Source: Fibrobacter sp. UWT2 | GTDB taxonomy: Bacteria; Fibrobacterota; Fibrobacteria; Fibrobacterales; Fibrobacteraceae | NCBI RefSeq assembly: GCF_900142545.1 | Contig: NZ_FRBF01000014.1 | Span: forward strand, 1-64,000 | Length of the DNA: 64,000 nucleotides | Direction: 5' to 3' | Shown: positions 1 through 64,000 of the stretch, one piece after another | How the letters are laid out: every line of letters starts with the position of its first letter | Numbering within the stretch: position 1 is the first letter of the stretch | Translations under genes and position numbers: made by a program | Notes under the pieces: generated by a model | What the model was told of the DNA's origin: nothing | The model's database searches: none | The model's input: only the letters and a program-made list of their open reading frames with translations

Positions 1-115
1 ATACTGTTGCTTCCTTTGCCGGGAAGGGGTGAATAAAAACGGCGAACCTCCTTATCCTGCGCTCGCGAAGTGACTTTTTAAGGGTCAACTATTTACGAAA
101 GGCAAATAAATTCTT

Positions 116-143
116 AAAAAGGGGCAGAAAAGTCCCCTTTTTT
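116..143. terminator. Bidirectional hairpin terminator
   Basis: An A5G4 arm and a C4T6 arm flank a nine-base loop. The T run on either strand makes it usable in both directions. It lies 38 bp beyond the stop of the M48 protease gene and probably ends the lemA-protease transcript. Confidence 0.7.
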
Positions 144-180
144 CAAGACAACCTATATTCCAACTTGGAATATTTACTTT

Positions 181-1230
181 CTAGAACTGCTTCAGCAGCC
201 GGATTCTTTCGGGGGTGTCGGGGTGGGTGCAGAACATGATATTCACCTTGGCGATGATGCCTTTAAGGCCCATGTTGTTGTCGAATTCTTCGTCGGGGTG
301 AATGATGTAGAGCTGTGCCACGTCGCTGCGGCGGACGCTATCGAGGCCGGGTTCATCGGAAATCTTCTGCAAGGCGGAAGCGAGCGCCCAGGGGTCGCCA
401 CAAAGTTCGGCGCCGCCAGCATCGGCCATATATTCACGCGAGCGCGAAATGGCGAGGCGCGTAAACCAGCTAAAGATATAACCGATCGTGCTCCAGATGA
501 TGACCAGCATCAAGGCAAAGATGATAATGACTCCTCCGCCACCGCCACGTTTACTGCGCGTGCGGCGAGTCGTTCCGCGGAGCATTGCCGAGAGCAGCTT
601 TATAGAAATCGTCTGAAGGGTCGCAAAAATTCCCACAAACACGATGCAAACGACCATAAGTCGCGTGTCACGATTCTTGATGTGCGTCAGTTCGTGGCCC
701 ACGACGGCAGAGAGTTCCGCGTCGTTCAGTTTCTCGATGAGGCCGGTCGTGAGCGTGATAGTAAACGAGGGCACGTCAATGCCGCTCGCAAATGCGTTCA
801 GGCCGGAGTCCTCCACAATGTTGATTTGTGGCATTTCAATGCCGCCCGCAATGCAGAGGTTCTCGACAATATTATAGACGCGCATGTTATCTTTGCGCTC
901 TAGCGGCTTGGCATGCGTCGTGTGGCGAATAATAGCGGTATTTGCGCAATAGGCAATGATGAACCACACGCCTACAACTTGGAGCGTATACGGAAGCGCG
1001 GCCCAAAAGGCTCTCCACACTTCGGGCCAATGCATCAGGCCGTACCTCATGTGCGTCGTATGGTCAGCGGGGCAACCACCCTGCATCAGGGGGCAGAGCG
1101 CACCGAAATAATCAATGATGACGATCGTCGCAAAGACCATCCCCAGAATAATAACGGGGAACAGGCACAACAGCAAAATACTGTTGCGGTTGTTCCGCCA
1201 AATCTGGGTCTGGAGTCCGACGTAACGCAT
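181..1230 (-). CDS. M48 family membrane zinc metalloprotease (HtpX-like)
   Basis: A membrane-bound zinc endopeptidase of 349 residues. Two hydrophobic segments lie near the N-terminus (about residues 17-40 and 78-95) and two more near residues 190-215 and 230-255. The metal site is VVGHELTHIKNRD near residue 178 (HExxH), with the third ligand probably in SREYMADAGG. This is the HtpX/Ste24-like layout, with the active site facing the cytoplasm in known relatives. It follows a lemA gene on the same strand, a recurring LemA-M48 pair. The start lies at the edge of an intergenic repeat and has no clear ribosome site. Role in membrane-protein quality control is by family only. Confidence 0.88.
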   Translation of the reverse strand: MRYVGLQTQIWRNNRNSILLLCLFPVIILGMVFATIVIIDYFGALCPLMQGGCPADHTTHMRYGLMHWPEVWRAFWAALPYTLQVVGVWFIIAYCANTAIIRHTTHAKPLERKDNMRVYNIVENLCIAGGIEMPQINIVEDSGLNAFASGIDVPSFTITLTTGLIEKLNDAELSAVVGHELTHIKNRDTRLMVVCIVFVGIFATLQTISIKLLSAMLRGTTRRTRSKRGGGGGVIIIFALMLVIIWSTIGYIFSWFTRLAISRSREYMADAGGAELCGDPWALASALQKISDEPGLDSVRRSDVAQLYIIHPDEEFDNNMGLKGIIAKVNIMFCTHPDTPERIRLLKQF

Positions 1231-1233
1231 ATA

Positions 1234-1347
1234 TAGTAGGAAGTAGGAAGTTTGAAGTAGGAAGTAATAAAATGTGCCTTCGGCACGCCTATAACGCGCG
1301 ACACCAGTCGCGCCATTATTCTACTTCCTACTGTCTACTGCCTACTA
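1234..1347. repeat. MITE-like intergenic element built of GTAGGAA/GTAGACA units
   Basis: One edge carries repeats of AGTAGGA and the other edge carries the inverse units (CTACTTCCTACTGTCTACTG), so the ends can pair over about 25 bp. Between them sit two smaller hairpins: GTGCC-TTC-GGCAC at 1274-1286 and CGCGAC-ACCA-GTCGCG at 1297-1312. Related units occur at 2711-2753. The element fills the whole gap between lemA and the M48 gene and may supply the latter's promoter. Confidence 0.65.
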
Positions 1348-1905
1348 AAACTTCACCTCGGGAGCCTTGTTGAGCGTGTCGCGGCTTTCGGTAGCTTCGT
1401 ACATAGCCGCACGCTTGAAGCCGAACATACCGGCGACGATATTGCTCGGGAAGACTTCGCAGGCGTTGTTCAGTTCGCGAGTCGTAGAATTGAAGAAGCG
1501 GCGTGCAGCGGAGAGCTTGTTTTCGATATCGGCAAGTTCATTCTGCAGTTGCAAGAAGTTCTGGTTCGCCTTGAGTTCCGGGTAAGCTTCCAGCGAAATG
1601 CGGAGCCCGGCGAGCGCGCCGGAAAGAGCCTTGTCGGCCTGGACCTTTTCATCGACGGTCGTTGCGTTCATGGCAGCGGCACGAGCCGATGTCACCTTGT
1701 CGAGCGTCTCTTTTTCGTGAGTGGCATAACCCTTGACAGTGCTCACCAGCTGCGGCACCAAATCATAGCGCTGCTTGAGTTGCACATCAATGTTTGCAAA
1801 TGCGTTTTCGCGGTTGTTGCGGAGTTTCACCAGTCCGTTATACATTCCGATGAACCAGGCGATCAGCACCACCAGGACAATGCCGGCAATAATCCCAATA
1901 GTCAT
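1345..1905 (-). CDS. LemA family protein
   Basis: A 186-residue protein with one N-terminal membrane segment (about residues 3-20) followed by helical sequence with the LemA signature VKLRNNRENAFANIDVQLKQ, then RYDLVPQL and FLQLQNELADIE. The family forms a membrane-anchored antiparallel helical bundle of unknown biochemical role. It often sits beside an M48 protease, as it does here, with only a repeat element between the two genes. The start is preceded by an AAAGGAG site. The last three codons overlap the end of the repeat element, so the repeat may supply the stop context. Confidence 0.92.
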   Translation of the reverse strand: MTIGIIAGIVLVVLIAWFIGMYNGLVKLRNNRENAFANIDVQLKQRYDLVPQLVSTVKGYATHEKETLDKVTSARAAAMNATTVDEKVQADKALSGALAGLRISLEAYPELKANQNFLQLQNELADIENKLSAARRFFNSTTRELNNACEVFPSNIVAGMFGFKRAAMYEATESRDTLNKAPEVKF

Positions 1906-1953
1906 ATTTTACTCCTTTCTGTTTTCTTAGAAAGAAATGTATATAAAAAAGGA

Positions 1954-2709
1954 CTATTTGGAGTAGTCACGTTCGCCGAAAAGGGCCGTTCCCACGCGAA
2001 TCATGGTCGAGCCTTCTTCAATAGCGACCTCCAAGTCACCGGTCATACCCATCGAAAGCTGGTCAAAGTTTGCGAACACGCCGCCCTTGGCGAGGAATTT
2101 CTGCTGCAGGTTACGGAGGAACGCAAAACATTCGCGGCTATCTTCGGCGACACCGGTATTCTTGCCGATGGTCATAAGCCCGCGGAAACGCAGGTGCGGA
2201 TATGCGGCACCGCGCGATTCCAAATCAGCGAGGAACGCCTCGGCTTCATGCACGTCGAGACCGCTCTTGGTTTCTTCTTCACCGGCGTTCACCTGGAAAA
2301 GGATATCGAGAATCTTGCCCGCACCATTTTCGCTGGGGTATGCGGCGCAGACCTTCTCCAATTTTTCGACAGCCTCAATGCTTGCAATGGAATGGATGCA
2401 GTCAGCAACAATCGCTGCCTTCTTGAGCTTGTTACTTTGTACAGGGCCAATCACGTGGCAACGCACGCGGCTACCATCTTTTGCGGTAAGCGGCTCAGAA
2501 AACTTGAGTTCGGCTTCTTGCACGCGGTTTTCACCGAAGTCGGTGGCACCCAGCGCAATCGCATTTTCTACAGCTTCTGCCGGGTGGAACTTGCTCACCC
2601 ACACAAGCTTTACCGAGTCACGGCTACGGCCTGCAATCTTGCAAGCTTCGCTAATCCTTGCTTCGAGAGCTGCAAGGTGCTCGCGCATTTCATCGAGTGT
2701 GAATTCCAT
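1954..2709 (-). CDS. YggS/PROSC-type PLP-binding protein
   Basis: A 251-residue single-domain TIM-barrel protein of the alanine-racemase fold family that binds pyridoxal 5'-phosphate and keeps free PLP and amino-acid pools in balance. The PLP lysine lies in LVWVSKFHPAEAV near residue 40. Other marks are FGENRVQEA, HVIGPVQSNK, GLMTIG and the phosphate-binding end LSMGMTGDLEVAIEEGSTMIRVGTALFG region (positions about 215-245). Length fits the family. It lies between lemA and lon on the same strand, separated from both, and is probably transcribed alone or with lemA. Confidence 0.93.
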   Translation of the reverse strand: MEFTLDEMREHLAALEARISEACKIAGRSRDSVKLVWVSKFHPAEAVENAIALGATDFGENRVQEAELKFSEPLTAKDGSRVRCHVIGPVQSNKLKKAAIVADCIHSIASIEAVEKLEKVCAAYPSENGAGKILDILFQVNAGEEETKSGLDVHEAEAFLADLESRGAAYPHLRFRGLMTIGKNTGVAEDSRECFAFLRNLQQKFLAKGGVFANFDQLSMGMTGDLEVAIEEGSTMIRVGTALFGERDYSK

Positions 2710-2710
2710 A

Positions 2711-2753
2711 GTAACAGTAGACAGTAGGAAGTTGGAAGTAGACAGTACTAGTG
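2711..2753. repeat. Second copy of the GTAGACA/GTAGGAA repeat
   Basis: The short gap upstream of the YggS gene holds GTAGACAGTAGGAAGTTGG followed by GTAGACAGTACTAG. These are the same heptamer-like units as in the element at 1234-1347, so this is a dispersed intergenic repeat family and not chance low complexity. Confidence 0.6.
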
Positions 2754-2762
2754 ATTAGACAA

Positions 2763-5093
2763 TCACTTTTTAGATTCCTTGAACAGCACCTTGATGATTT
2801 CGTCAATGTGCTTATGCGTATAAATCTTGAGGCCCTTCTTCGCAGGTGCCGGAAGTTCGTTCACGTCCTTCTGGTTCTGCGCCGGGAGTCGAAGCGTCTT
2901 CACGCCAGCCTGGAGAGCAGCAAGCGCCTTTTCGTTCAAGCCACCAATCGCAAGGCAGGCGCCCGTGAGGCTCACTTCGCCAGTGAAGGCGATTTCGGGC
3001 GAAACCGGCTGCTTGGTAAATGCAGAGAGCAAGCAAAGCGTGAGGGCGATACCCGCAGAGGGACCATCTTTAGGCACGGCACCTTCGGGCACGTGAATGT
3101 GGATGTCCGTCCTCTTCACGATATTCGGGTCAATGCCAAAGCGGCTCAGGCGTTCGCGCACAAGGCTGAGTGCAATCTGAGCCGATTCCTTCATCACGTC
3201 GCCGAGCTTACCTGTCATCAAAAGCGAGCCCTTGCCCGGCAACAGCATACATTCGATGGGGAGAATTTCGCCGCCGACACTTGTCCAGGCGAGACCCACG
3301 ATAACGCCCGGGCGACCGGCGTCCGGAAGCTGGCTATCCAAATAACGCGGAGCGCCCAAGTAGTCCTGCAAAGTCTTCTCGGTGATTCCGGCCTTGAACT
3401 TCTTGCCCATCACCTTGTCTTTTGCACGGTGACGCACCACGTTTTCGAGAGTGCGTTCCAGTTCGCGCACGCCCGCCTCGCGGGTCCATTCGCGAATCAC
3501 CTTCGAAATAATATCGTCATCAAAATCCACGTCCTTGCCGTTTTCGATACCCGTACGTTCGCAAATGCGCGGTACCAGGTACTTGCTTGCAATCTGCAGT
3601 TTTTCGTGGGGGTAGTAACCCGGCAGGCGCACCATTTCAAGGCGGTCGCGCAGGGCTTCGGGGATTTCAGCCTCGTTGTTCGCCGTCGCGATAAACAGCA
3701 CGCGGCTAAGGTCGAGACCCACCTCCATGAAGTGGTCGGTAAAGTCGTGGTTCTGTTCCGGGTCCAGTACCTCAAGCATCGCGCTCGCGGGGTCGCCACG
3801 GAAGTCGCTCGCCATCTTGTCGATTTCGTCGAGCAAGATAATCGGGTTCATGCACTTGGCACGGCGAAGCGCCTGGATAAAGCGGCCAGGCATGGCACCA
3901 ATGTAGGTGCGGCGGTGACCGCGGATTTCGGCCTCGTCACGTACGCCGCCCAGCGTAATACGAACAAAGTTGCGCTGCATGGCATTGGCAATCGATTCCA
4001 CCAAAGTCGTCTTACCCACGCCCGGAGGACCGACCAGGCAAAGAATCGGAGCTCGACGTTCGGTACCCGTAAGCTTGAGCACCGCCACGTATTCCATGAT
4101 GCGTTCCTTGACCTTGTCCAGGCCGAAGTGCTTGGAATCCAGTTCGCTCTTCACCTTCTTCATGTTGAGGACGGTGTCGGTGTATTCGCCATACGGGAGC
4201 GTCAGGAACCAGTCCAAATAGTTGCGGCTCACCGCGTATTCCGGAGACGTCGGCTGCATCAGGCGCATGCGGCTGATTTCTTCTTCGAGCTTTTCTTGAA
4301 TGGCTGCCGAGAACTTTTTCGCCTTGATTTTCTTGAGCAGCTGGTCCGGCTCCGAAGAGTTGCCGTTTTCGCCATCCAGTTCGTCTTGCAGCTGGCGAAT
4401 CTGTTCCGAAATGAACCATTCCTTTTGCTGCTGGGCCATCTTCTGGCGCACGTTCTGCTGCACCTTGACCATCATGGTGTCGGTATCGGCCGCCACCTGC
4501 ATGATTTCGACCAGGCGTTCTGCCAGTTCGTCGATCTCGCCGATTTCGAGCAAGCGCTGACGTTCGTCCATGGAAATCTGCAAGAAGGGGATCATGCCGT
4601 AAAAGGCGTTGATCTGGCTGTCCATGGTGAACAGGGCATCTACCATACCCTCGGAAATGTTACGGTGCAAGGAATATTCCTTGAACTGGGTGAGCACCGT
4701 CTCGAAACGGGAGCTCTTGTCGGCCGCCGTAATCGAGGGCTTGTGGGCCGAAACCGTAACCGTCAAATAGTCGTTGTTGGTGGCGATGGAACGGAGGTCC
4801 ACCACCTGTTCGCCTTCGAGAACCACCTTTACGCAACCGTTCGGGAAAGGGGTCACATTGCTCACGTGGGCAAGGATACCCACCGAGTAAAGGTCGAGCA
4901 TCGGGTTTTCGATTTCTTCTTGCTCGATATTTTTCTGAGCCGAAAGAATGATTTCGCCATCGTGGGATTCAGCGTATTCGAGAGCGCGCAAAGAAATGTC
5001 CCTGCCGACCAGAATGCGGCGGGTCGTGTGCGGAAATACAATAGCGTCCCTCAGAGGGAGCAACGGATACATTTTCGAAGTGTCTAAAGCCAT
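2763..5093 (-). CDS. lon: ATP-dependent protease Lon (endopeptidase La)
   Basis: A full-length 776-residue LonA protease that unfolds and degrades damaged and regulatory proteins in the cytoplasm. Order: N-terminal substrate domain starting PLLPLRDAIVFP (residues 10-210), coiled linker, AAA+ domain with Walker A GPPGVGKTT near residue 357 and Walker B PIILLDEIDKM, then the proteolytic domain with catalytic serine in KDGPSAG near residue 677 and the partner lysine about 43 residues later in GLNEKALAA. The start is supported by a promoter only 11 nt upstream, suggesting a nearly leaderless mRNA. A long open frame on the opposite strand is a codon-bias shadow. Confidence 0.97.
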   Translation of the reverse strand: MALDTSKMYPLLPLRDAIVFPHTTRRILVGRDISLRALEYAESHDGEIILSAQKNIEQEEIENPMLDLYSVGILAHVSNVTPFPNGCVKVVLEGEQVVDLRSIATNNDYLTVTVSAHKPSITAADKSSRFETVLTQFKEYSLHRNISEGMVDALFTMDSQINAFYGMIPFLQISMDERQRLLEIGEIDELAERLVEIMQVAADTDTMMVKVQQNVRQKMAQQQKEWFISEQIRQLQDELDGENGNSSEPDQLLKKIKAKKFSAAIQEKLEEEISRMRLMQPTSPEYAVSRNYLDWFLTLPYGEYTDTVLNMKKVKSELDSKHFGLDKVKERIMEYVAVLKLTGTERRAPILCLVGPPGVGKTTLVESIANAMQRNFVRITLGGVRDEAEIRGHRRTYIGAMPGRFIQALRRAKCMNPIILLDEIDKMASDFRGDPASAMLEVLDPEQNHDFTDHFMEVGLDLSRVLFIATANNEAEIPEALRDRLEMVRLPGYYPHEKLQIASKYLVPRICERTGIENGKDVDFDDDIISKVIREWTREAGVRELERTLENVVRHRAKDKVMGKKFKAGITEKTLQDYLGAPRYLDSQLPDAGRPGVIVGLAWTSVGGEILPIECMLLPGKGSLLMTGKLGDVMKESAQIALSLVRERLSRFGIDPNIVKRTDIHIHVPEGAVPKDGPSAGIALTLCLLSAFTKQPVSPEIAFTGEVSLTGACLAIGGLNEKALAALQAGVKTLRLPAQNQKDVNELPAPAKKGLKIYTHKHIDEIIKVLFKESKK

Positions 5094-5104
5094 ACACTAC
5101 AAAG

Positions 5105-5134
5105 ATAGTATCTTTGAAAAAAGATACACAGCAA
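5105..5134 (-). promoter_or_regulatory. Candidate lon promoter
   Basis: On the minus strand TTGCTG (5134-5129) and TACTAT (5110-5105) are 18 nt apart. The -10 box lies inside a 15-base inverted repeat AAAGATA-G-TATCTTT at 5101-5115. Only 11 nt separate the -10 box from the lon ATG, so the mRNA would have almost no leader. Confidence 0.5.
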
Positions 5135-5140
5135 CTTAGC

Positions 5141-5257
5141 CTAGTCTTTAAGGCAGCGGGCATAGGCATAGCATTCAGATATGCCCGTTACCGGGTCGTA
5201 TTCGCTACCCTTGTTTCTACTAACCCCATTGCCCTGGTTAGCGGTTGCTGGCTCTTT
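5141..5257 (-). pseudogene. Possible 3' remnant of a secreted-protein gene
   Basis: An open frame without a start codon runs from a stop at 5258-5260 to a stop at 5141-5143. It ends in CYAYARCLKD, much like the SVRCIKD ending of the Fibrobacter major paralogous protein at 23903-24559. It may be the leftover tail of a member of that family at the edge of the accessory island. The evidence is short and the call is weak. Confidence 0.3.
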
Positions 5258-5318
5258 TCATGGGAAAGGCCCTCCTGATTATTCACCCGGTTTTAAATAT
5301 AATAGTTTTCATTAAGCG

Positions 5319-6449
5319 TCACATGACTTCCAAGAGCAATTTTTCGTCGGGCATGACTGCTTTCAGTTTTTCCGGCATAACCTTGTAGGTTGCAACACCC
5401 ATAGGCTGGTTGTAATCTTGCAACAGATACTCAACAAACGACCTGTCCGCGCCCTTACACAGAATAATGCCGATGACCGGATTTTCGTTCGCCTTCCGTT
5501 CATCGTCATTCAACACGCGCATGTATGCCGAGAGCTGTCCGAGATATGCAGGCTTAAACTCCCCTTTCTTTAATTCCACAACAACAAGACTCTGCAACTC
5601 ACGATTATAGAAGAGCAGATCGACCCACATGTCGTGCTCAAGTTTTTCGATATGAACTTGATGGCCGACGTACGTGAAATCCTTTCCAAACGTCAGGATA
5701 AAATTCTTGACATTTTGGACAATGGAATTTTCAACAACGCGTTCGTCAATATCCTGGGGATTGCGCTCGTCGAGTTCTTCCACATTGACAAAGTCAAGCA
5801 GGTATTCGTCCTTGAACATCGAGATCGCCTTTTGCGCATGGAGCGTTTTGGGCAAGGTAAGGGCGAAGTTATTGGGAATCTGTCCCTGGTGATGAAACAA
5901 GTCCGCCTTGAGATAATCACGTAGGGTATACTTGTCCCAATGATTCAGGATGGATTGATGTATATAGAAAGCACGTTCTTCCAATGATGAGCATTTCCCC
6001 AAAATTTCTATATGATGCGTAAAACTCAGTGCTAAAAATTCGGAGAAGTCCAAATCGCCCGCCATTGGCGGTCGATTTATATCAAGAAGCGCAAAAATCG
6101 GTATTTTTGCCGATTTTTCTTCATTTTCGGCATTTTCCAATTCGCCCGCCATCGGCGGACGATTTAAAAAGCTACTCCATTCTTCATAGAATTGGCGCAT
6201 TTTTTTAATACTTGTGGGCGAAAAACCTCTTAAACCCGGCAATTCCCGCCGAAGTTGAGCACTTATCGTGCCAATCGCCCCTGTTCCCCATGTTCCCTCA
6301 CGGGAATTCTCGGATACAAACTTGCCCACCGCATAATACAACGAAAGCATCTGCTTGTTAGCCGCCCGAGCAGTCTCCAACTGGCTTTCGAGAATGGCAG
6401 ACTTTATCTGCTGAACAGCATCGTTATAAAACGGGCTTATTTTATCCAT
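5319..6449 (-). CDS. DUF1016 (YhcG-type) PD-(D/E)XK nuclease with palindromic inserts
   Basis: A 376-residue two-domain protein. The N-terminal DUF1016 part includes SENSREGTWGTGAIGTISAQ. The C-terminal nuclease core has MWVDLLFYNRELQSLVVVELK (D, then ExK). Known relatives are putative DNA nucleases or recombinases found in defence islands. The ATG at 6449 is chosen because GGAGG lies 5 nt before it; an upstream in-frame ATG would swallow that site. The linker between the two domains carries NRPPMAGEL and NRPPMAGDL, each encoded by a near-perfect palindrome, and this makes the linker longer than that of the second DUF1016 gene at 20739. Its leader is shared with the ORF6N gene. Confidence 0.88.
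   Translation of the reverse strand: MDKISPFYNDAVQQIKSAILESQLETARAANKQMLSLYYAVGKFVSENSREGTWGTGAIGTISAQLRRELPGLRGFSPTSIKKMRQFYEEWSSFLNRPPMAGELENAENEEKSAKIPIFALLDINRPPMAGDLDFSEFLALSFTHHIEILGKCSSLEERAFYIHQSILNHWDKYTLRDYLKADLFHHQGQIPNNFALTLPKTLHAQKAISMFKDEYLLDFVNVEELDERNPQDIDERVVENSIVQNVKNFILTFGKDFTYVGHQVHIEKLEHDMWVDLLFYNRELQSLVVVELKKGEFKPAYLGQLSAYMRVLNDDERKANENPVIGIILCKGADRSFVEYLLQDYNQPMGVATYKVMPEKLKAVMPDEKLLLEVM
6052..6078. repeat. Palindromic insert 1 in the DUF1016 linker
   Basis: Two 12-base arms (AAATCGCCCGCC and GGCGGTCGATTT) around ATT, with one mismatch. Read in frame on the minus strand it encodes NRPPMAG. The core CG-NN-CGCC-ATY-GGCG-NN-CGATTTA recurs at 6141-6165 and 8260-8283. Confidence 0.8.
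6141..6165. repeat. Palindromic insert 2 in the DUF1016 linker
   Basis: Arms TCGCCCGCC and GGCGGACGA around ATC, followed by TTTAAA. Same family as the copy at 6052. It is also in frame and encodes NRPPMAGEL, so the protein carries the peptide twice, about 27 codons apart. Confidence 0.8.
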
Positions 6450-6452
6450 TAC

Positions 6453-6640
6453 TGCCTCCATGTGGTCGCAATTTGTGACGCCGCTTTCGCGGCTGGTTTA
6501 TGTTAGAGGCGTTCTTGCATAACCAGAAAATCAATTAACGCAAAAACGCACCTCGCCTTAAAACAGCGAGATGCGTTCAGCGGTAATGTACGTAATATCT
6601 AAAAAGTTAGCAAGGGAGGCAAGAAAATTTTACAACTCCG
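6453..6640 (-). promoter_or_regulatory. Structured 5' leader of the DUF1016 gene (leader family, copy 1)
   Basis: Minus strand, in order: a conserved GTAAAATTTTCTTGCCTCCC upstream block; -35 TTGCTA (6613-6608); 17 nt; -10 TACATT (6590-6585); a perfect-stem hairpin with 11-base arms at 6576-6566 and 6556-6546 followed by TTTTTG, which looks like an intrinsic terminator placed right at the start of the RNA; a hairpin CTGGTTATG...CATAAACCAG; a GCCGC-GAAA-GCGGC tetraloop hairpin (6493-6480); then the GGAGG site. CGCCTCTA (6511-6504) can pair with TGGAGGC of that site. The leader holds a five-codon frame MQERL. Copy 2 lies at 8095-8260 and copy 3 at 59115-59260. Confidence 0.75.
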
Positions 6641-6986
6641 CTCGCTTTTTCAGTTTTAATTTGTTTATTACCTTTGATACCTCCAGCACCACATCCGTGT
6701 ACTTAGTTTTTTTAGTGTCAAAGCAAAGCGTTTTATCAAAATCGATAAATCTAATACAGGTGCCAGTACTCCAATAATAACTCACATTTTCATATGTATT
6801 GCAAATTTCCTTAAAAAAATCTACAACCTTTTGCGCATTGTCTTTTTCTTTTTGCAACGGCGTAAAAATCCGCTCCAATTTATCGTACAATTTTTGTTCT
6901 TCTTCATTGAAGCCGCTTTCCCCATCAGCGTACATTCCCCAGTTGTACATCATTTCAACTTCTTTTTCTGTAAATGTATAGTCCAT
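6630..6986 (-). CDS. Small acidic hypothetical protein
   Basis: A 118-residue protein rich in Asp, Glu, Lys and Tyr, with no family I recognise. It starts MDYTFTEKEVEMMYNWGMY and has two likely helices followed by a mixed C-terminal part that contains FIDFDKTLCFDTKKTKYTD. GAGGA six bases before the ATG at 6986 supports this start; an in-frame ATG at 7022 would overlap the ORF6N gene and lacks such a site. It follows the ORF6N gene by 25 bp on the same strand and is probably co-transcribed. Its 3' end runs into the upstream block of leader copy 1, so the DUF1016 promoter overlaps its last codons. Confidence 0.6.
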   Translation of the reverse strand: MDYTFTEKEVEMMYNWGMYADGESGFNEEEQKLYDKLERIFTPLQKEKDNAQKVVDFFKEICNTYENVSYYWSTGTCIRFIDFDKTLCFDTKKTKYTDVVLEVSKVINKLKLKKRAEL

Positions 6987-7011
6987 TTTTTCCTCGTTGT
7001 TATAATTAAGT

Positions 7012-8091
7012 TCACTTTCCACTTCTTACTGCAGCTATTTCGGCGTTGATTTCGTTGAGTGTCATGTCGGCGGAACTAGCCTTCTCGGCGTCGGCGGAAA
7101 GTTGCTGCATGGTCCGGAACATTCGGTGTCTGTCATACAATTCCTTGAACATGTTTCGGTAGGCATCAACGTCGTCCAACTGGACGATAGTCGTAATCTT
7201 GTTGCCGGCATCCTTGCTCGAAGCTCCACAATGGAACAGCTTTTCACTTTTGGTCCTAAAGTCGACAAGAATATAGCGGTCGTGGAATTTGTGCGCCGCA
7301 GAAACCGTATCAATCGAAACGCCCGGCATTGCCGCACGAAAATCGTTGAGCATATCATCCGTTATGCGGGCATACCGATCACTCGCAATCAAAATAGATA
7401 CGCCCTTACGCGCATTCCGGAGCAAATTCAGCGTCTTGATGTCAACATAATTATCAACAACCAACAACGATTTCTTCGCCATGCCGTAAATCTGCGCATA
7501 GGCGACATCAGCTTCCAACTTCTGTCCGTTCAAAATTAAGAAGTGCTTGTATGTCGAGGGATCAACGAAGTTTTCCATGACTTTCTGAAGATCAGATTGA
7601 ATGACCGCTATATCCTTGGTATTTCTTTCAGTTTGCACGGCAATTTGGGCAATGCCGTCATAACCCAATAAATTCCGATTTTCAGCAATGATATAGTCTT
7701 TCATCTGCTTGAAAAGGCGAATAAGGGCCATACTTTGACGAATCGCAAGGTCACCTTTTAAAACCGTCATAAGCATATAGATGCCCTGTTCGGTGAAGGC
7801 ATACGGCAATTTTCGTGTTCCACCCCAACTTGATGTGCATTTTTTGCACATCAAGTTTTGCATTTCATCCTCACTCAATTGAAATCGAAAATCCTCCGCA
7901 AATCGATCAATGTTATTTTTTACCTGGCGATTGAAAAATCTCGTCTCGTATCCGTAAATCTCGGCCAAATCTGCATCGAGCATCACCTTGAGCCCGCGGA
8001 TGGTATATATCCGCGATTTGAGCAGGGTTTCGTCAATAAGCGGGAACTCCGATTTGACTGGCGCAACCGCCATATCATTCTTTTTAGCCAT
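7012..8091 (-). CDS. ORF6N-domain protein with PLD-like C-terminal part
   Basis: A 359-residue protein. Residues about 25-125 form an ORF6N DNA-binding domain (IYTIRGLKVMLDADLAEIYG, KNNIDRFAEDFRFQL, TSSWGGTRKLPYAFTEQG). The C-terminal half has QIYGMAKKSLLVVDNYVD and HKFHDRYILVDF, resembling phospholipase D-like folds seen in some prophage and abortive-infection proteins, although only one HxD-type motif is visible. GGAGG lies 4 nt before the ATG. The codons just before TSSWGG are a perfect 27-base hairpin (7829-7855). The gene has the same structured leader as the DUF1016 gene. A role in phage or plasmid control is inferred from context. Confidence 0.85.
   Translation of the reverse strand: MAKKNDMAVAPVKSEFPLIDETLLKSRIYTIRGLKVMLDADLAEIYGYETRFFNRQVKNNIDRFAEDFRFQLSEDEMQNLMCKKCTSSWGGTRKLPYAFTEQGIYMLMTVLKGDLAIRQSMALIRLFKQMKDYIIAENRNLLGYDGIAQIAVQTERNTKDIAVIQSDLQKVMENFVDPSTYKHFLILNGQKLEADVAYAQIYGMAKKSLLVVDNYVDIKTLNLLRNARKGVSILIASDRYARITDDMLNDFRAAMPGVSIDTVSAAHKFHDRYILVDFRTKSEKLFHCGASSKDAGNKITTIVQLDDVDAYRNMFKELYDRHRMFRTMQQLSADAEKASSADMTLNEINAEIAAVRSGK
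7829..7855. repeat. Palindrome inside the ORF6N gene
   Basis: Eleven-base perfect arms (CTTGATGTGCA and TGCACATCAAG) around TTTTT. In frame it encodes LMCKKCTS, directly before the conserved SWGG. A different palindrome occupies the matching codons of the ORF6N remnant at 24638-24660. Confidence 0.85.
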
Positions 8092-8094
8092 ACA

Positions 8095-8260
8095 GCCTCC
8101 ATGTAGCCGCGTTCGCGGCTGGTTGATGTTAGAGGCGTTCTTGCATAACCAGAAAGTCGATTAACGCAAAAAACGCACCTCGCCTTAAAACAGCGAGATG
8201 CGTTCAGCGGTAATGTATCTAAATATCAGAAAACTGGCAAGGGAGGCAAGAAAATTTTAC
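8095..8260 (-). promoter_or_regulatory. Structured 5' leader of the ORF6N gene (leader family, copy 2)
   Basis: Nearly identical to copy 1. Minus strand: upstream block GTAAAATTTTCTTGCCTCCC; -35 TTGCCA (8240-8235); 17 nt; -10 TACATT (8217-8212); hairpin arms at 8203-8193 and 8183-8173 with TTTTTTGCG behind them; CTGGTT...AACCAG hairpin; GCCGC-GAAC-GCGGC hairpin (8119-8106); GGAGG. The five-codon MQERL frame is present. The divergent helicase promoter begins about 85 bp away. Confidence 0.75.
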
Positions 8261-8283
8261 GTCCGCCATTGGCGGTCGATTTA
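8260..8283. repeat. Intergenic copy of the NRPPMA palindrome
   Basis: GTCCGCC-ATT-GGCGGTC followed by GATTTA: the same core as the two inserts in the DUF1016 gene, here between divergent genes. An intergenic copy suggests a small mobile palindromic element and not merely a protein feature. Confidence 0.65.
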
Positions 8284-8326
8284 AAATGGACTTATCTGCC
8301 ATAAAAACGGGCCTCATGTAAATTTT

Positions 8327-8356
8327 TTTACACTTATATTCTGAAAAAGGTATATT
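8327..8356 (+). promoter_or_regulatory. Promoter of the SF1 helicase gene
   Basis: TTTACA at 8327-8332 and TATATT at 8351-8356, 18 nt apart. The ATG at 8382 lies about 20 nt after the expected transcription start and has AAAGGAAC before it. Confidence 0.6.
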
Positions 8357-8381
8357 ATGGAAAAACCAAAGGAACAATATT

Positions 8382-11300
8382 ATGTTAGTCGGAAAAAGCT
8401 TCAAAGAAGATTTTGAAACAAGACGTCAACGCGAAGAGGAACTCAGCATTCAGCAAGAATCTCGCGCTCAGCAAGGCTGCCTCTATAATGGAGGAAACAA
8501 TCATTCTTCAATACCCTATAACGTATGGCTGGTAGAAAATATTTCAAAGACCTTGAACAATCACCACATCCACAGAGGCGATTTATACAGAGAAGGCAAA
8601 GACGTTTTATATGAACAAAACGCCGTTACAAAGATGGGAGCCCGCAATAGAGTGTTTCTCCAGGCCGATCCTTCCATAACCGTTGATTATGAAGTTTGGA
8701 AATGGTCCCCTCTAGGGCTCCAACTATTCACCAACATCAGCCCCCACATTCCGTTAAAAGAACAAATTGAAAAAAAATACGGGAGCAATAAACCCTTTTC
8801 TGATTTCGGTCTTGTAAATCCACAGAACGAAATCAAGCTGTGGTCTGAAAAAGATGTTCCAGCATCTGATTCTAAAGAAGAACAAACCGAACAAGCTCCC
8901 ATCCACGATGGTGGTTACGATGTTACGGACGAATCTAGAGGTTACTTTGAAAGAAGGCGTATTAGCCATAACAGAATCGTAGTTTTGGGAAACCAACAGA
9001 AAGAAGTTGCGCTTTCACATCTGTTCGACAACAAAATTCTTGTTATTGATGGTGGTCCTGGAACAGGAAAGACCTCTACAATGATTCAGCGATTGAAATT
9101 GCTGCTGTCAAGCGGATTGTACGAAAACAACAAGGGATACGAAAACACACAGTATGCCCGTGGAGCAGATTGGGACAACCTCCAAAAAATATGGTCTGAA
9201 TTCTTAAAAAACAAAGCCGATTCAAACAATGTCTGGATGTTTTTCTCACCGACAAGCCAATTGAACCACTTCCTTCAAAAATCATTAAATGCAGAAGGTC
9301 TTACCTATACCGACAGCACAACAAACGTATGGGTTGACCGTAGTGATCCGGACGAACTTAGCGGATATTGCCTAACGTTGGCAGAAGACGAATACCATTT
9401 GAAGTTTCCAAGACAGTCTTGCGAAGCAGAAGACGAATACTTCCATGACACGCCCCTTAATTTGTATAAATCATTTGAAAAAACGCTGTTTGACCAATAC
9501 AAGCAATATCTTACCCCCCAATTAAATGAATTGGGCAACAAAATAAGAAGCGCCTACGGGAAAGACTTTAACGAACTTGTTCCGGCATTTGAAAATATTG
9601 ACTCCTATTTTTCCAAAACCCAAGCTGGCTGTAACGACACCTACGAGCTATTGTACAAACACGATCCCGCATTAGTTGACAATTTCATAAATAGCGAAGT
9701 TGAGACAATCCGCCAAAGCATAGACGGCATTTGCAACAGGATAAAAGAAAACGGATGCGAAAGCAGCAACCCCACAATAGCATGGGGTTTGCTCATCCAC
9801 TACCTGAAACAGTTGTTCGGCCAAAATCAGATGCAACAGATATTCAAGGCAAACAATATCGCGTCCCTTCAGGTTGAAAATTTTAACAACGACTACAAAC
9901 AATTTGAATACGCTATCAGCGAGGCCGCAATCCGCGACATCTATAATTTGATGCGCAACGAAATTGATGACGAATTGAAAAAGCAAGACAAAGATGACAA
10001 ATCAAAAAAGCAAAGCGAAAAAGACGCTGACAGAAAATATAAACTAGATCGATTATTCATCGCTCCCAAAGATTGGCCCGCAGAAGATAAAGAAAAAGCG
10101 ATCGAAAAAGCTTTTGAGGAGATTGAATCCCATTATCCGAACGTGGCTTTAAAATACGACTTCTTCAAATCGTATTTTAACGAAAGACGCGGTTCCAACG
10201 AATCTATAGAATTGTTCCTAGAAAAACAACAATACCCCTTAGACGAAAACATCTACGAAATTGCATTCAGAGCAATATCTGAATGCAAAAAAAGAAAGGA
10301 CATTTCATACAAACGTCTAGGTCAGACAGATGCCGAACTCAAGCAGGAATTCGAATCTTTCGCCAAAGTCTTCATTCGCGAAATCGTAAAAAATTACATC
10401 AACGATGGGAAAAAGGATTTAGGAGAAGCATTCCTTCCAAATTGGCATCTTGTCAGAGACGTCAACAGCAAATGGGCTCCCTATCGTGAAGTTGAAACTT
10501 GTCGAGAGAATATTTATAATAAAGATCATGTTGAGTACCTCTTCAGCATTCTACTTAAAAAAGTCTATGAAGAAAAATATCGTGAACAACAGGGCTTCAA
10601 TGGAGATATCAAAATCCAGGAAGTGTCTTTCTTGATATTCGCAGGAAATACCTTAGCCAGGAAATTGTACCAGAACAACAAAGACCTGTTTGAACAGCTT
10701 TACAACAAGGAAATCTATTCTCGGGACGCCCAGGAATGCTGCACTTTCATCAGAGCGTATAAAGACTCTTGTCGCGTAGTTATCGGAATTGACGAAGCAA
10801 CAGACTTTACGCCCATAGAATTGGCCGCGTTGGCATCTTTGAAGCATCCTGAATATTCTTGCATTACGCTTTCTGGCGATCAGATGCAGGCGTTTAACAA
10901 CAAAGGCATAACCAACTGGGAACAATTGGGGAATGGCATATTCGAAGAAGAATACGACGTTAAAAGCTTGAACATTTCATACCGTCAAACCCCAGCCTTG
11001 CTGAACATGGCTAAAAAGATTTACAAGAGAGTTCTGAAAACAGAAGCTCCGTACAGGCCTAACGTCAGCTCTATTACAAGCGAAGCCTTCCCTCTATTAA
11101 AGCAATCCGACAACGACAAAGAAAAACAATGTTGGATTTTGGAAAGGCTGAATCTTGTACGAGAGCATTTAGGATATCTGCCTGCAACAGCCATTTTTTA
11201 TCCGGATGACGACCAGTCTGAAATTGAACGTTTCGTCAAAGAGATAAACAGAAATCGCCCCAAAGAAGTAACATTCAAAGTCTACTCTTGTTTCGGAAAT

Positions 11301-11537
11301 ACAGATGATGCAAAGGTCATTGTATACCCCTTGTCATTGGTGAAGGGGCTGGAATTCGAAACGGCGTTCTTCTATAATTTAGACAACTTAGAAGACGAAT
11401 TCTTGCTACAACAATATTTATATGTGGGATTGTCACGCTCTACATTCTATCTAGCAGCGACATCAAGCCCGCAATGGAATACAGATTTGTCGCACGACTT
11501 TAAAACAGATGAGCGCGAGGCAAATTGGCCTGTATAG
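8382..11537 (+). CDS. Large SF1 (UvrD/Rep-like) helicase
   Basis: A 1051-residue protein. After an N-terminal region of about 215 residues with no clear family comes Walker A DGGPGTGKTSTMIQRL (near residue 225). A long insert of about 500 residues follows. Then come the Walker B-like VVIGIDEATDFTPIE, CITLSGDQMQAF (motif III type), LNISYRQTPALLNMAKKI (motif IV), VKGLEFETAFFYNL (motif V) and YVGLSRSTFYLAAT (motif VI). This is a UvrD-type ATP-driven helicase or translocase with unusual additions, not UvrD, Rep or AddA themselves. It stands alone between a divergent ORF6N gene and a convergent gene, in a low-GC island. A role in defence is likely by context but unproven. Confidence 0.85.
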   Translation: MLVGKSFKEDFETRRQREEELSIQQESRAQQGCLYNGGNNHSSIPYNVWLVENISKTLNNHHIHRGDLYREGKDVLYEQNAVTKMGARNRVFLQADPSITVDYEVWKWSPLGLQLFTNISPHIPLKEQIEKKYGSNKPFSDFGLVNPQNEIKLWSEKDVPASDSKEEQTEQAPIHDGGYDVTDESRGYFERRRISHNRIVVLGNQQKEVALSHLFDNKILVIDGGPGTGKTSTMIQRLKLLLSSGLYENNKGYENTQYARGADWDNLQKIWSEFLKNKADSNNVWMFFSPTSQLNHFLQKSLNAEGLTYTDSTTNVWVDRSDPDELSGYCLTLAEDEYHLKFPRQSCEAEDEYFHDTPLNLYKSFEKTLFDQYKQYLTPQLNELGNKIRSAYGKDFNELVPAFENIDSYFSKTQAGCNDTYELLYKHDPALVDNFINSEVETIRQSIDGICNRIKENGCESSNPTIAWGLLIHYLKQLFGQNQMQQIFKANNIASLQVENFNNDYKQFEYAISEAAIRDIYNLMRNEIDDELKKQDKDDKSKKQSEKDADRKYKLDRLFIAPKDWPAEDKEKAIEKAFEEIESHYPNVALKYDFFKSYFNERRGSNESIELFLEKQQYPLDENIYEIAFRAISECKKRKDISYKRLGQTDAELKQEFESFAKVFIREIVKNYINDGKKDLGEAFLPNWHLVRDVNSKWAPYREVETCRENIYNKDHVEYLFSILLKKVYEEKYREQQGFNGDIKIQEVSFLIFAGNTLARKLYQNNKDLFEQLYNKEIYSRDAQECCTFIRAYKDSCRVVIGIDEATDFTPIELAALASLKHPEYSCITLSGDQMQAFNNKGITNWEQLGNGIFEEEYDVKSLNISYRQTPALLNMAKKIYKRVLKTEAPYRPNVSSITSEAFPLLKQSDNDKEKQCWILERLNLVREHLGYLPATAIFYPDDDQSEIERFVKEINRNRPKEVTFKVYSCFGNTDDAKVIVYPLSLVKGLEFETAFFYNLDNLEDEFLLQQYLYVGLSRSTFYLAATSSPQWNTDLSHDFKTDEREANWPV

Positions 11538-11553
11538 CAAAATTCAAGTAGAC

Positions 11554-11590
11554 AAAAGATCCTGATGAAAATCCATCAGGATCTTTTTCA
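11554..11590 (+). terminator. Strong intrinsic terminator after the helicase gene
   Basis: Thirteen-base arms (AAAGATCCTGATG and CATCAGGATCTTT) around AAAATC, with a T run. It lies 17 bp after the helicase stop and about 20 bp from the convergent gene's end, so it can serve both. Confidence 0.88.
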
Positions 11591-11611
11591 TTTTGCACCC
11601 ATAACACATCT

Positions 11612-12178
11612 CTAAAAAAAGAGAAGATATTTCAATATGTTTTCTGCGCAAAAGCCCCCCCCCCAAAGCATTTCCATCGCCAACAGTGGTCCCGGAAATA
11701 CATCTTGCGCAGAAATGTCTTTACCATCATACTCTGGATTACAAAGAATATCCACATTAAGAATCCAATAAGTTTCAATTTTTCTTAATAGTTCTAGCAT
11801 TGTAATAAAATGCTGATTCATTTTCTCAAGATTTTCTGCCGTATTCACACTCATTAAATTAAGCATTTCATGCGCAAGCTCATTTCGAAAGCTTCTGACC
11901 TCATCATACTTTTTGATGTCCGCTTCTGAAATCGCCCCTACATGAATAAGCCAATCTAAACTTGCGTAAGTTTTCTTATCTTTTTTGTCTTTGTGTTTTT
12001 CTCGATACGGCCGCATTTCCTCATCATATTCTTTCTGTCTGTCATGATTCCTGCATTTTGTGCCAACCAAGAAGAAGTCTTCTATCCGTTTACTAATAGA
12101 ATCTTTCAACAATTCAAAAGCGGTGATATATAACGATGCAGTAATAAGAAATGGGCGTATTTGTTTTTGATTATACAT
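11612..12178 (-). CDS. HEPN-like protein with a G10 tract near its 3' end
   Basis: A 188-residue mainly helical protein. RSFRNELAHEM near residue 110 is an Rx4H motif of the HEPN superfamily, many of whose members are RNases in toxin or abortive-infection systems. The start is taken at the ATG at 12178, 16 bp after the stop of the LlaJI-type gene; an earlier in-frame start would overlap that gene. The last 20 codons follow a run of ten G residues (11655-11664 on the plus strand are C) encoding WGGGF. Loss or gain of one G would end the protein after MLWGGAFAQKTY or extend it into the terminator. It is downstream in the same transcription unit as the LlaJI/McrB-like genes. Confidence 0.65.
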   Translation of the reverse strand: MYNQKQIRPFLITASLYITAFELLKDSISKRIEDFFLVGTKCRNHDRQKEYDEEMRPYREKHKDKKDKKTYASLDWLIHVGAISEADIKKYDEVRSFRNELAHEMLNLMSVNTAENLEKMNQHFITMLELLRKIETYWILNVDILCNPEYDGKDISAQDVFPGPLLAMEMLWGGGFCAENILKYLLFF

Positions 12179-12194
12179 TTTTGAGCGGGAAGGG

Positions 12195-14405
12195 TCAGAC
12201 TTCTTTGCAAGGCAAGAAATAGTATTCGTCCAACGGCGACCTATTCCGCTCAATTCTAGCTAGATCTATGTCGCCAAATATGCTACCTTCCAAAGAGCGA
12301 TGATCAATTTCTTCGGGCAGCCGATGTTCCACTCCAATTCGAGCGTTTTCAACAGCATTGCGTCTCACGAAAAAGCCAAATTTGTCATCATCAAAGTAAT
12401 AGTCACCTTGGGCAAAAGATACGGGTTGTAAATTATTCTGTCGCGTTGGGAAAAGTTCTCTCGAAGAGACGTGGAAACAATCGCAAGCACCGCTTATTTC
12501 TCCCCACATCTTCTCTATATTTTCTAATTCAACTCTTTCTGATTGAATGTGCGTATTTTCAGGAATCTTTTCTATTGCCAGCAACAAGAATTTAGCGCCT
12601 TCCGGCCTATATATTTTTCCAATCAATAAACGGAAATAGCGGTTAACAAATTTTTGTTCCGCAGGTTCATCAGCTTCCCCGAAATCAATGTTATGAGGCC
12701 ACAAGATGTAAAACTCGTATTTTTCATCCAACAATTTTAAAAAATTTTCGCGGAACTGTTTTCGCGCTTCACGCTTGAATTCTTCCCGAAGAGATGAGTG
12801 ACTAGATGTAAATGCTTTAAGGACATACAAAAAATTCACATTGTACACTTGCAGCAGGAGCGTGTCACGATCAAATAAGCGATTTATAAAATGACGGTTA
12901 CGGTTCTTCCAAAGATGTTGTTTTATATTTTTGCGCTGATCGCCTTCGCCATCGTCAAAAGTGTCCGCATCGTCAACTTCCGCAATTAGTTTTTCATTAT
13001 CATCATTGCGAAGATACGGGTCTTGATACTGTTTTTTGTCTACAAAATTGGGCGCGAACCCCCTAATGAAAAAATTCGGAGTAACACTGTAGCCATCCGT
13101 TAAGCTATCTCGATAATGAATACCTCTATGAGCATCAGATACATGAGGAACCGTACTACGGAAAAACGCAGGGTTAAAGAAATCCTGCATTACGTTTTTA
13201 GCGTACGTAAATTGCTTCGCAATAGATTGTCCACGGATATCCTCTGGATCCTGGTAATACTTGCTGTCTCCAATATGCCAGATAAGATCGTTATTAAAAT
13301 CATTTTGGTTTGATGCAAAAATCAACGATTTTTCCTTATAGAGATGGTCTATGATTTTTCCATCGCTATTCTTCTTTAATCTCGCTGCATCCGGATCGCC
13401 CACGAGCTCGTCAATCATTGCCTCAAACACATTGTTGAACGAGTTGGCAATCAAGTATTCCTGTGCATTATTGCTCGTATTGCTATATTGGGCGCCCCAT
13501 TCAAAGAAGGCTTCCATGACATTATAGAGCTTGACAAGCCTATCTTCAAAATACTTGTACTTTATTTTCTTGAGTTCACGCAGGCCACGTTCGTTTTCCA
13601 AGAGCCGTTCCATCTCAATCATTCTGAGCGGCTGATAGAACTCGCTTTGCGGCATCTGATATCCAAACTTATCCAGGATATATTTCATTGCGGAAAAATA
13701 AAGAACCAACAGACGATCGTCTAAATCAAAAACTTTGACTTTATTTACGGGGTTCATGTAAATGGGAACTCCGTTTTGCATAAAAGGAATCGTTTTATTG
13801 ACGGTACGTTGCCAGTTTATTTTGTGGTTTCCACTATGCTTGTTCTTTGCGATAAAGACAAAAAGACTTTGATTCTTTTTATAGAACAGTTCCATACTGC
13901 TCATAACATCGAGCAATGTAGCGTAGCGGTCGCTCTTCTTAAATCGCAGGTGTTCTTTTTGCAGCGGAGTTTCAATTCCAGTATCTTTATCACCCTTCTT
14001 ATGGTACTTGTCAATGGCGGAATAGAGCCAAAGGGATAACGATGAGAAAAAGTGGCGTTGTTCAGACACAAGAGGTGCATTTTCCAGGTCGTTTTGTCCA
14101 CCCAAAACGTCTTCGCCTTTACGATTTATCCGTACGTCAAAGGCTTTTTGTACATCATATCCGTGTTCATCCTTTACGATATTTCCTCGCTCATCTTTTT
14201 CGTATTCAAGAAATACCTTGGGCAGCACAAAAACCGGCTGACCATTGTAAAAACAATAGCCAACACCATCAATTTTTACTCCTGCCTTTATTGTTTCCGT
14301 ATTAAATCCGCTTTTACTCCGACTTTTAGAATCGCCGTCACCATAACCGATGACGGTTTTCAAAAAAGTCGGATCGTAAGGAAACTCTTCAAATAGAAAA
14401 ATCAT
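12195..14405 (-). CDS. LlaJI/McrC-type restriction nuclease subunit
   Basis: A 736-residue protein resembling the LlaJI family, the nuclease partner of a McrB-type AAA+ GTPase. The N-terminus has KIDGVGYCFYNGQPVFVLPK; the middle has KHSGNHKINWQRTVNKTIPF and PIYMNPVNKVKVFDLDDRLL. The nuclease core is probably KIIDHLYKEKSLIFASNQND followed by IWHIGDSKYY (PD-(D/E)xK: the D and then DxK). It lies 27 bp after a 3' fragment of its AAA+ partner gene, so the system here appears disabled: the nuclease is whole but the motor subunit has lost its N-terminal half. Confidence 0.75.
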   Translation of the reverse strand: MIFLFEEFPYDPTFLKTVIGYGDGDSKSRSKSGFNTETIKAGVKIDGVGYCFYNGQPVFVLPKVFLEYEKDERGNIVKDEHGYDVQKAFDVRINRKGEDVLGGQNDLENAPLVSEQRHFFSSLSLWLYSAIDKYHKKGDKDTGIETPLQKEHLRFKKSDRYATLLDVMSSMELFYKKNQSLFVFIAKNKHSGNHKINWQRTVNKTIPFMQNGVPIYMNPVNKVKVFDLDDRLLVLYFSAMKYILDKFGYQMPQSEFYQPLRMIEMERLLENERGLRELKKIKYKYFEDRLVKLYNVMEAFFEWGAQYSNTSNNAQEYLIANSFNNVFEAMIDELVGDPDAARLKKNSDGKIIDHLYKEKSLIFASNQNDFNNDLIWHIGDSKYYQDPEDIRGQSIAKQFTYAKNVMQDFFNPAFFRSTVPHVSDAHRGIHYRDSLTDGYSVTPNFFIRGFAPNFVDKKQYQDPYLRNDDNEKLIAEVDDADTFDDGEGDQRKNIKQHLWKNRNRHFINRLFDRDTLLLQVYNVNFLYVLKAFTSSHSSLREEFKREARKQFRENFLKLLDEKYEFYILWPHNIDFGEADEPAEQKFVNRYFRLLIGKIYRPEGAKFLLLAIEKIPENTHIQSERVELENIEKMWGEISGACDCFHVSSRELFPTRQNNLQPVSFAQGDYYFDDDKFGFFVRRNAVENARIGVEHRLPEEIDHRSLEGSIFGDIDLARIERNRSPLDEYYFLPCKEV

Positions 14406-14432
14406 GCAACAAGCCTATCGCAGCATTTTCTA

Positions 14433-15014
14433 TTATGCAGGATTCGGATCTTCTGCGGGAGCTGCATTCTGATCAACGACCCCTAAATTAGACATAATTG
14501 TTGCTATACGCGTTCTCTGGGTTTCATCGTCCCCTTCAAAAAGCGTTTGGAATGTCAACGTCTTATCATCTTCACCTTCTAGCCTGAAATGGAACACCTT
14601 TTCCGCGGCGTCATTTCCTTCTTCGTCTTTATACACGGAATCCCAAAGATAGAACAGGACTTTGGAGCGGAATTCTTTATAATCAACGGAATGCTTTATG
14701 AAGAATTCTCCCATCTGCTTGTCTTCACTTCTAGTCACTTTGTAGACATTCGCATTTACAGCTTTCAAGAAGTCAAGCCACTTATACTTCTTCCCACCAA
14801 CCTCTATGTCAAAACCAGCATTAAGATGAGCGTAGTCTATCGGCACATATTCCCAATCAAAACGACGTTTGAAAGCACTGTCCATAGGGAACAATGACTG
14901 GTCACTTGTATTCATTGTGGCAAAAATACTTAGATTTTCACAAACGGCGAAGCTGACAAAATAAAGAACAGCACCATCACTTATCTCGTAGATCATCAGG
15001 TATTCCCGTCGCAT
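14433..15014 (-). pseudogene. 3' fragment of a McrB-like AAA+ GTPase gene
   Basis: The 193 codons give only the C-terminal half of a McrB-type protein: NLSIFATMNTSDQSLFPMDS is the sensor-1 region, followed by AFKRRFDWEYVPI (arginine finger region). The Walker A and B motifs and the N-terminal DNA-binding domain are missing. The open frame stops being McrB-like close to 15,000, exactly where a differently oriented truncated helicase gene begins. The ATG at 15014 is therefore probably accidental. Acidic C-terminal tail, then 27 bp to the nuclease subunit gene. Confidence 0.8.
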
Positions 15015-15017
15015 GGA

Positions 15018-17090
15018 TTGCCCATTGGAGTTGTAACACTAGATGTCATGAAAAAGAACAACAGTGGCTACTACACCCCAGTAGAGGATTTTGATCTTGC
15101 TCGCGAGCGCAAAGCAGCAATTAGAAGTTTTGCTCCCGGCAATGAAATCATTGTCAAGGGCTGCCGTTTCCGCTCTCTAGGCATCCGCGTGAACTACCGG
15201 CAACGTTTCGGCGTACACATAGAAGGTTCCGATGTGGTAAAAAAGGTGTTCAAGTGCCCAAATTGCGGAACAGTCTATCCTAACGCAGTGTTAGGAGACA
15301 CATGTAAAAATTGCATTTCCATAGATACAGGGAACAACTTTGAACTTATTGCGCAGAACACCGTTGAGCCAGAAGCGTTCCTTTCCAACATCGCCACAAA
15401 GAAAAAAGGCGTTCGCAACCCGGTTCATATGCCATACAAGGTAAAAACCCAGGTTGACGGCACCATTGAGGAAACAAAGAAATCGGAATTCGCTTCAATG
15501 GATTATTTAGACGCCAGTAAAGTGCACACATTTAATGCCGGCCTTGGAGACGAAGGGTTCATCTATTGTTCTTCATGCTACGCCGTTTACCCAAAACAAA
15601 GGGGTAATGATTTATACAATGCAAGAATGAGATTTCCGGCACCGGCAAGAGATACATGCGCCCATTCCATGGTCAATGACCCGTTCTATCTCTATAGCCA
15701 ATTTTCGACAAATTCTCTATTTATAAAAATAGCTCCCGAATACAGAATAAGCAACGTCTTTACCGATCAGGTAAAAAACACTCTAGGCGTGGCATTAAAA
15801 TCAGCCATCGTCCAAGAGCTGGATATGGAAGAAAAAGAAATTGATTTCTGCTTACCCTCGCCCATGCAGGACTGCGACTTAATTCTTTTTGACACCAATG
15901 TTGGTGGAGCAGGATATATTAAGCGTATTGCGGATAATTTTGACCGAGTTTTTGCAGCAGCAGTCCAAAACGTTTTGCTAGGCAGTCCTGAACATCAAAA
16001 GAATTGTTCCGGAGCATGTTCTTGCTGCTTGGTTAGCTACAGTTCTCAATTCCTTTTCCAGAACGCAGAATCTGCACCAAATAGAATCGAGACCTTAAAG
16101 GCTCTTGAAGTCGATAAAATTGTAGAGAACGAGAAGTTCCTCAAATTCAAGGATTCCACCGCCAAACTTGGCTACAAAATCACAAACCGCGACAATGTAC
16201 AAAATCAAATAGCCAACCAGAACAACACTGTGGCTATATGCCTGGACACCCTTACGCTAGCATTCTTTGAAACAGAAATATGGCGGACGCTTAAAGAGCG
16301 CACCACAGGAGTCGAGTTCCTATTAACTCGGGTTCCAAACGAAGCTTCTATAGCAAATATAAAACGACTAATTGGTCTGTTCGGCGAAGACTGCATCAAA
16401 ACTGTTGAAACAGATGCTCGCTGCGGCATTTATATAAATAACGATACAATGTTCGGGCTTCTCGATTGGGATGCTCAAAATTTCCATCAAGTATACGATG
16501 ATGGAACAAATCAGGCAACATGGATTGAAGCAAGAAACGAAACTATCATACCGAAAAACGAATGGAAATTACCTGAAGCCAAAATTATGAGCAATTCGGG
16601 AGAAACAACAGAAATCATTGAAGACTACAAACTAGATCGGTTGGTCAATAAAGTTCTATCTAAATTTGTAGATATAAACAATTTCCCGCTGGACCTTTCC
16701 ACAGCTGTATCTTGGTCTTATGAGGACAGCTACGCCTTGAATAAAGATTGCGGCAAGCATTATAACGACTTTAAAAAAGAAGTTATAACAGCGATATTGA
16801 AATTCTTCAAGGCCCAGGATTTACTGAAAGATCGAGCAAGGGGAAGAATTGTATACTCTATGGAGTTTGATCCTCCAAAAATTTCTTTAGCCGATATTGC
16901 AGCAGAACAAAAAGGATTGCCACAAGCCGAGGCAAAAATAGTACTCCATGATAGGGCTTTCAGAATTAAATACCAAGACGGTTCTGTATTGTCCATATCA
17001 TTCGGAAAGGGTCTTTCCACATTTGACTACGACAATAGGAAATTTGTGAAGTATCCGGGACAACTCTCTTGGTACATAAATAAACCATAA
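15018..17090 (+). pseudogene. 5'-truncated DUF1998 helicase-type gene
   Basis: The 690 codons match the C-terminal part of large DEAD/DEAH helicases that end in DUF1998, such as those of Druantia- or DISARM-type systems. Seen: RKAAIRSFAPGNEIIVKG, a zinc knuckle CPNCGTVYPNAVLGDTCKNC, a second Cys cluster with CAHSM, then DUF1998 proper (ILFDTNVGGAGYIKRIADNF, CSGACSCCLVSYSSQF). No Walker motifs or helicase core are present. The reading frame stays helicase-like slightly upstream of the TTG at 15018 (FPSHGLPIGVVTLDV), then hits the McrB fragment. It could still be translated as a DUF1998-only protein, like DrmB, so loss of function is not certain. Confidence 0.75.
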
Positions 17091-17100
17091 GGAGTTTCTA

Positions 17101-19857
17101 ATGAGTTTCTTTAATTCTGAACAATCCTTTGAAGACATATTTTACAGTTATCTAAACAATGTCTCTGTTAAAGGTGAACTCTTTAGTTATGATGACGAAT
17201 TCCTAGAAGACGATGATTATTATACGCTTTTCAAAAAAATCGTTTCTGAAACACAACGATTTGGAAAATATAGTGAATTGAGAGGTTGCCACAACAGCCC
17301 TACATTCTTAAAATCTTTTCATAGATGTTTTGGAATATATTTACGAGAAGCAACCCTCCGTTACGCAACTTCTTTTAGCGAAGAAGGGTTATGGAGACCT
17401 TTGAATGAAGGTATAGAAAAAGATTTTTCACGCATCGGACTCAATCCTAATTTTTGGGGCAAAGGAAGTCGAAATCCCAGAACAGTACTAACCGGGGGCG
17501 TTGATTATGCCAATGGGCACAGCCTTTTCTATGCCATTTTCAATTCGTTCCGTTCAGAACACATTAGATATCGAAAAAAAGAGGAAAACGAATACACAAA
17601 ACATTTGCTGAAATTAGCAGTTCTACCACACAAATACAATCCCGTCGCAAATTACTTTGACGATGTCTTGCTGGCGTATAGATCAAACGCTATCGACCGA
17701 TACCTAGAAGAGCAAAATCGACAGGGTTTAGATATTCATCCAAAAACGAGAGAGCGATTAGCGGCTAAAATCCGAAATTTCTTCATCTTTGTAGATGATG
17801 CAAAACAAGATGGCATTGAACTTAGCGACATTCAAAATAGCATTTATACCAATTTTGGAGGCTGGCTGCAAAAAGCATATCATAATCAACAACAAGTTAG
17901 CAAGTCCCTGGCTGCAGAAAACAGCGAGTACGTCAGGGAATCAAGCCAGGTCAAATATCGTCTAATTCTCGGAACTCAAAATATTTTCCAATACCATATT
18001 CCAAAAATTCTAAGTTTGAAAAGTCTGTTTCCCGACATTCAGAATCTAAGAAATACATCCAGAATTGAAATAAGTGATGACGAGGATTATCTCTTTACCA
18101 TAGACAATAATTATGTGGATATTGACGAGGACATTTCAAACAAGAATAGAATCATCAACCAATTAATTGGCAAATCCAGTATTACTGTTGAATACAAAGA
18201 CACCAAATTCAATGTTCCTAACCCATGGTATATGGGAAATCGGTGGCATATACTAAACGAAGAAGGCGAAAAAACGGATGTATGGAATTGCGAAAAAAAC
18301 ATCTACCTAGTCATTCCTAGTTCCGATTCAATATCCACTTGCGAGATGAAATCGGACAACAACACATTGTCTACAAATTATTCTTTAGATGCAATGACAT
18401 CTGAAAAATCAGGAATGAACGTTTATAAGATTGAGAAAAATAATAATGCCGTAAACTTCGACAAGCTCTGCATTACCACTCAAAATGGCCTCCGCATTAT
18501 TATTGAAATTGAAAACCCATCTTATGTCCACCTATGCCACAAATTTGATGGTCGTCCACAATTTATCGCACAAAAAAACAAGCACAAAATCGCAATCGGC
18601 CGCATAGAATTCAGTCATCTTGACGAATTGGATACAAACCCAATGGAAGATGAATACAAAAAAGATTACTGCGTTGAAGTAAAAAAAGAATATGGCCGAT
18701 TAATAATAACGAATAAAAGCACAAGTGTTATTGAACTACCTGAAAAAAATTTCGGCAGAACAATCATCCCTGCCGTAACCCTACTCCCTGAAGGGACCGA
18801 CGTATGGATTGCACATGCAGAGGACCAAAATTCATTCCGCGGCTATCTGCAAGGAACAATTGACAACCTGTCACATGATTGGAATGACTCAAATATCGGT
18901 CTTTTGAAACAAAGTCTCGCCGTCAATATTGAACAAGGGCATGACTCTATTTGTTCAATACGTTTTGCTGAAAACGGAGAATCATTCAATTTGATTTCCC
19001 CATATTTAAAGGCAAACCTAAATATGCCTCTAGGTAAAACGCTCTATTCAAGAGATATCGCCCGCAACAACAATCCCTTTGACGGTTTTATACCTAGCGA
19101 GGCCTCATATTATTTTAAATGGACTGAATGTGAACGTGTACTTGAAGCGACAATTCCGCTATACTATAAAATTTCTGTGTACCATTGCTACGAAAAGCTA
19201 GGAATAAATGGTGCAGAATGTACCTTCGGATGGGCATACGAGGGGACCCGTTTCTGTTATTCGTTTAAACAAAATCCCGATTACACTGGTTGCGTCTCAC
19301 GCCCAGAAAACTTTTATGATTATTCCAAGGAGGAGCTGAAAGCGTATTTTGGAAAGCTTCTTGGCATAGTAAAAGAAATAACTGATACATACTACATACC
19401 ACGACCTGGAAAAAAAACAAATCGTAATCCTTTGGAAATTGTGGAAGTAGAACCGACAAAATTAGGTGATTGTGTTTATTACCTATACAAAGCCTGGGAG
19501 GGATTCTACAAAGAAAGACTTCCTCAAGATGCCTTTGTTGAACTTGAAGAATATGTAAAAGAAGTTGCTAGAGTTTTCTTAAATGTTGACGTTGAACACG
19601 TTGCACCTATGGAAATTGAACTAACCGAACACATCCGAGATACCATTGCAAAACTTCCCGACCCCGATTATTTCAAAGAATGCGAAAGAGAAAAAAGAAA
19701 AGAATATTTGCAAATGTATAATTACACTCACAATCCGCATTTCCAACGAGCGCTAAAATTAAAGCCAACAAAATTTAAAGAAATAATATGGCTTTTAAAC
19801 AAAGATGATTTGAAAAAGGCTATTAGCAATCTATACGATGTAGAAATCAGAAAATAA
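17101..19857 (+). CDS. Large uncharacterised partner of the DUF1998 protein
   Basis: A 918-residue protein that I cannot assign. The N-terminal 250 residues are helical and contain GRNPRTVLTGGVDYANGHS-like sequence near residue 140. The middle (about 290-620) is rich in beta strands. The C-terminal 200 residues are charged and helical, ending NKDDLKKAISNLYDVEIRK. AAGGAG lies 5 nt before the ATG and only 10 bp separate it from the DUF1998 gene, so the two form one operon. By position it could be the companion of a Druantia- or DISARM-like helicase. It has low GC content, like its neighbours, and no membrane segment. Confidence 0.7.
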   Translation: MSFFNSEQSFEDIFYSYLNNVSVKGELFSYDDEFLEDDDYYTLFKKIVSETQRFGKYSELRGCHNSPTFLKSFHRCFGIYLREATLRYATSFSEEGLWRPLNEGIEKDFSRIGLNPNFWGKGSRNPRTVLTGGVDYANGHSLFYAIFNSFRSEHIRYRKKEENEYTKHLLKLAVLPHKYNPVANYFDDVLLAYRSNAIDRYLEEQNRQGLDIHPKTRERLAAKIRNFFIFVDDAKQDGIELSDIQNSIYTNFGGWLQKAYHNQQQVSKSLAAENSEYVRESSQVKYRLILGTQNIFQYHIPKILSLKSLFPDIQNLRNTSRIEISDDEDYLFTIDNNYVDIDEDISNKNRIINQLIGKSSITVEYKDTKFNVPNPWYMGNRWHILNEEGEKTDVWNCEKNIYLVIPSSDSISTCEMKSDNNTLSTNYSLDAMTSEKSGMNVYKIEKNNNAVNFDKLCITTQNGLRIIIEIENPSYVHLCHKFDGRPQFIAQKNKHKIAIGRIEFSHLDELDTNPMEDEYKKDYCVEVKKEYGRLIITNKSTSVIELPEKNFGRTIIPAVTLLPEGTDVWIAHAEDQNSFRGYLQGTIDNLSHDWNDSNIGLLKQSLAVNIEQGHDSICSIRFAENGESFNLISPYLKANLNMPLGKTLYSRDIARNNNPFDGFIPSEASYYFKWTECERVLEATIPLYYKISVYHCYEKLGINGAECTFGWAYEGTRFCYSFKQNPDYTGCVSRPENFYDYSKEELKAYFGKLLGIVKEITDTYYIPRPGKKTNRNPLEIVEVEPTKLGDCVYYLYKAWEGFYKERLPQDAFVELEEYVKEVARVFLNVDVEHVAPMEIELTEHIRDTIAKLPDPDYFKECEREKRKEYLQMYNYTHNPHFQRALKLKPTKFKEIIWLLNKDDLKKAISNLYDVEIRK

Positions 19858-19864
19858 ATTATTA

Positions 19865-19888
19865 AAGGCGGCTTATCGGCCGCCTTCA
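19865..19888. terminator. Bidirectional terminator between convergent genes
   Basis: AAGGCGGC and GCCGCCTT arms around TTATCG, in the 39-bp gap between the 918-residue protein gene and the retropepsin-like gene. Confidence 0.75.
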
Positions 19889-19896
19889 TTGTTTTC

Positions 19897-20559
19897 CTAT
19901 CTTCCAAGAATCATCTTTTTACCAGGCAAATCAATCAACACCTGGTATTTTTTGTACAAGCCCACACCGATAACGCCATCGGCGCCAACAGCCCGAACAT
20001 GGGGTTCTACGTCTGCGGGCTGAACGCCGAAAGGCACATCTAACGTTTCTTCTCCGACTTTTACGGGAAGCTCGTAACGCTTAACGGTGTACTTGCCCAA
20101 ATTCGGGTGGAAATCTTCAATCGTATCGAAGTACGTCCCCGTCTCGGCAATAGGCTTGCTCATATAGTCCGTAATAGACGCACCTGTATCAAAGACCATG
20201 CCACGGTCCATACCACCAATATTGGCAGTGAACACAATGCGACCGGGAACATTCTTCAGGTCGAACTCCGCAACAGGATTTTCTACCGAAAGGGCCTCGT
20301 TTGCATCGGCCACGATGACTTTTGCATTCTTGTAGTCAAACAAGACCTTGTGATTGCAGAAATATTCCAGGCCACGGAATTCGTCAATGTCGGGCGACAC
20401 ATTACTACGCGCAGAATCAAGAGCCTCGCAACCGCCATGGATGCGGTTCTTGTTCTCTTCAGTAATTACGAGTGGACATCCGGTATCTACCAGAACCTTG
20501 CGACCGTTGTCGTTGATTACGAAATGATCACGGATAATGTCAGCCTGGAAAGTTCTCAT
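19897..20559 (-). CDS. Retropepsin-like aspartyl protease family protein
   Basis: A 220-residue soluble protein with two DTG triads, VLVDTGCPLVI near residue 25 and MVFDTGASITDY near residue 130, each followed by a hydrophobic strand. It also has VGADGVIGVGLYKKYQVLIDL near the end. This fits a duplicated pepsin/retropepsin fold in one chain. No signal peptide is seen, so it probably acts in the cytoplasm; substrate unknown. GGAG lies 6 nt before the ATG. It is transcribed alone, divergent from the second DUF1016 gene. Confidence 0.7.
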   Translation of the reverse strand: MRTFQADIIRDHFVINDNGRKVLVDTGCPLVITEENKNRIHGGCEALDSARSNVSPDIDEFRGLEYFCNHKVLFDYKNAKVIVADANEALSVENPVAEFDLKNVPGRIVFTANIGGMDRGMVFDTGASITDYMSKPIAETGTYFDTIEDFHPNLGKYTVKRYELPVKVGEETLDVPFGVQPADVEPHVRAVGADGVIGVGLYKKYQVLIDLPGKKMILGR

Positions 20560-20738
20560 CTGCGTCTCCTTTTTTAGGGTGATTGTACCGTAATATCGCT
20601 TTTTGTCAGTTCAATGTAAAGAGAAAAATCTTTTTACAACGAAAATGGTCTCCACTAGCCCGAAAAAAGCGTGTATATATAAAGATAGGGACAGTCTCTA
20701 TTCGCCCAACGGGGGCGTTCCCGCTTTATGGAAAAAAA

Positions 20739-21899
20739 ATGACCCCAAGAATAGTAAGGTCGCACGATGTTCATGTTGATTCTGATTACTCCAAGTGGAT
20801 TGCCGAGCTTAAGCAACGGTATCGCTCGGCGCAAGTGAAGGCTGCCGTCAGGGTAAACACCGAAAAATTGCAGTTTAACTGGTCGCTAGGGCAAGATTTG
20901 GTCCACAAAAAGGCAGAAGAACGCTGGGGCGCGGGTGTCGTGGAGCAACTCAGCCTTGATTTGCGACGAGAATTCCCCGATACGGACGGATTTTCCGTGT
21001 CAAATCTTTGGTATATGAAGAAATGGTACTGTTTCTACACGCAAAAAGGTAATTCGACCAACTTTAATCAAGCTAATGACGAAAAACTCCAACGGCCCGT
21101 TGGAGAATTAGCCATGGGTAAATTCATGCGGTTTGAAAGTGTTCTGCCAACCATATTTACTAGTGTCCCTTGGGGGCAACATATAGATATTATAACCAAA
21201 TGTCGCAGTGTAGAGGAAGCTCTTTTCTACATAAAGCAGGTAGTCGAAAAAGGGTTAAGTCGCCCAGCCCTTCAAAACTGCATCAAGGCTGATCTTTACA
21301 GTCACCAAGGCAAGATTGTCAATAATTTTTCCGAAAATCTTCCCGAATTGCAAAGCAAATTGGTTCAAGAGGTGCTGAAAGAAAACTACGATTTCGGCTT
21401 TGCAACCGTAAGTCACGAGATTTATGACGAGGCAGAATTAGAAAATGCCCTGACGCAGAACGTCACTGAACTTTTGCTCGAAATGGGAACAGGTTTTGCT
21501 TTTATAGCGCGACAGAAAGAAATTATCGTAGGCAATCACAGTCGCAAGCTCGACCTGCTTTTTTACCATATCCGCTTGCGTTGCTTTGTCGTTTGCGAAT
21601 TGAAGGTAGTGCCATTCGAACCAGAATTCATCGGCAAGCTGAATTTCTACGTGAACGCGGTGGACAACTTGATGAAAGCCCCCGAAGACAACCCGACTAT
21701 CGGGCTGCTGATTTGCTCCAACATGGATTCGACCGATGTAAGGTGGTCTTTCCGAGGACTAGGTACGCCAATGGGAGTCGCCACATACAACAACATCCGC
21801 ATCAAGGATATGCTGCCCTCGAAGGAATTACTGATTGAACGCATGCATCAGGCACAAAAGGAGGTGCGCGCCACAAAGCGGATGATTCGAAAAAAATAG
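20739..21899 (+). CDS. Second DUF1016 (YhcG-type) nuclease
   Basis: A 386-residue relative of the gene at 5319-6449. The N-terminal part has SDYSKWIAELKQRYRSAQ and ERWGAGVVEQLSLDLRREFP; SVPWGQHIDIITKCRSVEEA opens the second half. The C-terminal nuclease has RKLDLLFYHIRLRCFVVCELK (D, then ExK). The linker just before SVPWGQ includes LQRPVGELAMG, encoded by a perfect 19-base palindrome (21087-21105). The ATG at 20739 is chosen as the first that gives a normal DUF1016 N-terminus; the upstream open frame reads as leader sequence. The leader contains the hairpin GCCCAACGGGGGC just before the gene, but not the shared leader family. Confidence 0.85.
   Translation: MTPRIVRSHDVHVDSDYSKWIAELKQRYRSAQVKAAVRVNTEKLQFNWSLGQDLVHKKAEERWGAGVVEQLSLDLRREFPDTDGFSVSNLWYMKKWYCFYTQKGNSTNFNQANDEKLQRPVGELAMGKFMRFESVLPTIFTSVPWGQHIDIITKCRSVEEALFYIKQVVEKGLSRPALQNCIKADLYSHQGKIVNNFSENLPELQSKLVQEVLKENYDFGFATVSHEIYDEAELENALTQNVTELLLEMGTGFAFIARQKEIIVGNHSRKLDLLFYHIRLRCFVVCELKVVPFEPEFIGKLNFYVNAVDNLMKAPEDNPTIGLLICSNMDSTDVRWSFRGLGTPMGVATYNNIRIKDMLPSKELLIERMHQAQKEVRATKRMIRKK
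21087..21105. repeat. Palindrome in the linker of the second DUF1016 gene
   Basis: CTCCAACGG-C-CCGTTGGAG, perfect nine-base arms. It is in frame and sits at the same inter-domain position as the NRPPMA inserts of the first DUF1016 gene, but its sequence is unrelated to theirs. Confidence 0.8.
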
Positions 21900-21900
21900 C

Positions 21901-22515
21901 CTACGCCGCCATGAGCTGGCGGAATTCTTCGTCCAGGCCTTCTTCTTTCAGCAACTTGAGCATTTTCTTGTGCAGGACTCCCGTGTTGGCACGGGTGCAG
22001 CCAATCTTTTCGGCCACCTTGGCGTCGGAGCAGTCATAACCTCTGACTGCAGACTGCAACATTGCCTTGAAAATAGCGCTCTCCTCGACAGACTTGGGCT
22101 TGGACGAGCGGCCCTTTTCGTCGTCATCGGCCACACCGTTCGGATCAAAAACATCGACCCGTTTGCACCTCTTGGAGTTCTTGCGCTTGTCATCTTGCAT
22201 AAGCCAGCCGCTCTTCTGGCTGGTGTATGCCAAAAACGGGACTCCGAAGCTGGGATCAAAAGAGTCCACCCATTCCCTGAAGGCGATGTAGGCCTTGTCG
22301 AAAATATCGTCGTTACGCTTTTCGGGGGTCATGTCATGGTATTCACGGTCCGAATCGACCTTGTAGGAATTCTTGAGCATGACGCCGGAAATTTGCTCCC
22401 CGCAAATGTCCCAAAGGTCATTTACCGCCTGCTGGCGGATGTCTGCATTGGCGCCGTACTTGGCGAGGGTTACGAGGTTGGCGATCTGGGTGGCTTGGCG
22501 GTTGTTGTGCTTCAT
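21901..22515 (-). CDS. Sigma-70-like factor
   Basis: A 204-residue protein that looks like a small sigma factor. FDKAYIAFREWVDSFDPSFG and VPFLAYTSQKSGWLMQDDKR resemble sigma region 2 (compare the common AFxxFDPSRG-type sequence and the following strand-opening helix). SDAKVAEKIGCTRANTGVLH near residue 165 resembles the helix-turn-helix of region 4. If correct, it would direct RNA polymerase to a small set of promoters. AAGGAG lies 7 nt before the ATG but can pair with CTCC just upstream. A terminator-like hairpin with eight T residues lies between the promoter region and the ribosome site. It ends 1 bp from the stop of the convergent DUF1016 gene. Confidence 0.6.
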   Translation of the reverse strand: MKHNNRQATQIANLVTLAKYGANADIRQQAVNDLWDICGEQISGVMLKNSYKVDSDREYHDMTPEKRNDDIFDKAYIAFREWVDSFDPSFGVPFLAYTSQKSGWLMQDDKRKNSKRCKRVDVFDPNGVADDDEKGRSSKPKSVEESAIFKAMLQSAVRGYDCSDAKVAEKIGCTRANTGVLHKKMLKLLKEEGLDEEFRQLMAA

Positions 22516-22551
22516 GAGCAGCTCCTTTTGGAGGTGGGTTGGCAGAAAGAC

Positions 22552-22602
22552 AAAAAAAAGAGCCCCTTGATTTAATCCATTTCATTAAATCAAAAGGCTC
22601 TT
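22552..22602 (-). terminator. Long hairpin with T8 in the sigma-like gene leader
   Basis: Minus strand: AAGAGCC...TTGATTTAAT and ATTAAATCAA...GGGGCTCTT arms around a seven-base loop, followed by eight T residues. It lies about 40 bp before the start of the sigma-like gene on the same strand, so it is either the terminator of the upstream 142-residue gene or an attenuator. Confidence 0.75.
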
Positions 22603-22767
22603 AAAGTCTTTCTATGTATTAAATGTTAAAACTGGCGTTTTTAGTTAAAAATCAGCATTTTTTACACCTCTAAGATATCCTTCCCGACCTGTCCCGACGG
22701 GTTTAAAAACAGTTTTTGCACCTTTAAGATAATCGTCTGGGTCAGCCCCGGCTGGTTCCAATCAGTC
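22603..22767 (-). promoter_or_regulatory. Region with repeated TATCTTARAGGTGYAAAAA
   Basis: On the minus strand ATCTTAAAGGTGCAAAAACTG and, about 60 nt on, ATCTTAGAGGTGTAAAAAATG are direct repeats. The second ends in an ATG that opens a five-codon frame (MLIFN) with GAGGTG before it. Further on lie TTTTTAGTTAAAAA and GTTTTAAC repeats near the presumed promoter. Nothing longer is coded here. Confidence 0.4.
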
Positions 22768-23196
22768 TCACAGCTCTTCTATCTCTTCTTCCACATCGAT
22801 TTCGGGCACCTTGACTTTGGCGAGGTCCTTCCCCACCGTTTTCTTGATGAACTTGTCAACATCTTCCCAGCTGGCACGCATCAGGTAAACAAGGTAGAGC
22901 ACTCCGTCAAAGCACTCGATTTTGTCACCTATTTCCAAGAGGCCGTCATAGTTTTCGCCTTCGTAGAGCAGGTTATCCTGCAGTTTTTCAAAGGCATCGT
23001 CTTCTTCGCCCATCAGCACGTCCAAAACAGAATGGTCCGTCTTGAATACCGTAGGCATACCTTCGCATTCCGAGATGCTAAAGAAAAAGCTTTCGCCCGA
23101 TTTCGGCTTCAGTTCGACTTCGCCCACGAATATGGGAATGTCCGGGCCACCGCTAATCTGTTCAATGCGGGCGTTCATGATTTTCACCTTTTCCAT
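22768..23196 (-). CDS. Acidic hypothetical protein
   Basis: A 142-residue acidic protein I do not recognise. It has a beta-rich N-terminal half (KIMNARIEQISGGPDIPIFV, ESFFFSISECEG), a charged middle and a helical C-terminal end rich in Glu. No signal peptide or membrane segment. AAGGAG seven bases before the ATG supports translation. It lies upstream of the sigma-like gene on the same strand and may share regulation with it. Confidence 0.6.
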   Translation of the reverse strand: MEKVKIMNARIEQISGGPDIPIFVGEVELKPKSGESFFFSISECEGMPTVFKTDHSVLDVLMGEEDDAFEKLQDNLLYEGENYDGLLEIGDKIECFDGVLYLVYLMRASWEDVDKFIKKTVGKDLAKVKVPEIDVEEEIEEL

Positions 23197-23302
23197 AGCG
23201 TCTCTCCTTAAAAGGTTGTGCTCGTTCCGAGCGGTTCTATGGGTATATCGCTTTTAAAAAACGAAATGTCAATTTCGGGCGCCACCGACGAAAAAATCGG
23301 GG

Positions 23303-23500
23303 CTACGGCAGACGAACTAGCCCTGTTCGAAATGGAGGAGGAAGGGGGTTGACAGGTGGCGTTTGAGGATCAATAATCCCGATTTTAATGTTACGGAAAT
23401 CAGTAACATTAGTCTCAAGGCCGCTGAACAGGCTCAATTGGGCTGGTCCGTGCGCCGCGAGCGTGGCAAACGCAATTACGATAATGTTCATAATGTGCAT
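23303..23500 (-). CDS. Small hypothetical protein
   Basis: A 65-codon frame starting MHIMNIIVIAFATLAAHG, with a short hydrophobic stretch and a proline-rich end (PPVNPLPPPF). GGAGG lies seven bases before the ATG, a good ribosome site. It is 44 bp downstream of another small gene on the same strand. The size and hydrophobic start would fit a small membrane or exported peptide, but no family is recognised. Confidence 0.4.
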   Translation of the reverse strand: MHIMNIIVIAFATLAAHGPAQLSLFSGLETNVTDFRNIKIGIIDPQTPPVNPLPPPFRTGLVRLP

Positions 23501-23544
23501 ATGTATGCCTCCTGTTTTGATTGTTGATAATTTGTGATTTGTCC

Positions 23545-23709
23545 TTAAATCCCTCTATGGAAATGATTGCTATTTACAATAATCCCATACTTGCGCGTCT
23601 TTTCGGCCCAGACGCACATGATCCCGCGGATCAGAGCCTTCAACTCGGGCAGCTCCCTACGGGACTGATCAAGAACGAACTGCTTTTCCATGATTTCTTC
23701 GATTGTCAT
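23545..23709 (-). CDS. Small hypothetical protein
   Basis: A 54-residue protein starting MTIEEIMEKQFVLDQSRREL, mostly helical, with a C-terminal VWAEKTRKYGIIVNSN. AAGGAG lies seven bases before the ATG at 23709; a longer in-frame start would reach 23835 but has no ribosome site and no credible N-terminus. It precedes the 65-residue frame and the two may form one small operon. Function unknown. Confidence 0.45.
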   Translation of the reverse strand: MTIEEIMEKQFVLDQSRRELPELKALIRGIMCVWAEKTRKYGIIVNSNHFHRGI

Positions 23710-23821
23710 TTTAGTCTCCTTGTTTGGTGGTTTGTTTCGTACCCTCCCTGTATAGACCTGCTTGCGACCGTCCGCACCTGTGGCGTCCTCCCCCGACAGG
23801 CTCGGTGGTGCGCGACTTCTC

Positions 23822-23850
23822 TTGACAAGGACCACGCGAGGATGTATATT
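23822..23850 (+). promoter_or_regulatory. Consensus promoter of the FISUMP gene
   Basis: TTGACA and TATATT with 17 nt between, a full -35 match and a near-full -10 match. The ATG lies about 46 nt after the expected start, with AAGGAAG before it. Confidence 0.75.
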
Positions 23851-23902
23851 TAGTGAACAAGTGTGCAGACTCTATATTACGTGTTTTTTTAAGGAAGCTT
23901 TT

Positions 23903-24559
23903 ATGAAAAGACAGACTTTGATTCTAATGCTTATGATGGTATTCTGTGCGGGAGGAACTTTCGCAGCTCCGAAGAAGGGAACCATGACAGACCCCCGAGA
24001 TGGCAAGACGTACAAAACGGTGAAAATCGGCAAACAGACCTGGATGGCAGAGAACCTGAACTACTGGGTACGGGACAGCCACTGCTATGGCGACAGGAAA
24101 ATTGATTTTCCTGTCGACGCTTATGCAGTAAAGGATTCTAACTGCGCCAAGTATGGTCGCTTATACACCTGGAATGCGGCCCTGAAGGCGTGCCCTACAG
24201 GCTGGCACCTGCCTAGTAAAAAGGAATTCGAGGTGTTAGCAAAGGCTGTAGGCGGCACACTAGGTAAGGACGGAGATCGCTGGAATGATGCGGGCAAAAA
24301 GTTGAAATCTGCCAGCAGTTGGATTAACAATGATGGTAAAGATCGCAGCGGTGATGACGCCTTCGGGTTCTCGGCGCTTCCTGCCGGTATCATGCAAGTC
24401 AACGAGGATTACGGCTTCAATGGCGCGTTCTTCTGGAGTTCTACAGAAAACCTTAACGGATTCGCGTACTTTATGCGCTTCTACTACGACTACGACGAGG
24501 CGTACCTATACGACAACGATAAGAACTATGGTTTCTCTGTTCGTTGCATCAAGGACTAG
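23903..24559 (+). CDS. Secreted Fibrobacter major paralogous domain (FISUMP) protein
   Basis: A 218-residue secreted protein. Residues 1-21 are a signal peptide (positively charged start, leucine/methionine core, FAA cleavage site). The rest is one FISUMP domain: MTDPRDGKTYKTVKIGKQTW, MAENLNY, YGRLYTWNAALKACPTGWHLPS, GFSALPAG and FWSSTE, ending SVRCIKD. This domain is greatly expanded in Fibrobacter, which is the strongest taxonomic signal in the window; its fold resembles formylglycine-generating/C-lectin-like domains and its function is unknown. It has its own strong promoter. Confidence 0.9.
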   Translation: MKRQTLILMLMMVFCAGGTFAAPKKGTMTDPRDGKTYKTVKIGKQTWMAENLNYWVRDSHCYGDRKIDFPVDAYAVKDSNCAKYGRLYTWNAALKACPTGWHLPSKKEFEVLAKAVGGTLGKDGDRWNDAGKKLKSASSWINNDGKDRSGDDAFGFSALPAGIMQVNEDYGFNGAFFWSSTENLNGFAYFMRFYYDYDEAYLYDNDKNYGFSVRCIKD

Positions 24560-24591
24560 GTTGCCAACAGCACTGCAAGATCATCCCATAA

Positions 24592-24762
24592 AAAAACGAA
24601 GAATTGGAAGTCGGAAATTCCGACATCAAGTCGGCTTTAAAGTCACAAATTGTGACTTTAAACGATGAACACAAGAACGGGACCGCCGGGATGAGCGAAG
24701 AAGAAATCGAGGCCGAAATCAAGGCCGCGAGAGCCGAAAGGAAAAGTAAAAAGCCTCATTGA
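24592..24762 (+). pseudogene. Internal-deletion remnant of an ORF6N gene
   Basis: An open frame between stops gives KSALKSQIVTLN, which is the ORF6N segment that precedes the conserved LPYAFTEQG block, joined directly to MSEEEIEAEIKAARAERKSK, which resembles the tail MTLNEINAEIAAVRSGK of the intact ORF6N protein (7012-8091). The start and the central several hundred codons are missing. Two perfect palindromes lie in it: GTCGGAA-A-TTCCGAC at 24610-24624 and a 23-base one at 24638-24660. Confidence 0.5.
24638..24660. repeat. Perfect palindrome in the ORF6N remnant
   Basis: Arms TAAAGTCACAA and TTGTGACTTTA around a single A. It encodes LKSQIVTL, the position occupied by LMCKKCTS and another palindrome in the intact ORF6N gene. 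Confidence 0.8.
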
Positions 24763-24772
24763 GGTCGCAAAC

Positions 24773-24811
24773 TCTCTAAGGTCGGAAAAAACGACCTTAG
24801 AGAACGCTTTT
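24773..24811. terminator. Hairpin between the ORF6N remnant and the Fic gene
   Basis: Twelve-base perfect arms (TCTCTAAGGTCG and CGACCTTAGAGA) around a seven-base loop, followed by ACGCTTTT. It separates the remnant from the convergent Fic gene and probably ends the latter. Confidence 0.7.
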
Positions 24812-25398
24812 CACTTATGCACAAACTCCAGTAGAGCCGTATAGTTTCCGCCATCGGCAGCATGCAAAGCATCTACGTAGCGCTTTCGTAAATCCGTTAT
24901 GTCAACAAGGTTTCCGTCTCCCCAATAAAGGCGATCCTCGCCCATCTGTTGCATAAGCAGGTCTGCCATCAGTCTAGAGACACGACCGTTCCCATTAGGG
25001 AATGGATGTATCAACACCAACCGATGATGTAATCGAACAGCGATTTCCGTATGCGGAAAAGTCTCATTCGCCACCCAAAATTTCACATCGTCAAACAGGG
25101 CCTTCAACTTAACGGGAATTTGGTACGGAGCAACCCCGATATTGCGTTCAGTAGTTCTGTATTCACCAGCCCACTTCCACACCTGACCAAACATTTTCTT
25201 ATGCAACTTCATCAAAAACGTATCGTTCAATATATCCTTGAGTTTGGCTGAAACAAGCCAAGTTTCCGCTTCGGATATGTTTCGCGTTTCAAGTTCGTTG
25301 AGTTCACTCCGCAACGTCACCCAGCGAGGCTTAAGTCCTTCTCGTTCTTCTGGAGTAAGTGGCGTAGAGTTGTCATCAGATGTGAAAATATCTGCCAT
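24811..25398 (-). CDS. Fic-domain protein (mobile mystery protein B type)
   Basis: A 195-residue Fic/DOC protein. The catalytic motif is HPFPNGNGRVSRLMADLL near residue 125, matching HxFx(D/N)GNGR, used in AMP or nucleotide transfer to protein hydroxyls. WKWAGEYRTTERNIG precedes it, as in mobile mystery protein B. It overlaps the start of the upstream XRE-type gene in an ATGA-like way, so the two are translationally linked, and form a toxin-antitoxin-like pair common on mobile islands. No inhibitory helix (SxxxE[G/N]) is obvious in the protein itself; the partner may supply control. Confidence 0.85.
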   Translation of the reverse strand: MADIFTSDDNSTPLTPEEREGLKPRWVTLRSELNELETRNISEAETWLVSAKLKDILNDTFLMKLHKKMFGQVWKWAGEYRTTERNIGVAPYQIPVKLKALFDDVKFWVANETFPHTEIAVRLHHRLVLIHPFPNGNGRVSRLMADLLMQQMGEDRLYWGDGNLVDITDLRKRYVDALHAADGGNYTALLEFVHK

Positions 25399-25841
25399 TA
25401 TTCATCCCATATTCGTTTTATGTTCTTTGTTATCATCTCGTTTGCAAGGTCATCTAATATATGCGGGTCCTTTGCCAACTGATCTTCAAGAGCCATATTT
25501 GCATTCACCTTGGTCAGGATTTGCGCGGCTTTTTTGCGAGCCTGTCTATCGATGGTTGCCTGTAGGGAATCCTTGGGTACAAAACCGTAAACGAAATCGC
25601 AGTCCATGCTTTGAGCGATTTTTTCCATTGTTGATATTTTGAGGTTCAATTCATTAGACTCCATCTTCGTTATGCGCGGTGACGAAACACCAAGGCGACT
25701 GGCCAGCTGTGATGCGGTCATTCCAAGAGCCTGCCGAACAGAAGAAACCCAGCTCAGCTTTCCGGTGACAGAGTTTCTCAGATGCTGCAAATCACCCATT
25801 TTTTGAGTTAAAGCCCTAAGCAACATTATACGTTGATCCAT
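25398..25841 (-). CDS. XRE-family regulator (mobile mystery protein A type)
   Basis: A 147-residue protein with a helix-turn-helix at about residues 32-75 (GMTASQLASRLGVSSPRITK, then ESNELNLKISTMEKIAQSMDC) and the FVYGFVPKDSL segment typical of mobile mystery protein A. It is the likely DNA-binding antitoxin or repressor of the downstream Fic gene. A perfect 12-base inverted repeat, TTATTAACCTTT/AAAGGTTAATAA, flanks its -10 box, fitting autoregulation. Confidence 0.85.
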   Translation of the reverse strand: MDQRIMLLRALTQKMGDLQHLRNSVTGKLSWVSSVRQALGMTASQLASRLGVSSPRITKMESNELNLKISTMEKIAQSMDCDFVYGFVPKDSLQATIDRQARKKAAQILTKVNANMALEDQLAKDPHILDDLANEMITKNIKRIWDE

Positions 25842-25842
25842 A

Positions 25843-25903
25843 TTATTAACCTTTCTATTAAATTTTCACAAATAAATATAACACAAAGGTTAATAAAAAG
25901 CAA
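25843..25903 (-). promoter_or_regulatory. mob-mystery A/B promoter with operator half-sites
   Basis: Minus strand TTGCTT (25903-25898), 17 nt, TATATT (25880-25875). A half-site TTATTAACCTTT (25896-25885) lies between the boxes and its exact inverse (25854-25843) lies just before the ATG. A related AATAGAAAAGTTAAAATTT occurs about 20 bp upstream of the -35 box. Confidence 0.7.
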
Positions 25904-25921
25904 TAAATTTTAACTTTTCTA

Positions 25922-25969
25922 TTAAAATTTTAGTCCAAGACGGCCATGTTTTCTAGAATAATCTACCAT
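25922..25969 (-). CDS. Possible 15-codon leader peptide
   Basis: ATG with AAGGAG six bases before it opens the frame MVDYSRKHGRLGLKF, ending upstream of the mobile mystery promoter. It follows a hairpin with a T run and a possible promoter at 26071-26044. It is too short to judge by sequence; the ribosome site is the only support. Confidence 0.3.
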   Translation of the reverse strand: MVDYSRKHGRLGLKF

Positions 25970-25980
25970 ATAGTGCTCCT

Positions 25981-26015
25981 TAAAAAAGAAAAAACATCCA
26001 AATTCATTTGGATGT
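25981..26015 (-). terminator. Intrinsic terminator after the gpx-ohrR operon
   Basis: Minus strand ACATCCAAA-TGAA-TTTGGATGT followed by TTTTTTCTTTTTT. It lies 89 bp beyond the OhrR-type gene stop. A promoter-like pair TTGCCA (26071-26066)/TATATT (26049-26044) precedes it, so it could also act as an attenuator for the short frame behind it. Confidence 0.75.
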
Positions 26016-26103
26016 CTGCGCACTACTTTACGGGCTTAAGTGGAATATAGAATTAGCCCCTAATTTGGCAAGGGCAAGCTTGTAAAAGATTTGTAAAAGC
26101 CAC

Positions 26104-26535
26104 CTACCCCTCAACCCCTTCCAAGACCTTGTACAGTAGGGTGTACAAGGTCTTGGCTTCGGTGTCAGAGAGGTTCACGCAGCGGGACATGGACTTGGGG
26201 ACGCTTGCAGCCTTGCGCTTGAGCGATTCACCTTGGTCGGTGAGGCTTACGGAAAGGCAGCGTTCGTCGGTTTGTTCGCGGGTGCGCTGGATGTAGCCCT
26301 TGGCTTCGAGCTTTTTCAGGAGCGGGGTGAGCGTGCCGGAATCGAGAAACAGCTTTTTGCCGAGTTCAGAGACGTTGCACTTTTTTTCTTCCCACAGCAC
26401 GAGCATCACAATGTACTGCGTGTACGTGAGGTCGAGCGGTTCCAGGTACGGGGCGTAGCGGCGCGTGATTTCTTTGGACGCGGCATACAGCGGAAAGCAC
26501 AGCTGGTTTTCGAGTTTTAGCTGGGGACAGTTCAT
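26104..26535 (-). CDS. OhrR-type MarR family repressor
   Basis: A 143-residue winged-helix regulator. LENQLCFPLYAASKEITRRY carries the peroxide-sensing cysteine (near residue 13) of OhrR proteins. The DNA-binding part has LDSGTLTPLLKKLEAKGYI and the wing REQTDERCLSVSLTDQG. In known cases organic peroxide oxidises the Cys and frees the promoter. It lies 8 bp after the glutathione peroxidase gene on the same strand, and an OhrR-like box sits upstream of that gene. AGGAG five bases before the ATG fixes the start; the longer open frame overlaps the peroxidase gene. Confidence 0.9.
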   Translation of the reverse strand: MNCPQLKLENQLCFPLYAASKEITRRYAPYLEPLDLTYTQYIVMLVLWEEKKCNVSELGKKLFLDSGTLTPLLKKLEAKGYIQRTREQTDERCLSVSLTDQGESLKRKAASVPKSMSRCVNLSDTEAKTLYTLLYKVLEGVEG

Positions 26536-26543
26536 GGGGGCTC

Positions 26544-27089
26544 CTAGAGCAGTTTCTCTACACAGGCGCGCACGGCGTCCATGTCGGCGGTGGGTTCGAA
26601 GCGCGCGACAACGTTGCCTTCGCGGTCGACCACGAACTTGGTGAAATTCCACTTGATGTCGGGATTTTTCTTGTAATCCTTGTCGATACTCTTGAGCAAG
26701 AGCGCCATGGCGGCGGCCTTTACGCCAAAACCGAAACCCTCAAAACCCTTCTGCGATTTCAGGTAGGTGTAGAGCGGCAGCTCGTCAGGGCCGTTCACAT
26801 CGGACTTTTTCATTTGCGGGAATTCGGTGCCGTAATGGAGCGTGCAGAATTCGTGGATCTCGTCGTCGGTGCCGGGGGTCTGGCCCTTGAACTGGTTGCA
26901 GGGAATGTCGATGACTTCAAAGCCCTTGTCGTGAAAGTCGGAGTACATCTGTTCAATGGGCTTGTAGTGCGGGGTAAAGCCGCAACCGGTCGCCGTGTTC
27001 ACGATGAGCATTACCTTGCCCTTGAAATTTGCGAGCGGGACCTGGTTGCCCTTGCCATCGGTGAGGGTGAAATCGTAGATGGTTGCCAT
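26544..27089 (-). CDS. Glutathione peroxidase-type thiol peroxidase
   Basis: A 181-residue peroxidase of the Gpx family that reduces organic hydroperoxides, probably with thioredoxin as donor since the catalytic residue is Cys: VNTATGCGFTPHYKPIEQMY near residue 35. CNQFKGQTPGTDDEI supplies the resolving region and WNFTKFVVDREGNVVARF the conserved Trp-Asn-Phe. GGAGG six bases before the ATG at 27089 supports the start. It forms an operon with the OhrR-type repressor; promoter and operator lie just upstream. Confidence 0.92.
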   Translation of the reverse strand: MATIYDFTLTDGKGNQVPLANFKGKVMLIVNTATGCGFTPHYKPIEQMYSDFHDKGFEVIDIPCNQFKGQTPGTDDEIHEFCTLHYGTEFPQMKKSDVNGPDELPLYTYLKSQKGFEGFGFGVKAAAMALLLKSIDKDYKKNPDIKWNFTKFVVDREGNVVARFEPTADMDAVRACVEKLL

Positions 27090-27138
27090 GATGAGCCTCC
27101 GTTTTTGGGGGTGTTTTTGACGGTATTTCACCGCGTTT

Positions 27139-27160
27139 GATTGTATACAATTTAATTTTA
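27139..27160. promoter_or_regulatory. OhrR-like operator upstream of gpx
   Basis: GATTGTATACAATTTAATTT contains the palindrome TTGTATACAA and the half-site TACAATTTAATTTTA. It closely resembles the TACAATT-AATTGTA boxes bound by OhrR in Bacillus, and lies about 50 bp before the gpx start. Confidence 0.65.
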
Positions 27161-27245
27161 TAAAATTTATCGTCAAAAGTCAATAGGGTTAAGCAAAAAA
27201 TAAGTTTAGGTCCACATTTTTTGCGAATTTTCTACATTTTCACCC

Positions 27246-27659
27246 ATGAAACGTATCGAAGTCGTTGCAGGCATTATTTGCGACGGGGCGCCACATTCAG
27301 CGGGAACCCGATTCTTTGCCACGCAGCGCGGCTACGGCGAACAAAAAGACGGCTGGGAATTCCCGGGCGGCAAAATGGAGCCTGGCGAAACCCCGCAACA
27401 GGCACTTGCCCGCGAACTCAAGGAAGAGCTCGCCATCGACGTAAGCGTAGGCGACTTTATTTGCACGGTGGAATACGACTACCCCGCTTTTCACTTGACG
27501 ATGCACTGCTTTTATTGCACCATCGCAGGCAACAAGGCGCCGGAACTCCTGGAGCACGAGGCGGCCCGCTGGCTCACCCGTGCAGAGCTGCATTCGGTGA
27601 ACTGGCTCCCTGCCGATATCGAAGTCGTCAAGGCAATCGAAAGAACTGCCCAAAAGTAG
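27246..27659 (+). CDS. Nudix hydrolase (MutT-like)
   Basis: A 137-residue Nudix protein with the full box GGKMEPGETPQQALARELKE followed by ELAI (Gx5Ex7REUxEExGU pattern, with I/D in place of the final G). The N-terminus KRIEVVAGIICDGAPHSAGT and RFFATQRGYGEQKDGWEFPG match 8-oxo-dGTP diphosphatases, which clean oxidised nucleotides from the pool. There is no ribosome site; TACATT about 9 nt before the ATG suggests a nearly leaderless transcript. It is divergent from gpx, which also fits an oxidative-stress neighbourhood. Confidence 0.9.
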   Translation: MKRIEVVAGIICDGAPHSAGTRFFATQRGYGEQKDGWEFPGGKMEPGETPQQALARELKEELAIDVSVGDFICTVEYDYPAFHLTMHCFYCTIAGNKAPELLEHEAARWLTRAELHSVNWLPADIEVVKAIERTAQK

Positions 27660-27753
27660 CGAATCTCACAAAAGCGCGCTTTTAAACGGCTTTTACACAA
27701 AAAGAAATTTACCAACGTTGTTTTTTCACTCAACGAAAGTTATTATGCAAATA

Positions 27754-27782
27754 TTGCCCATATTATAGGCCAATTATATATT
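27754..27782 (+). promoter_or_regulatory. Promoter of the beta-helix lipoprotein gene
   Basis: TTGCCC and TATATT with 17 nt between. The ATG at 27802 follows, with AAGGAG 7 nt before it. Confidence 0.65.
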
Positions 27783-27801
27783 AGAGCTAAAAGGAGTGAT
27801 T

Positions 27802-29856
27802 ATGAAGTCAATGAGGTTGCCCGCAATTGCAATTTCTGCAGTTTTGGGTTTTGTGGCTTGTTCCGACGACAAGGGAACGGATCCCAACGGTTCCGTTCCG
27901 CAGACTGATCCCTATGGCTATAATGTTCCCGGCAGCGAGATTCCGGGTGGCAATATCCCCGGTTACGAGAATCCCGGTAGCGAAATTCCTAGCGGCGATG
28001 TCCCCGGCACCGAGATTCCGGGAAATGAAAATCCTTACGGCGAGATTCCCGGCGGTGAAGTTCCGGGTGGTGAAAACCCCGGTGCAGAAATCCCGGGCGG
28101 AGATGTTCCGGGCAGCAACTTGCCTGGCGACGTTTCCAGTTCGAGCGCCCTGATTCCGGGCGACGATACCCCTATCCTTAGCTCCAGCAGCGTGGGCGGC
28201 ACCGTGCCGGGTACTAATCCGGGCGGCGAATCCGGTGACGACGAAAACGACAACGAAGATTCCAGAACACTGGACGGCACGCAGATTCTCCTGAAGCTTT
28301 CTGGCACCTCGGCCACCGTCGAAAACAATAACGGCTGCGTCGAAGTTGCAGACAAAGCTGCAACAATTACCTGCCCGGGCGCCTACTACGTAACGGGCGA
28401 ATCTTCTGACTTCCAGGTGGTCGTAAACACTCCGGCCGCTGAAAAAGAAGGCAACACCGGCATTTACCTCTACAATGCCACCTTGAAAAGCTCTAACGCC
28501 CCGATTCTCGTGAAGAACGCCGACAAGACGGTGATTCACTTGGTCAAGGGCACCACCAACGTGGTCGAAGATGGCAACGGCAATCATTTGTTCACCAAGA
28601 TCAACGGCGCTCAGGACACCGCAAAGGCCGCGATTTACTCCCGCGACGACTTGAACATCAAGGGCGCAGGCACCTTGACCGTCAAGGGCAAATTCAGGAA
28701 CGGTATCCAATGCAGCAACGATCTTAAAATCAAGAACGGCAACATCACTGTCGAAGCCGAAGAAAATGCCGTCAAGGGCAAGGGCAGCCTCCAGATTTCG
28801 GGCGGCACGCTGAACCTTACCGCCAAAAAAGGCGACGGCCTCGAAAGTGACGAATGCGAAGAAGTCAATGGCGAATGCAAGAACATCGTCGAAGGCAAGG
28901 GCATCATCGATATCAGGGGCGGCAATATCACCATCAAGGCCGGCGACGACGGTATCGACGCAGCCAACTACGTGATGATCAGCGATTCCACCGAAGCATC
29001 CAACGTCAAGGTGACTGCTACGGGCAAGGGACTTGTTGCCGAAAAGTATATCTATGTCAATGGCGGCACGCTCGACGTAAAATCCGAAGGCGATGACGCC
29101 CTGCACACCCACTGGCAAATCTATATGAACGGCGGCGATGTCACGATCAACGCAAAGGACGATGGCATCCATGCGGATTCTGCCCTGTACATGAAGGGTT
29201 CCACCATCAACGTAGTCACTGCTAATGAAGGTATTGAATCTTACAAGATTTTTGCTGAAGGTGGCATCACCTCGACATTCGCAACAAACGACGGTTGGAA
29301 CGGTGCCGGTGGCCCGAAGGAAAACTCCGGTCAGTATGCAGCGTTTAGCGAAAGCGGTGGCCATATCGTCGTGAGCGGTGGCTACCACTACATCAGCGCA
29401 AAGGGCAACATGGTCGACGTATTCGATGCGAACGGCTCCGGAAAGATGACCGGCGGCGTGCTGATTCTCGAAATCACCGGCGAAAGCTACGAGAACATGG
29501 GCGGCTTCGGCGGCGGCTGGGGCGGTGGATTCCCCGGCGGTGGCGGCGGCATGGGCGGCGGTAGCGGCGGATGCTCCTCCAACATGGCAGGCGGCTTGAT
29601 CGATACGGATGCCGGCTTCGAAATTACCGGAGGCGTACTCCTTGCATTCGGCAACTACTCCACGGACCTCCCCAAGTGCGCCACTGTTACCTACAACAAC
29701 ACCAGTTACTACGGCTCCGACAAGGCGGCATTCAAGCCCACCTACCAGGGTAACGCGATTATCTACGGCGGCGAAGTAACATCGGTTGCGCAGGTACAGA
29801 CGAACGGCTGGACAGAAGTCAAGTTCCCCAACGGCGTAAGCTACATGCACAAGTAA
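27802..29856 (+). CDS. Carbohydrate-binding beta-helix lipoprotein (Cthe_2159-like)
   Basis: A 684-residue lipoprotein. The signal ends in the lipobox GFVACS. Residues about 30-110 are a low-complexity linker of units such as PGSEIPGG, PGYENPGS and PGGEVPGG, followed by serine-rich stretches. The body from about residue 155 consists of parallel beta-helix turns (repeats of GGxxxxxAxxDGI type, e.g. IKAGDDGIDAANYV and NAKDDGIHADSALY) and a glycine-rich loop GGFGGGWGGGFPGG. This pattern matches the Cthe_2159 family, known to bind cellulose or pectic polymers. It is probably anchored in the outer membrane and faces the substrate. The ATG at 27802 is chosen for its AAGGAG site. Confidence 0.8.
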   Translation: MKSMRLPAIAISAVLGFVACSDDKGTDPNGSVPQTDPYGYNVPGSEIPGGNIPGYENPGSEIPSGDVPGTEIPGNENPYGEIPGGEVPGGENPGAEIPGGDVPGSNLPGDVSSSSALIPGDDTPILSSSSVGGTVPGTNPGGESGDDENDNEDSRTLDGTQILLKLSGTSATVENNNGCVEVADKAATITCPGAYYVTGESSDFQVVVNTPAAEKEGNTGIYLYNATLKSSNAPILVKNADKTVIHLVKGTTNVVEDGNGNHLFTKINGAQDTAKAAIYSRDDLNIKGAGTLTVKGKFRNGIQCSNDLKIKNGNITVEAEENAVKGKGSLQISGGTLNLTAKKGDGLESDECEEVNGECKNIVEGKGIIDIRGGNITIKAGDDGIDAANYVMISDSTEASNVKVTATGKGLVAEKYIYVNGGTLDVKSEGDDALHTHWQIYMNGGDVTINAKDDGIHADSALYMKGSTINVVTANEGIESYKIFAEGGITSTFATNDGWNGAGGPKENSGQYAAFSESGGHIVVSGGYHYISAKGNMVDVFDANGSGKMTGGVLILEITGESYENMGGFGGGWGGGFPGGGGGMGGGSGGCSSNMAGGLIDTDAGFEITGGVLLAFGNYSTDLPKCATVTYNNTSYYGSDKAAFKPTYQGNAIIYGGEVTSVAQVQTNGWTEVKFPNGVSYMHK

Positions 29857-29902
29857 AAAATCTGACGAACCGCATTTAGAACAAAAGTTTATGGGAAAAC
29901 AC

Positions 29903-29939
29903 AAGTGCCCGCCGGTAAAACCGGCGAGCACTTTTTTAG
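29903..29939 (+). terminator. Terminator after the beta-helix lipoprotein gene
   Basis: AAGTGC with GCCGGT and ACCGGC with GCACTT arms, then TTTT. It lies about 45 bp past the stop and may also serve the convergent esterase gene. Confidence 0.8.
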
Positions 29940-29982
29940 GAGGTATATAGGAAATTCTTTTGCGGATTCTTGTTGCGGTTCC

Positions 29983-31500
29983 TTAGAACTGTTCGAAGAA
30001 CTTGTGGACTTCTTCGGGCACCCAAGTGCTTTCCCAGTTCCAACCCACGCCCATGTTACCGGTGTCGTGAGCAGTCCACTGGTGGTCACCCGGCCAGCTA
30101 CACCACTTGACGGGGAAGCGTTCGTCGACCGTCGTGAAGTCGTAGCAGACGTGGCCCGTATTGCCGCTTACTTCCTTAGGCTTTTCGGAGCTAGCGTCGG
30201 TGAAGTCACCGTTCGCATCGGCCTTGCCGTTACGCTTCAGAATTCGCGGAAGAGCGCTATTCTTGGCACGATTGTAATCGCAGCGGCCATCGTTCACGCC
30301 ATGAACGTTCATCCAGGCAATCGGCAGGTTCTTCATGTTGTTGCCTTCAGGCAGCCAGATGTTGTAATCAGCCACGGCGTAAGTAGCGGCAGCACGCACG
30401 CGACTCTGCATGTCTTGCATCAAGGAGTAGCTGAACATGGCGCCGTAGCTGAAGCCCGTAATGAACACGCGGCTCGTATCGATACAGTAGTTTTCGTTCA
30501 GAGTAGTAAGCGTCTGGGCGAAGAAGTCATGATCGCCTTGGCCCTTGTTCCACAGACCGCCAATGGCATCGAGCGAGACAAAGATGTAGTCGCCGTTCTT
30601 GTCGAGCACCTGCTGGCCGTAATACGGAGTGGGGTGGTCATAGTCGGCGTTGTGGTGCACGAAGTCTTCGCCGGAGCTACCGTAGCAGTGCAATGCGAAA
30701 AGCACCTTGTGTGGTTTCGTGTTGTCGTAGTTCTTGGGCAAGGTGATAAAGTATTTGCGGCTATCGCTGCCAACCTGTATCTGGAACTGGTCGCCGTTTT
30801 CGACGCTCTTGACCTTTTGCAACTTGGAATTGCTGCCACAGCCCTTACTCGGGGTGGGCGCATTACCGAGTGCGTAACCGAACTTGAAGGTTTCTTCGGT
30901 TGACTCTTCGTTCATCTTGATTGCGACGGTCGTATCGAGATTCGGGAGGAACACCTTTACGGTTTCGTAGCCTTCGAACGCGACACTCAAGGTATCCTTT
31001 TCGACGCCGTCGACCTTCATGAGTGCCTTGCCGCCTTGCTTAAAGGAGCCCGAATAGTTGCCTGTGGCGTTAAAGCGGATGGATTCTTGCGCCGAGCCGA
31101 GCTTGACGCGGGCCAGATAAGTGCCCTGCGACTTGATGACGGAATTCAGGTCCACCGAACCGGAACCTTGCAGCGTCTGCGCAAATACCTGGTTTCCGAC
31201 CATGTCGAAAACTTTGACCTGCACCGGGGTGGCGCCACTTTGCGTAAAGTTCAAGACGCCATTGGCCAGGCTGAAGTTGCCGGCGCTACGAGCCGCGCTC
31301 AAATGGGACGATTCTTCCTTGAAGGTGAATTTGCCCTGGGCGTCAGTGGTGGTGGCCTTGTTCCTTTTGAGAAGCTTTACATCTGCACCTTGAATGGCGT
31401 TGCCGTCTTTAGTGGTGACAGTACCGTTTAAGGTATATGCAGACGACATTCCGCAAAATGCCAAGAGGCATGCAGCCGTAATTAGATTAGGCGCTTTCAT
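29983..31500 (-). CDS. Secreted CE1-type esterase (feruloyl/acetylxylan esterase-like)
   Basis: A 505-residue secreted enzyme that probably removes ester side groups from hemicellulose. Signal peptide at residues 1-21. Residues 22-75 are a carboxypeptidase-regulatory-like fold (TTKDGNAIQGADVKLLKRNK). Residues about 85-150 form a tail-like module with VKVFDMVGNQVFAQTL, similar to the C-terminal module of the GH enzyme at 34424. The alpha/beta-hydrolase part from about residue 235 has FALHCYGSSGED, the nucleophile elbow GFSYGAMFS (Ser near 353), Asp in GVNDGRCDY and His in PGDHQWTAHD. It is close to polyhydroxybutyrate-depolymerase/feruloyl-esterase types; the exact substrate cannot be read from the sequence. 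Confidence 0.87.
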   Translation of the reverse strand: MKAPNLITAACLLAFCGMSSAYTLNGTVTTKDGNAIQGADVKLLKRNKATTTDAQGKFTFKEESSHLSAARSAGNFSLANGVLNFTQSGATPVQVKVFDMVGNQVFAQTLQGSGSVDLNSVIKSQGTYLARVKLGSAQESIRFNATGNYSGSFKQGGKALMKVDGVEKDTLSVAFEGYETVKVFLPNLDTTVAIKMNEESTEETFKFGYALGNAPTPSKGCGSNSKLQKVKSVENGDQFQIQVGSDSRKYFITLPKNYDNTKPHKVLFALHCYGSSGEDFVHHNADYDHPTPYYGQQVLDKNGDYIFVSLDAIGGLWNKGQGDHDFFAQTLTTLNENYCIDTSRVFITGFSYGAMFSYSLMQDMQSRVRAAATYAVADYNIWLPEGNNMKNLPIAWMNVHGVNDGRCDYNRAKNSALPRILKRNGKADANGDFTDASSEKPKEVSGNTGHVCYDFTTVDERFPVKWCSWPGDHQWTAHDTGNMGVGWNWESTWVPEEVHKFFEQF

Positions 31501-31701
31501 AAACTTGTTGACTCCTTATTTGTTTGCTCCACAACAAGCACATCCTCTATAAAACTAATCTATAGCTAGGCCGAAATCGCATAGGGAAACGCTTTGCCCA
31601 TGGACGATCCGTCTATAAAAATATGTTTACGTACGCTAAATTTGCCGAAAAACCTTTAATTTGTATCCAAACTTTTATTTCGGATGTAATAAAAATAAAA
31701 G

Positions 31702-31751
31702 TTGAAATTAAGATTTTTTTTTCTATATTTGGGCGCGCCAAATTAATTTGG
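31702..31751 (+). promoter_or_regulatory. Promoter and palindrome before the 316-residue secreted protein
   Basis: TTGAAA (31702-31707), 16 nt, TATATT (31724-31729). The perfect palindrome CCAAATTAATTTGG (31738-31751) follows and overlaps the GGAGG site, so it could be an operator or an RNA hairpin that hides the ribosome site. GGCGCGCC precedes it. The remaining gap 31501-31701 is AT-rich, with no coding sequence seen. Confidence 0.55.
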
Positions 31752-31758
31752 AGGAAAT

Positions 31759-32709
31759 ATGAATAACAAAGTTCTTGCTACTGCCACGGTTGTGGTCTTA
31801 TCAAGTTTCATTTCTAGTGCCTGGGCCGCAAGACCCGAAGGCGAGCCGACTTGCAGTTTTGTTGGTGGGGCATTTTATAAGTCCAATAACACCATGTATC
31901 TGGAATCGATCAACGACGAAAACGCAAAAGTCGAAGTCGATAACGTTGCCGCGAATTGCATCAACAACAGTGTAAGCGGCAACTTCAAAGTCATTGTTGA
32001 ACGCAGCACGGCTCTGGCAGCAAACTCTACCATCACCTTGCCGGCAAACTACCAGTCCGCAAACGAATGCGTCGACTTGTACGAACCCATCAGCTACAAC
32101 AAAGACGAAAACGGCATGTGGATCACCGCCGAAAAGCATGACATCGAAAATGGTGCCGCCCACAGACCCATGCTGATGATTACCAATACGGACAAAGATG
32201 AATGCAAGGGCATCAAGGAAATCGAATTCACGGCAACCGGCGTGAGCGTTTCTACGCAGACCTCTGTCGAACTCGCTTTAAGAAGCGACGTCAGCAATCA
32301 GGGCGACTGGCTCATGCGCGGCTCTTACAGCTTTATCCGCTGGGACAAGGACGACGCCGAATTGGGCAGTGTTTACGGCTATGCCGCCAAGACCAAGGAC
32401 AAAGTCGAAGCCGGCCAGTTCACCAAGGTCGGTTCAGGCGCCTTTGTTCCGCCGCTGCGCGCTTACCTGGTTTACAAGGGTGACAAGGCTCTTCAAAAGT
32501 CCACTGAATCCGTTGCCTCCGCGCTGCCCGAAACGATCAACGTGAAGCTCATCGACAAGGGAAACGGCACAACCCGCCTTGCTCGCTGGAACATGGCCAC
32601 GGGCGAAATCGTAAAGGTGAACGGTTGGTTCGATCTCAAGGGTCGCAAGCTGAACAGCAAGCCCCAAAACAAGGGCATGTTCATCGGCAACACCAAGGTC
32701 CAAAAGTAA
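31759..32709 (+). CDS. Secreted protein of unknown function
   Basis: A 316-residue protein with a signal peptide (residues 1-23, ending SAWA) and a beta-rich body I do not recognise. It contains ITLPANYQSANECVDLYEPI and GDWLMRGSYSFIRWDKDDAE. The last 45 residues, WFDLKGRKLNSKPQNKGMFI and GNTKVQK, look like the short C-terminal tail found on many secreted Fibrobacter proteins, possibly a sorting signal. GGAGG lies 6 nt before the ATG. It is followed 16 bp later by a 39-codon gene in the same unit. Confidence 0.75.
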   Translation: MNNKVLATATVVVLSSFISSAWAARPEGEPTCSFVGGAFYKSNNTMYLESINDENAKVEVDNVAANCINNSVSGNFKVIVERSTALAANSTITLPANYQSANECVDLYEPISYNKDENGMWITAEKHDIENGAAHRPMLMITNTDKDECKGIKEIEFTATGVSVSTQTSVELALRSDVSNQGDWLMRGSYSFIRWDKDDAELGSVYGYAAKTKDKVEAGQFTKVGSGAFVPPLRAYLVYKGDKALQKSTESVASALPETINVKLIDKGNGTTRLARWNMATGEIVKVNGWFDLKGRKLNSKPQNKGMFIGNTKVQK

Positions 32710-32725
32710 TTATTAAAGGTTGGTT

Positions 32726-32845
32726 ATGGAAAAGAAAGAATACAAAGCACCGGAAATGGAAATCGTAGATTTCGAAGCTCAGGCATGCCTGCTCTCTGGC
32801 AGTAGCGACGATTGCGATGCCGAATACTGCGACGAACTCGGCTAA
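32726..32845 (+). CDS. 39-residue Cys-containing peptide, possible RiPP-like precursor
   Basis: ATG preceded by AAAGG opens MEKKEYKAPEMEIVDFEAQA followed by CLLSGSSDDCDAEYCDELG. The first half (K-Y-x-A-P-E-hydrophobic-E-hydrophobic) resembles leader-like peptides common in Bacteroidota-Fibrobacterota relatives; the second half is a Cys/Asp/Ser-rich core with three Cys. It lies 16 bp after the secreted 316-residue protein and before a strong terminator, so translation is likely. No modifying enzyme is nearby, so a modified-peptide role is only a guess. Confidence 0.6.
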   Translation: MEKKEYKAPEMEIVDFEAQACLLSGSSDDCDAEYCDELG

Positions 32846-32869
32846 AAAAATGAATTAAAGCCATTTAAG

Positions 32870-32900
32870 GAACCGTCGGCATTGCCGGCGGTTTCTTTTT
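32870..32900 (+). terminator. Intrinsic terminator after the small peptide gene
   Basis: GAACCGTCGGC-ATT-GCCGGCGGTTTC followed by TTTTT, 25 bp after the stop of the 39-codon gene. Confidence 0.88.
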
Positions 32901-32934
32901 ATTACATTTCCTTTGTACTAACAAGAGGAGTAAA

Positions 32935-34296
32935 ATGAAGAGTTTCAAAATAATGGTTTCCGCAACAGCCCTGTTGGCAGCCCTTACAGGCTGCGGAGAC
33001 GATTCCAGCGGCAAGGTAGTCGCCGTGATCGATTCCGACGGCCATAACGTCACGAACAAAAGCAGCTCCTCGGTGAGTGACAGCTTCGGATCCTCAATGA
33101 GAGAAAGCTTCAAGTCTTCGAGCAGTTCCGCAAAAGACGTTGACATCGACGATGAACCCATCGTTATCGATGACCCGGAAGATCTCAGGGACAATTACAA
33201 GCATGGCTACATCGGGTACATGAGCGACAGAAGCATCGACCTGATCCAAGGCGGAATCGTACGCACCTGGAAGCCCACCGAAAATGGCCTCGTGATGGTT
33301 TCTGTAGACACCCTCGACGGAGACGGGAAAGTCAAGCTGAACACCTCGCTGAGCGGCTTCAACCTGGTGGAAATGCAGAAAGACGACCTCTATTCCATGA
33401 GGTGGCTATTCTTCAGCGAAAACATGGAAACCGGAATATACGTAGCCAAGGAGGGCGTCGCCGTCACAGGTTACATCGCCAATAAAGGTGAGCCCGTCGC
33501 AGGCGCCAAGCTCACGATTCTGGACAGGGAAACGACCACTGACGTTGACGGAAGATTCACATTCGAAAACCTCCCCGACGGCGTCCACTTCATGACCGCA
33601 GAATACAACGGGGAATCCCGCATTTACCAGGTGCAGACCACCCGAACGGTACGATTCACCGAAGAACAGATTATCAACCGAATCCGCTGGGAATACGGCG
33701 TTTACACCCTCTTGGCCGATTATGAAGACTGGTCCAGCGGCCGCACCGTCGTAGGCAACACCTTCGGCCTGGTCGGCCCCACCTACTTCTTTACCGATTC
33801 CTCTTATGGCGGCAAGAGCCACTTTTATGGCAATGTGGAATTCGCCCATGCCGAAAAATTCAGGCAAGACGAGATGATGGGCGTTCACGTATACTTTAAA
33901 GCCGATATCGACGAAGAATTCGACAATCACTTCGCCCTGACCGGATTCATTCTCGGCGAAGACGAACGCGAACTCGGAGACGACAACTACGCCTATTTTG
34001 ACATCAGCAAAGCCTCGGGACTTTCCTTTGCCGCCAAGGGATCCGGCATGCTGCTCGTGCAGATGGTCGTGCACAACAGCGACGGCAGCACCGATTACGT
34101 AACGCCTTCCGGCATCGAACTCACGGACGAATGGAGTAGCTACGAGTTCCCCTTCGAAGACGAATTTCGTTCCAAGCTGACGGCAGTAGAGGCCATCAAC
34201 TTCGCCCTGATCGAAGATGGCGAACTCTACCTCGACAACGTGAGATTGGACGGAATTGTGCCCACCAAATGGCCACTTTTGGGCAAAAGGCTCTAA
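32935..34296 (+). CDS. Lipoprotein with carboxypeptidase-regulatory-like and jelly-roll domains
   Basis: A 453-residue lipoprotein. Lipobox LTGCGDD at about residue 20, then a serine-rich linker. Residues about 175-235 form a carboxypeptidase-D regulatory-like repeat (GYIANKGEPVAGAKLTILDR, TTTDVDGRFTFENLPDGVH). The last 190 residues resemble a CBM11/CIA30-type beta-jelly roll: LADYEDWSSG, then FTGF-like strands and AINFALIEDGELYLDNVRLD. This suggests carbohydrate binding at the cell surface. GAGG lies 6 nt before the ATG. It follows a terminator, so it has its own promoter or depends on read-through. Confidence 0.75.
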   Translation: MKSFKIMVSATALLAALTGCGDDSSGKVVAVIDSDGHNVTNKSSSSVSDSFGSSMRESFKSSSSSAKDVDIDDEPIVIDDPEDLRDNYKHGYIGYMSDRSIDLIQGGIVRTWKPTENGLVMVSVDTLDGDGKVKLNTSLSGFNLVEMQKDDLYSMRWLFFSENMETGIYVAKEGVAVTGYIANKGEPVAGAKLTILDRETTTDVDGRFTFENLPDGVHFMTAEYNGESRIYQVQTTRTVRFTEEQIINRIRWEYGVYTLLADYEDWSSGRTVVGNTFGLVGPTYFFTDSSYGGKSHFYGNVEFAHAEKFRQDEMMGVHVYFKADIDEEFDNHFALTGFILGEDERELGDDNYAYFDISKASGLSFAAKGSGMLLVQMVVHNSDGSTDYVTPSGIELTDEWSSYEFPFEDEFRSKLTAVEAINFALIEDGELYLDNVRLDGIVPTKWPLLGKRL

Positions 34297-34363
34297 TTTG
34301 AGCTAATTTCGCCGCCATTCCCCTTTTGCAAAATTGTCAATAAAATCTTATTTATCCCCCTTA

Positions 34364-34391
34364 AAAACCCCCTTTAAAGGGGGTATTTTTT
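34364..34391 (+). terminator. Intrinsic terminator
   Basis: CCCCCTTT-AAAGGGGG with an upstream A5 and a downstream TATTTTTT. Ends the lipoprotein gene before the GH gene. Confidence 0.85.
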
Positions 34392-34423
34392 ATGGTGGTG
34401 TAATAGAACTAGAGGATGATAGT

Positions 34424-36370
34424 ATGAACTTCAAGTGTCTTTCTATGGTTTTGATGGCGGCAGCCCTTGCGGATGCAGCAGTAAATTTGGGCGTAAGCCT
34501 CGGTGATAGCATCAAGCCGGTGACCCATGTGGCCACGGGTTCGCTTTATGGCCTTACCGAAACACTCCCGAGCAATATCGAAAAAGATGTCGCTCCCCTC
34601 AAGCCGAACGTTTTCCTTTCGCCGGCACGTAGCGGTAGCGGCCGCCAGCAGGGCATCGGTGGCGCATTCCTTGTGGCCCCACGTGTCGAAAGCATCGGTG
34701 CCAAGATCCAGATTCGCCTGGCCGACGTTTTGCCTGGCTGGCCTTACAAGTTCCAGAACATGGATCACTGGAAAAACGAAGTAAAATCTGTCATCAACGA
34801 CAAGCTCAAATCGAACAACAAGAATTTTGACGGTTACGAGATCTGGAACGAACCGAACGATACGTGGAAATCGAGCATCGACTTCAATTCCGGTCTCTGG
34901 AAACAGACTTATGATCTGATTCGCCAGATGGACCCCGGTGCAAAAATTATCGGACCTTCTTATTCGTTCTATCACGCTTCGAAAATGGAAGAATTCGTTA
35001 AGTACTGTTCGCAAAACAACTGCATGCCCGATGTGGTCAGCTGGCACCAGTGGGGTAGCGGTGGCTTTGTGGGTTCTGTCGAAACTTACCGTAACCTCGA
35101 AAAGAAATACAACGTCAAGCCGCGCCCGCTGAGCATCAACGAATATTCTTCGACCGAACACAGCGAAGAAGGTTGCCCCGGAGTGTCCGTCCCGTTTATT
35201 GCCAAATTCGAACGCCACGGTGTCGAAAGCGCCATGATTTCTTGGTGGTTCGTACCGCTTCCGGGTCGCTTGGGTAGCTTGCTGACCTCGAACAACGAAC
35301 GCGGTGGCGGCTGGTGGCTCTATAAGTGGTACGGCGACATGAGCGGCTACATGGCAAAGGTGACCCCGCCCAACGACAAGAGCGATGGCGTCGACGGCTT
35401 TGCCGCCCTCGACAAGAAGAAAGGCTTTGCAAGCATTGTACTCGGCGGTAACACCAAGGGCGATGTGAACGTGAATATTTCGGGTATTCCTTCGGCATTC
35501 GGCAACAAGGTGAATGTGACGGTGGAATACGTGGTCTGGGAAAACAAGGACAAGGCCGTGCCTTCGACAAATTTGGTGTCCGACAAGGAATACGACGTGA
35601 GCGACGGCAAGATTACGGTGCCGGTAAATATCACGAATACCAAGTACGGCTACCACATCAACATTACCTCCATTATTCCGCAGGCCCCGTACAAAGATGT
35701 GGCAGCAGCCATCCCCGGAAAAATTGAAATCGAAAATTACGACGTCGGCGGCTCCGGCAAGGCCTACCTCGACAAAGATGACGACAACAAGGGCGGCGAG
35801 TACCGCGACGATGCAGTCGATATCGTGAAAGCAGGCGATGGTTACGCCATCGGCTACACTCAAGAAGGCGAATGGTTGGAATACACCGTGAAGGTGGATC
35901 AGGACAAGGAATACGACCTCAGCATCCGTTACGCCACCTCTTCGGAGAATACAGGCATCAAGCTCTATGTCGATGACAAAACCGTCCTTGAAAACGTCAC
36001 GTTCCCTCAAGGCGCCGACTGGGATACCTATACGGTTCTCGAAGCAGGCAAGGTAACGCTTTCTGAAGGTGAACACGTGCTTAAGGTGGAAATTGTCGGA
36101 AACTACGTAAACATCGATTGGCTGAATTTCGCTGATCCCTCGACGACAGCGATCGCCGCTCGCGGGCTGCAAACGGAATCGCTGCAATTCACGCCGCAAA
36201 AGCCGACCACCTACAACGTGTTCGATATGCAGGGCCGCCTCGTGGCAAAGTTCATAGCTTTAAGCGCCCAGGAACTGCAAGCGAAAACGGCCGCAGCCGT
36301 CAAGCGTTCGGGCACTTATTTGGTAAAGCCGCAAACGGGCAGGCAAATGCACCGCGTTACGGTCAAGTAG
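34424..36370 (+). CDS. Secreted glycoside hydrolase (clan GH-A-like) with CBM6
   Basis: A 648-residue secreted enzyme. Signal peptide of about 18 residues. The catalytic TIM barrel spans about 20-330, with the acid/base Glu in YEIWNEPND near residue 143 and the nucleophile Glu in LSINEYS near residue 239, the clan GH-A pattern; GH39-like families are the closest by eye. A small beta domain follows. Residues about 433-565 are a CBM6 (KIEIENYDVGGSGKAYLDKD, GYTQEGEWLEYTVKV, NYVNIDWLNF). The last 60 residues are the NVFDMQGRLVAKF...GTYLVKP tail module, also seen in the esterase and possibly a sorting domain. AGAGG before the ATG at 34424 fixes the start. Confidence 0.82.
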   Translation: MNFKCLSMVLMAAALADAAVNLGVSLGDSIKPVTHVATGSLYGLTETLPSNIEKDVAPLKPNVFLSPARSGSGRQQGIGGAFLVAPRVESIGAKIQIRLADVLPGWPYKFQNMDHWKNEVKSVINDKLKSNNKNFDGYEIWNEPNDTWKSSIDFNSGLWKQTYDLIRQMDPGAKIIGPSYSFYHASKMEEFVKYCSQNNCMPDVVSWHQWGSGGFVGSVETYRNLEKKYNVKPRPLSINEYSSTEHSEEGCPGVSVPFIAKFERHGVESAMISWWFVPLPGRLGSLLTSNNERGGGWWLYKWYGDMSGYMAKVTPPNDKSDGVDGFAALDKKKGFASIVLGGNTKGDVNVNISGIPSAFGNKVNVTVEYVVWENKDKAVPSTNLVSDKEYDVSDGKITVPVNITNTKYGYHINITSIIPQAPYKDVAAAIPGKIEIENYDVGGSGKAYLDKDDDNKGGEYRDDAVDIVKAGDGYAIGYTQEGEWLEYTVKVDQDKEYDLSIRYATSSENTGIKLYVDDKTVLENVTFPQGADWDTYTVLEAGKVTLSEGEHVLKVEIVGNYVNIDWLNFADPSTTAIAARGLQTESLQFTPQKPTTYNVFDMQGRLVAKFIALSAQELQAKTAAAVKRSGTYLVKPQTGRQMHRVTVK

Positions 36371-36385
36371 AAATTTCAGGTAAAA

Positions 36386-37165
36386 CTACCCGACAATGAC
36401 TTTGTAGAATTCAAGGAACTGCGCGGGGGACAATTCCTCGGCGCGGACCGTGGTGGGATAATCCAGGAGCTCGATAGCTTCCTGGATTTTCTTTTTGTCG
36501 TAAGCGCGGCCGAACGAGTTGGCGAGCGTCTTGCGCTTTTGAGTGAAGGCGGCGCGCACGAAGTCGAAGAAGCCCTCGGGAGCCTGCAAGGCATCAGCCT
36601 TGGGCGTCAAAAGCATCGTAGCGCTATCGACATTCGGGCGGGGCGTGAAATGCTCCGGCCCGATCTTGCGGAGAATCTGCGTATCAGCGTAAGCGGACAC
36701 TAAAACAGAAAGGCTGCCGTAATTACTGCTGCAGGGGCTTGCACAGATGCGTTCGGCAACTTCGAGCTGCACCATTCCCATAAAGCCCTTGGTCAGGTGC
36801 AGTTTCGGCATCAGGCCCGCGATAATCGCCGTAGAAACATTGTAAGGCAAGTTTCCCGTGACCCAGGGCTTTTCGTGAGCATCCAGGAACGCCTGCAAGT
36901 CGAACTTCAAGAAGTCAATATTTTCAATATGGAAATTCTCGCGGCCCTGGAACTTTTGTTGCAAAAATTCCACACACTGCTCGTCGATCTCGACGGCAGT
37001 GAGTTGCACGTCGCGCTCCAGCAAATGTTCCGTCAGCGCGCCGTGCCCAGGGCCAATCTCAAGTACCCATTCGCCTGCATCCGCCGGCAAATCCCCCGCA
37101 ATCATCTGCGCGGTAGGTACATCCAAAAAGTTCTGGCCAAATTTGCGGCGGCGAGCTCTATCCAT
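36386..37165 (-). CDS. rsmA: 16S rRNA dimethyladenosine transferase
   Basis: A 259-residue KsgA/RsmA enzyme that uses S-adenosylmethionine to dimethylate two adjacent adenines near the 3' end of 16S rRNA during late 30S assembly. Seen: KFGQNFLDV at the start, the SAM-binding VLEIGPGHGALTEHLL, and the adenine-pocket motif GNLPYNVSTAII. Length and order fit the family. It is convergent with the GH gene and lies 15 bp downstream of the outer-membrane protein gene on the same strand. Confidence 0.95.
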   Translation of the reverse strand: MDRARRRKFGQNFLDVPTAQMIAGDLPADAGEWVLEIGPGHGALTEHLLERDVQLTAVEIDEQCVEFLQQKFQGRENFHIENIDFLKFDLQAFLDAHEKPWVTGNLPYNVSTAIIAGLMPKLHLTKGFMGMVQLEVAERICASPCSSNYGSLSVLVSAYADTQILRKIGPEHFTPRPNVDSATMLLTPKADALQAPEGFFDFVRAAFTQKRKTLANSFGRAYDKKKIQEAIELLDYPTTVRAEELSPAQFLEFYKVIVG

Positions 37166-37180
37166 AAAATCAAATACTCA

Positions 37181-38752
37181 CTAGAAGTTGATGAACATGC
37201 CAATCGAAGTCATGACTTCGTCAGTCGAGGAGAATGCCCCGAAGGGATTGCTCAGGAACTGCTTGGTAAAGGCGACTTCCAAGGCGGCCATTTCGTATTC
37301 CAGGCGCATACCCACATTCGCCGTGGTTATACCCGAAGAAATATCCATGGACTTGGTAGACTCATTGTTGATGTAGGAATCCCTGTAACGGAACAGATCC
37401 CACTGGTGAGAAGCGCTACCGTAAGCGACCACGTGGCTACCCAGCATCACTTCGCCCAAAATGTTGGGAGTTGCAACCAAGGCGTATTCATTATGCCTGC
37501 TGCACACCTTCTTGATGCGGTCGTAGCTGGCCATGGGGGCTGTCATATTCAGGCCCATGAACACGCGGGCTTTTTCGTGACTCAAAATGGCGCCGCCGAA
37601 ATTGAATTCAGGCACCACTTCTACGCGTGTCGTAGAATCGGTCGTGTGAGCTTTCGTTGTCGCAAGGTAATACTTGCCGCCCTGTTCAAATATGCTCTTT
37701 TCGGTCACCGTGCTCTTGGAATTGTAACGGAACACGCTCAAGCCCGCACTCCAAGAAATCCTTCCCGGCTTCGAAACCATGAACCGGCCTCCCAAATTCC
37801 AAGCGTCCGATTCGATTTCCGTATTGCTACCCGTAATCGAGCCTTCACCTTCCGGATGTTCGTAAGCCAGACGAAGAGCCATATCCAAGCCAGCAAGCCT
37901 TGCAGACACGGTTCCGCCCAAAGCGGATCCGGCCGCTGTCGTCTTCACGGTTTCTTCGGCGCCCGTATTGTCGTCATCGACATAGCTCCACTTTTTGCCC
38001 ACGGCAGCCTGCAACATCACGCCAAAGTTTTCCTTGGCCAAACCTGCAGTCACAAGCGCCAAGTCATTGTTGTTGTTGAAGGCGAAGAAGTAAGTCATGT
38101 CCTGTCCAAAAGAAACGACACCTTCCTGCTCGACGGGTTCAAAATAGGCAAAGCGACGATTGAACATCTTGTGGGGAATAGACATTTCGCCACCCACTGT
38201 CGCGGCAGCAGCTTCGTTTGCAACCGGGTTGTAGGAGTTGCCATGCAAAATATTGTCCAGCGGACTTGCGACAGGTTCGTTCGCCTTTGCCGCAGGAACC
38301 GTATCCACCTTAACAGCGGGAGTATCCACCGCTGCAACAAGAGGCAACGTATCGACAGGGGCAATGGAATCTACCTGAGGCTTTGCGGTATCGGGGGCAG
38401 CCACAGCCATCACCTCTTCGGTCTTCACGGAATCGGCAACCGGCGTCACCGTAGAATCAACAACCGAGACAACTGTGGAATCTGCCACAGGCGCCGTCGA
38501 ATCGGCTACCGCTTCTGCAACCGCTTCGCGATTTTCTTCAATCATCTCCGGTTCTGCATTCTGGGCCGTAAAATCTACGACAGCGGAATCTGCAGGAACA
38601 ATTTCAGGTGCGACCACCTCGGGCGTTTCTGCCACGGGCTGGGCTTGCGTAGAATCCGGCACCGGCGAAGAAACCGGAGCCACTTCCGCCTGCGCCAAGG
38701 CGCTCACCGAAGCGAATGCTGCAACTGTAATGACGCGTTTTGCAATATTCAT
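37181..38752 (-). CDS. Outer-membrane beta-barrel protein with Pro/Ala/Val-rich periplasmic part
   Basis: A 523-residue exported protein. Signal peptide (residues 1-22). Residues about 25-190 are a low-complexity stretch of PVADST/VDSTVTPVADS-like units rich in Ala, Val, Pro and Asp, perhaps spanning the periplasm or binding peptidoglycan. The remainder has alternating beta strands typical of a barrel (e.g. SARLAGLDMALRLAYEHPEG) and ends in an aromatic residue (GMFINF), as outer-membrane proteins do. The ATG at 38752 with GGGGG four bases before it is preferred to a TTG five codons upstream. It lies between tmk and rsmA on the same strand. Confidence 0.8.
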   Translation of the reverse strand: MNIAKRVITVAAFASVSALAQAEVAPVSSPVPDSTQAQPVAETPEVVAPEIVPADSAVVDFTAQNAEPEMIEENREAVAEAVADSTAPVADSTVVSVVDSTVTPVADSVKTEEVMAVAAPDTAKPQVDSIAPVDTLPLVAAVDTPAVKVDTVPAAKANEPVASPLDNILHGNSYNPVANEAAAATVGGEMSIPHKMFNRRFAYFEPVEQEGVVSFGQDMTYFFAFNNNNDLALVTAGLAKENFGVMLQAAVGKKWSYVDDDNTGAEETVKTTAAGSALGGTVSARLAGLDMALRLAYEHPEGEGSITGSNTEIESDAWNLGGRFMVSKPGRISWSAGLSVFRYNSKSTVTEKSIFEQGGKYYLATTKAHTTDSTTRVEVVPEFNFGGAILSHEKARVFMGLNMTAPMASYDRIKKVCSRHNEYALVATPNILGEVMLGSHVVAYGSASHQWDLFRYRDSYINNESTKSMDISSGITTANVGMRLEYEMAALEVAFTKQFLSNPFGAFSSTDEVMTSIGMFINF

Positions 38753-38768
38753 ATTTCCCCCTTGCAAG

Positions 38769-39401
38769 TTACTGCAATCTTGCCTTTACCAACTTGTACA
38801 AATCCGCGAAAACTTCTTCGGGAGTGCGGTCTGCATCGATAGCTGCAACGCAGTCGCTGTAGTCGCGGGCCGCGGCAAGATACCCCTTGCGCACCCTCTC
38901 GAAAAAATCAGCTTTTTCACTCTCCAGTCGATCGGGTGCCTCGCCCCGCTTCGCGGTGCGCGCGCGTCCCCGCTGCACGTCAATGTCAAGCACCACGGTC
39001 AGCTCCGGAAAACATCCGTCGCAAGTGATTTCCGTCAGGCGCTGCACAAGGTCTGCACCCAAGCCGCGGGCATAACCCTGGTAAGCAAAAGTGCTCCATG
39101 CGAATCTGTCGGCAATCACGATTTTACCTGCATCGAGCACGGGCTGGATAATTTCAGCAATCACCTGGGCGCGTGCAGCATTGTACAACAAGAGTTCCGT
39201 CTTGTCGCTCATAATTCCCTTGAAGCTTGTATCCAAAAGAATTTCGCGCACACGTTCCGAAATCTTTGCACCGCCCGGTTCGCGCAGCTTTACTACGGAA
39301 TACCCTTCTTTCGTAAGGGCATCGATCAGCATATCGATTTGGGTCGTTTTACCCGAACCGTCGATACCTTCTAAACTAAAAAAATGTTTTGCCGTTTTCA
39401 T
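38769..39401 (-). CDS. tmk: Thymidylate kinase
   Basis: A 210-residue dTMP kinase that makes dTDP from dTMP and ATP. P-loop FFSLEGIDGSGKTTQID at the start; VKLREPGGAKISERVREILL carries the dTMP-binding REPGG; ADRFAWSTFAYQGYARGL is the DR(Y/F)xxS motif; the lid region follows with RGRARTAKRGEAPDRLE. Length fits. It lies 16 bp upstream of the barrel protein gene and divergent from the gene at 39499. Confidence 0.95.
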   Translation of the reverse strand: MKTAKHFFSLEGIDGSGKTTQIDMLIDALTKEGYSVVKLREPGGAKISERVREILLDTSFKGIMSDKTELLLYNAARAQVIAEIIQPVLDAGKIVIADRFAWSTFAYQGYARGLGADLVQRLTEITCDGCFPELTVVLDIDVQRGRARTAKRGEAPDRLESEKADFFERVRKGYLAAARDYSDCVAAIDADRTPEEVFADLYKLVKARLQ

Positions 39402-39498
39402 AGTAGTTTTTCTTGTACTTCAAAAAGTTAGAAAAAATTTATACTATTCCAAGAAAATGCTATCTTTACTTCGCTTTTTGCAACTTACGGAGTTTTTT

Positions 39499-40515
39499 AT
39501 GCCATCAGAAAATGCGATTATAGAACGTGCCGAAATGTATTTGCGTAAGCTTTCTTGCGGAATCAACCCGCTGACAGACGAAATTCTGCCCGAAGGCGAC
39601 TCCTGCAAGCAGGAACGAATCAGCAAGTGCCTCGCCTATGTCGCCTCCCTGTTGCAGCAGCAATTGAACCACGACCATGTGGCCCCGATTCCGACCGAGC
39701 AGCCCCGCGCCGCAAAACGCGCCGCGAAGCCCGCCATGCAAGATTTGGCCATCGACGCCGAAACCCTGAAGGGCTACCGCTTCTTCGATTACCCGGTTTC
39801 GATTTCCCGCGTGGTGCGCAATGTGAACGAACTTTTGCCCAAGAACATGAACCACCTGCTTTATGCCGACGTGGCAAACTTCTTGGTGCAAGAAGGCATT
39901 CTCGAGAGGCAGAACACCGAAAGCGGAACCGACGCCAACCTGCCCACCGCCAAGGGTGAATCTTACGGATTCGAAAAGGGCGAATCGGACCTGCGCGGCC
40001 ACCACAATATTTATACGCAGTGCTGGCAACAGGCGCAGCAGTTCATTTTGGACAACATTCAAAAGTGCGTCGACATTGCAAACGAACGCTTTGCCAAGCG
40101 CAAGGCCAACCAGGCTCAAGATTTTCAAGACGACCAGGAATACGCTCCGAAGCGCGTGCAAAGGGAAAAATTCCACCTGACCGCCGAGCAGCTGGCCGAC
40201 TACCCCGCCGAAGACACACCCGTGCCCGTGAGCGAAATCGCACGCCGCCTGAACACCCTTGTTGGCGAGAACATGGAACGCATCTACTACAAAGTCATTC
40301 GCGACTGGTACGTGGAACAGGGCTACCTTGAATTCAAGACATCACCCGAAGGCCGCAGCGCATTCCTGCCCACCGAAAAAGGCGCCATGAGCGGACTCTT
40401 CGTGGAATCCCGCACCGGCAAAGACGGCGAACTCTACGACGTAGTGATGTACGATGCCAAGGCCCAGAAGCTTTACCTGGACACCTTGGCTCAAAGCGCC
40501 GCCCCGCAAGCATAA
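39499..40515 (+). CDS. Hypothetical protein with a duplicated winged-helix-like module
   Basis: A 338-residue soluble protein with no family I recognise. It contains two similar segments: about residues 90-150 (YPVSISRVVRNVNELLPKNM, HLLYADVANFLVQEGILE) and 235-295 (TPVPVSEIARRLNTLVGENM, RIYYKVIRDWYVEQGYLE). Each reads like a small winged helix followed by PTxKG(E/A), so the protein is an internal duplication joined by a charged helical stretch. DNA or RNA binding is possible. The ATG at 39499 follows an AT-rich region; upstream codons are tmk shadow. Confidence 0.65.
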   Translation: MPSENAIIERAEMYLRKLSCGINPLTDEILPEGDSCKQERISKCLAYVASLLQQQLNHDHVAPIPTEQPRAAKRAAKPAMQDLAIDAETLKGYRFFDYPVSISRVVRNVNELLPKNMNHLLYADVANFLVQEGILERQNTESGTDANLPTAKGESYGFEKGESDLRGHHNIYTQCWQQAQQFILDNIQKCVDIANERFAKRKANQAQDFQDDQEYAPKRVQREKFHLTAEQLADYPAEDTPVPVSEIARRLNTLVGENMERIYYKVIRDWYVEQGYLEFKTSPEGRSAFLPTEKGAMSGLFVESRTGKDGELYDVVMYDAKAQKLYLDTLAQSAAPQA

Positions 40516-40563
40516 CAATATGTCATGCCCGTCACCGAACGAGCATCTCCTTTTTAAATAAAA

Positions 40564-40594
40564 AACGCCCGGAACCTTTTAGATTCAGGGCGTT
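40564..40594. terminator. Terminator between convergent genes
   Basis: AACGCCC and GGGCGTT arms around a 17-base loop, with A or T runs on both sides, in the 114-bp gap between the gene at 39499 and secA. Confidence 0.65.
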
Positions 40595-40629
40595 AATTTA
40601 TTTTAAACGCAGTCGCTTTTTAATTACGA

Positions 40630-43611
40630 TTACTCCAAGTCCTTGCCGTGGCACTTCTTGTACTTGAGGCCGGAACCGCACCAGCACGGGTCATTGCGGC
40701 CGAGCTTCGGAGCCTGCTGCTGGGCGCGGCGGCGTGCAGCGGCGAGCATGGCGGGGTTCACCTGGCGAGTACCCGGAAGCGCAGACTGCGGCATCGGTTT
40801 TGCTTCCTGCTGTTCTTCAGAAATCGCATTCGTTTCAGAAGTAGCAGCCTGGCCAGCGAGACCGGCAGGCTTTGCACCTTCGGCGCTCATCTGTTCGGCA
40901 GGTTCAGCGGCGCTTTCTTCAGCCGGAGCTTCTGCATTTTCGGCAGGAGCATTGTTAGCGGCGTTCTGAGCGGCAGCGGCCTGAGCTTCTTCGAGAGCCT
41001 TCTTTTCGGCTTCGATCTGTTCCTTGCTCTTAAGCTGCAACTGATCCGGAGAAACAGTCACGCCGTTCGGGAGCGTAATGCGAATGTTCAAGATGCGGAG
41101 AGCCGTAAGGGTTGCAATCTTTTCCATGCAGCCTTCGAACAGCTTGTAACCTTCGTTCTTGTAAACCATCAGCGGATCCTTCTGGGCGTATCCGTGGAAG
41201 CGGATAGAATCCTTCAGCTGGTCCATGGCGTACAAGTGTTCCTTCCACACCTGGTCAATGGTCATCAACAAGAAGCGGCGTTCAATCTGGCGGAAGTCGG
41301 CTTCCGGAATAATCTTCGTGAGCTTGTCGTAGCGGGCCTTGCACATGTCGATGATTTCATCGAGCACCTGTTCCGGCGTCTTGCTCATGGCATCTTCGAG
41401 CGTGAGGCTGTATTCCATGCCCAAGCTACGCTGCAAGTCAATGTGCAGGCCTTCCAGGTTCCAGGCTTCGGCATAAGTCTTGGCCGGAATGTATTGAGAC
41501 ACCTTAATGTCGCAGGCATCTTCAATACGGTTCATGATTTCTTCGCTGATGTCTTCGCCGTTCAGAATGCGGCGGCGCAGGCCGTAAATCACCTTACGCT
41601 GTTCATTCATCACGTTATCGTAGTCGAGCAAGTGCTTACGAATGTCGAAGCTCTGGCCTTCCACGCGGCGCTGGGCACCACGAATCGAGCGGCTTACGAT
41701 CGGGTGGGTAATCACTTCGTCTTCACCCACGCCAAAGCGGCTCATCAAGTTCTTCACGCTGTCGCCACCGAAGATACGCATCAGGTTATCGTCGAGGCTA
41801 AGGAAGTACTGGCTGGAACCCGGGTCGCCCTGACGGCCGGAACGACCACGCAGCTGGTTGTCGATACGGCGAGATTCATGACGTTCGGTACCGAGCACAT
41901 GCAAACCGCCGAGTTCGGTAACACCGGGGCCAAGGGCAATGTCGGTACCACGACCGGCCATGTTCGTTGCAATCGTCACCTTGTCCTTATGACCGGCGTA
42001 CTGAATGATTTCAGCTTCGCGGCCATGGTTCTTGGCGTTCAACACTTCGTGCGGAATGCCTTCCTTTTCCAAAAGGCCGTGCAGCTTTTCGGACTTTTCG
42101 ATAGAAGCCGTACCCACGAGGAGCGGCTGGCCCTTGGAATGGCGTTCCTTGATTTCGGCCACAATGGCGCGCCACTTGGCATCTTCAGACTTGTAGACCA
42201 GGTCCTGAAGGTCCTTACGGATGCAGGGCTTATTGGTCGGAATCACCCAAGTGTTCATGTTGTAAATCTTGATGAATTCCGTAGCTTCGGTTTCGGCGGT
42301 ACCCGTCATACCCGAAAGCTTCTTATACATGCGGAAGTAGTTCTGGAACGTAATCGTTGCAAGCGTCTGGTTTTCGCGACGGATCTGCACGTTTTCCTTG
42401 GCTTCGATTGCCTGGTGCATACCGTTGCTATAGCGGCGGCCTTCCATGAGGCGGCCCGTGTTTTCGTCAACGATGATGATTTCGGTATCGCGAACGATGT
42501 AGTCCACGTCCTTTTCATAAAGGTACCAGGCCTTCAGAGCGTTATCCAAGAAGTGCACCCAGTCGGCATGTTCGCCGTACAGGTTCGTGATGTGCATGAG
42601 TTCCTGAATGTGGTTCACACCCTTTTCGGTCAGCTGGATGTTCTTGTCCTTTTCGTCGACCGAGAAGTCCTTGTTCTTAATAAGCTGCTTGGCGATTTCG
42701 TTTGCCTTGGCGTACTTTTCAGTAGCGTCTTCGGCCGGGCCACTAATAATAAGCGGCGTACGAGCTTCGTCAATCAAAATGGAGTCGACTTCGTCAACAA
42801 TACAGAAGTTCAGTTCACGCTGCACCAGCTGGTTGGGTTCCACAGCCATGTTGTCGCGCAGGTAGTCAAAGCCGAATTCGTTGTTGGTACCGTAGGTCAC
42901 GTCGCTGTTGTAGCTCACGCGGCGTTCTTCGGGAGAAAGGCCGTTCACAATCAGGCCCACCGTGAGTCCCAAGAACTTATAGACCATACCCATCTGCTTG
43001 GCGTCACGGCCAGCGAGGTAGTCGTTCACGGTCACCACATGCACACCGTGGCCAGAAAGACCGTTCAAGTAAACCGGAAGAGCTGCGGCAAGCGTCTTAC
43101 CTTCACCCGTCGCCATTTCGGCGATAGCGCCTTCATGCAGCACCAAGCCACCGATCATCTGCACGTCGAAAGGCATCATACGGAACGGCTTCACCGATTC
43201 GGGGTAAAGTTCGCGGACCTTGGCGTACACAGAAGCGGGCAGGTAGACTTCCCATTCGTTCTTGCCGGCGGCAAGTTCAGCCTTCGCGGCATTCACCGAT
43301 TCCTGGAGTTCCGGGCCCAGGCGGCTAAAGTCAAAGTTGTTTTCCGGCTTGAAGATATTGAAGATACCCAGGCGGCGGTCGCAAGCTTCTTGGCAAACGG
43401 CAAAGGCTTCGACCTTGATATCCTCAAGGGTAGCACCGTTCTTGAGCTTTTCGCGGAATTCCGCACTCTTTGCGGCAAGGGCGGCGTCATCCAGAGCTTC
43501 AAGGGCTTCGCGGGCCTTGTGGATTTGGGCAATCACCGGGCGCAGCTGCTTGACCTTACGTTCGTGAGGGGTACCAAAGATCTTGTGAAGAACGGTATCG
43601 ACTATACTCAT
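40630..43611 (-). CDS. secA: Preprotein translocase ATPase SecA
   Basis: A full-length 993-residue SecA, the ATP-driven motor that pushes preproteins through SecYEG. Nucleotide-binding domain 1 has Walker A MATGEGKTLAAALPVYLNGL and VDEVDSILIDEARTPLIISG; NBD2 has GTASIEKSEKLHGLL and TNMAGRGTDIALG; helical scaffold and wing follow. An Ala/Glu/Pro-rich linker of about 80 residues leads to the zinc-binding SEC-C tail CWCGSGLKYKKCHG. The long linker is the only unusual part. A long open frame on the other strand is a codon-bias shadow. No gene lies in the 125 bp between secA and the phosphatase gene. Confidence 0.98.
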   Translation of the reverse strand: MSIVDTVLHKIFGTPHERKVKQLRPVIAQIHKAREALEALDDAALAAKSAEFREKLKNGATLEDIKVEAFAVCQEACDRRLGIFNIFKPENNFDFSRLGPELQESVNAAKAELAAGKNEWEVYLPASVYAKVRELYPESVKPFRMMPFDVQMIGGLVLHEGAIAEMATGEGKTLAAALPVYLNGLSGHGVHVVTVNDYLAGRDAKQMGMVYKFLGLTVGLIVNGLSPEERRVSYNSDVTYGTNNEFGFDYLRDNMAVEPNQLVQRELNFCIVDEVDSILIDEARTPLIISGPAEDATEKYAKANEIAKQLIKNKDFSVDEKDKNIQLTEKGVNHIQELMHITNLYGEHADWVHFLDNALKAWYLYEKDVDYIVRDTEIIIVDENTGRLMEGRRYSNGMHQAIEAKENVQIRRENQTLATITFQNYFRMYKKLSGMTGTAETEATEFIKIYNMNTWVIPTNKPCIRKDLQDLVYKSEDAKWRAIVAEIKERHSKGQPLLVGTASIEKSEKLHGLLEKEGIPHEVLNAKNHGREAEIIQYAGHKDKVTIATNMAGRGTDIALGPGVTELGGLHVLGTERHESRRIDNQLRGRSGRQGDPGSSQYFLSLDDNLMRIFGGDSVKNLMSRFGVGEDEVITHPIVSRSIRGAQRRVEGQSFDIRKHLLDYDNVMNEQRKVIYGLRRRILNGEDISEEIMNRIEDACDIKVSQYIPAKTYAEAWNLEGLHIDLQRSLGMEYSLTLEDAMSKTPEQVLDEIIDMCKARYDKLTKIIPEADFRQIERRFLLMTIDQVWKEHLYAMDQLKDSIRFHGYAQKDPLMVYKNEGYKLFEGCMEKIATLTALRILNIRITLPNGVTVSPDQLQLKSKEQIEAEKKALEEAQAAAAQNAANNAPAENAEAPAEESAAEPAEQMSAEGAKPAGLAGQAATSETNAISEEQQEAKPMPQSALPGTRQVNPAMLAAARRRAQQQAPKLGRNDPCWCGSGLKYKKCHGKDLE

Positions 43612-43736
43612 CTTTTTCCTTTTTACGGCCGAGGGCGCTGCCCGCGGACACTGATTAAAAATTTACGGGGAGAATTTAGCAAATTGCATGCCAATTCAAA
43701 ATCGTTTAGTCTTGAAACAGGGGCCTATTGCCGAGT

Positions 43737-44291
43737 CTATCGCAGAATCTGGGCCAGCATCGCCTTGCAACCCTCGTTTACATCGTCCCAAGTTGCCACA
43801 AAATCGCCTGTATACCAGGGGTCAGCCACGTCGCGACTCTTGCCCACCCAATCCATCAAGAGTGAGACCTTGCGATTATTTTTGGCATCTCTACTTGAAA
43901 CGCCCGCGCCACCTGTTTCACGAGCGTACACATCGGCCGGCAAAATCCAGCGCAAGTTGCGCAAATTGTTACGGTCCATGAGCACAATGTAGTCGTAATA
44001 CTCGTAGTCGCGAACCGTCATCTGGCGTGCCGTCTTTCCACTGCAATCGATCCCGTGCGTGGCAAGCATACGGCGAGCAGGCGGGTAAACAGGATTCCCG
44101 ATTTCTTCGGTGCTCGTCGCGGCACTTGCGATTTCGAATTCTATATCTTTCAACTGGGACTGCGCCGCCCCCTGTTGTAATTCAGCGGGCAATGTGGCGG
44201 GCAAATCCCGTACCAACTTTTTCATCACAAATTCAGCCATCGGGCTTCGGCAAATGTTCCCGTGGCACACAAACAGAATCTTGATTTTCAT
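43737..44291 (-). CDS. Low-molecular-weight protein tyrosine phosphatase
   Basis: A 184-residue LMW-PTP-type phosphatase. The catalytic loop ILFVCHGNICRSPMAEFV (CxGNxCRSPxAE) is at the N-terminus and the general-acid Asp is in DVADPWYTGDF near the end. It is about 30 residues longer than usual because of an insert after the loop (about residues 31-55, rich in Ala, Gln and Leu). Start at 44291: the ATG follows a TACTAT -10 box by 10 nt, and that box is shared with the divergent glycosylase gene. Confidence 0.92.
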   Translation of the reverse strand: MKIKILFVCHGNICRSPMAEFVMKKLVRDLPATLPAELQQGAAQSQLKDIEFEIASAATSTEEIGNPVYPPARRMLATHGIDCSGKTARQMTVRDYEYYDYIVLMDRNNLRNLRWILPADVYARETGGAGVSSRDAKNNRKVSLLMDWVGKSRDVADPWYTGDFVATWDDVNEGCKAMLAQILR

Positions 44292-44301
44292 AAGGCGAAA
44301 A

Positions 44302-44308
44302 ATAGTAT
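44302..44308. promoter_or_regulatory. Shared palindromic -10 box of two divergent leaderless genes
   Basis: The 27 bp between the two ATG codons contain AAAAATA-G-TATTTTT. Read on the plus strand it gives TAGTAT exactly 10 nt before the ATG at 44319; on the minus strand it gives TACTAT exactly 10 nt before the ATG at 44291. Neither gene has a Shine-Dalgarno site in this space. Confidence 0.65.
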
Positions 44309-44318
44309 TTTTGTGTTC

Positions 44319-44828
44319 ATGAAAAAGCTCGCAAGCAAAGCCATTCGAACCCGCGTCACCCACGAATTCCCGGCCCTATACGACCGCGAATCCCGCGTGC
44401 TGCTGCTCGGCTCCATACCCTCGCCCAAGTCGCGCGAGATGGCATTTTACTACGGGCACCCGCAAAATAGGTTCTGGAAGGTGATGGCAACCGTTCTCGG
44501 CGAAAGCGTGCCCGAAACCATCGCACAAAAGAAGGCCATGCTCAAAAAGCATCACGTGGCCCTGTGGGATGTTCTGGACAGCTGCACCATCGTAGGCGCA
44601 AGCGACACCAGCATCGAAGACCCCGTTGTGAACAACATAAAAGAGCTCGTAAAAAAGTCCAAAGTCACACGTATCTTCTGCACCGGCGCCACCGCCCACA
44701 AACTGTACCAGAAACTCTGTGCCCAAGACGTCAGAATAGATGCGGTCAAGCTCCCCTCTACCTCGCCCGCCAACTGCGCCGTATCACTCGAAAAATTGGT
44801 CGAGGCGTACAAGGTGATTCTAGAATAA
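44319..44828 (+). CDS. DNA-deoxyinosine (hypoxanthine-DNA) glycosylase, UDG superfamily
   Basis: A 169-residue protein of the uracil-DNA glycosylase superfamily. VLLLGSIPSPKSREMAFYYG and HPQNRFWKVM carry the active-site loop typical of the deoxyinosine glycosylase branch (GSxPSxxS...YYxHPxNxFW), and LPSTSPAN gives the second conserved loop. It removes hypoxanthine left by adenine deamination, starting base excision repair. Start at 44319 from the shared -10 box; the upstream open frame is a shadow of the phosphatase gene. Confidence 0.88.
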   Translation: MKKLASKAIRTRVTHEFPALYDRESRVLLLGSIPSPKSREMAFYYGHPQNRFWKVMATVLGESVPETIAQKKAMLKKHHVALWDVLDSCTIVGASDTSIEDPVVNNIKELVKKSKVTRIFCTGATAHKLYQKLCAQDVRIDAVKLPSTSPANCAVSLEKLVEAYKVILE

Positions 44829-44848
44829 ATCCCGCCGCCTAAAAACCG

Positions 44849-45070
44849 CTACCGGTTCCAGCCGTTATGCCCCTCGCCGTAATACAGCGCGGCATCTTCA
44901 GGCCCGAAATCATCCACCTCGGAATCACGCGGCGAAAGCCACCCACGCATCTTGCGGATGCGAGCCTTGCGCTCTTCGGCAGCCTTGTCAGCGGTTGCAC
45001 GGTTCGCAACAGGGGCTGCGGCAAGATTCGTGCCACTTTCATTGTGTTTTTCGTCAAGTGAATCGGCCAT
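44849..45070 (-). CDS. Small hypothetical protein
   Basis: A 73-residue hydrophilic protein with a helical middle (RATADKAAEERKARIRKMRG) and an acidic end (DSEVDDFGPEDAALYYGEGH). There is no ribosome site. TAAACT 13 nt before the ATG may serve as the -10 box of a short-leader transcript, as with other genes here. Good GC codon pattern, but no known family. It is divergent from the PL14-like gene and convergent with the glycosylase gene. Confidence 0.5.
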   Translation of the reverse strand: MADSLDEKHNESGTNLAAAPVANRATADKAAEERKARIRKMRGWLSPRDSEVDDFGPEDAALYYGEGHNGWNR

Positions 45071-45125
45071 ACGTTAAAAAGATAGTTTAATACCAGCCAA
45101 AAAAGATTATTTTAAAGGTATGAGT

Positions 45126-46160
45126 ATGAAAATCCACCACATCCTCGCCGTAGCGTTCTCCGCGGCTTCGCTTACTCAAGTGCCTGCCTTCGCGCAAACG
45201 GCCTCCGACACCGTCTCGTTCGTGAACTTCGAGAACCGCGAAGTCGGCGTGTACGGCAATGCTGAGGCCAAAGAAGACTTCAAGCGCAACGATTACGATA
45301 AAAGCTGGTGGTACGCCATGGACAAGAACAATGGCGAAAACTCCAAGGTTGTGTACGACGGCGAGGAACACGGCAACGTACTGCAGCTCAAGTACCCCAA
45401 GGGCTGCGTAGGCCCGAACGACAACGACACGCCCGCCTGCGCCGCGCAAATCATCCAACCGCTCGTGAAAACCGCCGACACCATGTGGAGCGCCTACGAC
45501 ATATTCTTCGAAGACGGATTCGAGTTCCAGCTCGGCGGCAAGCTCCCCGGACTATGCGGCGGCAAGTGCTACACCGGCAACGCCATGCCCGAAACCGGCG
45601 ACGGCTGGAGCGCGCGCATCATGTGGCGTAAAGACGGCAACGCCGTGCAGCTCATCTACTTCATGGGGCAAGAGTCCGTATACGGCGACGATTTCAAGTG
45701 GGACTTGAACGGCACCATCCCGCAAAAACAGTTCACCACCGGCACCTGGCACCGCATTGTAAACAAAGTAAGCATGAACACCATCGCCTCTCCCGGCAAC
45801 GGCGACAAGAATGGCCGCGTGCAGACCTGGCTTGACGGAGAACTCGCGCTAGATGTGGATACCCTCAGGCTCCGCGACTACGACACCGTGAAAGTCGACA
45901 AGTTCTACCTCTCCACCTTCCACGGCGGAAGCAGCGCCGAATGGGCCCCCACCCACGACTGCTACATACGATTTGACAACTTTACGGTTTCGACGGATTC
46001 TATCGCGATCTCCAAGCCCGCGCCGAATGGTGGTGAAACCGACTACATCCGCGCGCGACCCCTATTCCGCGCGAACGCGATGCCGGCCAAGGTGTTCCGT
46101 GTCGATGGCACGACGGTCGGCACCCACAGGGCGAATTACGAAGTGAAGGTCGGGAGATAA
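45126..46160 (+). CDS. Secreted polysaccharide lyase (PL14-like)
   Basis: A 344-residue secreted protein with a signal peptide (residues 1-24, ending AFAQ). The body resembles PL14-type alginate/glucuronan lyase jelly rolls: YDIFFEDGFEFQLGGKLPGL, then WSARIMWRKDGNAVQLIYFM, then GRVQTWLDGELALDVDTLRL and KFYLSTFHGGSSAEWAP. The last 50 residues are a short linker and tail (KVFRVDGTTVGTHRANYEVK). It should cut uronic-acid polymers by beta-elimination; substrate unknown. The ATG at 45126 has AAAGG seven bases before it, better placed than the ATG at 45120. Confidence 0.8.
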   Translation: MKIHHILAVAFSAASLTQVPAFAQTASDTVSFVNFENREVGVYGNAEAKEDFKRNDYDKSWWYAMDKNNGENSKVVYDGEEHGNVLQLKYPKGCVGPNDNDTPACAAQIIQPLVKTADTMWSAYDIFFEDGFEFQLGGKLPGLCGGKCYTGNAMPETGDGWSARIMWRKDGNAVQLIYFMGQESVYGDDFKWDLNGTIPQKQFTTGTWHRIVNKVSMNTIASPGNGDKNGRVQTWLDGELALDVDTLRLRDYDTVKVDKFYLSTFHGGSSAEWAPTHDCYIRFDNFTVSTDSIAISKPAPNGGETDYIRARPLFRANAMPAKVFRVDGTTVGTHRANYEVKVGR

Positions 46161-46163
46161 AAG

Positions 46164-46727
46164 TCACCCTCTACATAATTTGCGCACATCAAAGACAAGC
46201 CCCTCACTAAACGGATCACCGCCATTTGCTGCGATGAATTTCGCATGAGGGATATCCGTCCTGTATGTCCACGGAATAGAATCGCCATCATCCGTGAACG
46301 CGTCTTTAGCATGCCATAAAGCAGAAATGTTATTCTTCTTTCCGGCGCCACGCTCCAATTTCCATTTTCCCTTTATACGTTTTAAGTGGAATTTTCCGCC
46401 TTCGAAACAATCACCTTCAGCAAAAATAGCACCTTCTAATTCAATCACATCGTCCGAATAACCCGTGACAACCACTAGCCCGTTTCGTTTCGCGCAAGCA
46501 GTTTCAACATCCGACAAGCCTTCGGAAAAATCGCGCATGCTAAGAATTTTGGCAAACTGTTCCGCAGAAAATGTTCGAGTTTTCATCCATAAAACATAAT
46601 CCACGATTCGCTTGTCTTTCTTACCGAAGTAGCCCATTGTCTTTTCTGCAATAACATTTAAGTCATCGCAAACGCTGGATACACCTTCTAAAAAAAGATG
46701 TATCTCGTTGATTTTGTTGTTAATCAT
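46164..46727 (-). CDS. Hypothetical protein coupled to the AlbA_2 gene
   Basis: A 187-residue protein of unknown family. The N-terminal part is helical (INEIHLFLEGVSSVCDDLNV); the C-terminal half has strands and Trp/His-rich sequence (NNISALWHAKDAFTDDGDS). Its ATG overlaps the stop codon of the upstream AlbA_2 gene (ATGA) and uses AAGGAG inside that gene, so the two proteins are made together and probably work together. It is convergent with the PL14-like gene, with only 3 bp between the two stops. Confidence 0.7.
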   Translation of the reverse strand: MINNKINEIHLFLEGVSSVCDDLNVIAEKTMGYFGKKDKRIVDYVLWMKTRTFSAEQFAKILSMRDFSEGLSDVETACAKRNGLVVVTGYSDDVIELEGAIFAEGDCFEGGKFHLKRIKGKWKLERGAGKKNNISALWHAKDAFTDDGDSIPWTYRTDIPHAKFIAANGGDPFSEGLVFDVRKLCRG

Positions 46728-48265
46728 ATTATTTCTCCTTGTTGATGGTTTTCTTCGATGATTTCCCAATATCCCTTTGTGTCACTACCTATTCGCTTGA
46801 TGAATTTATCTCGCAAAAGCGCTATGTGATATTTCACGGTACGGGGAGAAACATCCATTTTTTCGCTCAGTTCTTCGATAGTGGCATACGGATTAGTCAC
46901 AATCGCCAAATATGTTCTCTGGGCAATCTCAGGGCAATTTGGCGGCAAAATCAAGTCATTCTCAGGGCAATTTTCGCTATTTCTCTGGGCAATTTCAACG
47001 TTTTCTGGGCAATTATCACTTGTTCTCTGGGCAATCTCAGCCAATTTTAGCACTGTTATCGTTCTTTCAAGCGATATTTTTTGTGTATATTCGGGCTTAA
47101 GACCAAACTCTTTTTCCCACACAGAAAAAACTCCGGGGATTCCGCTCCCCGCCCGTTCACCGATATCGATCATAGAGAACATCTTAAGAATGGTGGCATT
47201 GCGTGGATCGGAAGTTCCACCGCTTATGGCTTCTTTTATGCTAAGCCTGAACATTCCCGGATTTTCAAAAACAAAGTAATCCTTGTATTTTTTGATAACA
47301 ACGCCAGCGCGGCCATAATAATCCGCATTCGCAAGTGTATTCAAAAGAATTTCTCGAATAGCCTTGTGAACAGGGGTGTCATCAACCCTATAAATCCCCT
47401 CAAGTTTGAATGGTCTCTTTATGTCTTCAGACAATTTATTTACGGTCTTGAAGAAAAAATCAAATACATTACCGCTCCATTCTCCCGAGCTTGAAACAAA
47501 GCGGTCCGACCATCTTGTCGTTTCATCAAAATGCTCCTGATAATCCAGGAAATAAAGCGGGTACTCATACACGATTTCCGACTCGTACCCGAACATCAAC
47601 AAGCCAGCTGCAGTCGGGTAAACCATTCCATCGTCTTGGTTTATTCTTGCGGCACCTATCTTTTTCAGGAATTCTATATCGGGAAGATAATTCCAAACAT
47701 GACCATCGTGAGACAAACGAAACCTTTGCCTGTAGTGGGTGATAGTTTCTTTGCTAAGTGAATCTAGGTCAACTTCTTTTACGATTTTACAATCTTGGCT
47801 TATATGGCCGGCATCGCGGTAAAGAGAGCCTACTTCTTCCCTTGAACAAAGGTAATCGCCTTCGCCGTTTCGCCTAAACGTCCCTGTAAACATATCCGTT
47901 CCCTTGAAAACAGGGCGATATATTCGATCGGCTCTAGGAACAGTAATCCAGAAAACTTTCTTTCCGTTAATATCCTTTATTTCAACATTATTGTTACCTA
48001 GGATATTAATGTTTACGACATTTTTATTGTTCACATTATCCCAAAACAATTTTTCCATACGCTCAGGATTCTCTACGCCTTCTATGGTAAACGTGTGATC
48101 CCTATTTTCCTTTACACCGAGGAGAATCAGACCCCCATCGGTATTTGCAAACGAGGAATAGGTTTCCCAAAGACTTTTGGGGAAACCGCCCTTGGCAAGC
48201 TTAGCTTCGAAGCGATTGCCTTCTCTGAACGAGTCGATATTGAAGTCTTTTAATAAATCTCCCAT
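46724..48265 (-). CDS. AlbA_2/Schlafen-like ATP-binding protein with winged helix
   Basis: A 513-residue protein. N-terminal AlbA_2 domain: FEAKLAKGGFPKSLWETYSS, ANTDGGLILLGVKEN, RVNGEGDYLCSREE-type sequence. A HATPase-like part follows near residue 330 (AIREILLNTLANADYYG, ENPGMFRLSIKEAISGGTSD, FSMIDIGERAGSGIPGVF). The end is a winged helix (ATIEELSEKMDVSPRTVKYH). Between them lies a linker with repeated NCPE and EIAQR units. Family members are often regulators or defence proteins. GGAG before the ATG at 48265 fixes the start; twenty codons upstream are open but unlikely to be translated. A structured RNA lies upstream. Confidence 0.85.
   Translation of the reverse strand: MGDLLKDFNIDSFREGNRFEAKLAKGGFPKSLWETYSSFANTDGGLILLGVKENRDHTFTIEGVENPERMEKLFWDNVNNKNVVNINILGNNNVEIKDINGKKVFWITVPRADRIYRPVFKGTDMFTGTFRRNGEGDYLCSREEVGSLYRDAGHISQDCKIVKEVDLDSLSKETITHYRQRFRLSHDGHVWNYLPDIEFLKKIGAARINQDDGMVYPTAAGLLMFGYESEIVYEYPLYFLDYQEHFDETTRWSDRFVSSSGEWSGNVFDFFFKTVNKLSEDIKRPFKLEGIYRVDDTPVHKAIREILLNTLANADYYGRAGVVIKKYKDYFVFENPGMFRLSIKEAISGGTSDPRNATILKMFSMIDIGERAGSGIPGVFSVWEKEFGLKPEYTQKISLERTITVLKLAEIAQRTSDNCPENVEIAQRNSENCPENDLILPPNCPEIAQRTYLAIVTNPYATIEELSEKMDVSPRTVKYHIALLRDKFIKRIGSDTKGYWEIIEENHQQGEII
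46918..47037. repeat. Repeated GGGCAAT units in the AlbA_2 linker
   Basis: GGGCAA (minus strand TTGCCC) begins at 46921, 46932, 46965, 46987, 47007 and 47029, mostly in steps of 11 or multiples of 11 bp, usually followed by T and preceded by TCTCT or CTCA. It encodes the NCPE/IAQR linker. Confidence 0.75.
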
Positions 48266-48360
48266 CGTATTCTCCATTGCGAGATTACACGGCAAACGCG
48301 CAAACACGCCGAAAGAACGGCGCACCTTGCACAGTTATGTTTTTATTATGGGGATGATCT

Positions 48361-48498
48361 TGTAATCCTGTTGGCGGGGGCTTTCCCCGGCTAAATTCTA
48401 ACCCAACAGGACCATCAAGAAGGTTGATGGGCCCCGCCGCGAATGCACGTACGGACCGAATGGTCTATGTCGACTGTCGCGGGGATTATCGAATTACA
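48361..48498 (-). ncRNA. Structured RNA leader with a multi-branched fold
   Basis: The minus strand folds into an outer stem TGTAAT/ATTACA (48498-48493 with 48366-48361) enclosing three helices: CCCCGC/GCGGGG (48484-48479 with 48437-48432, containing GACC-ATTC-GGTC), CCATCAA-CCTTC-TTGATGG (48430-48412) and CCTGTTGG/CCAACAGG (48410-48403 with 48374-48367, topped by GCCGGGG-AAAG-CCCCCGC). A consensus promoter places the RNA start at the outer stem. It is 95 nt before the AlbA_2 start. It may be a riboswitch-like leader or an independent RNA; I recognise no known class. Confidence 0.6.
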
Positions 48499-48503
48499 TT
48501 TGT

Positions 48504-48532
48504 AATATAAATAAACTGGTTGGCGCTGTCAA
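48504..48532 (-). promoter_or_regulatory. Consensus promoter of the structured RNA / AlbA_2 gene
   Basis: Minus strand TTGACA (48532-48527), 17 nt, TATATT (48509-48504), predicting a start near 48497, exactly where the structured RNA begins. Confidence 0.78.
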
Positions 48533-48837
48533 GGTGGGGAGATAGGCTTTCAACAGCTTCTTTCAGGACTGAATTTAATACCAAATATAGTCTTTCTTAG
48601 TCAAGAAGGGCAAGCTATTTTCAAAAAAGGGGGAAGCCTCCCCCTGTCTGCAGCCCCGCTTCACCGGGTCTTCCGCCATCCCCTCGCCTAAGGGCGATGC
48701 CCTTAAGAACCCTGGAATTAAACAAAATGCGGACGAAAATTTCGATCGCAAAATTAATGTCGGAATAAATTTTCCTCCCTATATGTCATTATTTGTCGCA
48801 GTTGGAGATTATATTTCATATAGATAAGGAGGTCATC
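48533..48837. other. Intergenic region with GC-rich hairpins
   Basis: No coding sequence is seen between the structured-RNA promoter and the gene at 48838. Two hairpins stand out: GGGGG-AAGCCT-CCCCC (48629-48644) and CTAAGGGC-GAT-GCCCTTAAG (48688-48706), set in a GC-rich stretch of about 85 bp unlike its AT-rich flanks. It may be a dispersed repeat copy. The plus-strand gene's promoter should lie in the last 60 bp. Confidence 0.4.
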
Positions 48838-49635
48838 ATGGGCATAAAAGTCATCCACGTGGACAGAGAAAACTTCAAGACGATCTACAAACTGCAAGTT
48901 TATGAAATCGTCGGCCTTTCAACGCCCAAGTACCGCCTCGACGAAGACGGGCGCCCCAAAGATTATCGCAACAAGCCCGGATTCTGCATATTCGGGACAG
49001 ACGCCGGCTACTTCGAGACGCTCGCCGAAGCCGAGAAGCACATCAAGCGGATTGCCGCCCAAGGCGACTGGGACCTCTACGGCTTTGTCGTCAGCGAACG
49101 GCCGCTCGGCCACATTATCTCGGGCATGAGGGACATATCCACCAGGCGCTACCTGAAAGACGGCACCCTCTGGCAAGTAAGCAGCACCTCGGGCGTATGC
49201 CGTTGCGACGGGAAGAACATGGAACTGGGCGACACCGGCTTTTACGGCAGAGATCCCGAAACCATCCGCTTCAAGGAAGGCGACATCGTAGAAATCGCGA
49301 ACGATGAATTCGTGGAACTCGCAATCGTCTGGCAAACGCCCGCCACCAAGGAGCAGATGAAACCCATCTGGAATGCACTCCGCGGACCAACCGGCGAAAA
49401 ATTCCCGGACAACTACCCGGACATACTCGACGACCACTATGTCGTCGCCATCCTCAACCCCCTAGACGCAGACTTCTTCTGCATTAGAACCGACATACCC
49501 CCCACAGTCGACGTGCTGCCGCCCTCGCAGCCCGTATCCAAGACACTCGCCGCCAAACTCCGCAAGGCGCTACGGCAAACCAAAAAAGAGGAATGCCCCG
49601 AGAATTATGTCCCGAAAGTAGAGGACTTCATCTAA
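48838..49635 (+). CDS. Hypothetical protein
   Basis: A 265-residue soluble protein with no family I recognise. The N-terminal half is mixed alpha/beta (IKVIHVDRENFKTIYKLQVY, FETLAEAEKHIKRIAAQGDW, LYGFVVSERPLG), the middle has IRFKEGDIVEIANDEFVELA, and the end is a proline-rich and charged tail (VLPPSQPVSKTLAAKLRKAL). The AAGGAGG site five bases before the ATG at 48838 is one of the best in the window. High GC, unlike its neighbours on the left and right. It is followed 44 bp later by a small zinc-ribbon gene. Confidence 0.65.
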   Translation: MGIKVIHVDRENFKTIYKLQVYEIVGLSTPKYRLDEDGRPKDYRNKPGFCIFGTDAGYFETLAEAEKHIKRIAAQGDWDLYGFVVSERPLGHIISGMRDISTRRYLKDGTLWQVSSTSGVCRCDGKNMELGDTGFYGRDPETIRFKEGDIVEIANDEFVELAIVWQTPATKEQMKPIWNALRGPTGEKFPDNYPDILDDHYVVAILNPLDADFFCIRTDIPPTVDVLPPSQPVSKTLAAKLRKALRQTKKEECPENYVPKVEDFI

Positions 49636-49679
49636 CGCAATTGAGTATATTAGAATCCAGACGCCAAGGAGATCTCGCG

Positions 49680-49865
49680 ATGACTCAAAAACTCTGGAAC
49701 AAATGCAAGAAGTGCGGCTGCGACAAGCCCGAAGACACCGAAAAACTTTGCGAGCAATGCAAGGCAAAGCGGAACCAATTCTGGAGCGACCTCAAGAAAG
49801 TCGGCGGCGTAGCCGCTGGCGCCCTACTGGTGGTAATCGCTGGCGGGAAGATGAGGAAGAAATAA
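49680..49865 (+). CDS. Small zinc-ribbon protein with a hydrophobic segment
   Basis: A 61-residue protein. CKKCGCDKPEDTEKLCEQCK forms a CxxC...CxxC zinc knuckle, followed by a short hydrophobic stretch (GGVAAGALLVVIAGG) and a basic end. It looks like a small membrane-associated zinc protein. AAGGAG about nine bases before the ATG. It follows the 265-residue gene on the same strand and is convergent with the next gene, its stop ending 1 bp from that gene's stop. Confidence 0.65.
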   Translation: MTQKLWNKCKKCGCDKPEDTEKLCEQCKAKRNQFWSDLKKVGGVAAGALLVVIAGGKMRKK

Positions 49866-49866
49866 T

Positions 49867-50493
49867 TTAAAACTGATTGCTCGTGAGATGGAATCCGCAC
49901 CCTTTGGGGCATGGGTAAACGCGTAGCGGAATTCCTATTTCTTTAGAACGATATTCCGCGACAATTTGCGCTTCACCCTCCGTTGAATAAAGCATCTTCC
50001 TTTTTCCATCTTTTCCGCAACAAGTGCATTCTTCATTTGCAGGAATCGAACCGTCCACATCCTTCGCCAACTTCGTTATTTTTCGCTTCAATTCCTTTGA
50101 TTTAGATGCTTTAATCTTTTGAGACTTTTGTTCCGAAACCCATTGATTCACCTTCTTCGAAACATACTCGGCATCGGCACGCTTTTGTCGCTCTTTTGCA
50201 ATAAAAGCCTTGATCTTATTTGAAGCCTGCTCATAGAACTCGTCAAAAACTTTTCTCTGCTGTTTTAATTGCTTGTAGTAAGACGACCTTTTAAATTCAC
50301 TGATATCACTTACTTCTACAAGTAACTTGCTTTTATCGTCAATCCATTTTTGAAGGGCATCCTTCGTTTTGCTCGCATTAATATAATCTGACAGAGCCCA
50401 AGAAACACGCTGCAACAAATCGTTACATAAACGATTACGTTCAGCGGCAAGGGCCTTGCGGCGTTCAAAGAATTTGCGAATGAAGGAGAACAT
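49867..50493 (-). CDS. Coiled-coil protein with C-terminal zinc ribbon
   Basis: A 208-residue basic protein. The first 140 residues are long charged helices with coiled-coil character (KVFDEFYEQASNKIKAFIAK). The last 60 carry CTCCGKDGKRKMLYSTEGEA and CPKGCGFHLTS, a two-CxxC zinc ribbon. Nucleic-acid binding is plausible. It lies 13 bp after the DUF262/DUF1524 gene on the same strand and is probably the last gene of that operon. Confidence 0.65.
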   Translation of the reverse strand: MFSFIRKFFERRKALAAERNRLCNDLLQRVSWALSDYINASKTKDALQKWIDDKSKLLVEVSDISEFKRSSYYKQLKQQRKVFDEFYEQASNKIKAFIAKERQKRADAEYVSKKVNQWVSEQKSQKIKASKSKELKRKITKLAKDVDGSIPANEECTCCGKDGKRKMLYSTEGEAQIVAEYRSKEIGIPLRVYPCPKGCGFHLTSNQF

Positions 50494-50506
50494 GCCGGTT
50501 TACTTT

Positions 50507-52405
50507 TTAGGTAGTGTAACGAAAATTGTACGATTTTTTCAACACATCAATCATTTCTTTTTGATGCTTTTGTATCTCGTCAACATTCCATTTTTCAATT
50601 TGATAGATTTTAAGCATCTTTAAACTTTCTACGGAACCTGCCATTGAACCTGAAACAAATGCCTTAACGTGTCCCTGCTTTTCTTCATACGGCTTATTTA
50701 GCAATAACGAATTCTGACCGGACGAAATCATGGCTAAGTTACCAAAGCAATGAAGGAACCTTCCATTTTCTGAATTCCATTTCATTGCACTACCTCCTAT
50801 TGGATTCTGTGGGGCAATGTGTTCTATTGACCGATTTCGCCTAAAAGCATAGTTTTCTGCCACAGTTCTATCTTCCAAAGCATTAAAATAAACTTCTCTA
50901 TTTTCCCACAAATAATAATCCAAACGCCAAAACCAATATCTGTCAATATTTTGATATGACAAGGCATCTTCACTTGGGACTCCTTTATGCTCATCAATAT
51001 CATTATCAATTTGTTTCAGTTTATTCAAAAAATCAACCGGACTAATAGGACGCTCAGAAGATTCAATATACTCCAATGCGGGACTTAGCCAGCGATAATA
51101 CGTAACCGGGGTAGAAGACACAAAAAGCATTGATTGAAATTGAATTAATTTTTTCTTTGCGGATTTCAAGCCTTCATCTTTTGCAGCATCCTCATCATAC
51201 ACATAATCATCAAGTACATAGGGGAAACCATCTGCATTTTGACGAATGAAATAATAATCTAAGATCAATCTATAATAGACCAATTTTTGCAAAAAAACAT
51301 CAACCTTAAATTTGTCTTTATATTTTTCAAAAGTATCTAACAAATTGCCAACTTTAAAGAATTCGGCAACCTGTATTTCATCTTTATCTTTCAAGACTTG
51401 ATACAAAACAAGTAATAAGAACAACGGAAAAGAAAACAATCCTATTTCAGAGAAATTCAATTCTCTTGGTTTTGGCTGTTGTGTACGAGCTGCAATATCT
51501 CGAATATTTTTACAAGCCTTGCTGTCTAATTTTTGTTCATTTTCTATTGAATAAATATCATTTAGCAATCTTGTCTTTATGTTTCTATCCAAAAAATTAT
51601 TTGGTATTTTTTTTGCACAGGACATCGCTTCAAAATATCGGTTACGAAAAGCTGCAGCTGCTTCCGTTTTTTTGCTTTCTTTTATCTTTCTGACAAGAGG
51701 AACATCCATATCTGCCACAATATTCCACAAACGAGAATAGAGTTCTTTATCAGAATCAATTGACTTCAGTAATTTTACTTTTAAAATTTCATAGTTTTCT
51801 AGAGCTCGCCCCGCGGAATTCATCGCTTCAAAATATTTATTCAAATCAGCCAAGGTATATCTCTGAGGAAGCGGCGTTATAAAGAAAGTCATATTCTCTT
51901 TTATGTATTTATCAAAAGCCAGCCTGTCTTCACATTTCAGATCAGAAAAAAATTTTTCAATGCACTTAATGCCATGGCACATTTTAGCATTTATATAACC
52001 ATCCTTTGGAGCAGCACCTTTTTTGCATAAAAATTTTACATATTCTTCATCAGGTTCTCGAGCAAAAAAAGTAAGTCTCAAGTTATTGTCTTCATGCGAC
52101 CAATAGAAATTCTCCCATCCTTGGACAACGGAAATCAATGTCATTACAGTAAAACGTTGCTGTCCATCAACAAGATCTAAACGTTGTTTCTTTTCCCCCT
52201 GATATACCGTCAACATACCTATATAATATGGGCGATTAAAATCTTTTGCGACCTTTGCTTTTGAATAAGAATCGTACAAATCTGAGAGCAACTGTCTTAT
52301 TTCATTTTCAGTCCACTCAAAAAGACGCTGATAAAGAGGTATTTCAAAAAGCCATTTGCCAATTGTAGCAGGGGTGTATTTTCCTTCTGATATGATTTCA
52401 TTCAT
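50507..52405 (-). CDS. DUF262 + DUF1524 (GmrSD-like) restriction protein
   Basis: A 632-residue protein. The N-terminal DUF262 has FEIPLYQRLFEWTENEIRQL, YYIGMLTVYQ and the nucleotide-site motif RLDLVDGQQRFTVMTLI (DGQQR). The C-terminal DUF1524 HNH-type nuclease has FRRNRSIEHIAPQNP (RxxxxEHIxPQ). This is the layout of GmrSD-type IV restriction enzymes, which cut modified phage DNA, as a single chain. It overlaps the second DUF262 gene by 8 bp, so the two are translationally coupled. AAGGAGG lies before its ATG. Confidence 0.88.
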   Translation of the reverse strand: MNEIISEGKYTPATIGKWLFEIPLYQRLFEWTENEIRQLLSDLYDSYSKAKVAKDFNRPYYIGMLTVYQGEKKQRLDLVDGQQRFTVMTLISVVQGWENFYWSHEDNNLRLTFFAREPDEEYVKFLCKKGAAPKDGYINAKMCHGIKCIEKFFSDLKCEDRLAFDKYIKENMTFFITPLPQRYTLADLNKYFEAMNSAGRALENYEILKVKLLKSIDSDKELYSRLWNIVADMDVPLVRKIKESKKTEAAAAFRNRYFEAMSCAKKIPNNFLDRNIKTRLLNDIYSIENEQKLDSKACKNIRDIAARTQQPKPRELNFSEIGLFSFPLFLLLVLYQVLKDKDEIQVAEFFKVGNLLDTFEKYKDKFKVDVFLQKLVYYRLILDYYFIRQNADGFPYVLDDYVYDEDAAKDEGLKSAKKKLIQFQSMLFVSSTPVTYYRWLSPALEYIESSERPISPVDFLNKLKQIDNDIDEHKGVPSEDALSYQNIDRYWFWRLDYYLWENREVYFNALEDRTVAENYAFRRNRSIEHIAPQNPIGGSAMKWNSENGRFLHCFGNLAMISSGQNSLLLNKPYEEKQGHVKAFVSGSMAGSVESLKMLKIYQIEKWNVDEIQKHQKEMIDVLKKSYNFRYTT

Positions 52406-53666
52406 TTAAGTCCTCCTTAAAGGTCGAAGAAAAAACATTCCCTTTTACTTCATTTATTGAATGTTCAAGCTGTTTTGTGTAACGTTCCATAATGGGAGCT
52501 CTATCCTTTTCCAACAATTCCATTTTATTATAAATATCCCTTGCCGCAGCCAAGAAAAAAGTCGGCGAACTAGCCTGATCGATAAGCAACATAAGTTTTG
52601 AGTTTCTTGATGATTTACGGATTACAAGGGTATCAACACGTTCACTCTCATAACGATATTGCGACACAATTTTGGAGATACAGATAAACGCTTCTGCCAT
52701 ATAAGAGTCTCCAAACTTTAAATAATACGCAAATAAGAGAGCTTCCATCACATCCCTAAAAAATACATGTGTTTCGCCATCAATTTTATGAACACTCTTG
52801 TATGTATCCGTTTGATGAAATTCTCGACATTTATTTATAAAAAAATCTGTATAAGCAAAAAAATGAGTCCCGCCCTGTATTGGTTCATTAAAAACAAATT
52901 TTTCGCCAAATGGAGGAACCTCGGGGATTGTTAAAGCAGACTCAAATTCTTCCTTAACTTTCAAATTTTCATTATCATCCCAATCATTTTGATAGAGCCA
53001 TTTACGCATGTGAAACAAATACTTTCCCATGGTAATATCTATTCTCTCATCACTAGTTTTATCAAGCAATATGGAATCCCAACGTTTTGCCATATGAATA
53101 GCCCATTTTTCATTGGGAATGAAATGAAGATGGTGAGACTTTAACAATTCATAACTTGTTAATTTCACGCCTTTTGAATTTTGGCTAGAGAAAAATGTGT
53201 ACGCCAAATCAAGGGACTCATCTTCCAAAACTAGAACAGCGAATTTTAAATTTTTCCGGATTTTCGCAGCCTTTTCAATTTTTAAATCTGCAAAATTCTT
53301 TATCCTATTTATATAGCGAGCGACAAGATGTTTGTTATAAGCAATATATTCTTCTGCTTCTTCGGATTCTATTTTTTCATCAAGCAATGGCAATTTTTCA
53401 GTATCACCTAGCTCGTTAAGAATTAATGTTAACGTAACAAGTCGCTGTTGGCCATCAATAATGTTCAGCTTGCCTTCTTTATTTTGAAGGATGATGCTTC
53501 CCATATGATAATCGGCATTCACACTCCAAATATCATCCAGAAGTTTATAAACATTTTTTTCACGCCAGCAATAAGTTCTTTGGTAATCTGGGATGCAAAG
53601 AGGAAATTCTTCATTACCAAATAATTCGTCTAATGAGCACGTTTGCAGTTTTACTTCAGATGACAT
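52398..53666 (-). CDS. DUF262 (GmrS-like) protein
   Basis: A 422-residue DUF262 protein: FPLCIPDYQRTYCWREKNVY, HMGSIILQN and KLNIIDGQQRLVTLTLILNE. The C-terminal half is helical and has no HNH motif, so it resembles the GmrS half or a regulatory paralogue. The ATG at 53666 lies 2 bp after the stop of the GIY-YIG gene and is preferred to an upstream ATG that overlaps it. The downstream gene carries DUF262 and the nuclease. The pair may be a two-DUF262 variant of a type IV system. Confidence 0.8.
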   Translation of the reverse strand: MSSEVKLQTCSLDELFGNEEFPLCIPDYQRTYCWREKNVYKLLDDIWSVNADYHMGSIILQNKEGKLNIIDGQQRLVTLTLILNELGDTEKLPLLDEKIESEEAEEYIAYNKHLVARYINRIKNFADLKIEKAAKIRKNLKFAVLVLEDESLDLAYTFFSSQNSKGVKLTSYELLKSHHLHFIPNEKWAIHMAKRWDSILLDKTSDERIDITMGKYLFHMRKWLYQNDWDDNENLKVKEEFESALTIPEVPPFGEKFVFNEPIQGGTHFFAYTDFFINKCREFHQTDTYKSVHKIDGETHVFFRDVMEALLFAYYLKFGDSYMAEAFICISKIVSQYRYESERVDTLVIRKSSRNSKLMLLIDQASSPTFFLAAARDIYNKMELLEKDRAPIMERYTKQLEHSINEVKGNVFSSTFKEDLNE

Positions 53667-53668
53667 AG

Positions 53669-54418
53669 TTATTTCTTCTTCAATGCACAAATTTGCTTAA
53701 CAATATTCTTTACAATCTCAATATCGGTATCTTCGTTGAACCGAAACGCGTATTGCGCAGAAGGCCATTGTCTATTAGATATGTCATATACAAGCCCAGA
53801 CTCGTCTTTGATAGAGCCCAATTTAACACTCAAAACAACTTCAATCCAGCCACTTTTTGGCCAAAGACAAACGATATTGCAGTGTTTTCCTTCGCCCTTT
53901 TTAAATGCAACATACCTTTGCAAAGGTTTCGCCTTAATTGCATTATCAAGAGAAATAATCGCTTTACTTATTTTATTGTATAACTGAGCAATCTCTGTTT
54001 TTGGCGGAAACAAAGATTCAACAGAATATTCTTCATCGATGAGTTCAGGTTTATCAGGTTCATTTACACCATAAAACTTTAGTTTATCACTTCTGCCATG
54101 CATTTGGGCTATAGCAGAAAGCATATCATAGGCGTCCCAAGGGTCTATTTCAAAAAATTCCCTGTTTGAAGAAATCCTTAACCTGGGATTAAGCAACTGA
54201 ATGAGATTATGAACTAACTTATCAGGATCTTTTGCGCCATTTATTCTTGGAATCTCGTAGGTGCAATACACCTTATAAGGAAGAGGAACAGATGTGCCGG
54301 AAAGGTCTTTGACTCGTTTGTCGACATCCTCAGCGTATCCAATCTTTATCCAGTTTGCCTTGTGGAAACTTTCATTGGTAAGGACATAAATAAAGCCCGT
54401 TTTTTCTTTCTGTTCCAT
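53669..54418 (-). CDS. GIY-YIG (T5orf172-like) nuclease-type protein
   Basis: A 249-residue protein. N-terminal GIY-YIG domain: TGFIYVLTNESFHKANWIKI, GYAEDVDKRVKDLS, with the motif in the FIYVLTN...KIGYA form seen in the T5orf172/Mug113 branch. NREFFEIDPWDAYDML follows. The C-terminal 100 residues are a separate alpha/beta part with KGEGKHCNIVCLWPKSGWIE (DUF5655-like in flavour, unsure). It lies 19 bp after hsdR and 2 bp before the first DUF262 gene, so all four belong to one operon. Confidence 0.82.
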   Translation of the reverse strand: MEQKEKTGFIYVLTNESFHKANWIKIGYAEDVDKRVKDLSGTSVPLPYKVYCTYEIPRINGAKDPDKLVHNLIQLLNPRLRISSNREFFEIDPWDAYDMLSAIAQMHGRSDKLKFYGVNEPDKPELIDEEYSVESLFPPKTEIAQLYNKISKAIISLDNAIKAKPLQRYVAFKKGEGKHCNIVCLWPKSGWIEVVLSVKLGSIKDESGLVYDISNRQWPSAQYAFRFNEDTDIEIVKNIVKQICALKKK

Positions 54419-54437
54419 ATTTCCTCATCAATCTTAT

Positions 54438-57400
54438 TTACAAATTCTTCTTAAAATTCTCAGCCTGTTCAAATATCTCCCCATAGACTTCGTCGCGTTC
54501 TACGGGCGGGTAGCCGAATTCATCGAGAAGGATTATCAGGTCCACTTTCAGTGCGGATTTAATGTCGTCGCGCTTGTCCCAATCGGGGTATGCGGCTTGT
54601 TCGTCAACGAGAATCTTGACGCGTTTTGAAAGAGCAATTAGTTTGTCTTCGGGATAGGTGAAGTGGTACTTGACGCAGAGCGATTTTAGAATGTCATAGA
54701 ACGCGGTTTCTTCGAAGCTGAGGCCTTTTTCTTCGCCTTCGGTAAACGCCTTGCGGACTTGGACAATCATGTCGGTCAAGGTTTCGGCCATTTCTTCATA
54801 GACTTCGCTTTTCAAGATGTCTTGTTCGGTGCGGTCGTTGTATTGTTCCACGAGCTGTTGCATTTTCTGCGTGAAGTTGACGCCCTTGACTTTGTTCACC
54901 TTGCGGATTTGCCCGATGGCTTTTTGCAGGAGCATTTGCAGCAACTTGATTTTCGTGTTCGGCAGCTTGATGCGGTTGATGTGCTGCAGGTATTCGTCGT
55001 CAAAGATGTTCTGCTTTGCCTGGTCGGCATCGGCATCGCTCAACTGCAGAACGTCTTCCACGCCTTCGCTCTGGAGTGCCGAGGCAATCATCTCGCGGAC
55101 GCGGGCGTTCATCTGCGCGGTATCGGGCGCATTGCCCTTGGTGAGTTTATGCAAAATGGAGCGAATTGCGAAGTAGAAATGCGCACGGTCGCGCTCGGCC
55201 TGCGTAATTCCCTCGTTGCCGACGCAAATGTCGTATGCGGCCTTCAGGCGTTTCGCGAGGCCCATAAAGCGGGCTTCCTTTTCCTTCGTGGTCTGCACGA
55301 ATTCCTGCGCTTGCTTGAGGCATTCCAGTTTCTTCAGTTCCGCTCCGTCGCCTGTGCTATTGAAATACGTCGACGCATCGAACTTGTACATCAGTTTGTC
55401 AAGCAAATCCAGATGATTGCGGAATTCCGTAATCGCAGCGGTAATGTCTTCCACGTTCTGCTCGGAACCGGCTCCGTACTGCTTTAACGCCAGGTTCATC
55501 TTGCGCTTGATGCCGATGTAATCAACGACAATTCCCTTGTCCTTGCCCGCAAACGTCCTGTTCACGCGGGAAATCGTCTGAATCAGGGAATGCTGCTGTA
55601 TCGGCTTGTCGATGTAAATGGCATCGAGGCACGGAACGTCAAAACCCGTGAGCCACATATCCACGACAATCGCAATCTTGAAGTTGGAGCGTTCCTGTTT
55701 GAAAAGACGGTCCAGTTCCTTGCGGGCGTCCTTGTCGCCGAGCAAGTCGTAAAGTTCCTTTTCGTCGTCCTTGCTGCGGGTCATGACCATCTTGATTTTT
55801 TCAACCGGCTTCAGTTCCCGCTTTTCCTTGTCGGTAAGTTCGGTCGCCTCGCCCGCAAATTCCGCATCGTTGCAGATTTTCGCCACGCCCCATTCCGGGC
55901 GCAGTTCCAAAATATTCTTATACAATGCATACGCAATCTTGCGATTATAACAAACGAACATCGACTTGCCGCGAACGGTCGATTTTTCCTGAACGCGGGC
56001 TTCGTAATGCGCCACGAAATCCTTCGCCACAGCCTTCAACCGGTCGGGGTCGCCGAGAATCACGCCCATCTGGGCCACATCCTGCTTGCTCTGGTCAATC
56101 TGGTATTCGTTGGCACCCGATTCTGCAGCTTCTTCGTAATACTTCTCAATCTCTTCGAGAACAGAATTGTTCAACACCACCTTGGCGGCACGACCCTCGT
56201 AAACGATGGGCACCGTAATGCCGTCCTTTACCGATTCCGTCATAGTGTAAATATCGACCTCGGGGCCGAACACATCGAGCGTCGCATCAATCGGCGTGCC
56301 CGTAAAGCCCACATAAGTCGCATTGGGCAAGGAATTGTGCAAGTAACGCGCAAAACCGAAACTCGTCTTGACGCTCTTATCGGTCACGGTAATTTTCTGG
56401 TCCAGGTTCGTCTGCGTGCGGTGCGCTTCGTCCGAAATGCAGACAACATTATCGCGGTCGGTCAGCAGTTCGATATCTTCGCTGAACTTCTGGATGGTCG
56501 TGAGGAACACACCGCCACTCTTGCGGCCCTGCAACTTTTCACGCAGGTCGGCACGGCTCTCCACGCTTTCAACACGCTCATCACCGATATACTTCTTGGA
56601 CGCCGTAAACAATCCCGAAAGCTGATCATCCAAATCGGTGCGGTCGGTAATCAGCACAATCGTCGGCGTCTTGAAGTCCAACGACTTCATGAGCAACCGC
56701 GTCAAGAAGAGCATCGTAAAGCTCTTGCCGCAACCCGTCGCACCAAAATACGTGCCGCCCCTGCCGTCGCCATGCGGCTTGCGAGCCTTGCAAATGTTTT
56801 CGTACAAAGACCGCGCCGCGTAATATTGCGGATAACGGCACAGAACCTTCTGCTCTTTCTTGCTGCTGTCCGGGAAATACTGGAAGTTCTTGAAAATGTC
56901 CAACAGGCGTTTGCGATTGAACATTCCCTGAATCATGGAGTAAAGGCTCTCGATGCCCTCGGCCTCGATTCGCCTGTCGCCAAATTCCACGCGTCGCCAC
57001 GCATAAAAATAATCGTACTTGGCAAAGAAACTGCCCGCCCTGTTGTTCACGCCATCGCTAATCACGCAGAAGGCGTTATAGACAAACAACTGCGGAATAT
57101 CACGGCGGTAACGCACCGTCAACTGTTCGTAGGCGTTGAAAACCGTCGCCTCTTCGCGCACGGCACTCTTGAACTCGAACACCACAAGCGGGAGCCCGTT
57201 CACAAAAAGGATTGCGTCGGGAATACGCTTTTCGGAACCGACAATTTCAAACTGGTTTACTATCTTGACGATATTGCAGTCGGCGCAGTATTTCGCCGCC
57301 ACATCGGCCGCCAGCGGCATCGCCTCTTCATCGGCATCGACACCGAAACCCGACTTTCTCTGTTCACCCAGCGGCCTAAAATCTGCAAGCTCAATGAGAA

Positions 57401-57704
57401 TGTCCTTATCCTTCGGGTTCTCGCGTTTGAGCATAAAACCGTCCGAAAGCCAGAAACAGAACTTCTTGTTGCTCTCATAGAGCGCACTCGCCGAAAGCGA
57501 ACGCAACTGCAAGACGATCGAGCGGATTTCGTTCTCGGTAATGCCCTCGGAATCGTAACGATGGTGCAAGTAGTCGCGCAGGTCCTGCTCAATCAAGACC
57601 TCGCCCTCGCCGCGGACAATCGCCTCGCCGGGCACGTACTTGCACCCCTCCTGAACCAAGAGGTCAATAAACACTTTCTCTAAGTCGGCTTCCTTGAACG
57701 CCAT
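54438..57704 (-). CDS. hsdR: Type I restriction enzyme R subunit, without M and S partners
   Basis: A 1088-residue HsdR. The nuclease core is IPDAILFVNGLPLVVFEFKS (D...ExK) near residue 165. The motor has Walker A YFGATGCGKSFTMLFLTRLL, then LITDRTDLDDQLSG, DEAHRTQ, VGFTGTPID, and the SF2 motifs IVVDMWLTGFDVPCLDAIYI and QTISRVNRTF. The C-terminal helical domain normally docks on HsdM. No hsdM or hsdS lies on either side within the window: the next gene upstream is an AlbA_2 protein. It could depend on distant M/S subunits or belong to a hybrid system with the GIY-YIG and DUF262 proteins. No ribosome site precedes its ATG. Confidence 0.93.
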   Translation of the reverse strand: MAFKEADLEKVFIDLLVQEGCKYVPGEAIVRGEGEVLIEQDLRDYLHHRYDSEGITENEIRSIVLQLRSLSASALYESNKKFCFWLSDGFMLKRENPKDKDILIELADFRPLGEQRKSGFGVDADEEAMPLAADVAAKYCADCNIVKIVNQFEIVGSEKRIPDAILFVNGLPLVVFEFKSAVREEATVFNAYEQLTVRYRRDIPQLFVYNAFCVISDGVNNRAGSFFAKYDYFYAWRRVEFGDRRIEAEGIESLYSMIQGMFNRKRLLDIFKNFQYFPDSSKKEQKVLCRYPQYYAARSLYENICKARKPHGDGRGGTYFGATGCGKSFTMLFLTRLLMKSLDFKTPTIVLITDRTDLDDQLSGLFTASKKYIGDERVESVESRADLREKLQGRKSGGVFLTTIQKFSEDIELLTDRDNVVCISDEAHRTQTNLDQKITVTDKSVKTSFGFARYLHNSLPNATYVGFTGTPIDATLDVFGPEVDIYTMTESVKDGITVPIVYEGRAAKVVLNNSVLEEIEKYYEEAAESGANEYQIDQSKQDVAQMGVILGDPDRLKAVAKDFVAHYEARVQEKSTVRGKSMFVCYNRKIAYALYKNILELRPEWGVAKICNDAEFAGEATELTDKEKRELKPVEKIKMVMTRSKDDEKELYDLLGDKDARKELDRLFKQERSNFKIAIVVDMWLTGFDVPCLDAIYIDKPIQQHSLIQTISRVNRTFAGKDKGIVVDYIGIKRKMNLALKQYGAGSEQNVEDITAAITEFRNHLDLLDKLMYKFDASTYFNSTGDGAELKKLECLKQAQEFVQTTKEKEARFMGLAKRLKAAYDICVGNEGITQAERDRAHFYFAIRSILHKLTKGNAPDTAQMNARVREMIASALQSEGVEDVLQLSDADADQAKQNIFDDEYLQHINRIKLPNTKIKLLQMLLQKAIGQIRKVNKVKGVNFTQKMQQLVEQYNDRTEQDILKSEVYEEMAETLTDMIVQVRKAFTEGEEKGLSFEETAFYDILKSLCVKYHFTYPEDKLIALSKRVKILVDEQAAYPDWDKRDDIKSALKVDLIILLDEFGYPPVERDEVYGEIFEQAENFKKNL

Positions 57705-57790
57705 GCAGTAAAAATAAATTCATTATTTTTCTGCGCAATAGGCAAAATGTCGATTTTAGGGCGAATGGGGCAATAATTGGGCAATTTCGC

Positions 57791-59113
57791 TTATTTCAAG
57801 ATTTGCCACCGTCCATTTTTTCGAGCTCCTACGCGGGCAATACACGATTTTTCCCGTAGAGCTTTCAAAGTCCTATTAATCGTCGGTTCGGAATAACCCG
57901 TTTCATGCATAAGTAAGGGAACTGTAATGGAAGGATTCCGCTTTATTTCTGCGTAAATCAGCGATTCCGTTTCCGTAAGTTTTATCCTATCGTTTATCCT
58001 ATCATTTATCCTATCATTTATCCTATCACCCAACCGCCGCAATCCTTCAAAATAGAACGAAGTCCGCATGAAATGATCCGTAAACGAGAACGCCTTTTCA
58101 TCATAGGAACGCAGAATACGCCGCATGCCGCTCCCGAGCTGTTCGACCATATCCAAGTCATGGAAAATACGCATAAGTTCGCGATTGCGCGGCATAGAAC
58201 AGCAGTTGAAGAAATCTTCTTTTGAAAGGCCTTCCACCAACCCGCCGTAGTTTGTTATTTCCATCCTGTCAGAAAAAATCTCAAACAGGGGCGGGACCTC
58301 TTTCGTGTAATCATTGTGAACGACAGCGTTGATTACCGCCTCGCGCAAGGCAACCGGGTCGACCAGCGGCTTTTCGATACGTTCCATAGGTGTAATTTGA
58401 GCATGCGTAATGTTCGCCACCTGCAATCGCATGAGCACTGATTTTACAGCCTTAATAACGCTACAATAGCCGAATTCCTCATTTTCAATAAGGTCATATT
58501 TGTCCGTGCCTTTGTACCGCGCCACCTTTATGGATACTCCGTTTTCATCAGCAAGGAGATAAGCATTGTAATTGTATTTTCCGTCGGGAGTAAGCAACTC
58601 CAGCGTCTTGGCAAACTGACTGTTCAAGGGCTTTTTGCTCTCTTCGTAGTAGATTTTTAACTGACTAAATGTCAAGTCTTGCCGCGGAGCCGGAATCTTG
58701 GCAAGAGAAATCTTTGCGCGAGAAGCAAAAGTTTCTAGGATTATCTTTTCGCTCATTCCATGGACTGAACTTCCCACACGCACAAAGCAACCTTCGGGCG
58801 TCATACCCGCCTTTTTTAGATAATACGGTTTTTCCGGGCCACCCGAAATCGCCACATGAACGATATTTTTGTTGTCTTTTTCCTCCGTCACGACTTCAAA
58901 GAGTCCGATAGCATTCGGCTTGATATTGTTCAAGATCCTATCCGCTACTTGACGCTGCACATGGTCTATGTCCTTTACTCCATATACAGAGCCATCGTCA
59001 TTGACTCCAATATAGATGTGTCCGCCTGTAGAATTCAGAAAAGCAATTACAGATCGCTCAAAAGTTTCGGACAGTTCTCGCTTGTATTCAACAAGATGAT
59101 TTTCGCTGTTCAT
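57791..59113 (-). CDS. AlbA_2/Schlafen-like protein with a tandem-repeat linker
   Basis: A 440-residue protein. The AlbA_2 domain is at the N-terminus (VEYKRELSETFERSVIAFLN, STGGHIYIGVNDDGSVYG, CFVRVGSSVHGMSE). HATPase-like residues follow (ALREAVINAVVHNDYT, MEITNYGGLVEGLSKEDFFN, EQLGSGMRRILRSYD). A linker with DRINDRINDRINDRIK joins a winged helix (ITVPLLMHETGYSEPTINRT). GGAGG lies 4 nt before the ATG and can pair with an upstream CGCCTC. It carries leader copy 3. It lies upstream of hsdR on the same strand, with 86 bp between them. Confidence 0.87.
   Translation of the reverse strand: MNSENHLVEYKRELSETFERSVIAFLNSTGGHIYIGVNDDGSVYGVKDIDHVQRQVADRILNNIKPNAIGLFEVVTEEKDNKNIVHVAISGGPEKPYYLKKAGMTPEGCFVRVGSSVHGMSEKIILETFASRAKISLAKIPAPRQDLTFSQLKIYYEESKKPLNSQFAKTLELLTPDGKYNYNAYLLADENGVSIKVARYKGTDKYDLIENEEFGYCSVIKAVKSVLMRLQVANITHAQITPMERIEKPLVDPVALREAVINAVVHNDYTKEVPPLFEIFSDRMEITNYGGLVEGLSKEDFFNCCSMPRNRELMRIFHDLDMVEQLGSGMRRILRSYDEKAFSFTDHFMRTSFYFEGLRRLGDRINDRINDRINDRIKLTETESLIYAEIKRNPSITVPLLMHETGYSEPTINRTLKALREKSCIARVGARKNGRWQILK
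57981..58028. repeat. 12-bp tandem repeat in the AlbA_2 gene
   Basis: Four units of ATCCTATC(A/G)TTT-type sequence in frame, encoding (DRIN)n. Gain or loss of a 12-bp unit would change linker length by four residues without a frameshift. Confidence 0.88.
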
Positions 59114-59114
59114 T

Positions 59115-59260
59115 GCGCCTCCATTGGGTAGTTGAGGCGTCCCTTTATTCCGGAAACCCAGAATAAAAAAAGACGCGGTTCTCCATTTGACAGAGAACCA
59201 CGTGCAGCTTTAATGTACCTAATATCTAAAAGGCTGGCAAGGGACCTAAGGAAATTTTAC
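59115..59260 (-). promoter_or_regulatory. Structured 5' leader of the AlbA_2 gene (leader family, copy 3)
   Basis: Minus strand: upstream block TTGTAAAATTTCCTTAGGTCCC; -35 TTGCCA (59240-59235); 17 nt; -10 TACATT (59217-59212); hairpin with arms ACGTGGTTCTC (59203-59193) and GAGAACCGCGT (59183-59173) around a nine-base loop, then CTTTTTTTA; CGCCTC (59139-59134), which can pair with GAGGCG of the ribosome site (59120-59115). Promoter, spacing, loop length and U tract match copies 1 and 2, but the stem sequence is different and fully compensated. Confidence 0.75.
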
Positions 59261-59288
59261 AATCAGGAAAGGACAAAATATTGTTCTC

Positions 59289-59310
59289 TATTTATTAGAA
59301 AACCTCCTTA
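59289..59310 (-). terminator. Terminator-like hairpin after the 125-residue gene
   Basis: AAACCTCC and GGAGGTTT arms around a six-base loop with TTTC behind it on the minus strand, about 40 bp past the stop of the gene at 59352. Confidence 0.55.
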
Positions 59311-59351
59311 CTAGGAGGTTTGTAGATATTACTTCCTATACTTACAACTAA

Positions 59352-59729
59352 TTAAACCTTATCGCCAGAAAGCCTTTTATAGCTCCCCGCAAAAGTAAAT
59401 CCGATATAACCTAAGTGAGCCTCCACAACAATTTCAAAAACACTCGCAGTCCCGTTTATACTACTAAAATTCGAGTTCAAATACGAAACTATTTCAGGTT
59501 CTGTCATATTGTCATCTGCATATAGATTGTATGCATGTGTTTTTCCAGTTTTGAGTGCTACATCCAAGTGCACGCATTTTCGTGATTGCGTCGAGTCCCC
59601 TGCACAAGGACAAGTTGTTTGATTAACACTGTAAGAAGATATATCCGTTCCGTGAGCCTGCATTTTAGATCTCCATTCTAATACAATTGAACTATATTTT
59701 TCGAGCTGTATATTGTTTAGACGTTCCAT
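59352..59729 (-). CDS. Hypothetical protein
   Basis: A 125-residue protein with a Cys-containing segment (TTCPCAGDSTQSRKCVHLD) and a C-terminal strand-rich part (HLGYIGFTFAGSYKRLSGDK). No family recognised. Its start overlaps the end of the preceding gene by 38 bp, so the two are translationally coupled. It might be part of the cassette that begins upstream at 63-64 kb, but the 163-bp gap at 59998-60160 argues for a separate unit. Confidence 0.55.
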   Translation of the reverse strand: MERLNNIQLEKYSSIVLEWRSKMQAHGTDISSYSVNQTTCPCAGDSTQSRKCVHLDVALKTGKTHAYNLYADDNMTEPEIVSYLNSNFSSINGTASVFEIVVEAHLGYIGFTFAGSYKRLSGDKV

Positions 59730-59997
59730 CAGGATATCTTACAAACAGATAATCCCTCTGCATATACTCTTCAATTTCAATATCAGCATTATCGTCACGT
59801 ACTTTAGACAAGCCAGAGTATAAATCTCTTTGAATCAACGACAAATCGGGTTCTCTTTCATCACTGCAAACTCTATATTTTAAACAGTTATCTTCTGTTT
59901 CTATCGTTAAATGTATGACTTCAAAATCTTCTCTCTCTTTAACGATGCGCACATCAAAACTGATTATTTCGCAGGGATTAAAAATTAAACGACCCAT
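59692..59997 (-). CDS. Small hypothetical protein
   Basis: A 101-residue protein starting MGRLIFNPCEIISFDVRIVK, mixed strands and helices, acidic middle (KVRDDNADIEIEEYMQRDYL). GGAG seven bases before the ATG at 59997 supports this start. It overlaps the next gene. Function unknown. The upstream AT-rich region (59998-60160) holds the palindrome TTTCAAAAAAGCTTATTTGAAA-like sequence and probably the promoter. Confidence 0.55.
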   Translation of the reverse strand: MGRLIFNPCEIISFDVRIVKEREDFEVIHLTIETEDNCLKYRVCSDEREPDLSLIQRDLYSGLSKVRDDNADIEIEEYMQRDYLFVRYPDGTSKQYTARKI

Positions 59998-60160
59998 TTT
60001 TTCTCCGTTGTTAAAACATTTTTGCATAAACTAAATTATTTTCAAAAAAACCGCAATAATTAGAATCATACTTTTTTGCTACAAATTAAAAAAGTTGTTT
60101 CAAATAAGCTTTTTTGAAATAACCATATCATTTGTTGTAATACATTTTATAAATCCGTAA

Positions 60161-61624
60161 TCATTTCTTTGTATTATTCGCGGCAGGCAATTTGAATTCA
60201 TGTTTAACAAGAATTTCCTTTATATCCTCTTCTGTAACACAGATATTTTTGCCTATTAAATCTTTTATTAATGTCGTTTTTTTCCCAACACGATGCAATA
60301 AATATTCTATGGAATTTAAGATAGATGATTCAAATTCTTCAGCAGCATCAACATCATCCCATAGATTGGGCATTGGATATCCATACAAATTTGAAGAAAG
60401 TTTACTCTTCAATTTTTTGCATGCTTCCTTTTCCAATTCACTGTACGTTGCATTATCATACGGAATGCAAAATTTTTTCCTCAGTTTTTTAAACCATTTT
60501 TGCCAAGAAGTTTGCAACCGATCAATTATCTTTTTATCAGAAGGGTTTAAGAACTTTTTATCAACGGGCTTCACTTTTTCAATTATCGCGTTTTTAAAAG
60601 CTTCAAATCCTTTTTCAATTTGAATAGTTTTATTTAGAGAGTTGATTGAATTGTCTAATTTCGCTTCCTTACTCTTTTTTGACTGTTCACATGACTTCAT
60701 TATTGTTTCATAATATTCCCGCGGGACCCAAAAACCATAAGAGGATTCCAAAGAATAGCTTTTTATTTTTGATCGTTCCTGCTTTGTCAGACGCTGTTCA
60801 AGTTCTTCATTTTCGCCTAATATCTTTTTTATTGATATGGAATTTTCTTTTAAATCTTTCAAATAGATATTCAGTAAATCTGCATTTTCATCGTTATTAT
60901 CATTTTTCTTTGAAAGCCTTTTCAAAAAATCTTTTGGAAAGTTTAATTGAAAAACAAAAGGATCAACTTCGTTTACTCTCTTGAAAAGGTAACCATCAAG
61001 CAATCTATTTCGCAATGTTCTGTACTTGCTATCAAATTTATGCGGAATTCGAATTGATACACGTTCCAAGTTCTGAATATATTGCAACATTGGAGCAATA
61101 ATAGCTGGACGATACTCTCGCGTTTTCTTCCTTTTTCGGCGATGTCGCGGTCGTTCTATTTTGGGCTTATAATAATTTTCAACAAGTGCAATTTCCTCAT
61201 TATCATCAAATGCTCGTTTAGTAAAATTAATCGAGCCAACAACAACTCTTATATTTGTAAGAGATTCGGAATAAATCATTTTTGAGTGGAATAAGCCATC
61301 ACAAGAAACAAGATATATTCCGCTATTTTTCGAAAACGATTTTTCTATTCGGTGAGCTAAATCGTCTAAATCTTCTTTCACCAGACGATATTTACTCGCG
61401 CCCCTATCTAAATAAAGCTGCACTAATGTTTTTTTCGATGTTTTCTTGCCCAATATGTTTAGTAAATTTTCAATCCAATCTACATCTGTATAAGCCGAAA
61501 CAATCAAGCACTTATTCAACTGATTATCGGCTAGAATTTTCTCTATGGACGGCATGTCAATTACGCCGCATCCATCCTCAACATGAATCTTTTTTGTAGA
61601 TGCAAATTCTAATGTAGATGACAT
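60161..61624 (-). CDS. PLD-like (HKD-type) nuclease-domain protein
   Basis: A 487-residue protein. The first 150 residues resemble a phospholipase D-like nuclease domain: LNKCLIVSAYTDVDWIENLL, LFHSKMIYSE (HxK) and RVVVGSINFTKRAFDDNEEI (GSxNxT...NxE), as in restriction nucleases of the BfiI/NgoFVII type. A basic linker follows (RPRHRRKRKKTREYRP) and then a long, charged helical region to the end. One HKD half-site suggests a dimer. GTG at 61630 is possible, but the ATG at 61624 is better spaced from AAGGTGG. It lies 14 bp after the UPF0489 gene. Confidence 0.72.
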   Translation of the reverse strand: MSSTLEFASTKKIHVEDGCGVIDMPSIEKILADNQLNKCLIVSAYTDVDWIENLLNILGKKTSKKTLVQLYLDRGASKYRLVKEDLDDLAHRIEKSFSKNSGIYLVSCDGLFHSKMIYSESLTNIRVVVGSINFTKRAFDDNEEIALVENYYKPKIERPRHRRKRKKTREYRPAIIAPMLQYIQNLERVSIRIPHKFDSKYRTLRNRLLDGYLFKRVNEVDPFVFQLNFPKDFLKRLSKKNDNNDENADLLNIYLKDLKENSISIKKILGENEELEQRLTKQERSKIKSYSLESSYGFWVPREYYETIMKSCEQSKKSKEAKLDNSINSLNKTIQIEKGFEAFKNAIIEKVKPVDKKFLNPSDKKIIDRLQTSWQKWFKKLRKKFCIPYDNATYSELEKEACKKLKSKLSSNLYGYPMPNLWDDVDAAEEFESSILNSIEYLLHRVGKKTTLIKDLIGKNICVTEEDIKEILVKHEFKLPAANNTKK

Positions 61625-61638
61625 ATTCACCCCACCTT

Positions 61639-62349
61639 TTATTTATAAAACGGAGCGAGGCATTTCCAAAGGTTCATATCTATATCCAAATCTCTTTCAA
61701 TTAATTTCATTTCCCGAACAAGTCCATTTAGAATTTTTTCTCCATAGCAACATGTTGGCGAAAAAGCAATCGTCACAACAATTTTTGACTGGTACTGTCG
61801 CAAGCATTTTTTAACCCTCCATAATACGAGGCTCATCTTATCAAGCCACTTATTCAAAGGGTTTTTATTTGGGGTAAAAAAAGCATCAATATCTAAATTA
61901 ATTATTAAAAATTCGTCAGGATTAACAACCAAGTTGTCTAAGTATTTTATAATAGTTTTCCATTTTCGAACAGATTTATTATCACTGCTAAAATCTTTAA
62001 TTTCAAGGTTTAGATGTTTTTGTTTGAAATAGTCAATATAATTATCCCATAAAAATAACTTGAAATTACCGAGACTATTTTGCTGATCTTGATATTCATC
62101 TATACTCATATTTCCTACAGGTTTAATATTTGGCGGAATATTTAAACAAGCATTCCCATCCCAATGGCGATCAATATGAATTACGCGGATTTTGGAATAA
62201 GTCCCCTTTGCATACTCCTGTTCCCAGCACCACAATGCTAACCTGTGATTATCCATAACATATATGGGAAGATTATCATCCTTCCATAAAAAAATTTCTT
62301 CATACGCATCATAATTAATGCGCGGAGTACTTCTTTGGTATATATACAT
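61639..62349 (-). CDS. UPF0489 family protein
   Basis: A 236-residue protein matching UPF0489 (C5orf22-like): PIYVMDNHRLALWCWEQEYA, IRVIHIDRHWDGN (IHxDRHxD, arginase-like metal site) and LIINLDIDAFF with VVTIAFSPTCCYGE near the end. The family has an arginase/deacetylase-like fold with unknown substrate; metal-binding Asp and His are present. GGAG eight bases before the ATG. It lies 17 bp after the DUF3800 gene and 14 bp before the PLD-like gene. Confidence 0.78.
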   Translation of the reverse strand: MYIYQRSTPRINYDAYEEIFLWKDDNLPIYVMDNHRLALWCWEQEYAKGTYSKIRVIHIDRHWDGNACLNIPPNIKPVGNMSIDEYQDQQNSLGNFKLFLWDNYIDYFKQKHLNLEIKDFSSDNKSVRKWKTIIKYLDNLVVNPDEFLIINLDIDAFFTPNKNPLNKWLDKMSLVLWRVKKCLRQYQSKIVVTIAFSPTCCYGEKILNGLVREMKLIERDLDIDMNLWKCLAPFYK

Positions 62350-62366
62350 CTTTTTCTCCTATTGTT

Positions 62367-63524
62367 TTATTTTTCTTCCATCAGTTTTGCAAGAGACTGA
62401 TATTCTGCTCTTTCAAAAAGATTGACTTTACCATTTGTTCCCATTTTAATCACATCATTACAGCGTTTCAGCCTAGATAACATTGGCATAATAATATTTT
62501 TTCCATGATCTACAAAATCAAATAATTCGTTTTCATTGGCAGGAATTTTATAGCCACCGACACTACTCGCTATAATCACATCCTCATCTCTCAATTTCGC
62601 AATAATCTTATTGCGAAAAGCCTGCAAACTCATTTTTTCAAATCCAAGATAAACTAACTGAGAAATGAGTTCATTAGTTGGTATATATTTTCTTGGCGAT
62701 CGATTCATAAAACGGAATAGCAAATACTTCAATACAGCTAACTGCATTTTTACTTCGTCCGTTACATCTTTCTTATGAATTTCACAAAAATACTTAGCCT
62801 TGCGAAAACAAATATCAGCAATTAAGGGGTTGTATTCAGGATTTACATCGGCATGTTCCGCATTAAATGATTCGAAAGTTTCAGGAAATTCTCTAATCCT
62901 TAAAATTTTTTCATCAAAAACCGCTTTGTAATTTGATCCATCCGCATACAACTTTTTGTATTCGTCATAACAAAAAGCAAGCGAGCCGCTTACTATGTCG
63001 GCAACCTGAATAATCACAGAATGCTTGCTATTTTCAAAGCGAAATAAACTTTTATCAAAGAAAGACAAGGGTATTTCCTTGCTCCTTACATATTTCGCAA
63101 AGGATTCCATATAATCATTATCGCCCATTTCATCAGCGACAATAACAAGATTACTAAAAGTAATCCTCAACTCTTTATAAACCAAATTGTTTATAAATTT
63201 GTAGAAAGAAGGTTTATAATGAAGACCTGAATTTTCTGCAATTTTCCGTTTATCACAAACTACGGCAAATATTTTAAATGGCAATTTAAGCAATTTTTGG
63301 ATAATAAGATTACGCCGTTGGTGATCTTTTGATATATTACTTGACTTCATCTCTCCTGTTTGGAAATAATACTTTCTTATTTCTTCAACACCAGCAGAAA
63401 CCTTCCCCAAATCACATTCATCAACAATAATTGCGGAAACGATAAAATGAGTTGAACTAGATTCACTCTCAAAATTGAATCCATATTGTCCGAACTCATC
63501 TACGAACGCAAATTTTGTAGACAT
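62367..63524 (-). CDS. DUF3800 protein
   Basis: A 385-residue protein. The N-terminal half matches DUF3800 (RNase H-like fold): KFAFVDEFGQYGFNFESESS, HFIVSAIIVDE, GEMKSSNISKDHQRRNLIIQ, FAVVCDKRK, VIVADEMGDNDYMESFA and VIIQVADIVSGSLAFCYDEY. The Asp and Glu positions suit two-metal nuclease chemistry. The C-terminal 130 residues look like a winged helix (NELISQLVYLGFEKMSLQAF). DUF3800 proteins recur in defence islands. GGAA before the ATG. Second gene of the cassette. Confidence 0.8.
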   Translation of the reverse strand: MSTKFAFVDEFGQYGFNFESESSSTHFIVSAIIVDECDLGKVSAGVEEIRKYYFQTGEMKSSNISKDHQRRNLIIQKLLKLPFKIFAVVCDKRKIAENSGLHYKPSFYKFINNLVYKELRITFSNLVIVADEMGDNDYMESFAKYVRSKEIPLSFFDKSLFRFENSKHSVIIQVADIVSGSLAFCYDEYKKLYADGSNYKAVFDEKILRIREFPETFESFNAEHADVNPEYNPLIADICFRKAKYFCEIHKKDVTDEVKMQLAVLKYLLFRFMNRSPRKYIPTNELISQLVYLGFEKMSLQAFRNKIIAKLRDEDVIIASSVGGYKIPANENELFDFVDHGKNIIMPMLSRLKRCNDVIKMGTNGKVNLFERAEYQSLAKLMEEK

Positions 63525-63581
63525 TTCCTATGCACCCATTTCGAAGAAAAAGTTTGATCTGTTTTTTATCAGCCCAATCTT

Positions 63582-64000
63582 TCACTTCTTATATATCGTA
63601 TACTCAATACCGGCCTTTTTATACAAAGCCATCCAATCATCTTCATTGGATGGATCCCTTGCGTTTTTCAAATCGTTGTTATTCTCAGACCTTGTAACAA
63701 TCATATAAATTGATCTATCCAGCAAAATATCTTCTATCTGCTCAATAGAAAGATTTTCCTTTTGCAATTTGGAAAGAATAAATTTTGCAGTCTCTGTAAC
63801 TCTGTAAAGATGATCCCAAGTTGTACTTTCTTCACCCTTGCTTGCTCTTTTTGAAATACCAATGATAAAGGCTTTTATTTTAGGTTGCCCATGCGTTATA
63901 ACCCCCGCACCCCACAAAGGCAACAAATTGGGTTTACTTTCATCATAAAGTTTAGCTGTAGCCTCCAGCATTTGTGCTGCCAGCCTTAGCTTTTCTTTTT
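63582..64000 (-). CDS. Unknown protein, partial at the window edge
   Basis: The C-terminal 138 or so residues of a protein whose frame stays open to the edge (KEKLRLAAQMLEATAKLYDE precedes the internal Met). It contains PLWGAGVITHGQPKIKAFII and LSIEQIEDILLDRSIYMIVT, with no family I recognise. It is the first seen gene of the tight cassette DUF3800-UPF0489-PLD, 57 bp upstream of DUF3800. Its true start lies outside the window. Confidence 0.6.
   Translation of the reverse strand, partial: KEKLRLAAQMLEATAKLYDESKPNLLPLWGAGVITHGQPKIKAFIIGISKRASKGEESTTWDHLYRVTETAKFILSKLQKENLSIEQIEDILLDRSIYMIVTRSENNNDLKNARDPSNEDDWMALYKKAGIEYTIYKK

Follow-up and report, generated by a model that had tools for sequence, protein, structure and literature searches.

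A leader RNA family with predicted competing folds upstream of defence and toxin-antitoxin genes in Fibrobacter

The DUF1016/YhcG, ORF6N and Schlafen AlbA_2 genes of the analysed window, by which we mean the whole 64,000-nt stretch of Fibrobacter sp. UWT2, are each preceded by a copy of one leader. On balance we favour a reading of this leader as a cis-acting attenuator RNA (~105-150 nt), predicted to hold its gene off by default at the levels of both transcription and translation, which defence and toxin-antitoxin cassettes carry as a module. The leader elements follow one another in the order promoter, hairpin H1 at the predicted RNA 5' end, U tract, hairpin H2, CGCCUC and Shine-Dalgarno sequence (SD).

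Leader copies in the window and in the Fibrobacteraceae

The three copies lie on the minus strand (6633-6450, 8260-8092 and 59260-59114), at the sites where a sequence-only reading of the window had placed them, and each runs directly into its gene. Copies 1 and 2, described there as near-identical, share 92% identity over ~154 nt, and copy 3 matches them over the promoter block. The proposed TTGCYA-17-TACATT promoter occurs with zero mismatches in every copy and the conserved upstream block GTAAAATTTY is exact in all three (Table 1). The same reading had postulated a perfect terminator-like hairpin within about 45 nt of the predicted RNA start; the hairpin is there, although H1 is only nearly perfect, as it contains G-U wobbles. 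The capacity of CGCCTC to pair with the SD GGAGGC was confirmed in each copy, as were the gene families (DUF1016_N with YhcG_C, ORF6N and SLFN_AlbA_2). The start of the DUF1016 gene was moved from 6461 to the ATG at 6449 because its SD occupies 6454-6459. The three leader RNAs fold far more stably than their dinucleotide shuffles, with z-scores of -4.6, -4.7 and -5.1. Copy 3 heads a same-strand run of five genes encoding AlbA_2, HsdR, T5orf172 and two GmrSD-type proteins.

Table 1. Features of the three leader copies and of the genes behind them in the window
Feature	Positions	Strand	Basis or remark
Copy 1 upstream promoter block GTAAAATTTT (within TGTAAAATTTYNTTNNNNCYCTTGCYA)	6624..6633	-	conserved from -44 (143 loci); 3 genome sites only
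Copy 1 promoter TTGCTA-17-TACATT	6585..6613	-	
Copy 1 H1, terminator-like hairpin from predicted RNA 5' end (~6578)	6544..6578	-	
Copy 1 U tract and H2	6513..6545	-	
Copy 1 CGCCTC, partner of SD or of H1 3' arm	6506..6511	-	
Copy 1 SD GGAGGC	6454..6459	-	sequence
Copy 1 gene: DUF1016/YhcG PDDEXK nuclease, 376 aa	5319..6449	-	
Copy 2 upstream promoter block GTAAAATTTT	8251..8260	-	
Copy 2 promoter TTGCCA-17-TACATT	8212..8240	-	
Copy 2 H1	8171..8205	-	
Copy 2 U tract and H2	8139..8172	-	
Copy 2 CGCCTC	8132..8137	-	sequence
Copy 2 SD GGAGGC	8095..8100	-	sequence
Copy 2 gene: ORF6N-domain protein, 359 aa	7012..8091	-	
Second gene after copy 2, ~118-130 aa, no Pfam match	6630..7022	-	adjoins copy 1 promoter block
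Copy 3 upstream promoter block GTAAAATTTC	59251..59260	-	
Copy 3 promoter TTGCCA-17-TACATT	59212..59240	-	
Copy 3 H1	59173..59203	-	other sequence class, same structure
Copy 3 U tract and H2	59141..59172	-	
Copy 3 CGCCTC	59134..59139	-	sequence
Copy 3 SD GGAGGC	59117..59122	-	sequence
Copy 3 gene: Schlafen AlbA_2/HATPase_c_4 protein	57791..59113	-	
Same-strand gene after copy 3: type I restriction HsdR	54438..57704	-	
Further same-strand gene past HsdR: T5orf172	53669-54418	-	
Further same-strand genes, GmrSD-type, two	52398-53690, 50507-52405	-	

For a 24-mer found upstream in both copy 1 and copy 2, the number of occurrences expected by chance in the window is 0, and a search of the 3.49-Mb genome with the extended block (27-bp pattern, up to three mismatches) returned no sites beyond the three; with only three sites in the genome, a generic promoter block was rejected. 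The CCCTTGCCA/TTGACA-17-TATATT part alone resembles ordinary promoters ahead of tRNA and other genes. Across 143 loci conservation has a sharp onset at position -44, counted from the -10 hexamer, and continues through to the predicted start, following the pattern TTGTAAAATTTTCTT....CCCTTGCCA....TTAGGTACATTA, and in each copy the promoter is conserved from -58 to +1. The TAA of GTAAAATTTT closes a long reading frame in copy 1; the idea that an upstream gene ends inside the block was rejected, the count at the 143 loci being 20 versus 19 in another frame.

The sequence-only reading would have been contradicted had related genomes held no further copies; it passed this check, as relatives hold many. 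A blastn search of 61 genomes with copy 2 as query gave convincing E-values in 28 of the 37 genomes of the genus Fibrobacter, and only two matches outside it, both at chance level (E ~0.003). A covariance model built from 17 copies detected the leader in 66 of 80 Fibrobacter-genus genomes, including 38 of the 40 high-quality ones, with up to 9 copies per genome. Within a phylum sample of 151 genomes, its occurrence beyond the genus was limited to two sister genera of the same family. The exact promoter pattern, searched in one genome per species over 84,980 species, was found at 30 places, all 30 named Fibrobacter or Fibrobacteraceae. It had no match in viral contigs, and a phage origin was rejected on that result. 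Rfam contained no gathering-level match for the leader, the best weak match (E 0.24) being on the opposite strand, and literature searches returned no description of it.

Throughout the family H1 has 11-14 pairs, a short loop and a U tract behind it, and in nearly all copies it begins no more than 1-2 nt from the predicted start. The U tract is at the same time the 5' strand of H2. Past H2 comes a strand, in most cases CGCCUC, with complementarity to the SD, which lies a few nucleotides ahead of the start codon. At least four sequence classes of H1 follow this common design; the U tract of class 3 is short (UUUU), which makes a poor terminator.

Conserved pairing and the predicted second state

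Among 103 distinct sequences, standard pairs fill 96.7% of the H1 and H2 cells, and the covariation score is 0.559 versus 0.289 in shuffled controls and at most 0.175 in slid ones; two-sided changes occur in 16 of the 23 pairs. The alignment was fitted to the H1 and H2 structure, and all these figures thus lean towards it. The SD and its complementary strand also covary, with CGTCTC/GGAGAC and GGCGTTCC/AGGAGGCC found beside CGCCTC/GGAGGC, so that the complementarity is conserved through compensatory change, and the predicted cost of opening the SD averages 6.7 kcal/mol in the intact state of 132 leaders. A GC-containing hairpin followed by a U tract stands between promoter and gene, as expected of a terminator, the U tract being weak in class 3. 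The pairs made by the U tract are U-G (163), U-A (113) and C-G (19), whereas the pair just below it shows C-G 46 times, U-A 39 times and U-G 15 times. Since U is kept even opposite G, unlike in the pair below, this bias suggests that the U residues are needed as such, as in a terminator. The stability of H1, about -15 to -25 kcal/mol, means that it cannot open unaided.

A further pairing was absent from the sequence-only reading. The 3' arm of H1 and the U tract are also complementary to the 3' side of H2 and the anti-SD strand, and this alternative pairing is predicted to undo H1, and with it the terminator hairpin, and to free the SD. Three lines of evidence, namely covariation, class-matched complementarity and folding, support a two-state design, as modelled here. 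First, the long alternative hairpin is 95.3% paired, with a covariation score of 0.521 versus 0.278 when shuffled. Positions 41 to 45 form standard pairs with both rival partners in 101, 101, 100, 98 and 82 of 103 sequences, and their alternative pairs, except that of 45, lay outside the structure used for the alignment fit. Position 44 changes together with both partners, from A-U-A to G-C-G. Most of the bases unique to the alternative pairing (41-43) hardly vary and carry little information; the informative evidence comes from positions 44 and 45 and from the comparison of classes. Second, the mean duplex energy of the alternative helix is -15.8, -12.4 and -15.6 kcal/mol for cognate arms and partners of classes 1, 2 and 3 (class 3 being represented by 4 distinct members only), whereas combinations across classes weaken to as little as -8.3 kcal/mol, the cognate ones being ~1.4 to 7.3 kcal/mol better. 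Third, over the 132 leaders, deleting the 5' arm of H1 lowers the predicted SD opening cost to 3.2 kcal/mol, whereas deleting the entire hairpin leaves it at 6.6; with the freed 3' arm shuffled it is 4.6. As the cost falls without the 5' arm and not without the whole of H1, it is the freed 3' arm, and not loss of the hairpin, that accounts for the predicted release. In the window the predicted release is modest for copies 1 and 2 (6.9 to 5.8 and 7.9 to 5.5) and clear for copy 3 (6.5 to 2.0).

Sequence and computation show the leader family and its promoter, both hairpins and the two rival pairings, that with the SD and the alternative one; from these we infer the start site, termination and switching as follows. 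Transcription would start at or beside the first base of H1, which would form at once and, together with the U tract, should terminate many transcripts after ~45 nt. In read-through transcripts H2 would fold over the U tract, and the CGCCUC past H2 would pair with the SD and block translation. Were the 5' arm of H1 engaged or lost, its 3' arm would join H2 in one long hairpin that would remove the terminator and free the SD together. In cells, the leader would then switch on when a trigger keeps the 5' arm from its partner. H1 and the alternative helix use the same bases in their first five pairs, and exchange at this junction could therefore also give graded control.

A leader of this kind might also do its work without switching, as a static damper and insulator that holds costly genes low and blocks read-through from neighbouring promoters, so that a gene behaves alike wherever it has landed. 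This would fit the presence of the units in unrelated upstream contexts, the 13 tandem pairs of leaders, 0.9-5.8 kb apart and all on the same strand, and the fact that no effector was found. It needs no pairing between the H1 3' arm and the anti-SD strand, yet that pairing is class-matched, and the SD opening cost drops on freeing the 3' arm, not on deleting H1. We regard a purely static role as unlikely.

Exchange of leaders and comparison with known systems

Leader classes mix freely with gene families, and where a genome has multiple copies, these mostly belong to several classes. Close gene pairs usually have unrelated upstream DNA and match from the promoter block onwards, with a boundary at -43 to -46. 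On the right-hand side homology of the compared gene pairs ends near stop codons, where no common motif was noticed. The clearest case of exchange involves two loci from different genera, L110 and L242, which are ~97% identical over ~200 nt of upstream flank and 96% identical over the first 180 nt of the gene, with only 61% identity over H1-H2 and different leader classes. Because the flanks are near-identical and the class differs, the module has been replaced in place.

These observations are what one would expect of a mobile promoter that recombination copies between genes, in which case the likeness of the leaders would reflect descent and not co-regulation. Putative mobile promoters, also discussed as regulatory switching, represent exchange of noncoding DNA. 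Like them, the leader puts one promoter module before non-homologous genes and is replaced in place with its flanks kept; unlike them, it brings along a structured RNA with two predicted states, and the genes behind it belong mainly to defence and toxin-antitoxin systems. As the leader is exchanged as a module, its sharing could partly reflect promoter copying and not one signal. The conserved competing pairings are left unexplained by copying without a common signal, which we consider quite improbable as the whole account. The mobility itself is compatible with attenuation, and both can hold together.

Two further proposals concern H1. 5'-terminal stem-loops are known to protect mRNA from decay, and the onset of H1 at the extreme 5' end of nearly all predicted transcripts would suit a hairpin that mainly acts as such a stabiliser; conservation of the U tract, H2, the SD pairing and the alternative pairing would then have no explanation, and we think this role very unlikely. 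It is scarcely credible that the 45-nt H1 RNA acts in trans as a small RNA on other copies, even though termination would release it and genomes often hold several copies of the same class, as the majority of genomes combine different classes, and the arms of one class do not complement those of another.

As an attenuator, the leader resembles the terminator/anti-terminator platforms of riboswitches and protein-controlled leaders in having mutually exclusive hairpins after the promoter, one of them a U-tract terminator. It differs from them in three respects: i) it has no aptamer, leader peptide or known effector, ii) one strand serves as both anti-terminator and anti-SD, and both levels are therefore predicted to switch together, and iii) it stands on many unrelated genes. 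It shares with SD-sequestering translational leaders an upstream strand that pairs with the SD, whereas here the sequestering strand is shared with an arm of a promoter-proximal terminator-like hairpin. Integron gene cassettes likewise form same-strand tandem arrays of accessory genes, unlike the leader units in that each of the latter has its own promoter and leader; at the loci inspected, neither an attC-like site nor an integrase was noticed nearby. The leader also resembles Rfam families as a structured cis-regulatory RNA.

Several specific regulators and origins were examined. Reading of the aligned leaders revealed no shared start codon or reading frame of a leader peptide. CsrA-like ANGGA motifs occur in the loop and SD of many copies, and CsrA control was rejected with PF02599 absent from 21 genomes of the genus and control genomes positive. 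The LexA box is TGCNCN4GTGCA, and none of 164 loci comes within one mismatch of it, which led to rejection of a LexA/SOS promoter. Foldback inhibition as in some transposons was discarded, given that the predicted start spans the whole H1 5' arm and that native transcripts would fold H1 too. Frequent G-U pairs in H1 and H2 and the directional SD complementarity point to RNA and speak against a DNA-level (attC-like) hairpin.

Genes behind the leaders and elements inserted near them

The claim that a single control module, with a terminator-like hairpin close to the RNA 5' end and a masked SD, is common to unrelated accessory genes holds across the ~160 copies inspected, which mostly precede defence or toxin-antitoxin genes. 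The first genes of 150 scanned loci comprise 43 DUF1016/YhcG, 33 AlbA_2, ~25 DinD/Bro-N and 8 ORF6N members, and the remainder includes HigA, RelB, BrnA and HI1420-type antitoxins and small proteins without assignment; type II antitoxins are thus among the leader-linked genes. In PADLOC the DUF1016 family is entered as PDC-S02, a candidate defence system. Leader-bearing genomes also contain many YhcG and AlbA_2 genes that have no leader, and comparison of gene and leader positions shows this for about three quarters of the YhcG genes in the genus, which therefore do not need it.

It is an open question how bacteria silence the many costly defence and toxin-antitoxin genes that they acquire horizontally and still keep them ready for use. 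If the attenuator reading is true, a single RNA module on dozens of unrelated genes genus-wide, with one strand exchange giving control at two levels, would be an economical answer. A broader and decidedly tentative proposal is that one lineage-wide RNA switch licenses a horizontally exchanged defence arsenal: genes gaining the leader would join a regulon held off by termination and SD masking, and would be jointly switched on by one infection- or stress-linked event at the 5' arm or RNA polymerase. The leader family would offer a regulon that can be put to the test in a rumen bacterium amenable to culture, and whose new members can be predicted from sequence alone.

The window itself looks like a defence island. 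Its second YhcG (20583-21899, plus strand) and AlbA_2 (46724-48325, minus strand) genes carry no leader and offer built-in comparisons, and the neighbouring genes at 12195-19857 encode, among others, an LlaJI-type restriction endonuclease and a protein in which an MrfA Zn-binding domain is present. The AlbA_2 gene behind copy 3 contains an in-frame 12-bp tandem repeat (TTTATCCTATCA) at 57981-58028; homology of other leader-linked genes also stops in short repeats, e.g. GATAGGATAAAT or CCCAATCCCA.

Elements of several kinds are inserted in the leaders. At 16 loci a MITE-like palindromic element (TTGCGCAAGCGCCAAATGCTAGGCTC...CGCCTTACGCATTTGTGCCA) separates the GTAAAATTTT block from the -10 region, and the -35 becomes TGTGCCA; it lies upstream of the -35 at L098, L101, L114, L130, L150, L153, L163, L165, L192, L220, L224, L226, L236 and L244. 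A second hairpin element of ~75 nt (CCTCGGCAATGAAAATAAGC...CGCTGCTCTCGG) directly follows H1 and has another GTGCGTTTT behind it, as would result from insertion with target duplication (L230, L233, L236, L237, L093 at ~2069-2236, L018 and L026). In L195 and L223 a perfect hairpin (GAGGTCAAAATTTTTGACC...) is inserted in the H2 loop and the H2 stem is intact. At L139, L140, L162, L227, L228, L232 and L249 a copy of the leader end (ACATGGAGGC or ACGCAGGAGGCCCT-ATG) stands ahead of the second gene, an arrangement that would arise if a new gene had entered at the ribosome site, between the leader and the old gene.

The first genes of L105, L118, L119, L239 and L242 are shorter than their homologues (e.g. 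167 of ~341 aa), suggesting that leader-gene cassettes may frequently decay. Between the leader of L131 and the tandem leader of L165 lies a 321-aa ORF starting METWVGIDISKDTFDAAW, which, judged by its start, looks like a putative IS110-type transposase.

Follow-up and report, generated by a model that had tools for sequence, protein, structure and literature searches.

A palindrome inside a Fibrobacter ORF6N gene as a probable operator for the protein that the gene encodes

An intact ORF6N gene in the window (the whole stretch of 64,000 nucleotides of Fibrobacter sp. UWT2 DNA that was analysed) contains a perfect palindrome within its reading frame, and the inner letters of this palindrome are those predicted from the DNA-reading helix of the encoded protein. 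Across the ORF6N family such palindromes occur at a fixed position, are symmetric, are constrained at the level of the DNA and covary with one face of the recognition helix. From these sequence relationships, we infer that the palindrome serves as an operator within the gene, being the cognate site of the encoded protein, and that its role is most likely autoregulatory (we assign this reading a probability of about 0.68). The sequence-only reading had suspected binding of the palindrome by the ORF6N protein itself. This suspicion is strongly supported, and such binding is very probable because the letters of the palindrome are predictable from the encoded helix. Autoregulation via the palindrome is somewhat favoured.

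The window protein matches Pfam PF10543 (ORF6N; E=3e-33, 114 bits compared with a gathering cut-off of 27.8) and the PADLOC model PDC-S05, a phage-defence candidate (E=3e-105). ORF6N genes, this one included, are candidate phage-defence genes, as judged by sequence match. A search of the genome for ORF6N returned this gene as the sole match. The genome's relatives and its FISUMP proteins mark it as Fibrobacter-like. In the AlphaFold model, the helix-turn-helix comprises helix 39-46, a turn and helix 50-59, the second being the recognition helix, with key residues R51 (p1), F52 (p2), R55 (p5) and N59 (p9). The residues encoded by the palindrome are the only low-confidence stretch within the folded DNA-binding domain of this model. 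The modelled C-terminal part is a PLD fold. Foldseek matched it to phospholipase D, to NucT and to Zucchini with E-values between 2e-4 and 2e-3, and the last two gave a target-normalised TM-score of about 0.5. Residues H270-x-R272...D277...G289-x-S291 of this domain are invariant in the alignment. The catalytic HxKx4D motif is represented in this family by an invariant HxRx4D (H270, R272, D277), with R replacing K.

Table 1. Positions of the features within the window
Feature	Position	Strand	Description	Basis
ORF6N gene, 359 aa	7012-8091	minus	intact; N-terminal ORF6N DNA-binding domain, C-terminal PLD-like nuclease fold (modelled)	
PLD-like domain, about residues 184-305	7177-7542	minus		alignment, model, Foldseek
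Intragenic palindrome	7827-7857	minus	AACTTGATGTGCA-TTTTT-TGCACATCAAGTT	sequence, palindrome scan
Core dyad	7835-7849	minus	GTGCA-NNNNN-TGCAC	recognition code from own helix
Recognition helix, residues 50-59	7915-7944	minus	TRFFNRQVKN	covariation with palindrome code, structure model
Leader	8092-8160	minus	GCCTCTAACATCAACC-AGCCGCG-AA-CGCGGCT-ACATGGAGGC; common to ORF6N and DUF1016 genes	
Orphan palindrome, ORF6N operator class	24610-24624		GTCGGAAATTCCGAC; code GTCGG	sequence, array homology
Orphan palindrome, ORF6N operator class	24636-24662		TTTAAAGTCACAA-A-TTGTGACTTTAAA; code GTCAC	palindrome scan, array homology
RelB/PIN-type toxin-antitoxin tail	24661-24764	plus	joined to palindrome array	

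The palindrome of the window gene has perfect arms of 13 bp, a 5-nt loop and the half-site GATGTGCA, with the class dyad centred at 7842, and codes for N-LMCKKCTS-S directly ahead of SWGG. An 11-bp hairpin had earlier been described at 7829-7855; its perfection and its coding of LMCKKCTS before SWGG were borne out, and the arm length is corrected to 13 bp.

ORF6N genes were drawn from the genus Fibrobacter, from other phyla and from viral contigs. The best palindrome within about 640 nt falls in the FQL...FTEQG segment in 43 of 48 distinct genes of a first set and in 72 of 95 genes of a second. Among 141 such segments, taken from many phyla, longest perfect arms average 10.4 bp, with a median of 12, compared with a mean of 5.1 bp when synonymous codons were resampled. 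Arms of at least 10 bp occur in 81 of the 141 segments vs. 0.29% of the resamples and 5 of 281 flank segments. Symmetry at this segment is thus common across the family, rather than lacking in most genes, and the proposal that unlike palindromes occupy one homologous ORF6N site beyond chance holds family-wide. The palindromes are nearly always found at the same loop, and have many different sequences in two reading frames. One of them, GGTCACAAATTGTGACC, is read as RSQIVT or as LVTNCDR in different genes, and matches the helix in both cases. Some genes contain two or more palindromes in tandem, and some have two to four with different codes. An exact-palindrome scan of viral contigs returned mostly chance sites (3 of 160 in ORF6N frames).

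Constraint on the DNA is apparent in gene pairs with flank identities of 70-88%. In 11% of these pairs the 27-nt core shows no difference at all (1.1% for flank windows), and in 20% it is strongly diverged (4% for flank windows). In the orthologues L625 and L627, the core differs by exactly two substitutions placed symmetrically about the centre (a compensatory pair) and is otherwise invariant, amid strongly diverged flanks.

When overall identity is equal, the domain columns most associated with the inner bases of the palindrome map to a single helix face (i, i+3 and i+7 are the top three). The dyad class can be written 5'-GTXYZ-N5-Z'Y'X'AC-3', with half-site GT-XYZ-AA, and XYZ follows four residues of the recognition helix. 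XY is set by p5, with p2: Q at p5 corresponds to CA, E to CG if p2 is R and to CC if p2 is K, R to GC, and K to TC. Z is set by p9 (N corresponds to A, R to C, and A, T or Y to G), and p1 influences the next bases outward of XYZ. Sorted by half-site, the helices form clean classes: GTCAA with xFNQQVKNN, GTCAC with xLNQxVKRN, GTCGA with RFNEQVKNN, GTCGC with R[LI]NEQVKRN, GTCGG with RFNEQVK(A/T)N, GTCCA with KFNEQVKNN, GTGCA with xFNRQVKNN, GTGCC with xxRxVKRN, and (A/T)TTCC with NLNKAVKRN. For the window protein, R55 (GC) and N59 (A) predict GTGCA, the sequence that its gene carries.

This rule gets the best dyad right in 34 of 35 Fibrobacter genes (permuted mean 7.6) and in 64 of 73 other genes (permuted mean 12.8) of a non-redundant set; six of the nine misses among the latter carry the predicted dyad elsewhere in the segment. 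A residue-to-base table trained on Fibrobacter and applied to other phyla recovered XYZ in 60 of 64 cases and Z in 69 of 69 (majority class, 20 of 69), the code columns having been picked on the whole data set ahead of this split. Both members match their own helix in 49 of 58 disjoint gene pairs with different helices, or in 54 if any dyad is counted; some of these pairs are 90-98% identical elsewhere, and the test controls relatedness only in part, ORF6N genes not being independent. The 12.9 kb of loop sequence contains 91 helix-coded dyads, compared with a single one in 113 kb from other parts of these genes, and 132 of 140 genes have at least one.

Helix and palindrome are about 75 bp apart and could move together by recombination. 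The ORF6N pairs L258/L340, L186/L259 and L016/L036 are 93-98% identical elsewhere, and their helix and palindrome differ together, as if a specificity module had been exchanged in one piece. A tentative extension, which we consider possible, is that ORF6N genes form a widespread self-addressed family, in which the coding sequence holds the address for its own product. Helix and address would be exchanged as one module and alleles would recognise themselves and not their relatives, with self-recognition, perhaps together with the PLD-like domain, governing the expression, spread or competition of alleles.

Dyads of some kind occur no more than 250 bp upstream of 23 genes, and in 8 of these the code is the one predicted by the helix (permuted mean 3.2, p=0.0014). 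An earlier upstream test using the in-gene core gave a weak result (5, compared with a permuted mean of 1.6 and maximum of 4), and only a minority of ORF6N genes have a clear upstream site. Several of the helix-matching sites are 21-45 bp ahead of the start codon (L038, L188, L227 and L244). At L227 and L244, the upstream site agrees with the helix and the in-gene palindrome disagrees. These helix-matching upstream sites point to regulation. Upstream of the window ORF6N gene, no helix-matching site was found.

In the mechanism we propose, the dyad 5'-GTXYZ-N5-Z'Y'X'AC-3' would be recognised by ORF6N proteins acting as a dimer through their helix-turn-helix. The site would fall in a disordered protein loop that accepts almost any peptide, and would change in step with the helix. 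The most likely use may be negative autoregulation, the gene being a nuclease-linked defence gene that is potentially harmful. Bound protein could block elongation or, where a gene has another site close to its start codon, could loop to it, as at the internal operators of lac and gal.

Regions upstream of ORF6N genes have other shared elements. As had been noted from the sequence alone, the leader is common to the ORF6N and DUF1016 families: in the window, the ORF6N leader and the DUF1016 leader (6450-6530) have the form GCCTCTAACAT(C/A)AACC-palindrome-ACATGGAGGC. The leader GCCTC is complementary to the GGAGGC ribosome-binding site and can pair with it. On inspection by eye, an attC-like integron site was rejected as an account of the leader. 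AlbA_2-like genes in relatives (L618 and L621) are preceded by the same leader, with an ORF6N-class palindrome 13-14 nt ahead of the start codon. In the AlbA_2-like genes at 46724-48325 and 57791-59113, repeated linkers (NCPENVEIAQRNSENCPEN; NDRINDRINDRIND) lie ahead of the C-terminal part. At L627, L625, L106 and L097, between two and five ORF6N-class palindromes separated by linkers of about 20 nt form intergenic arrays, some of them upstream of ORF6N genes. An ORF6N-class palindrome also occurs right after the stop of a gene resembling the KilA-N family (L142:3627-3651; G000:C5), and sites of this kind lie close to the ends of genes in further Fibrobacter genomes (L604, L612 and L614).

DUF1016 genes (YhcG, PDC-S02) are present at 5319-6461 and 20583-21899 in the window and at loci L148-L177. 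Their palindromes are at one place, mostly just ahead of a W[ST]HY/PWGH motif, and are unlike in sequence. Arms reach at least 11 bp in 21 of 29 genes (null 0.1%), and up to 14 bp, in keeping with the parallel drawn earlier between the two families. No helix code was found for DUF1016, the number of genes being too small to see one. The self-address principle may apply in DUF1016 genes too.

The sequence-only reading had paired the window palindrome with one at 24638-24660, taken to lie at the matching codons (LKSQIVTL) of an ORF6N remnant. The second palindrome is indeed perfect, and we identified another of the same class beside it (Table 1). However, a RelB/PIN-type tail, AGMSEEEIEAEIKAARAERK, closes the reading frame at this site, and the genome search found no ORF6N sequence at 24638-24660. 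The interval 24590-24676 matches the array of intergenic palindromes that directly precedes an ORF6N gene in L627 (79% over 87 bp, E=8e-14), and 24661-24745 aligns with toxin-antitoxin tails at the same locus (88-92%). An ORF6N remnant is ruled out by this tail and these homologies; the site is outside any ORF6N gene, and the pair fails as an example of the family pattern. The reading of region 24590-24764 that best fits the alignments is a scar left by loss of an ORF6N/toxin-antitoxin segment, with its palindrome an orphan site. A palindrome at 24773-24803, TCTCTAAGGTCG-GAAAAAA-CGACCTTAGAGA, adjoins a Fic gene, and its core is that of the in-gene palindrome of the L183 ORF6N gene.

It is possible, although unlikely, that the palindrome is the target of the protein in a selfish or nuclease sense. 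Cognate palindromes would be cut or nicked by the PLD-like domain, and the copy within the gene would be used for homing, for replacing alleles or for excluding rival copies that share its code. The C-terminal PLD-like fold, the high copy number and wide spread of ORF6N, and the many broken gene halves that stop at the palindrome are consistent with this, as are arms of at least 10 bp in 60 of 88 genes with the PLD-like domain vs. 8 of 31 without it (p=5e-5, relatedness uncontrolled). However, the helix-coded dyad is kept in 32 of 37 genes without the domain, the HKD motif has R instead of K, and any gene with an intact site would be a target for cutting by the protein that it encodes. Moreover, insertion accounts for most of the broken copies. 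We identified a 1455-bp IS3-family element (with Pfam rve and HTH_21 matches) in ORF6N-class palindrome loops of relatives (L094:469-1923 and L059:7485-8939), and two complete copies show a target duplication of 3 bp. Of 17 element ends recovered by DNA search, 14 are in palindrome loops, and many ORF6N genes in relatives are split because the element inserted there; the element is absent from this genome. Insertion sequences that target REP palindromes have precedent (IS1397, ISPpu9 and others; PMC1525189).

The occurrence of this element in the loop in relatives, along with tandem palindromes and intergenic arrays, could also suggest a mobile palindromic repeat (REP-like or Rickettsia-type) that inserted in the gene and acts as a landing pad for insertion sequences. 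We consider this very unlikely, as the palindrome is always at one codon position of one domain, its sequence tracks the helix rather than an element consensus, and insertion is a consequence and not the cause. Copies are few genome-wide, and the 5 class palindromes in a 464 kb sample rule out a genome-wide REP-like repeat. A functionless palindrome that perpetuates itself by template switching, with changes copied from arm to arm in a protein-tolerant loop, is extremely unlikely. The loop is disordered and both arms change together, as this would require, but template switching does not account for the match, in different phyla and reading frames, between XYZ and residues of a separate helix, or for the same code in upstream sites, and is already largely refuted by the code. 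The least probable explanation is that the palindrome acts as an mRNA hairpin (attenuation or an RNase site). Although the RNA would form a 13-bp stem, sense-strand mismatches in the stems are less often G-U (16) than A-C (35); G-U is not tolerated, the reverse of RNA selection. We rejected the hairpin on this mismatch spectrum, and the code ties the palindrome to a DNA-reading helix.

The operator reading bears on many genes, as ORF6N proteins are common in bacteria and phages. The code yields a predicted site for most of them from sequence, explains the high variability of the LRSQIVTS-like segment of the family, and makes control of a widespread phage-defence candidate directly testable. 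It also offers a natural recognition code based on one helix, and a case in which the DNA that a protein would read has shaped the sequence that encodes it. In the literature searched, neither an ORF6N DNA target nor these palindromes are described, and no palindrome or DNA target is described for PDC-S05.

Intragenic auxiliary operators are familiar from lac O2 within lacZ and the internal gal operator within galE. As in those systems, the proposed ORF6N operator is a repressor site in coding sequence, possibly paired with a promoter-near site. Unlike them, it is found within the gene for the DNA-binding protein, at a codon position fixed family-wide across phyla, and a readable code links changes in the site to changes in the helix. 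The palindromic elements of Rickettsia also occur in reading frames, as one element family copied into unrelated genes, whereas the ORF6N palindrome varies in sequence from gene to gene and tracks the helix. REP/BIME sequences (PMC1525189) share with ORF6N palindromes a palindrome-specific insertion sequence. REP/BIME are extragenic, high in copy number and of one consensus, whereas the ORF6N palindromes are intragenic, low in copy number, of many sequences and tied to the DNA-binding domain of the host gene. Mitochondrial genes of Nematomorpha keep perfect inverted repeats inside functional protein genes (PMC6649704). Those repeats occur in many genes, both arms encode conserved protein and they have no known DNA-binding partner, whereas ORF6N palindromes are found at one fixed disordered loop and have a predicted cognate reader.

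Follow-up and report, generated by a model that had tools for sequence, protein, structure and literature searches.

Introduction

The closest described counterparts of the locus reported here are structured RNAs and conserved elements that accompany exchangeable or co-directional genes. The abiF motif and the type III antitoxin RNAs are structured RNAs located just upstream of a defence-type accessory gene, and each is generally associated with one protein family. Orphan riboswitch-like leaders fold compactly with a pseudoknot, keep many unpaired bases conserved, lie behind a promoter and upstream of co-directional genes, and occur in several copies per genome. In integron-type cassettes, single exchangeable genes, at times arrayed in short tandem series, are accompanied by a conserved element. 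Alignment-level comparison with the abiF motif, the type III antitoxins and the integron was confined to Rfam scans.

Here we describe a real and new structured RNA family of Fibrobacter and its close kin, which shares individual features with each of these. It was found in a window (the whole stretch of DNA analysed) of 64,000 nucleotides from Fibrobacter sp. UWT2. Like the orphan leaders, it has a conserved, covarying structure and lies behind a promoter, upstream of co-directional genes; however, these genes are unrelated accessory or defence-type genes with no metabolic theme, and no consistent terminator or Shine-Dalgarno (SD) switch was found. It resembles the abiF motif and type III antitoxin RNAs in its position but, rather than being dedicated to one toxin family, it is common to many protein families, with identical or nearly identical copies preceding ORF6N, DUF1016 and AlbA_2 genes. 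Unlike integron-type elements, it is positioned 5' of its gene, comes with a promoter and tolerates G-U pairs in the manner typical of RNA, and mapping of homology breakpoints found no right-hand site. Among structured leader RNAs, a known kind, the family is new and unusual in its choice of genes.

Results

A promoter and a structured RNA upstream of an AlbA_2 gene

The initial annotation of the window, made from the sequence alone, had proposed a TTGACA-17-TATATT promoter followed by a well-folded RNA. Both were borne out: the promoter is present on the minus strand at 48532-48504, and the RNA behind it folds with -56.2 kcal/mol, where shuffles average -43.8 (z -3.51) and none of 200 is as good. 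The conserved element reaches 48351, beyond the end of the fold drawn in that annotation, and its core (Table 1) matches a covariance model of 34 copies, the window copy itself among them, with 133.5 bits (E 2.6e-37). The AlbA_2 gene expected about 95 nt after the end of the annotated RNA is indeed an SLFN_AlbA_2 gene (Pfam E 6.9e-11), whose start lies 74-86 nt past the conserved core. The second ORF of the putative operon has no Pfam match. Imperfect copies of a peptide repeat, CPE..EIAQR, occur in the C-terminal part of the AlbA_2 protein (window 46724-47050); other AlbA_2 members finish in repeated DNA, e.g., CTCAAAATGTCA.

Table 1 Features of the RNA locus in the window
Feature	Position	Strand	Basis or remark
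-35 box TTGACA of the RNA promoter	48527..48532	-	exact match
-10 box TATATT	48504..48509	-	
Conserved RNA core, 140 nt	48351..48490	-	blastn relatives; covariance-model match
P2 domain: basal helix CCCCGC/GCGGGG, inner helices, conserved CGUACGUGCAU strand	48432..48484	-	
P3 hairpin CCAUCAACCUUCUUGAUGG	48412..48430	-	
Pseudoknot 5' strand UCUUG, P3 loop	48416..48420	-	in the window copy partly within P3
P4 domain, short form: UGUUGG/CCAACA	48369..48408	-	P4 helix nearly invariant
P4c hairpin CGGGG/CCCCG	48375-48389	-	double-sided changes in 3/5 pairs
Pseudoknot 3' strand CAAGA, 3' tail	48358..48362	-	
Gene for SLFN_AlbA_2 + HATPase_c_4 + HTH protein, start 48277 or 48265	46724..48277	-	Pfam, ORF
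Second ORF of putative operon, 201 aa, overlapping the AlbA_2 gene	46164..46769	-	ORF

The same annotation had closed the RNA into a four-way junction by means of an outer stem, UGUAAUUC/GGAUUACA. Three adjacent helical domains (P2, P3 and P4) and a pseudoknot are conserved, but the enclosing stem is not: across the family a copy's own 5' and 3' ends pair with a mean of 3.62, against 3.56 for swapped ends, and 613 of 2000 permutations score as high (36 testable of the 37 non-redundant copies). The 7-bp stem of the window copy is the best among the copies tested and looks like a product of chance. A junction is thus present at most in the window copy, and a closed four-way junction is not the conserved architecture.

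The family is usually about 185 nt long, and the window copy is a shortened form without the P4 hairpins P4a and P4b; among the aligned copies its short P4 is found elsewhere only in L064, upstream of a toxin-antitoxin-type pair. The same genome also has a full-length copy (L066:3041-3223). As read from the sequence, P3 of the window copy has an alternative, longer register that would occupy part of the pseudoknot strand and could be a switch or a loss.

The promoter recurs in homologues at a fixed place relative to the RNA. TTGAC is present in 25 of the 37 non-redundant homologues, 20 of which also have a suitably spaced -10 box, and a -10-like hexamer occurs in all 37 under a loose pattern applied without shuffle control. 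At four loci (L125, L126, L127 and L128) the -35 region upstream of the RNA forms a palindrome (type TTGACA...TGTCAA), which resembles a repressor operator overlapping the promoter.

An RNA family largely confined to Fibrobacter

By blastn with the RNA stretch of the window, relatives were detected in 61 of the 80 genomes searched within the genus, with up to nine matched pieces per genome (a matched piece is not equal to one copy), and Fibrobacter genomes with the RNA often hold several diverged copies. When the phylum was scanned with the covariance model of 34 copies, 68 of 167 genomes proved to carry the RNA. Of these, 62 belong to the genus (including G019, matched by a 29-position fragment alone), and the six outside it are five genomes from two more genera within the same family and one marginal case elsewhere (E 0.007). 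A pattern scan of named genomes gave 75 stretches, 73 from Fibrobacter or Fibrobacterales, one from a 'Bacilli' MAG (L193) and one from a Gemmatimonadetes bin (L228). The former matches in the P2 part alone, at 45 bits, and the latter has no covariance-model match at all, so that both look like mis-binning or chance and were rejected. The RNA was not found in viral contigs by a pattern search, nor in phages or plasmids.

The initial annotation could place the RNA in no known class, and this still holds. Rfam 15 (4227 families) gave no match at gathering cut-offs in the whole window and 15 loci with other members, and lax settings, applied to the window and two full-length copies, returned unrelated families as the best sub-threshold matches. 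A literature search, in which subscription journals were thinly covered, found no mention of this RNA; in the passages retrieved from PMC2864571 the group is named in the reference list alone.

Covariation supports a pseudoknotted fold

Covariation was assessed on a MAFFT alignment (A2) of 34 non-redundant, well-formed copies, which was not fitted to any structure. From 91 distinct element sequences, ten were set aside by hand (insertions, truncations and odd ends) and a 93% identity filter left 37; the covariation figures describe well-formed copies, since three odd ones were also excluded, namely L079 and L113_4840 (inserts) and L105_14030 (without P4). RNAalifold predicted 46 pairs on this alignment, 20 with double-sided changes, and its first consensus put the tail pairing in place of P3; the two were afterwards counted jointly, as a hairpin plus pseudoknot. 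In the final structure P2 comprises three helices, P3 is a hairpin whose loop forms a pseudoknot with the 3' tail, and P4 encloses three inner hairpins. In the alignment 96.6% of its cells are paired and 21 pairs have double-sided changes, with 143 double-sided cells against 49 in shuffles and a covariation score of 0.284 against 0.151. When partners were slid by 1-3 columns the score was at most 0.097, a control that flatters the structure because the latter was partly derived from the same alignment. Conserved pairing in homologues, which the initial annotation had named as a check on its RNA, was found.

The individual helices differ in their support. Helix 1 of P2 is paired in 100% of cells and has double-sided changes in four of its six pairs, and helices 2 and 3 covary too, whereas P3 is the weakest helix (82.3% of cells paired, double-sided changes in two of seven pairs). 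The pseudoknot, whose tail helix RNAalifold picked unprompted, is paired in 98.2% of cells and contains one pair with eight double-sided changes. None of 2000 tail swaps reached the copies' own pairing, in a test that dropped two fragments of the 65 rows and did not remove kinship among copies. The loops of the 11 distant copies pair equally well with main-type tails (4.83) and with their own (4.76), and these copies therefore add little to the swap test. Across the alignment, G-U cells far outnumber A-C cells (130 vs 9), which argues for selection on RNA and points to the structured strand as the transcribed one. The RNA also contains large, highly conserved unpaired stretches.

Some copies depart from this form. 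P4 is mostly or entirely lost, together with the pseudoknot 3' strand, in L105:14034-14155, L108, L111, L183 and L176, and several P4-less copies still precede ORF6N or look-alike AlbA_2 and DUF1016 genes. Separately, RNA hairpins of L059, L079, L113 and L179 carry an inserted palindromic repeat (CACTTAGTGCTTTAGCACTTAGTG...GGCCATGG, with variants), which occurs also in L275 and looks like a REP or MITE-type element.

Unrelated accessory genes follow the RNA

The annotated arrangement, an RNA before an AlbA_2 operon, stands for the window, where the RNA is upstream and co-directional, but is too narrow for the family, which also precedes DUF1016, ORF6N, toxin-antitoxin-type pairs and other genes. 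Among 92 fetched elements, which are the better-scoring ones and not a random sample, the nearest downstream gene (at least 110 aa, within 1 kb) is on the same strand in 83, on the opposite strand in 8 and absent in 1, while the nearest upstream gene is on the same strand in 43, on the opposite strand in 42 and missing in 7. A Pfam scan of 83 first downstream proteins (alignment A1) assigned 24 to DUF1016_N, 24 to SLFN_AlbA_2 and 19 to ORF6N; other cargo includes a DUF4258/CopG-type pair, XRE regulators, a Bro-N protein, a RhuM protein and an RNA ligase. The DUF1016 members match the PADLOC candidate PDC-S02. The distance from RNA to first start codon is 84-140 nt in 62 of 89 copies.

Of the 63 RNAs counted in 41 genomes of the genus, 43 are followed on the same strand, no more than 800 nt away, by a DUF1016, AlbA_2 or ORF6N domain, and in one case such a domain is antisense. 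Conversely, the RNA precedes 19 of 113 DUF1016, 15 of 91 AlbA_2 and 10 of 105 ORF6N domains, leaving 265 of 309 without it. These counts include all listed RNA matches except the G019 fragment, and omit below-cut-off family matches and some second protein fragments. The RNA thus strongly prefers the three gene families, most members of which do without it, and the covariance model found no match in 20 stretches upstream of RNA-less family members.

Additional genes were observed at several loci. Between the RNA and the AlbA_2 or ORF6N gene, a conserved 57-aa ORF with a CPKCG motif and no Pfam match is present in 17 of the 92 fetched modules (L060, L062, L067, L068, L072-L076, L079, L081, L083-L085, L087, L089 and L093), about 280-560 nt past the RNA start. 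DUF4258-like and CopG-like pairs follow the RNA in L064, L080, L123 and L127, with a TTGACA...TATAAT promoter of their own behind the RNA, so that the leader is not needed there for transcription.

The window region is rich in accessory genes of the three families, with further DUF1016 (5892-6410 and 20805-21302), ORF6N (7762-8013) and AlbA_2 (58754-59104) domains. A second leader type, composed of a TTGCCA-(15-19)-TACAT promoter and a strong hairpin with a U run before the gene, precedes RNA-less ORF6N, AlbA_2 and DUF1016 genes at window positions 8070-8240 (-) and 59070-59240 (-) and in L267, L268, L269 and L273. That two window genes of the same families have a terminator-like leader hints that leader control of such genes may be a habit of the genus. 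Pairing with the SD sequence in 17 RNA-less genes shows no significant copy-specificity (61 of 300 swaps as high).

The promoter-RNA unit is a junction for gene exchange

A tree of 78 of the 91 distinct element sequences contains identical RNAs before ORF6N (L112) and DUF1016 (L114), and the window copy, whose own gene is AlbA_2, clusters with seven RNAs upstream of DUF1016 genes (support 95/86). Four cargo labels need 21 changes on this tree, and all seven need 32, against 45.9 in shuffles, so that cargo is clustered to some degree. Since near-identical RNAs stand before unrelated genes, the RNA is not tied to AlbA_2, and on the strength of the tree we reject a copy-specific partner role.

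Pairwise comparison of related modules gave 193 homology blocks, from pairs that are not independent, of which 115 start between -60 and +5 relative to the element start, with a cluster at the -35 box; a further 41 have the upstream DNA in common and stop in or just past the RNA. Tandem RNA-gene units are spaced 1.4-2.5 kb apart. Three relatives have other genes (DUF1016 in two) and no RNA between the genes that flank the module in the window, and the covariance model matched none of four stretches taken from the homologous site in relatives. Mapping confined to the homology breakpoints found no shared right end, terminal repeat or recombinase. Together, the breakpoints and the site comparison indicate that the promoter-RNA unit is a junction at which accessory genes are exchanged, via ordinary recombination or a mobile system.

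Discussion

We give even chances to the proposal that the RNA is a portable 5' leader, shared by accessory and partly candidate phage-defence genes, which controls them in cis via its pseudoknotted fold. This reading is favoured by the covariation, the strand asymmetry, the fixed promoter, the same-strand bias of the following gene and the distance to its start, and one RNA before unrelated genes, with 21 changes of cargo and identical copies, is what would be expected of a shared control element. Building on the observed fold, family, strand, promoter and co-directional gene, the process might run as follows. The promoter would start transcription at the leader, and the RNA would fold into P2, P3 and P4 and form the pseudoknot from P3 loop to 3' tail. 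By co-transcription, the message would continue, mostly for 84-140 nt, into the accessory gene (DUF1016 nuclease, SLFN_AlbA_2, ORF6N or others). A putative trigger (ligand, protein or transcription speed) may then make or break the pseudoknotted fold and, as the presumed control step, set the output of the downstream gene.

Two candidate control steps were considered. Signs of an intrinsic terminator and of SD sequestration are weak or lacking: terminator-like sites follow 8 of 37 copies against 14 of 185 shuffles, and complementarity to the SD is not copy-specific (own 5.40 vs swapped 5.58). No expression platform in the form of a terminator, sought in 37 copies, or of an SD switch was thus found. 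Counting against a cis leader are also the second promoter in toxin-antitoxin-type copies, the copies without P4 and the pseudoknot partner, the majority of family genes without the RNA, and the possible overlap of P3 with a pseudoknot strand in the window copy.

Two live rivals to the cis-acting leader have to be weighed. One, which we regard as unlikely, is a stand-alone small RNA with its own promoter, an end or processing site after the 3' tail and action in trans, for which the next gene is a mere travelling companion. The second promoter between RNA and gene in toxin-antitoxin-type copies, the terminator-like sites behind some copies, the long, strongly conserved unpaired stretches and an RNA type not tied to gene family are all consistent with it. 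However, most copies have no terminator, the strong same-strand gene bias would go unexplained, and several diverged copies per genome would be odd for a single trans-acting RNA.

The other, which we consider rather doubtful, takes promoter and RNA together as the left boundary of a unit that moves or recombines; they would be kept because they promote the exchange or capture of accessory genes at the DNA or RNA level. The breakpoints gathered around the element start and within or after the RNA point in this direction, as do the tandem units and the three relatives with other genes at the window's site, but homologous recombination between repeated leaders would yield the same breakpoints. 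Moreover, a right end, terminal repeat or recombinase did not emerge from the search described above, and the tolerance of G-U but not of A-C argues for selection on RNA rather than on DNA hairpins. That the RNA serves the downstream protein as a dedicated partner or antitoxin, in the style of type III toxin-antitoxin systems, is highly improbable: although the RNA lies directly upstream of SLFN_AlbA_2 or DUF1016 proteins, the latter with their PADLOC match, near-identical RNAs precede unrelated protein families, most family members lack the RNA, and no short tandem repeats were seen in the aligned RNA.

Returning to the cis-acting leader, its large size, its pseudoknot and many invariant unpaired bases, its presence in most Fibrobacter genomes examined and the lack of an Rfam counterpart make this RNA a good candidate for a new class of regulatory RNAs. 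As a speculative extension, on balance improbable, it could be a class of sensory leader RNAs through which a single shared cue, possibly phage infection or RNA damage, switches a whole regulon of Fibrobacter defence-type genes that are unrelated and horizontally exchanged. The downstream genes are mobile or defence-type instead of metabolic, and one RNA serves unrelated ones. If the RNA senses something, it would be a case of bacteria governing their exchangeable defence genes through a single RNA switch, and, were the sensory reading true, the RNA would define a mobile immune regulon rather than a metabolic one. The RNA family offers a direct handle on how such genes stay quiet until needed.

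Follow-up and report, generated by a model that had tools for sequence, protein, structure and literature searches.

Hairpins at the 5' end of a transcript are known from the stabilizing stem-loops of the ompA type. In the vmlR gene of Bacillus subtilis, transcription attenuation and translation attenuation can be combined (PMC9226507), and in RCd22-abiF a terminator-bearing RNA lies before a defense gene and acts as an antitoxin (PMC12373285). We analyzed a leader that occurs three times in a 64,000-nucleotide stretch of DNA from Fibrobacter sp. UWT2 (contig NZ_FRBF01000014.1, positions 1 to 64,000; the window). Our leaning, held with moderate confidence, is that it represents a structured mRNA leader specific to the Fibrobacteraceae that has moved as one portable module, consisting of its own promoter plus an attenuator and ribosome-site lock on DUF1016/YhcG, SLFN_AlbA_2, DinD-like, ORF6N, and toxin-antitoxin genes. 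The three copies comprise the following features.

59212 to 59258, minus strand: A/T-rich block AAAATTTCCTT and sigma70-like promoter of copy 3; the conservation shared by the copies starts abruptly at (T)TGTAAAATTT
59240-59235 and 59217-59212, minus strand: promoter boxes of copy 3, TTGCCA and TACATT, with a 17-nt spacer
59173 to 59203, minus strand: P1 hairpin of copy 3, class B; 5' arm 59203-59193, loop of 9 nt, 3' arm 59183-59173
59165 to 59172, minus strand: U tract of copy 3, CTTTTTTT, terminator-like, immediately 3' of P1
59137 to 59176, minus strand: P2 hairpin of copy 3, GCGTCTTTTTTTATTC paired with GGAATAAAGGGACGC (59151-59137); GCGT is common to P1 and P2
59116 to 59139, minus strand: P3 hairpin of copy 3, CGCCTC (59139-59134) paired with GAGGCG; covers the Shine-Dalgarno (SD) sequence GGAGG at 59122-59118
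57791 to 59113, minus strand: gene of copy 3, encoding an SLFN_AlbA_2, HATPase_c_4, and winged-helix protein of 440 aa
54438 to 57704, minus strand: hsdR, next after the copy 3 gene
6546 to 6576, minus strand: P1 hairpin of copy 1, class A; promoter TTGCTA-N17-TACATT at 6613-6585, 3' strand of P2 at 6518-6509, SD at 6459-6455
5319 to 6449, minus strand: gene of copy 1, encoding a DUF1016_N and YhcG_C PDDEXK nuclease; the start is placed at 6449, past the SD, and the mechanical open reading frame begins at 6461
8173 to 8203, minus strand: P1 hairpin of copy 2, class A; promoter at 8240-8212, 3' strand of P2 at 8144-8135, SD at 8100-8096
7012 to 8091, minus strand: gene of copy 2, encoding an ORF6N-domain protein of 359 aa

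The P1 hairpin of copy 3, from which the analysis started, lies on the minus strand and exists as described in the original prediction, with its two arms, a 9-nt loop (able to shrink further, as three extra pairs are possible within it), and a U-rich tail, C(T)7, behind. Copy 3 reads TTGCCA-N17-TACATT, 8 nt, ACGTGGTTCTC-TGTCAAATG-GAGAACCGCGT-CTTTTTTT on the minus strand, and the P1 hairpins of copies 1 and 2 are identical to each other in sequence (ACGCATCTCGC-TGTTTTAAG-GCGAGGTGCGT). The prediction that P1 stands at an equal distance from the -10 box behind similar promoters also agreed with the sequences, the distance being 8 nt in all three copies and the upstream promoter region 79 to 82% alike. 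Its count of at least six paired positions changed on both sides was too high: between copies 1/2 and copy 3, both partners differ in 4 of the 11 pairs (positions 5, 6, 7, and 10), only one partner differs at position 4 (C-G to U-G), and the other six pairs are the same. When the observed 5 + 4 arm changes were placed at random, the chance that all 11 pairs survive was 0.00024. With 92% identity across 155 nt, copies 1 and 2 are near-duplicates of each other, and the leader of copy 3 has an identity of 0.88 to one from another genome (L197) compared to 0.61-0.63 to copies 1 and 2; its nearest leaders (L197, L199, and L194, all in other genomes) precede a near-identical AlbA_2 start. Because P1 is identical in copies 1 and 2 and the closest matches of copy 3 come from other genomes, the window supplies about two independent data points, and relatives were needed for the test.

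The 3.49-Mb assembly yielded leader matches only at copies 1, 2, and 3. In a DNA search, 27 of 60 relatives carried the leader, every one of them from the same genus; a covariance model trained on 47 leaders matched 65 of the 150 genomes scanned from the phylum, restricted to three genera of one family, Fibrobacteraceae. A 24-base degenerate pattern, run against one genome per species (84,980 species), matched 40 stretches, all labeled Fibrobacter, Fibrobacteraceae, or Fibrobacterales; the pattern had no match in viral contigs. Rfam gave no match in the window at the gathering threshold, nor did four loci with leaders match any family when hits up to E = 1 were admitted, and our literature search on Fibrobacter leaders or start sites returned nothing relevant. 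As far as we could search, the leaders constitute an RNA family that is absent from Rfam and has no earlier listing.

Alignment of 113 leader copies revealed a consistent order of parts. The border of conservation is sharp at (T)TGTAAAATTT, with the sequence 5' of it mostly unrelated among copies, and is followed by the sigma70-like promoter, P1, the U tract, P2, and then a GCCTC segment whose pairing with the Shine-Dalgarno GGAGGC forms P3; P3 usually encloses a variable hairpin, P4. The sequences of P1 fall into class A (copies 1 and 2), class B (copy 3), and class C. Behind P1, the first 8 nt contain 6.34 T family-wide (28% T overall), so that a G/C-containing hairpin runs directly into a U-rich tract, the layout of an intrinsic terminator. 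Copies 2 and 3 were flagged as terminator-like, copy 1 with its weaker tail (TTTTGCG) was not, and terminator-like matches were no more numerous in the region of copy 3 than in shuffles. A leader peptide or ribosome-mediated attenuator was considered because copy 3 has a short Phe-rich open reading frame starting from the ATG in the class B loop; this candidate was rejected, as classes A and C lack the ATG.

Several leaders carry insertions. A hairpin element of ∼70-80 bp (CTCGGCAATG, a variable covarying stem, and CGCTGCTCTCGGC) that looks like a REP/MITE-type repeat is inserted in the U tract of L053, L055, L042 (leader at 2073), L059, L089, L087, L107, L088, and L078 (leader at 243); of 13 genomes of the genus, 9 contain similar elements, and none was found in the genome of the window. 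A related element (GCGCCAAATGCTAGGCTCGGTCAT, stem, GCTGCGACACTCGCCTTACGCATTTGTG) has been inserted into the -35 region, where it restores a -35 box of sequence TGTGCCA, in L043, L051, L061, L089 (1814), L094, L097, L104, L078 (243), L154, L156, L157, and L164. Just 5' of copy 3, an AACCTCC-tagta-GGAGGTT hairpin (window 59255-59325, minus strand) is probably the terminator of the preceding genes.

We investigated covariation in two ways. In a structure-blind MAFFT alignment of 47 leaders, 99.4% of P1 cells were paired, compared to 30-59% for slid partners, and 70 cells had two-sided changes versus 22.5 in shuffled data; seven of the pairs were two-sided. A tree-aware test modeled on R-scape (our own re-implementation of its substitution-shuffling null, with a FastTree tree, substitutions redistributed along branches, and an APC-corrected G statistic) was applied to 112 leaders. 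The top three among ∼8,000 column pairs were P1 34-64, P2 79-125, and P1 31-67, all exceeding each of 100 null alignments, although non-pairs such as 29-64 also rank high owing to the class structure, and much of the covariation signal stems from classes A, B, and C. The P1 pairs 30-68 and 33-65 passed as well, within the structure set. In the same ranking on the MAFFT alignment, the top two places went to P1 pairs and the third to a P2 pair; covariation figures from alignment A2 carry the caveat that it was fitted to the structure. Counted on the tree, P1 underwent 11 two-sided and 49 one-sided pair-keeping changes (60 in all) versus 7 breaking ones, and slid partners over seven of those pairs gave 33-44 breaking changes. 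The covariation in the stem, for which the original prediction had itself named a wider alignment of homologous leaders as the test that could overturn it, was thus borne out, and its claim of selection on the hairpin itself is supported by the near-complete pairing, the two pairs above every null value, and the excess of pair-keeping changes. As judged from these comparisons, the selected structure is larger than the predicted stem and takes in P1, P2, and the ribosome-site hairpin: P2 was 97.5% paired and the whole structure 96.1% (84.8% when shuffled), and the anti-SD/SD pairs (helix 3) included a few two-sided changes. The covariation of P2 and P4 is weaker than that of P1.

These results bear on the suggestion that unrelated terminators landed by chance behind a common promoter, leaving a duplicated or mosaic leader without selection. 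The near-duplication of copies 1 and 2 fits such a history, as does the grouping of copy 3 with leaders of other genomes and apart from copies 1 and 2, but more than 100 copies retain the fixed distance, the U tract, P2, and P3, and covariation is seen inside the classes, so we consider this explanation barely credible.

The type of mismatch pointed to the molecule under constraint. On the coding strand, P1 contained 72 G-U and 4 A-C cells, a ratio that the opposite strand would reverse, and the constraint therefore acts on the coding-strand RNA; this favors RNA made from the gene's own promoter as the level at which selection would operate. Covarying pairs on the coding strand are what a structured cis-regulatory RNA leader should exhibit. 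The same count speaks against a DNA-level element, either the operator of some dimeric repressor or a cassette recombination site that folds as a single strand (like integron attC), a reading that we consider highly improbable. Inverted repeats in DNA can retain symmetry through co-evolution, and modules with a sharp upstream border that are swapped between genes do suggest mobility; nevertheless, operators conserve sequence whereas here both arms change, and a DNA site would have no need of a hairpin over the SD such as P3.

The leaders precede diverse genes. The 139 downstream proteins included 39 with DUF1016_N, 35 with YhcG_C, 32 with SLFN_AlbA_2, 19 with Bro-N, and 9 with ORF6N, with HTH and DUF2442 proteins among the others; about 40 of the 139 matched the PADLOC defense candidate PDC-S02, DinD-like genes were also among those bearing leaders, and some leaders stood before pairs that, judged by eye, resemble RelE/HicB-type toxin-antitoxin modules. 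The window also holds a further DUF1016 gene and a further AlbA_2 gene that have no match to the leader, as does one AlbA_2 gene elsewhere in the genome, and the leader is therefore not obligatory for these genes. A strong tie to type I restriction, considered for the adjacency of copy 3 to hsdR, was rejected as a defining trait since the neighbors at 40 other loci are mixed (3 N6_Mtase and 3 HSDR_N among 76 proteins). The region around hsdR (window 50507-57704, minus strand), in which hsdM and hsdS were not identified, contains two neighboring GmrSD/DUF262-like genes (50507-52405 and 52398-53690) and a further gene (53669-54418) that adjoin hsdR. Two complete leaders elsewhere (L042:2073-2435, plus strand, and L052:2138-2691, minus strand) are followed by a few codons and a stop; these are possible footprints of lost or exchanged genes.

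Leader class and protein identity were found to be uncoupled. Among 184 protein pairs with at least 75% identity, 50 differed in P1 class, including proteins up to 97.8% identical, and the protein of copy 1 shares 91.5% identity with a protein whose leader belongs to class B (L073). Different P1 classes before proteins of 91-98% identity indicate that leaders were exchanged as whole units while the fold persisted. Stepwise compensation does occur within the family, but the contrast between the copies in the window probably originated, to judge from these protein pairs, in leader replacement by recombination. The exchange also speaks against an RNA antitoxin, in which a short P1-terminated RNA would neutralize the downstream protein (in the manner of type III toxin-antitoxin systems or AbiF/RCd22) and the terminator would set the ratio of RNA to protein. 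The layout of promoter, structured RNA, terminator, and defense gene is that of RCd22-abiF (PMC12373285), and toxin-antitoxin-like pairs and defense candidates do lie downstream. One leader family, however, precedes unrelated protein families with the same P1 classes across them, no cognate RNA-protein pairing is visible where nearly identical proteins have different classes, and tandem RNA repeats are absent, all of which leaves this explanation very doubtful. Antisense control of the type I toxin-antitoxin kind was set aside for the copy 3 leader, where no convergent promoter was flagged.

Overlapping pairings were evident in the structure. The last four bases of P1 (GCGT) double as the foot of P2, which also re-uses the U tract, and at the shared positions both partners change together: the column triple 25/73/130 was A/T/A in 89 copies and G/C/G in 11, and on the P2 side a C at column 75 was partnered by G and a T mostly by A. 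The predicted folding energies of P1 and full P2 are -18.5 and -17.0 kcal/mol, near-equal values of the sort that a switch would need if the predictions hold. P1 prevails in the predicted ensemble, in which the inner part of P2 often persists and the SD is closed. The predicted probability of an unpaired SD had a family median of 0.01, versus 0.22 with shuffled upstream sequence (0.17 for copy 3), consistent with the pairing of the SD in the ground state that defines a translational attenuator.

The folds were derived by comparison, and from them we infer termination and a closed ribosome site in vivo. RNA polymerase starting at the leader promoter would mostly stop at P1 and the U tract to yield an RNA of ∼40 nt; any read-through RNA would fold into P1, P2, and P3, so that ribosomes find their site closed. 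Expression of the downstream gene would thereby be held low by attenuation of both transcription and translation until read-through or opening is favored. P2 might stabilize the read-through form or loosen P1 when something else acts. Since P2 is transcribed after the U tract, it cannot provide classical cis antitermination for the same polymerase, and the switch may be weak because P1, inner P2, and P3 can coexist. Another point against the lock is that the predicted terminator lies ∼35 nt from the predicted start, which is unusually close.

We regard a further possibility as unlikely: P1 may mainly be a 5'-terminal stabilizing stem-loop of the ompA type that protects against 5'-end decay, with P3 alone controlling translation and the U tract serving as a mere strand of P2. 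P1 starts 8 nt past the -10 box in 65 of 81 copies, which places it at the predicted +1/+2, and P2 does account for the U tract as a pairing strand. Conversely, the U strand underwent 8 changes compared to 31 on its P2 partner strand (p = 0.0003), conservation beyond the apparent need of P2, and L102 keeps the promoter yet has an unrelated hairpin and a T-rich run just 5' of the SD (L102:2416-2545, minus strand; CATTTGATgattATCAAATG then TTTTTCTTTTTTTT directly 5' of the SD). The conclusion that the Us are kept for more than P2 pairing is suggestive only, because exchange of A and G opposite a U is free.

For the favored attenuator and ribosome-site lock, DUF1016/YhcG nucleases, Schlafen AlbA_2, ORF6N, and DinD-like proteins are of particular interest as products of common defense-type genes about whose control little is known. 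One promoter-plus-RNA module precedes all of these gene types across a bacterial family, and it can be replaced by a version of different sequence and the same fold before an almost identical gene. A built-in RNA lock on acquired defense genes, and the signal that opens it, become directly testable. A single trans-acting signal to which all leaders respond by opening, for example an antitermination or RNA-binding factor or altered host transcription under phage attack, seems to us rather improbable; if it existed, the scattered, swapped-in defense and toxin-antitoxin genes would form a single RNA-controlled Fibrobacter regulon.

In comparison with known systems, the Fibrobacter leader resembles the ompA type in the position of P1 at the predicted 5' end and differs from it in the conserved U tract and SD-pairing hairpin behind. 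With the insulating terminator T1 of Tn916 it shares a terminator, predicted in the Fibrobacter case, that guards genes of horizontally moving units, but T1 blocks incoming host transcription (PMC11658703) and the Fibrobacter hairpin follows a promoter that belongs to the module itself. AbiF/RCd22 (Rfam RF03085) and type III toxin-antitoxin systems have the same succession of promoter, structured RNA with terminator, and defense gene (PMC12373285), whereas the Fibrobacter leader has no Rfam match, RNA repeats, or single cognate protein family. Leader attenuators of the vmlR type (PMC9226507) share with it the 5' leader hairpins, an intrinsic-terminator-like element, a sequestered Shine-Dalgarno, and overlapping pairings. 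The Fibrobacter leader differs from them in having no conserved leader peptide and no start codon in the class A P1 loop, in a hairpin that begins at the predicted +1, and in being common to unrelated defense-type genes among which it is swapped as a module.
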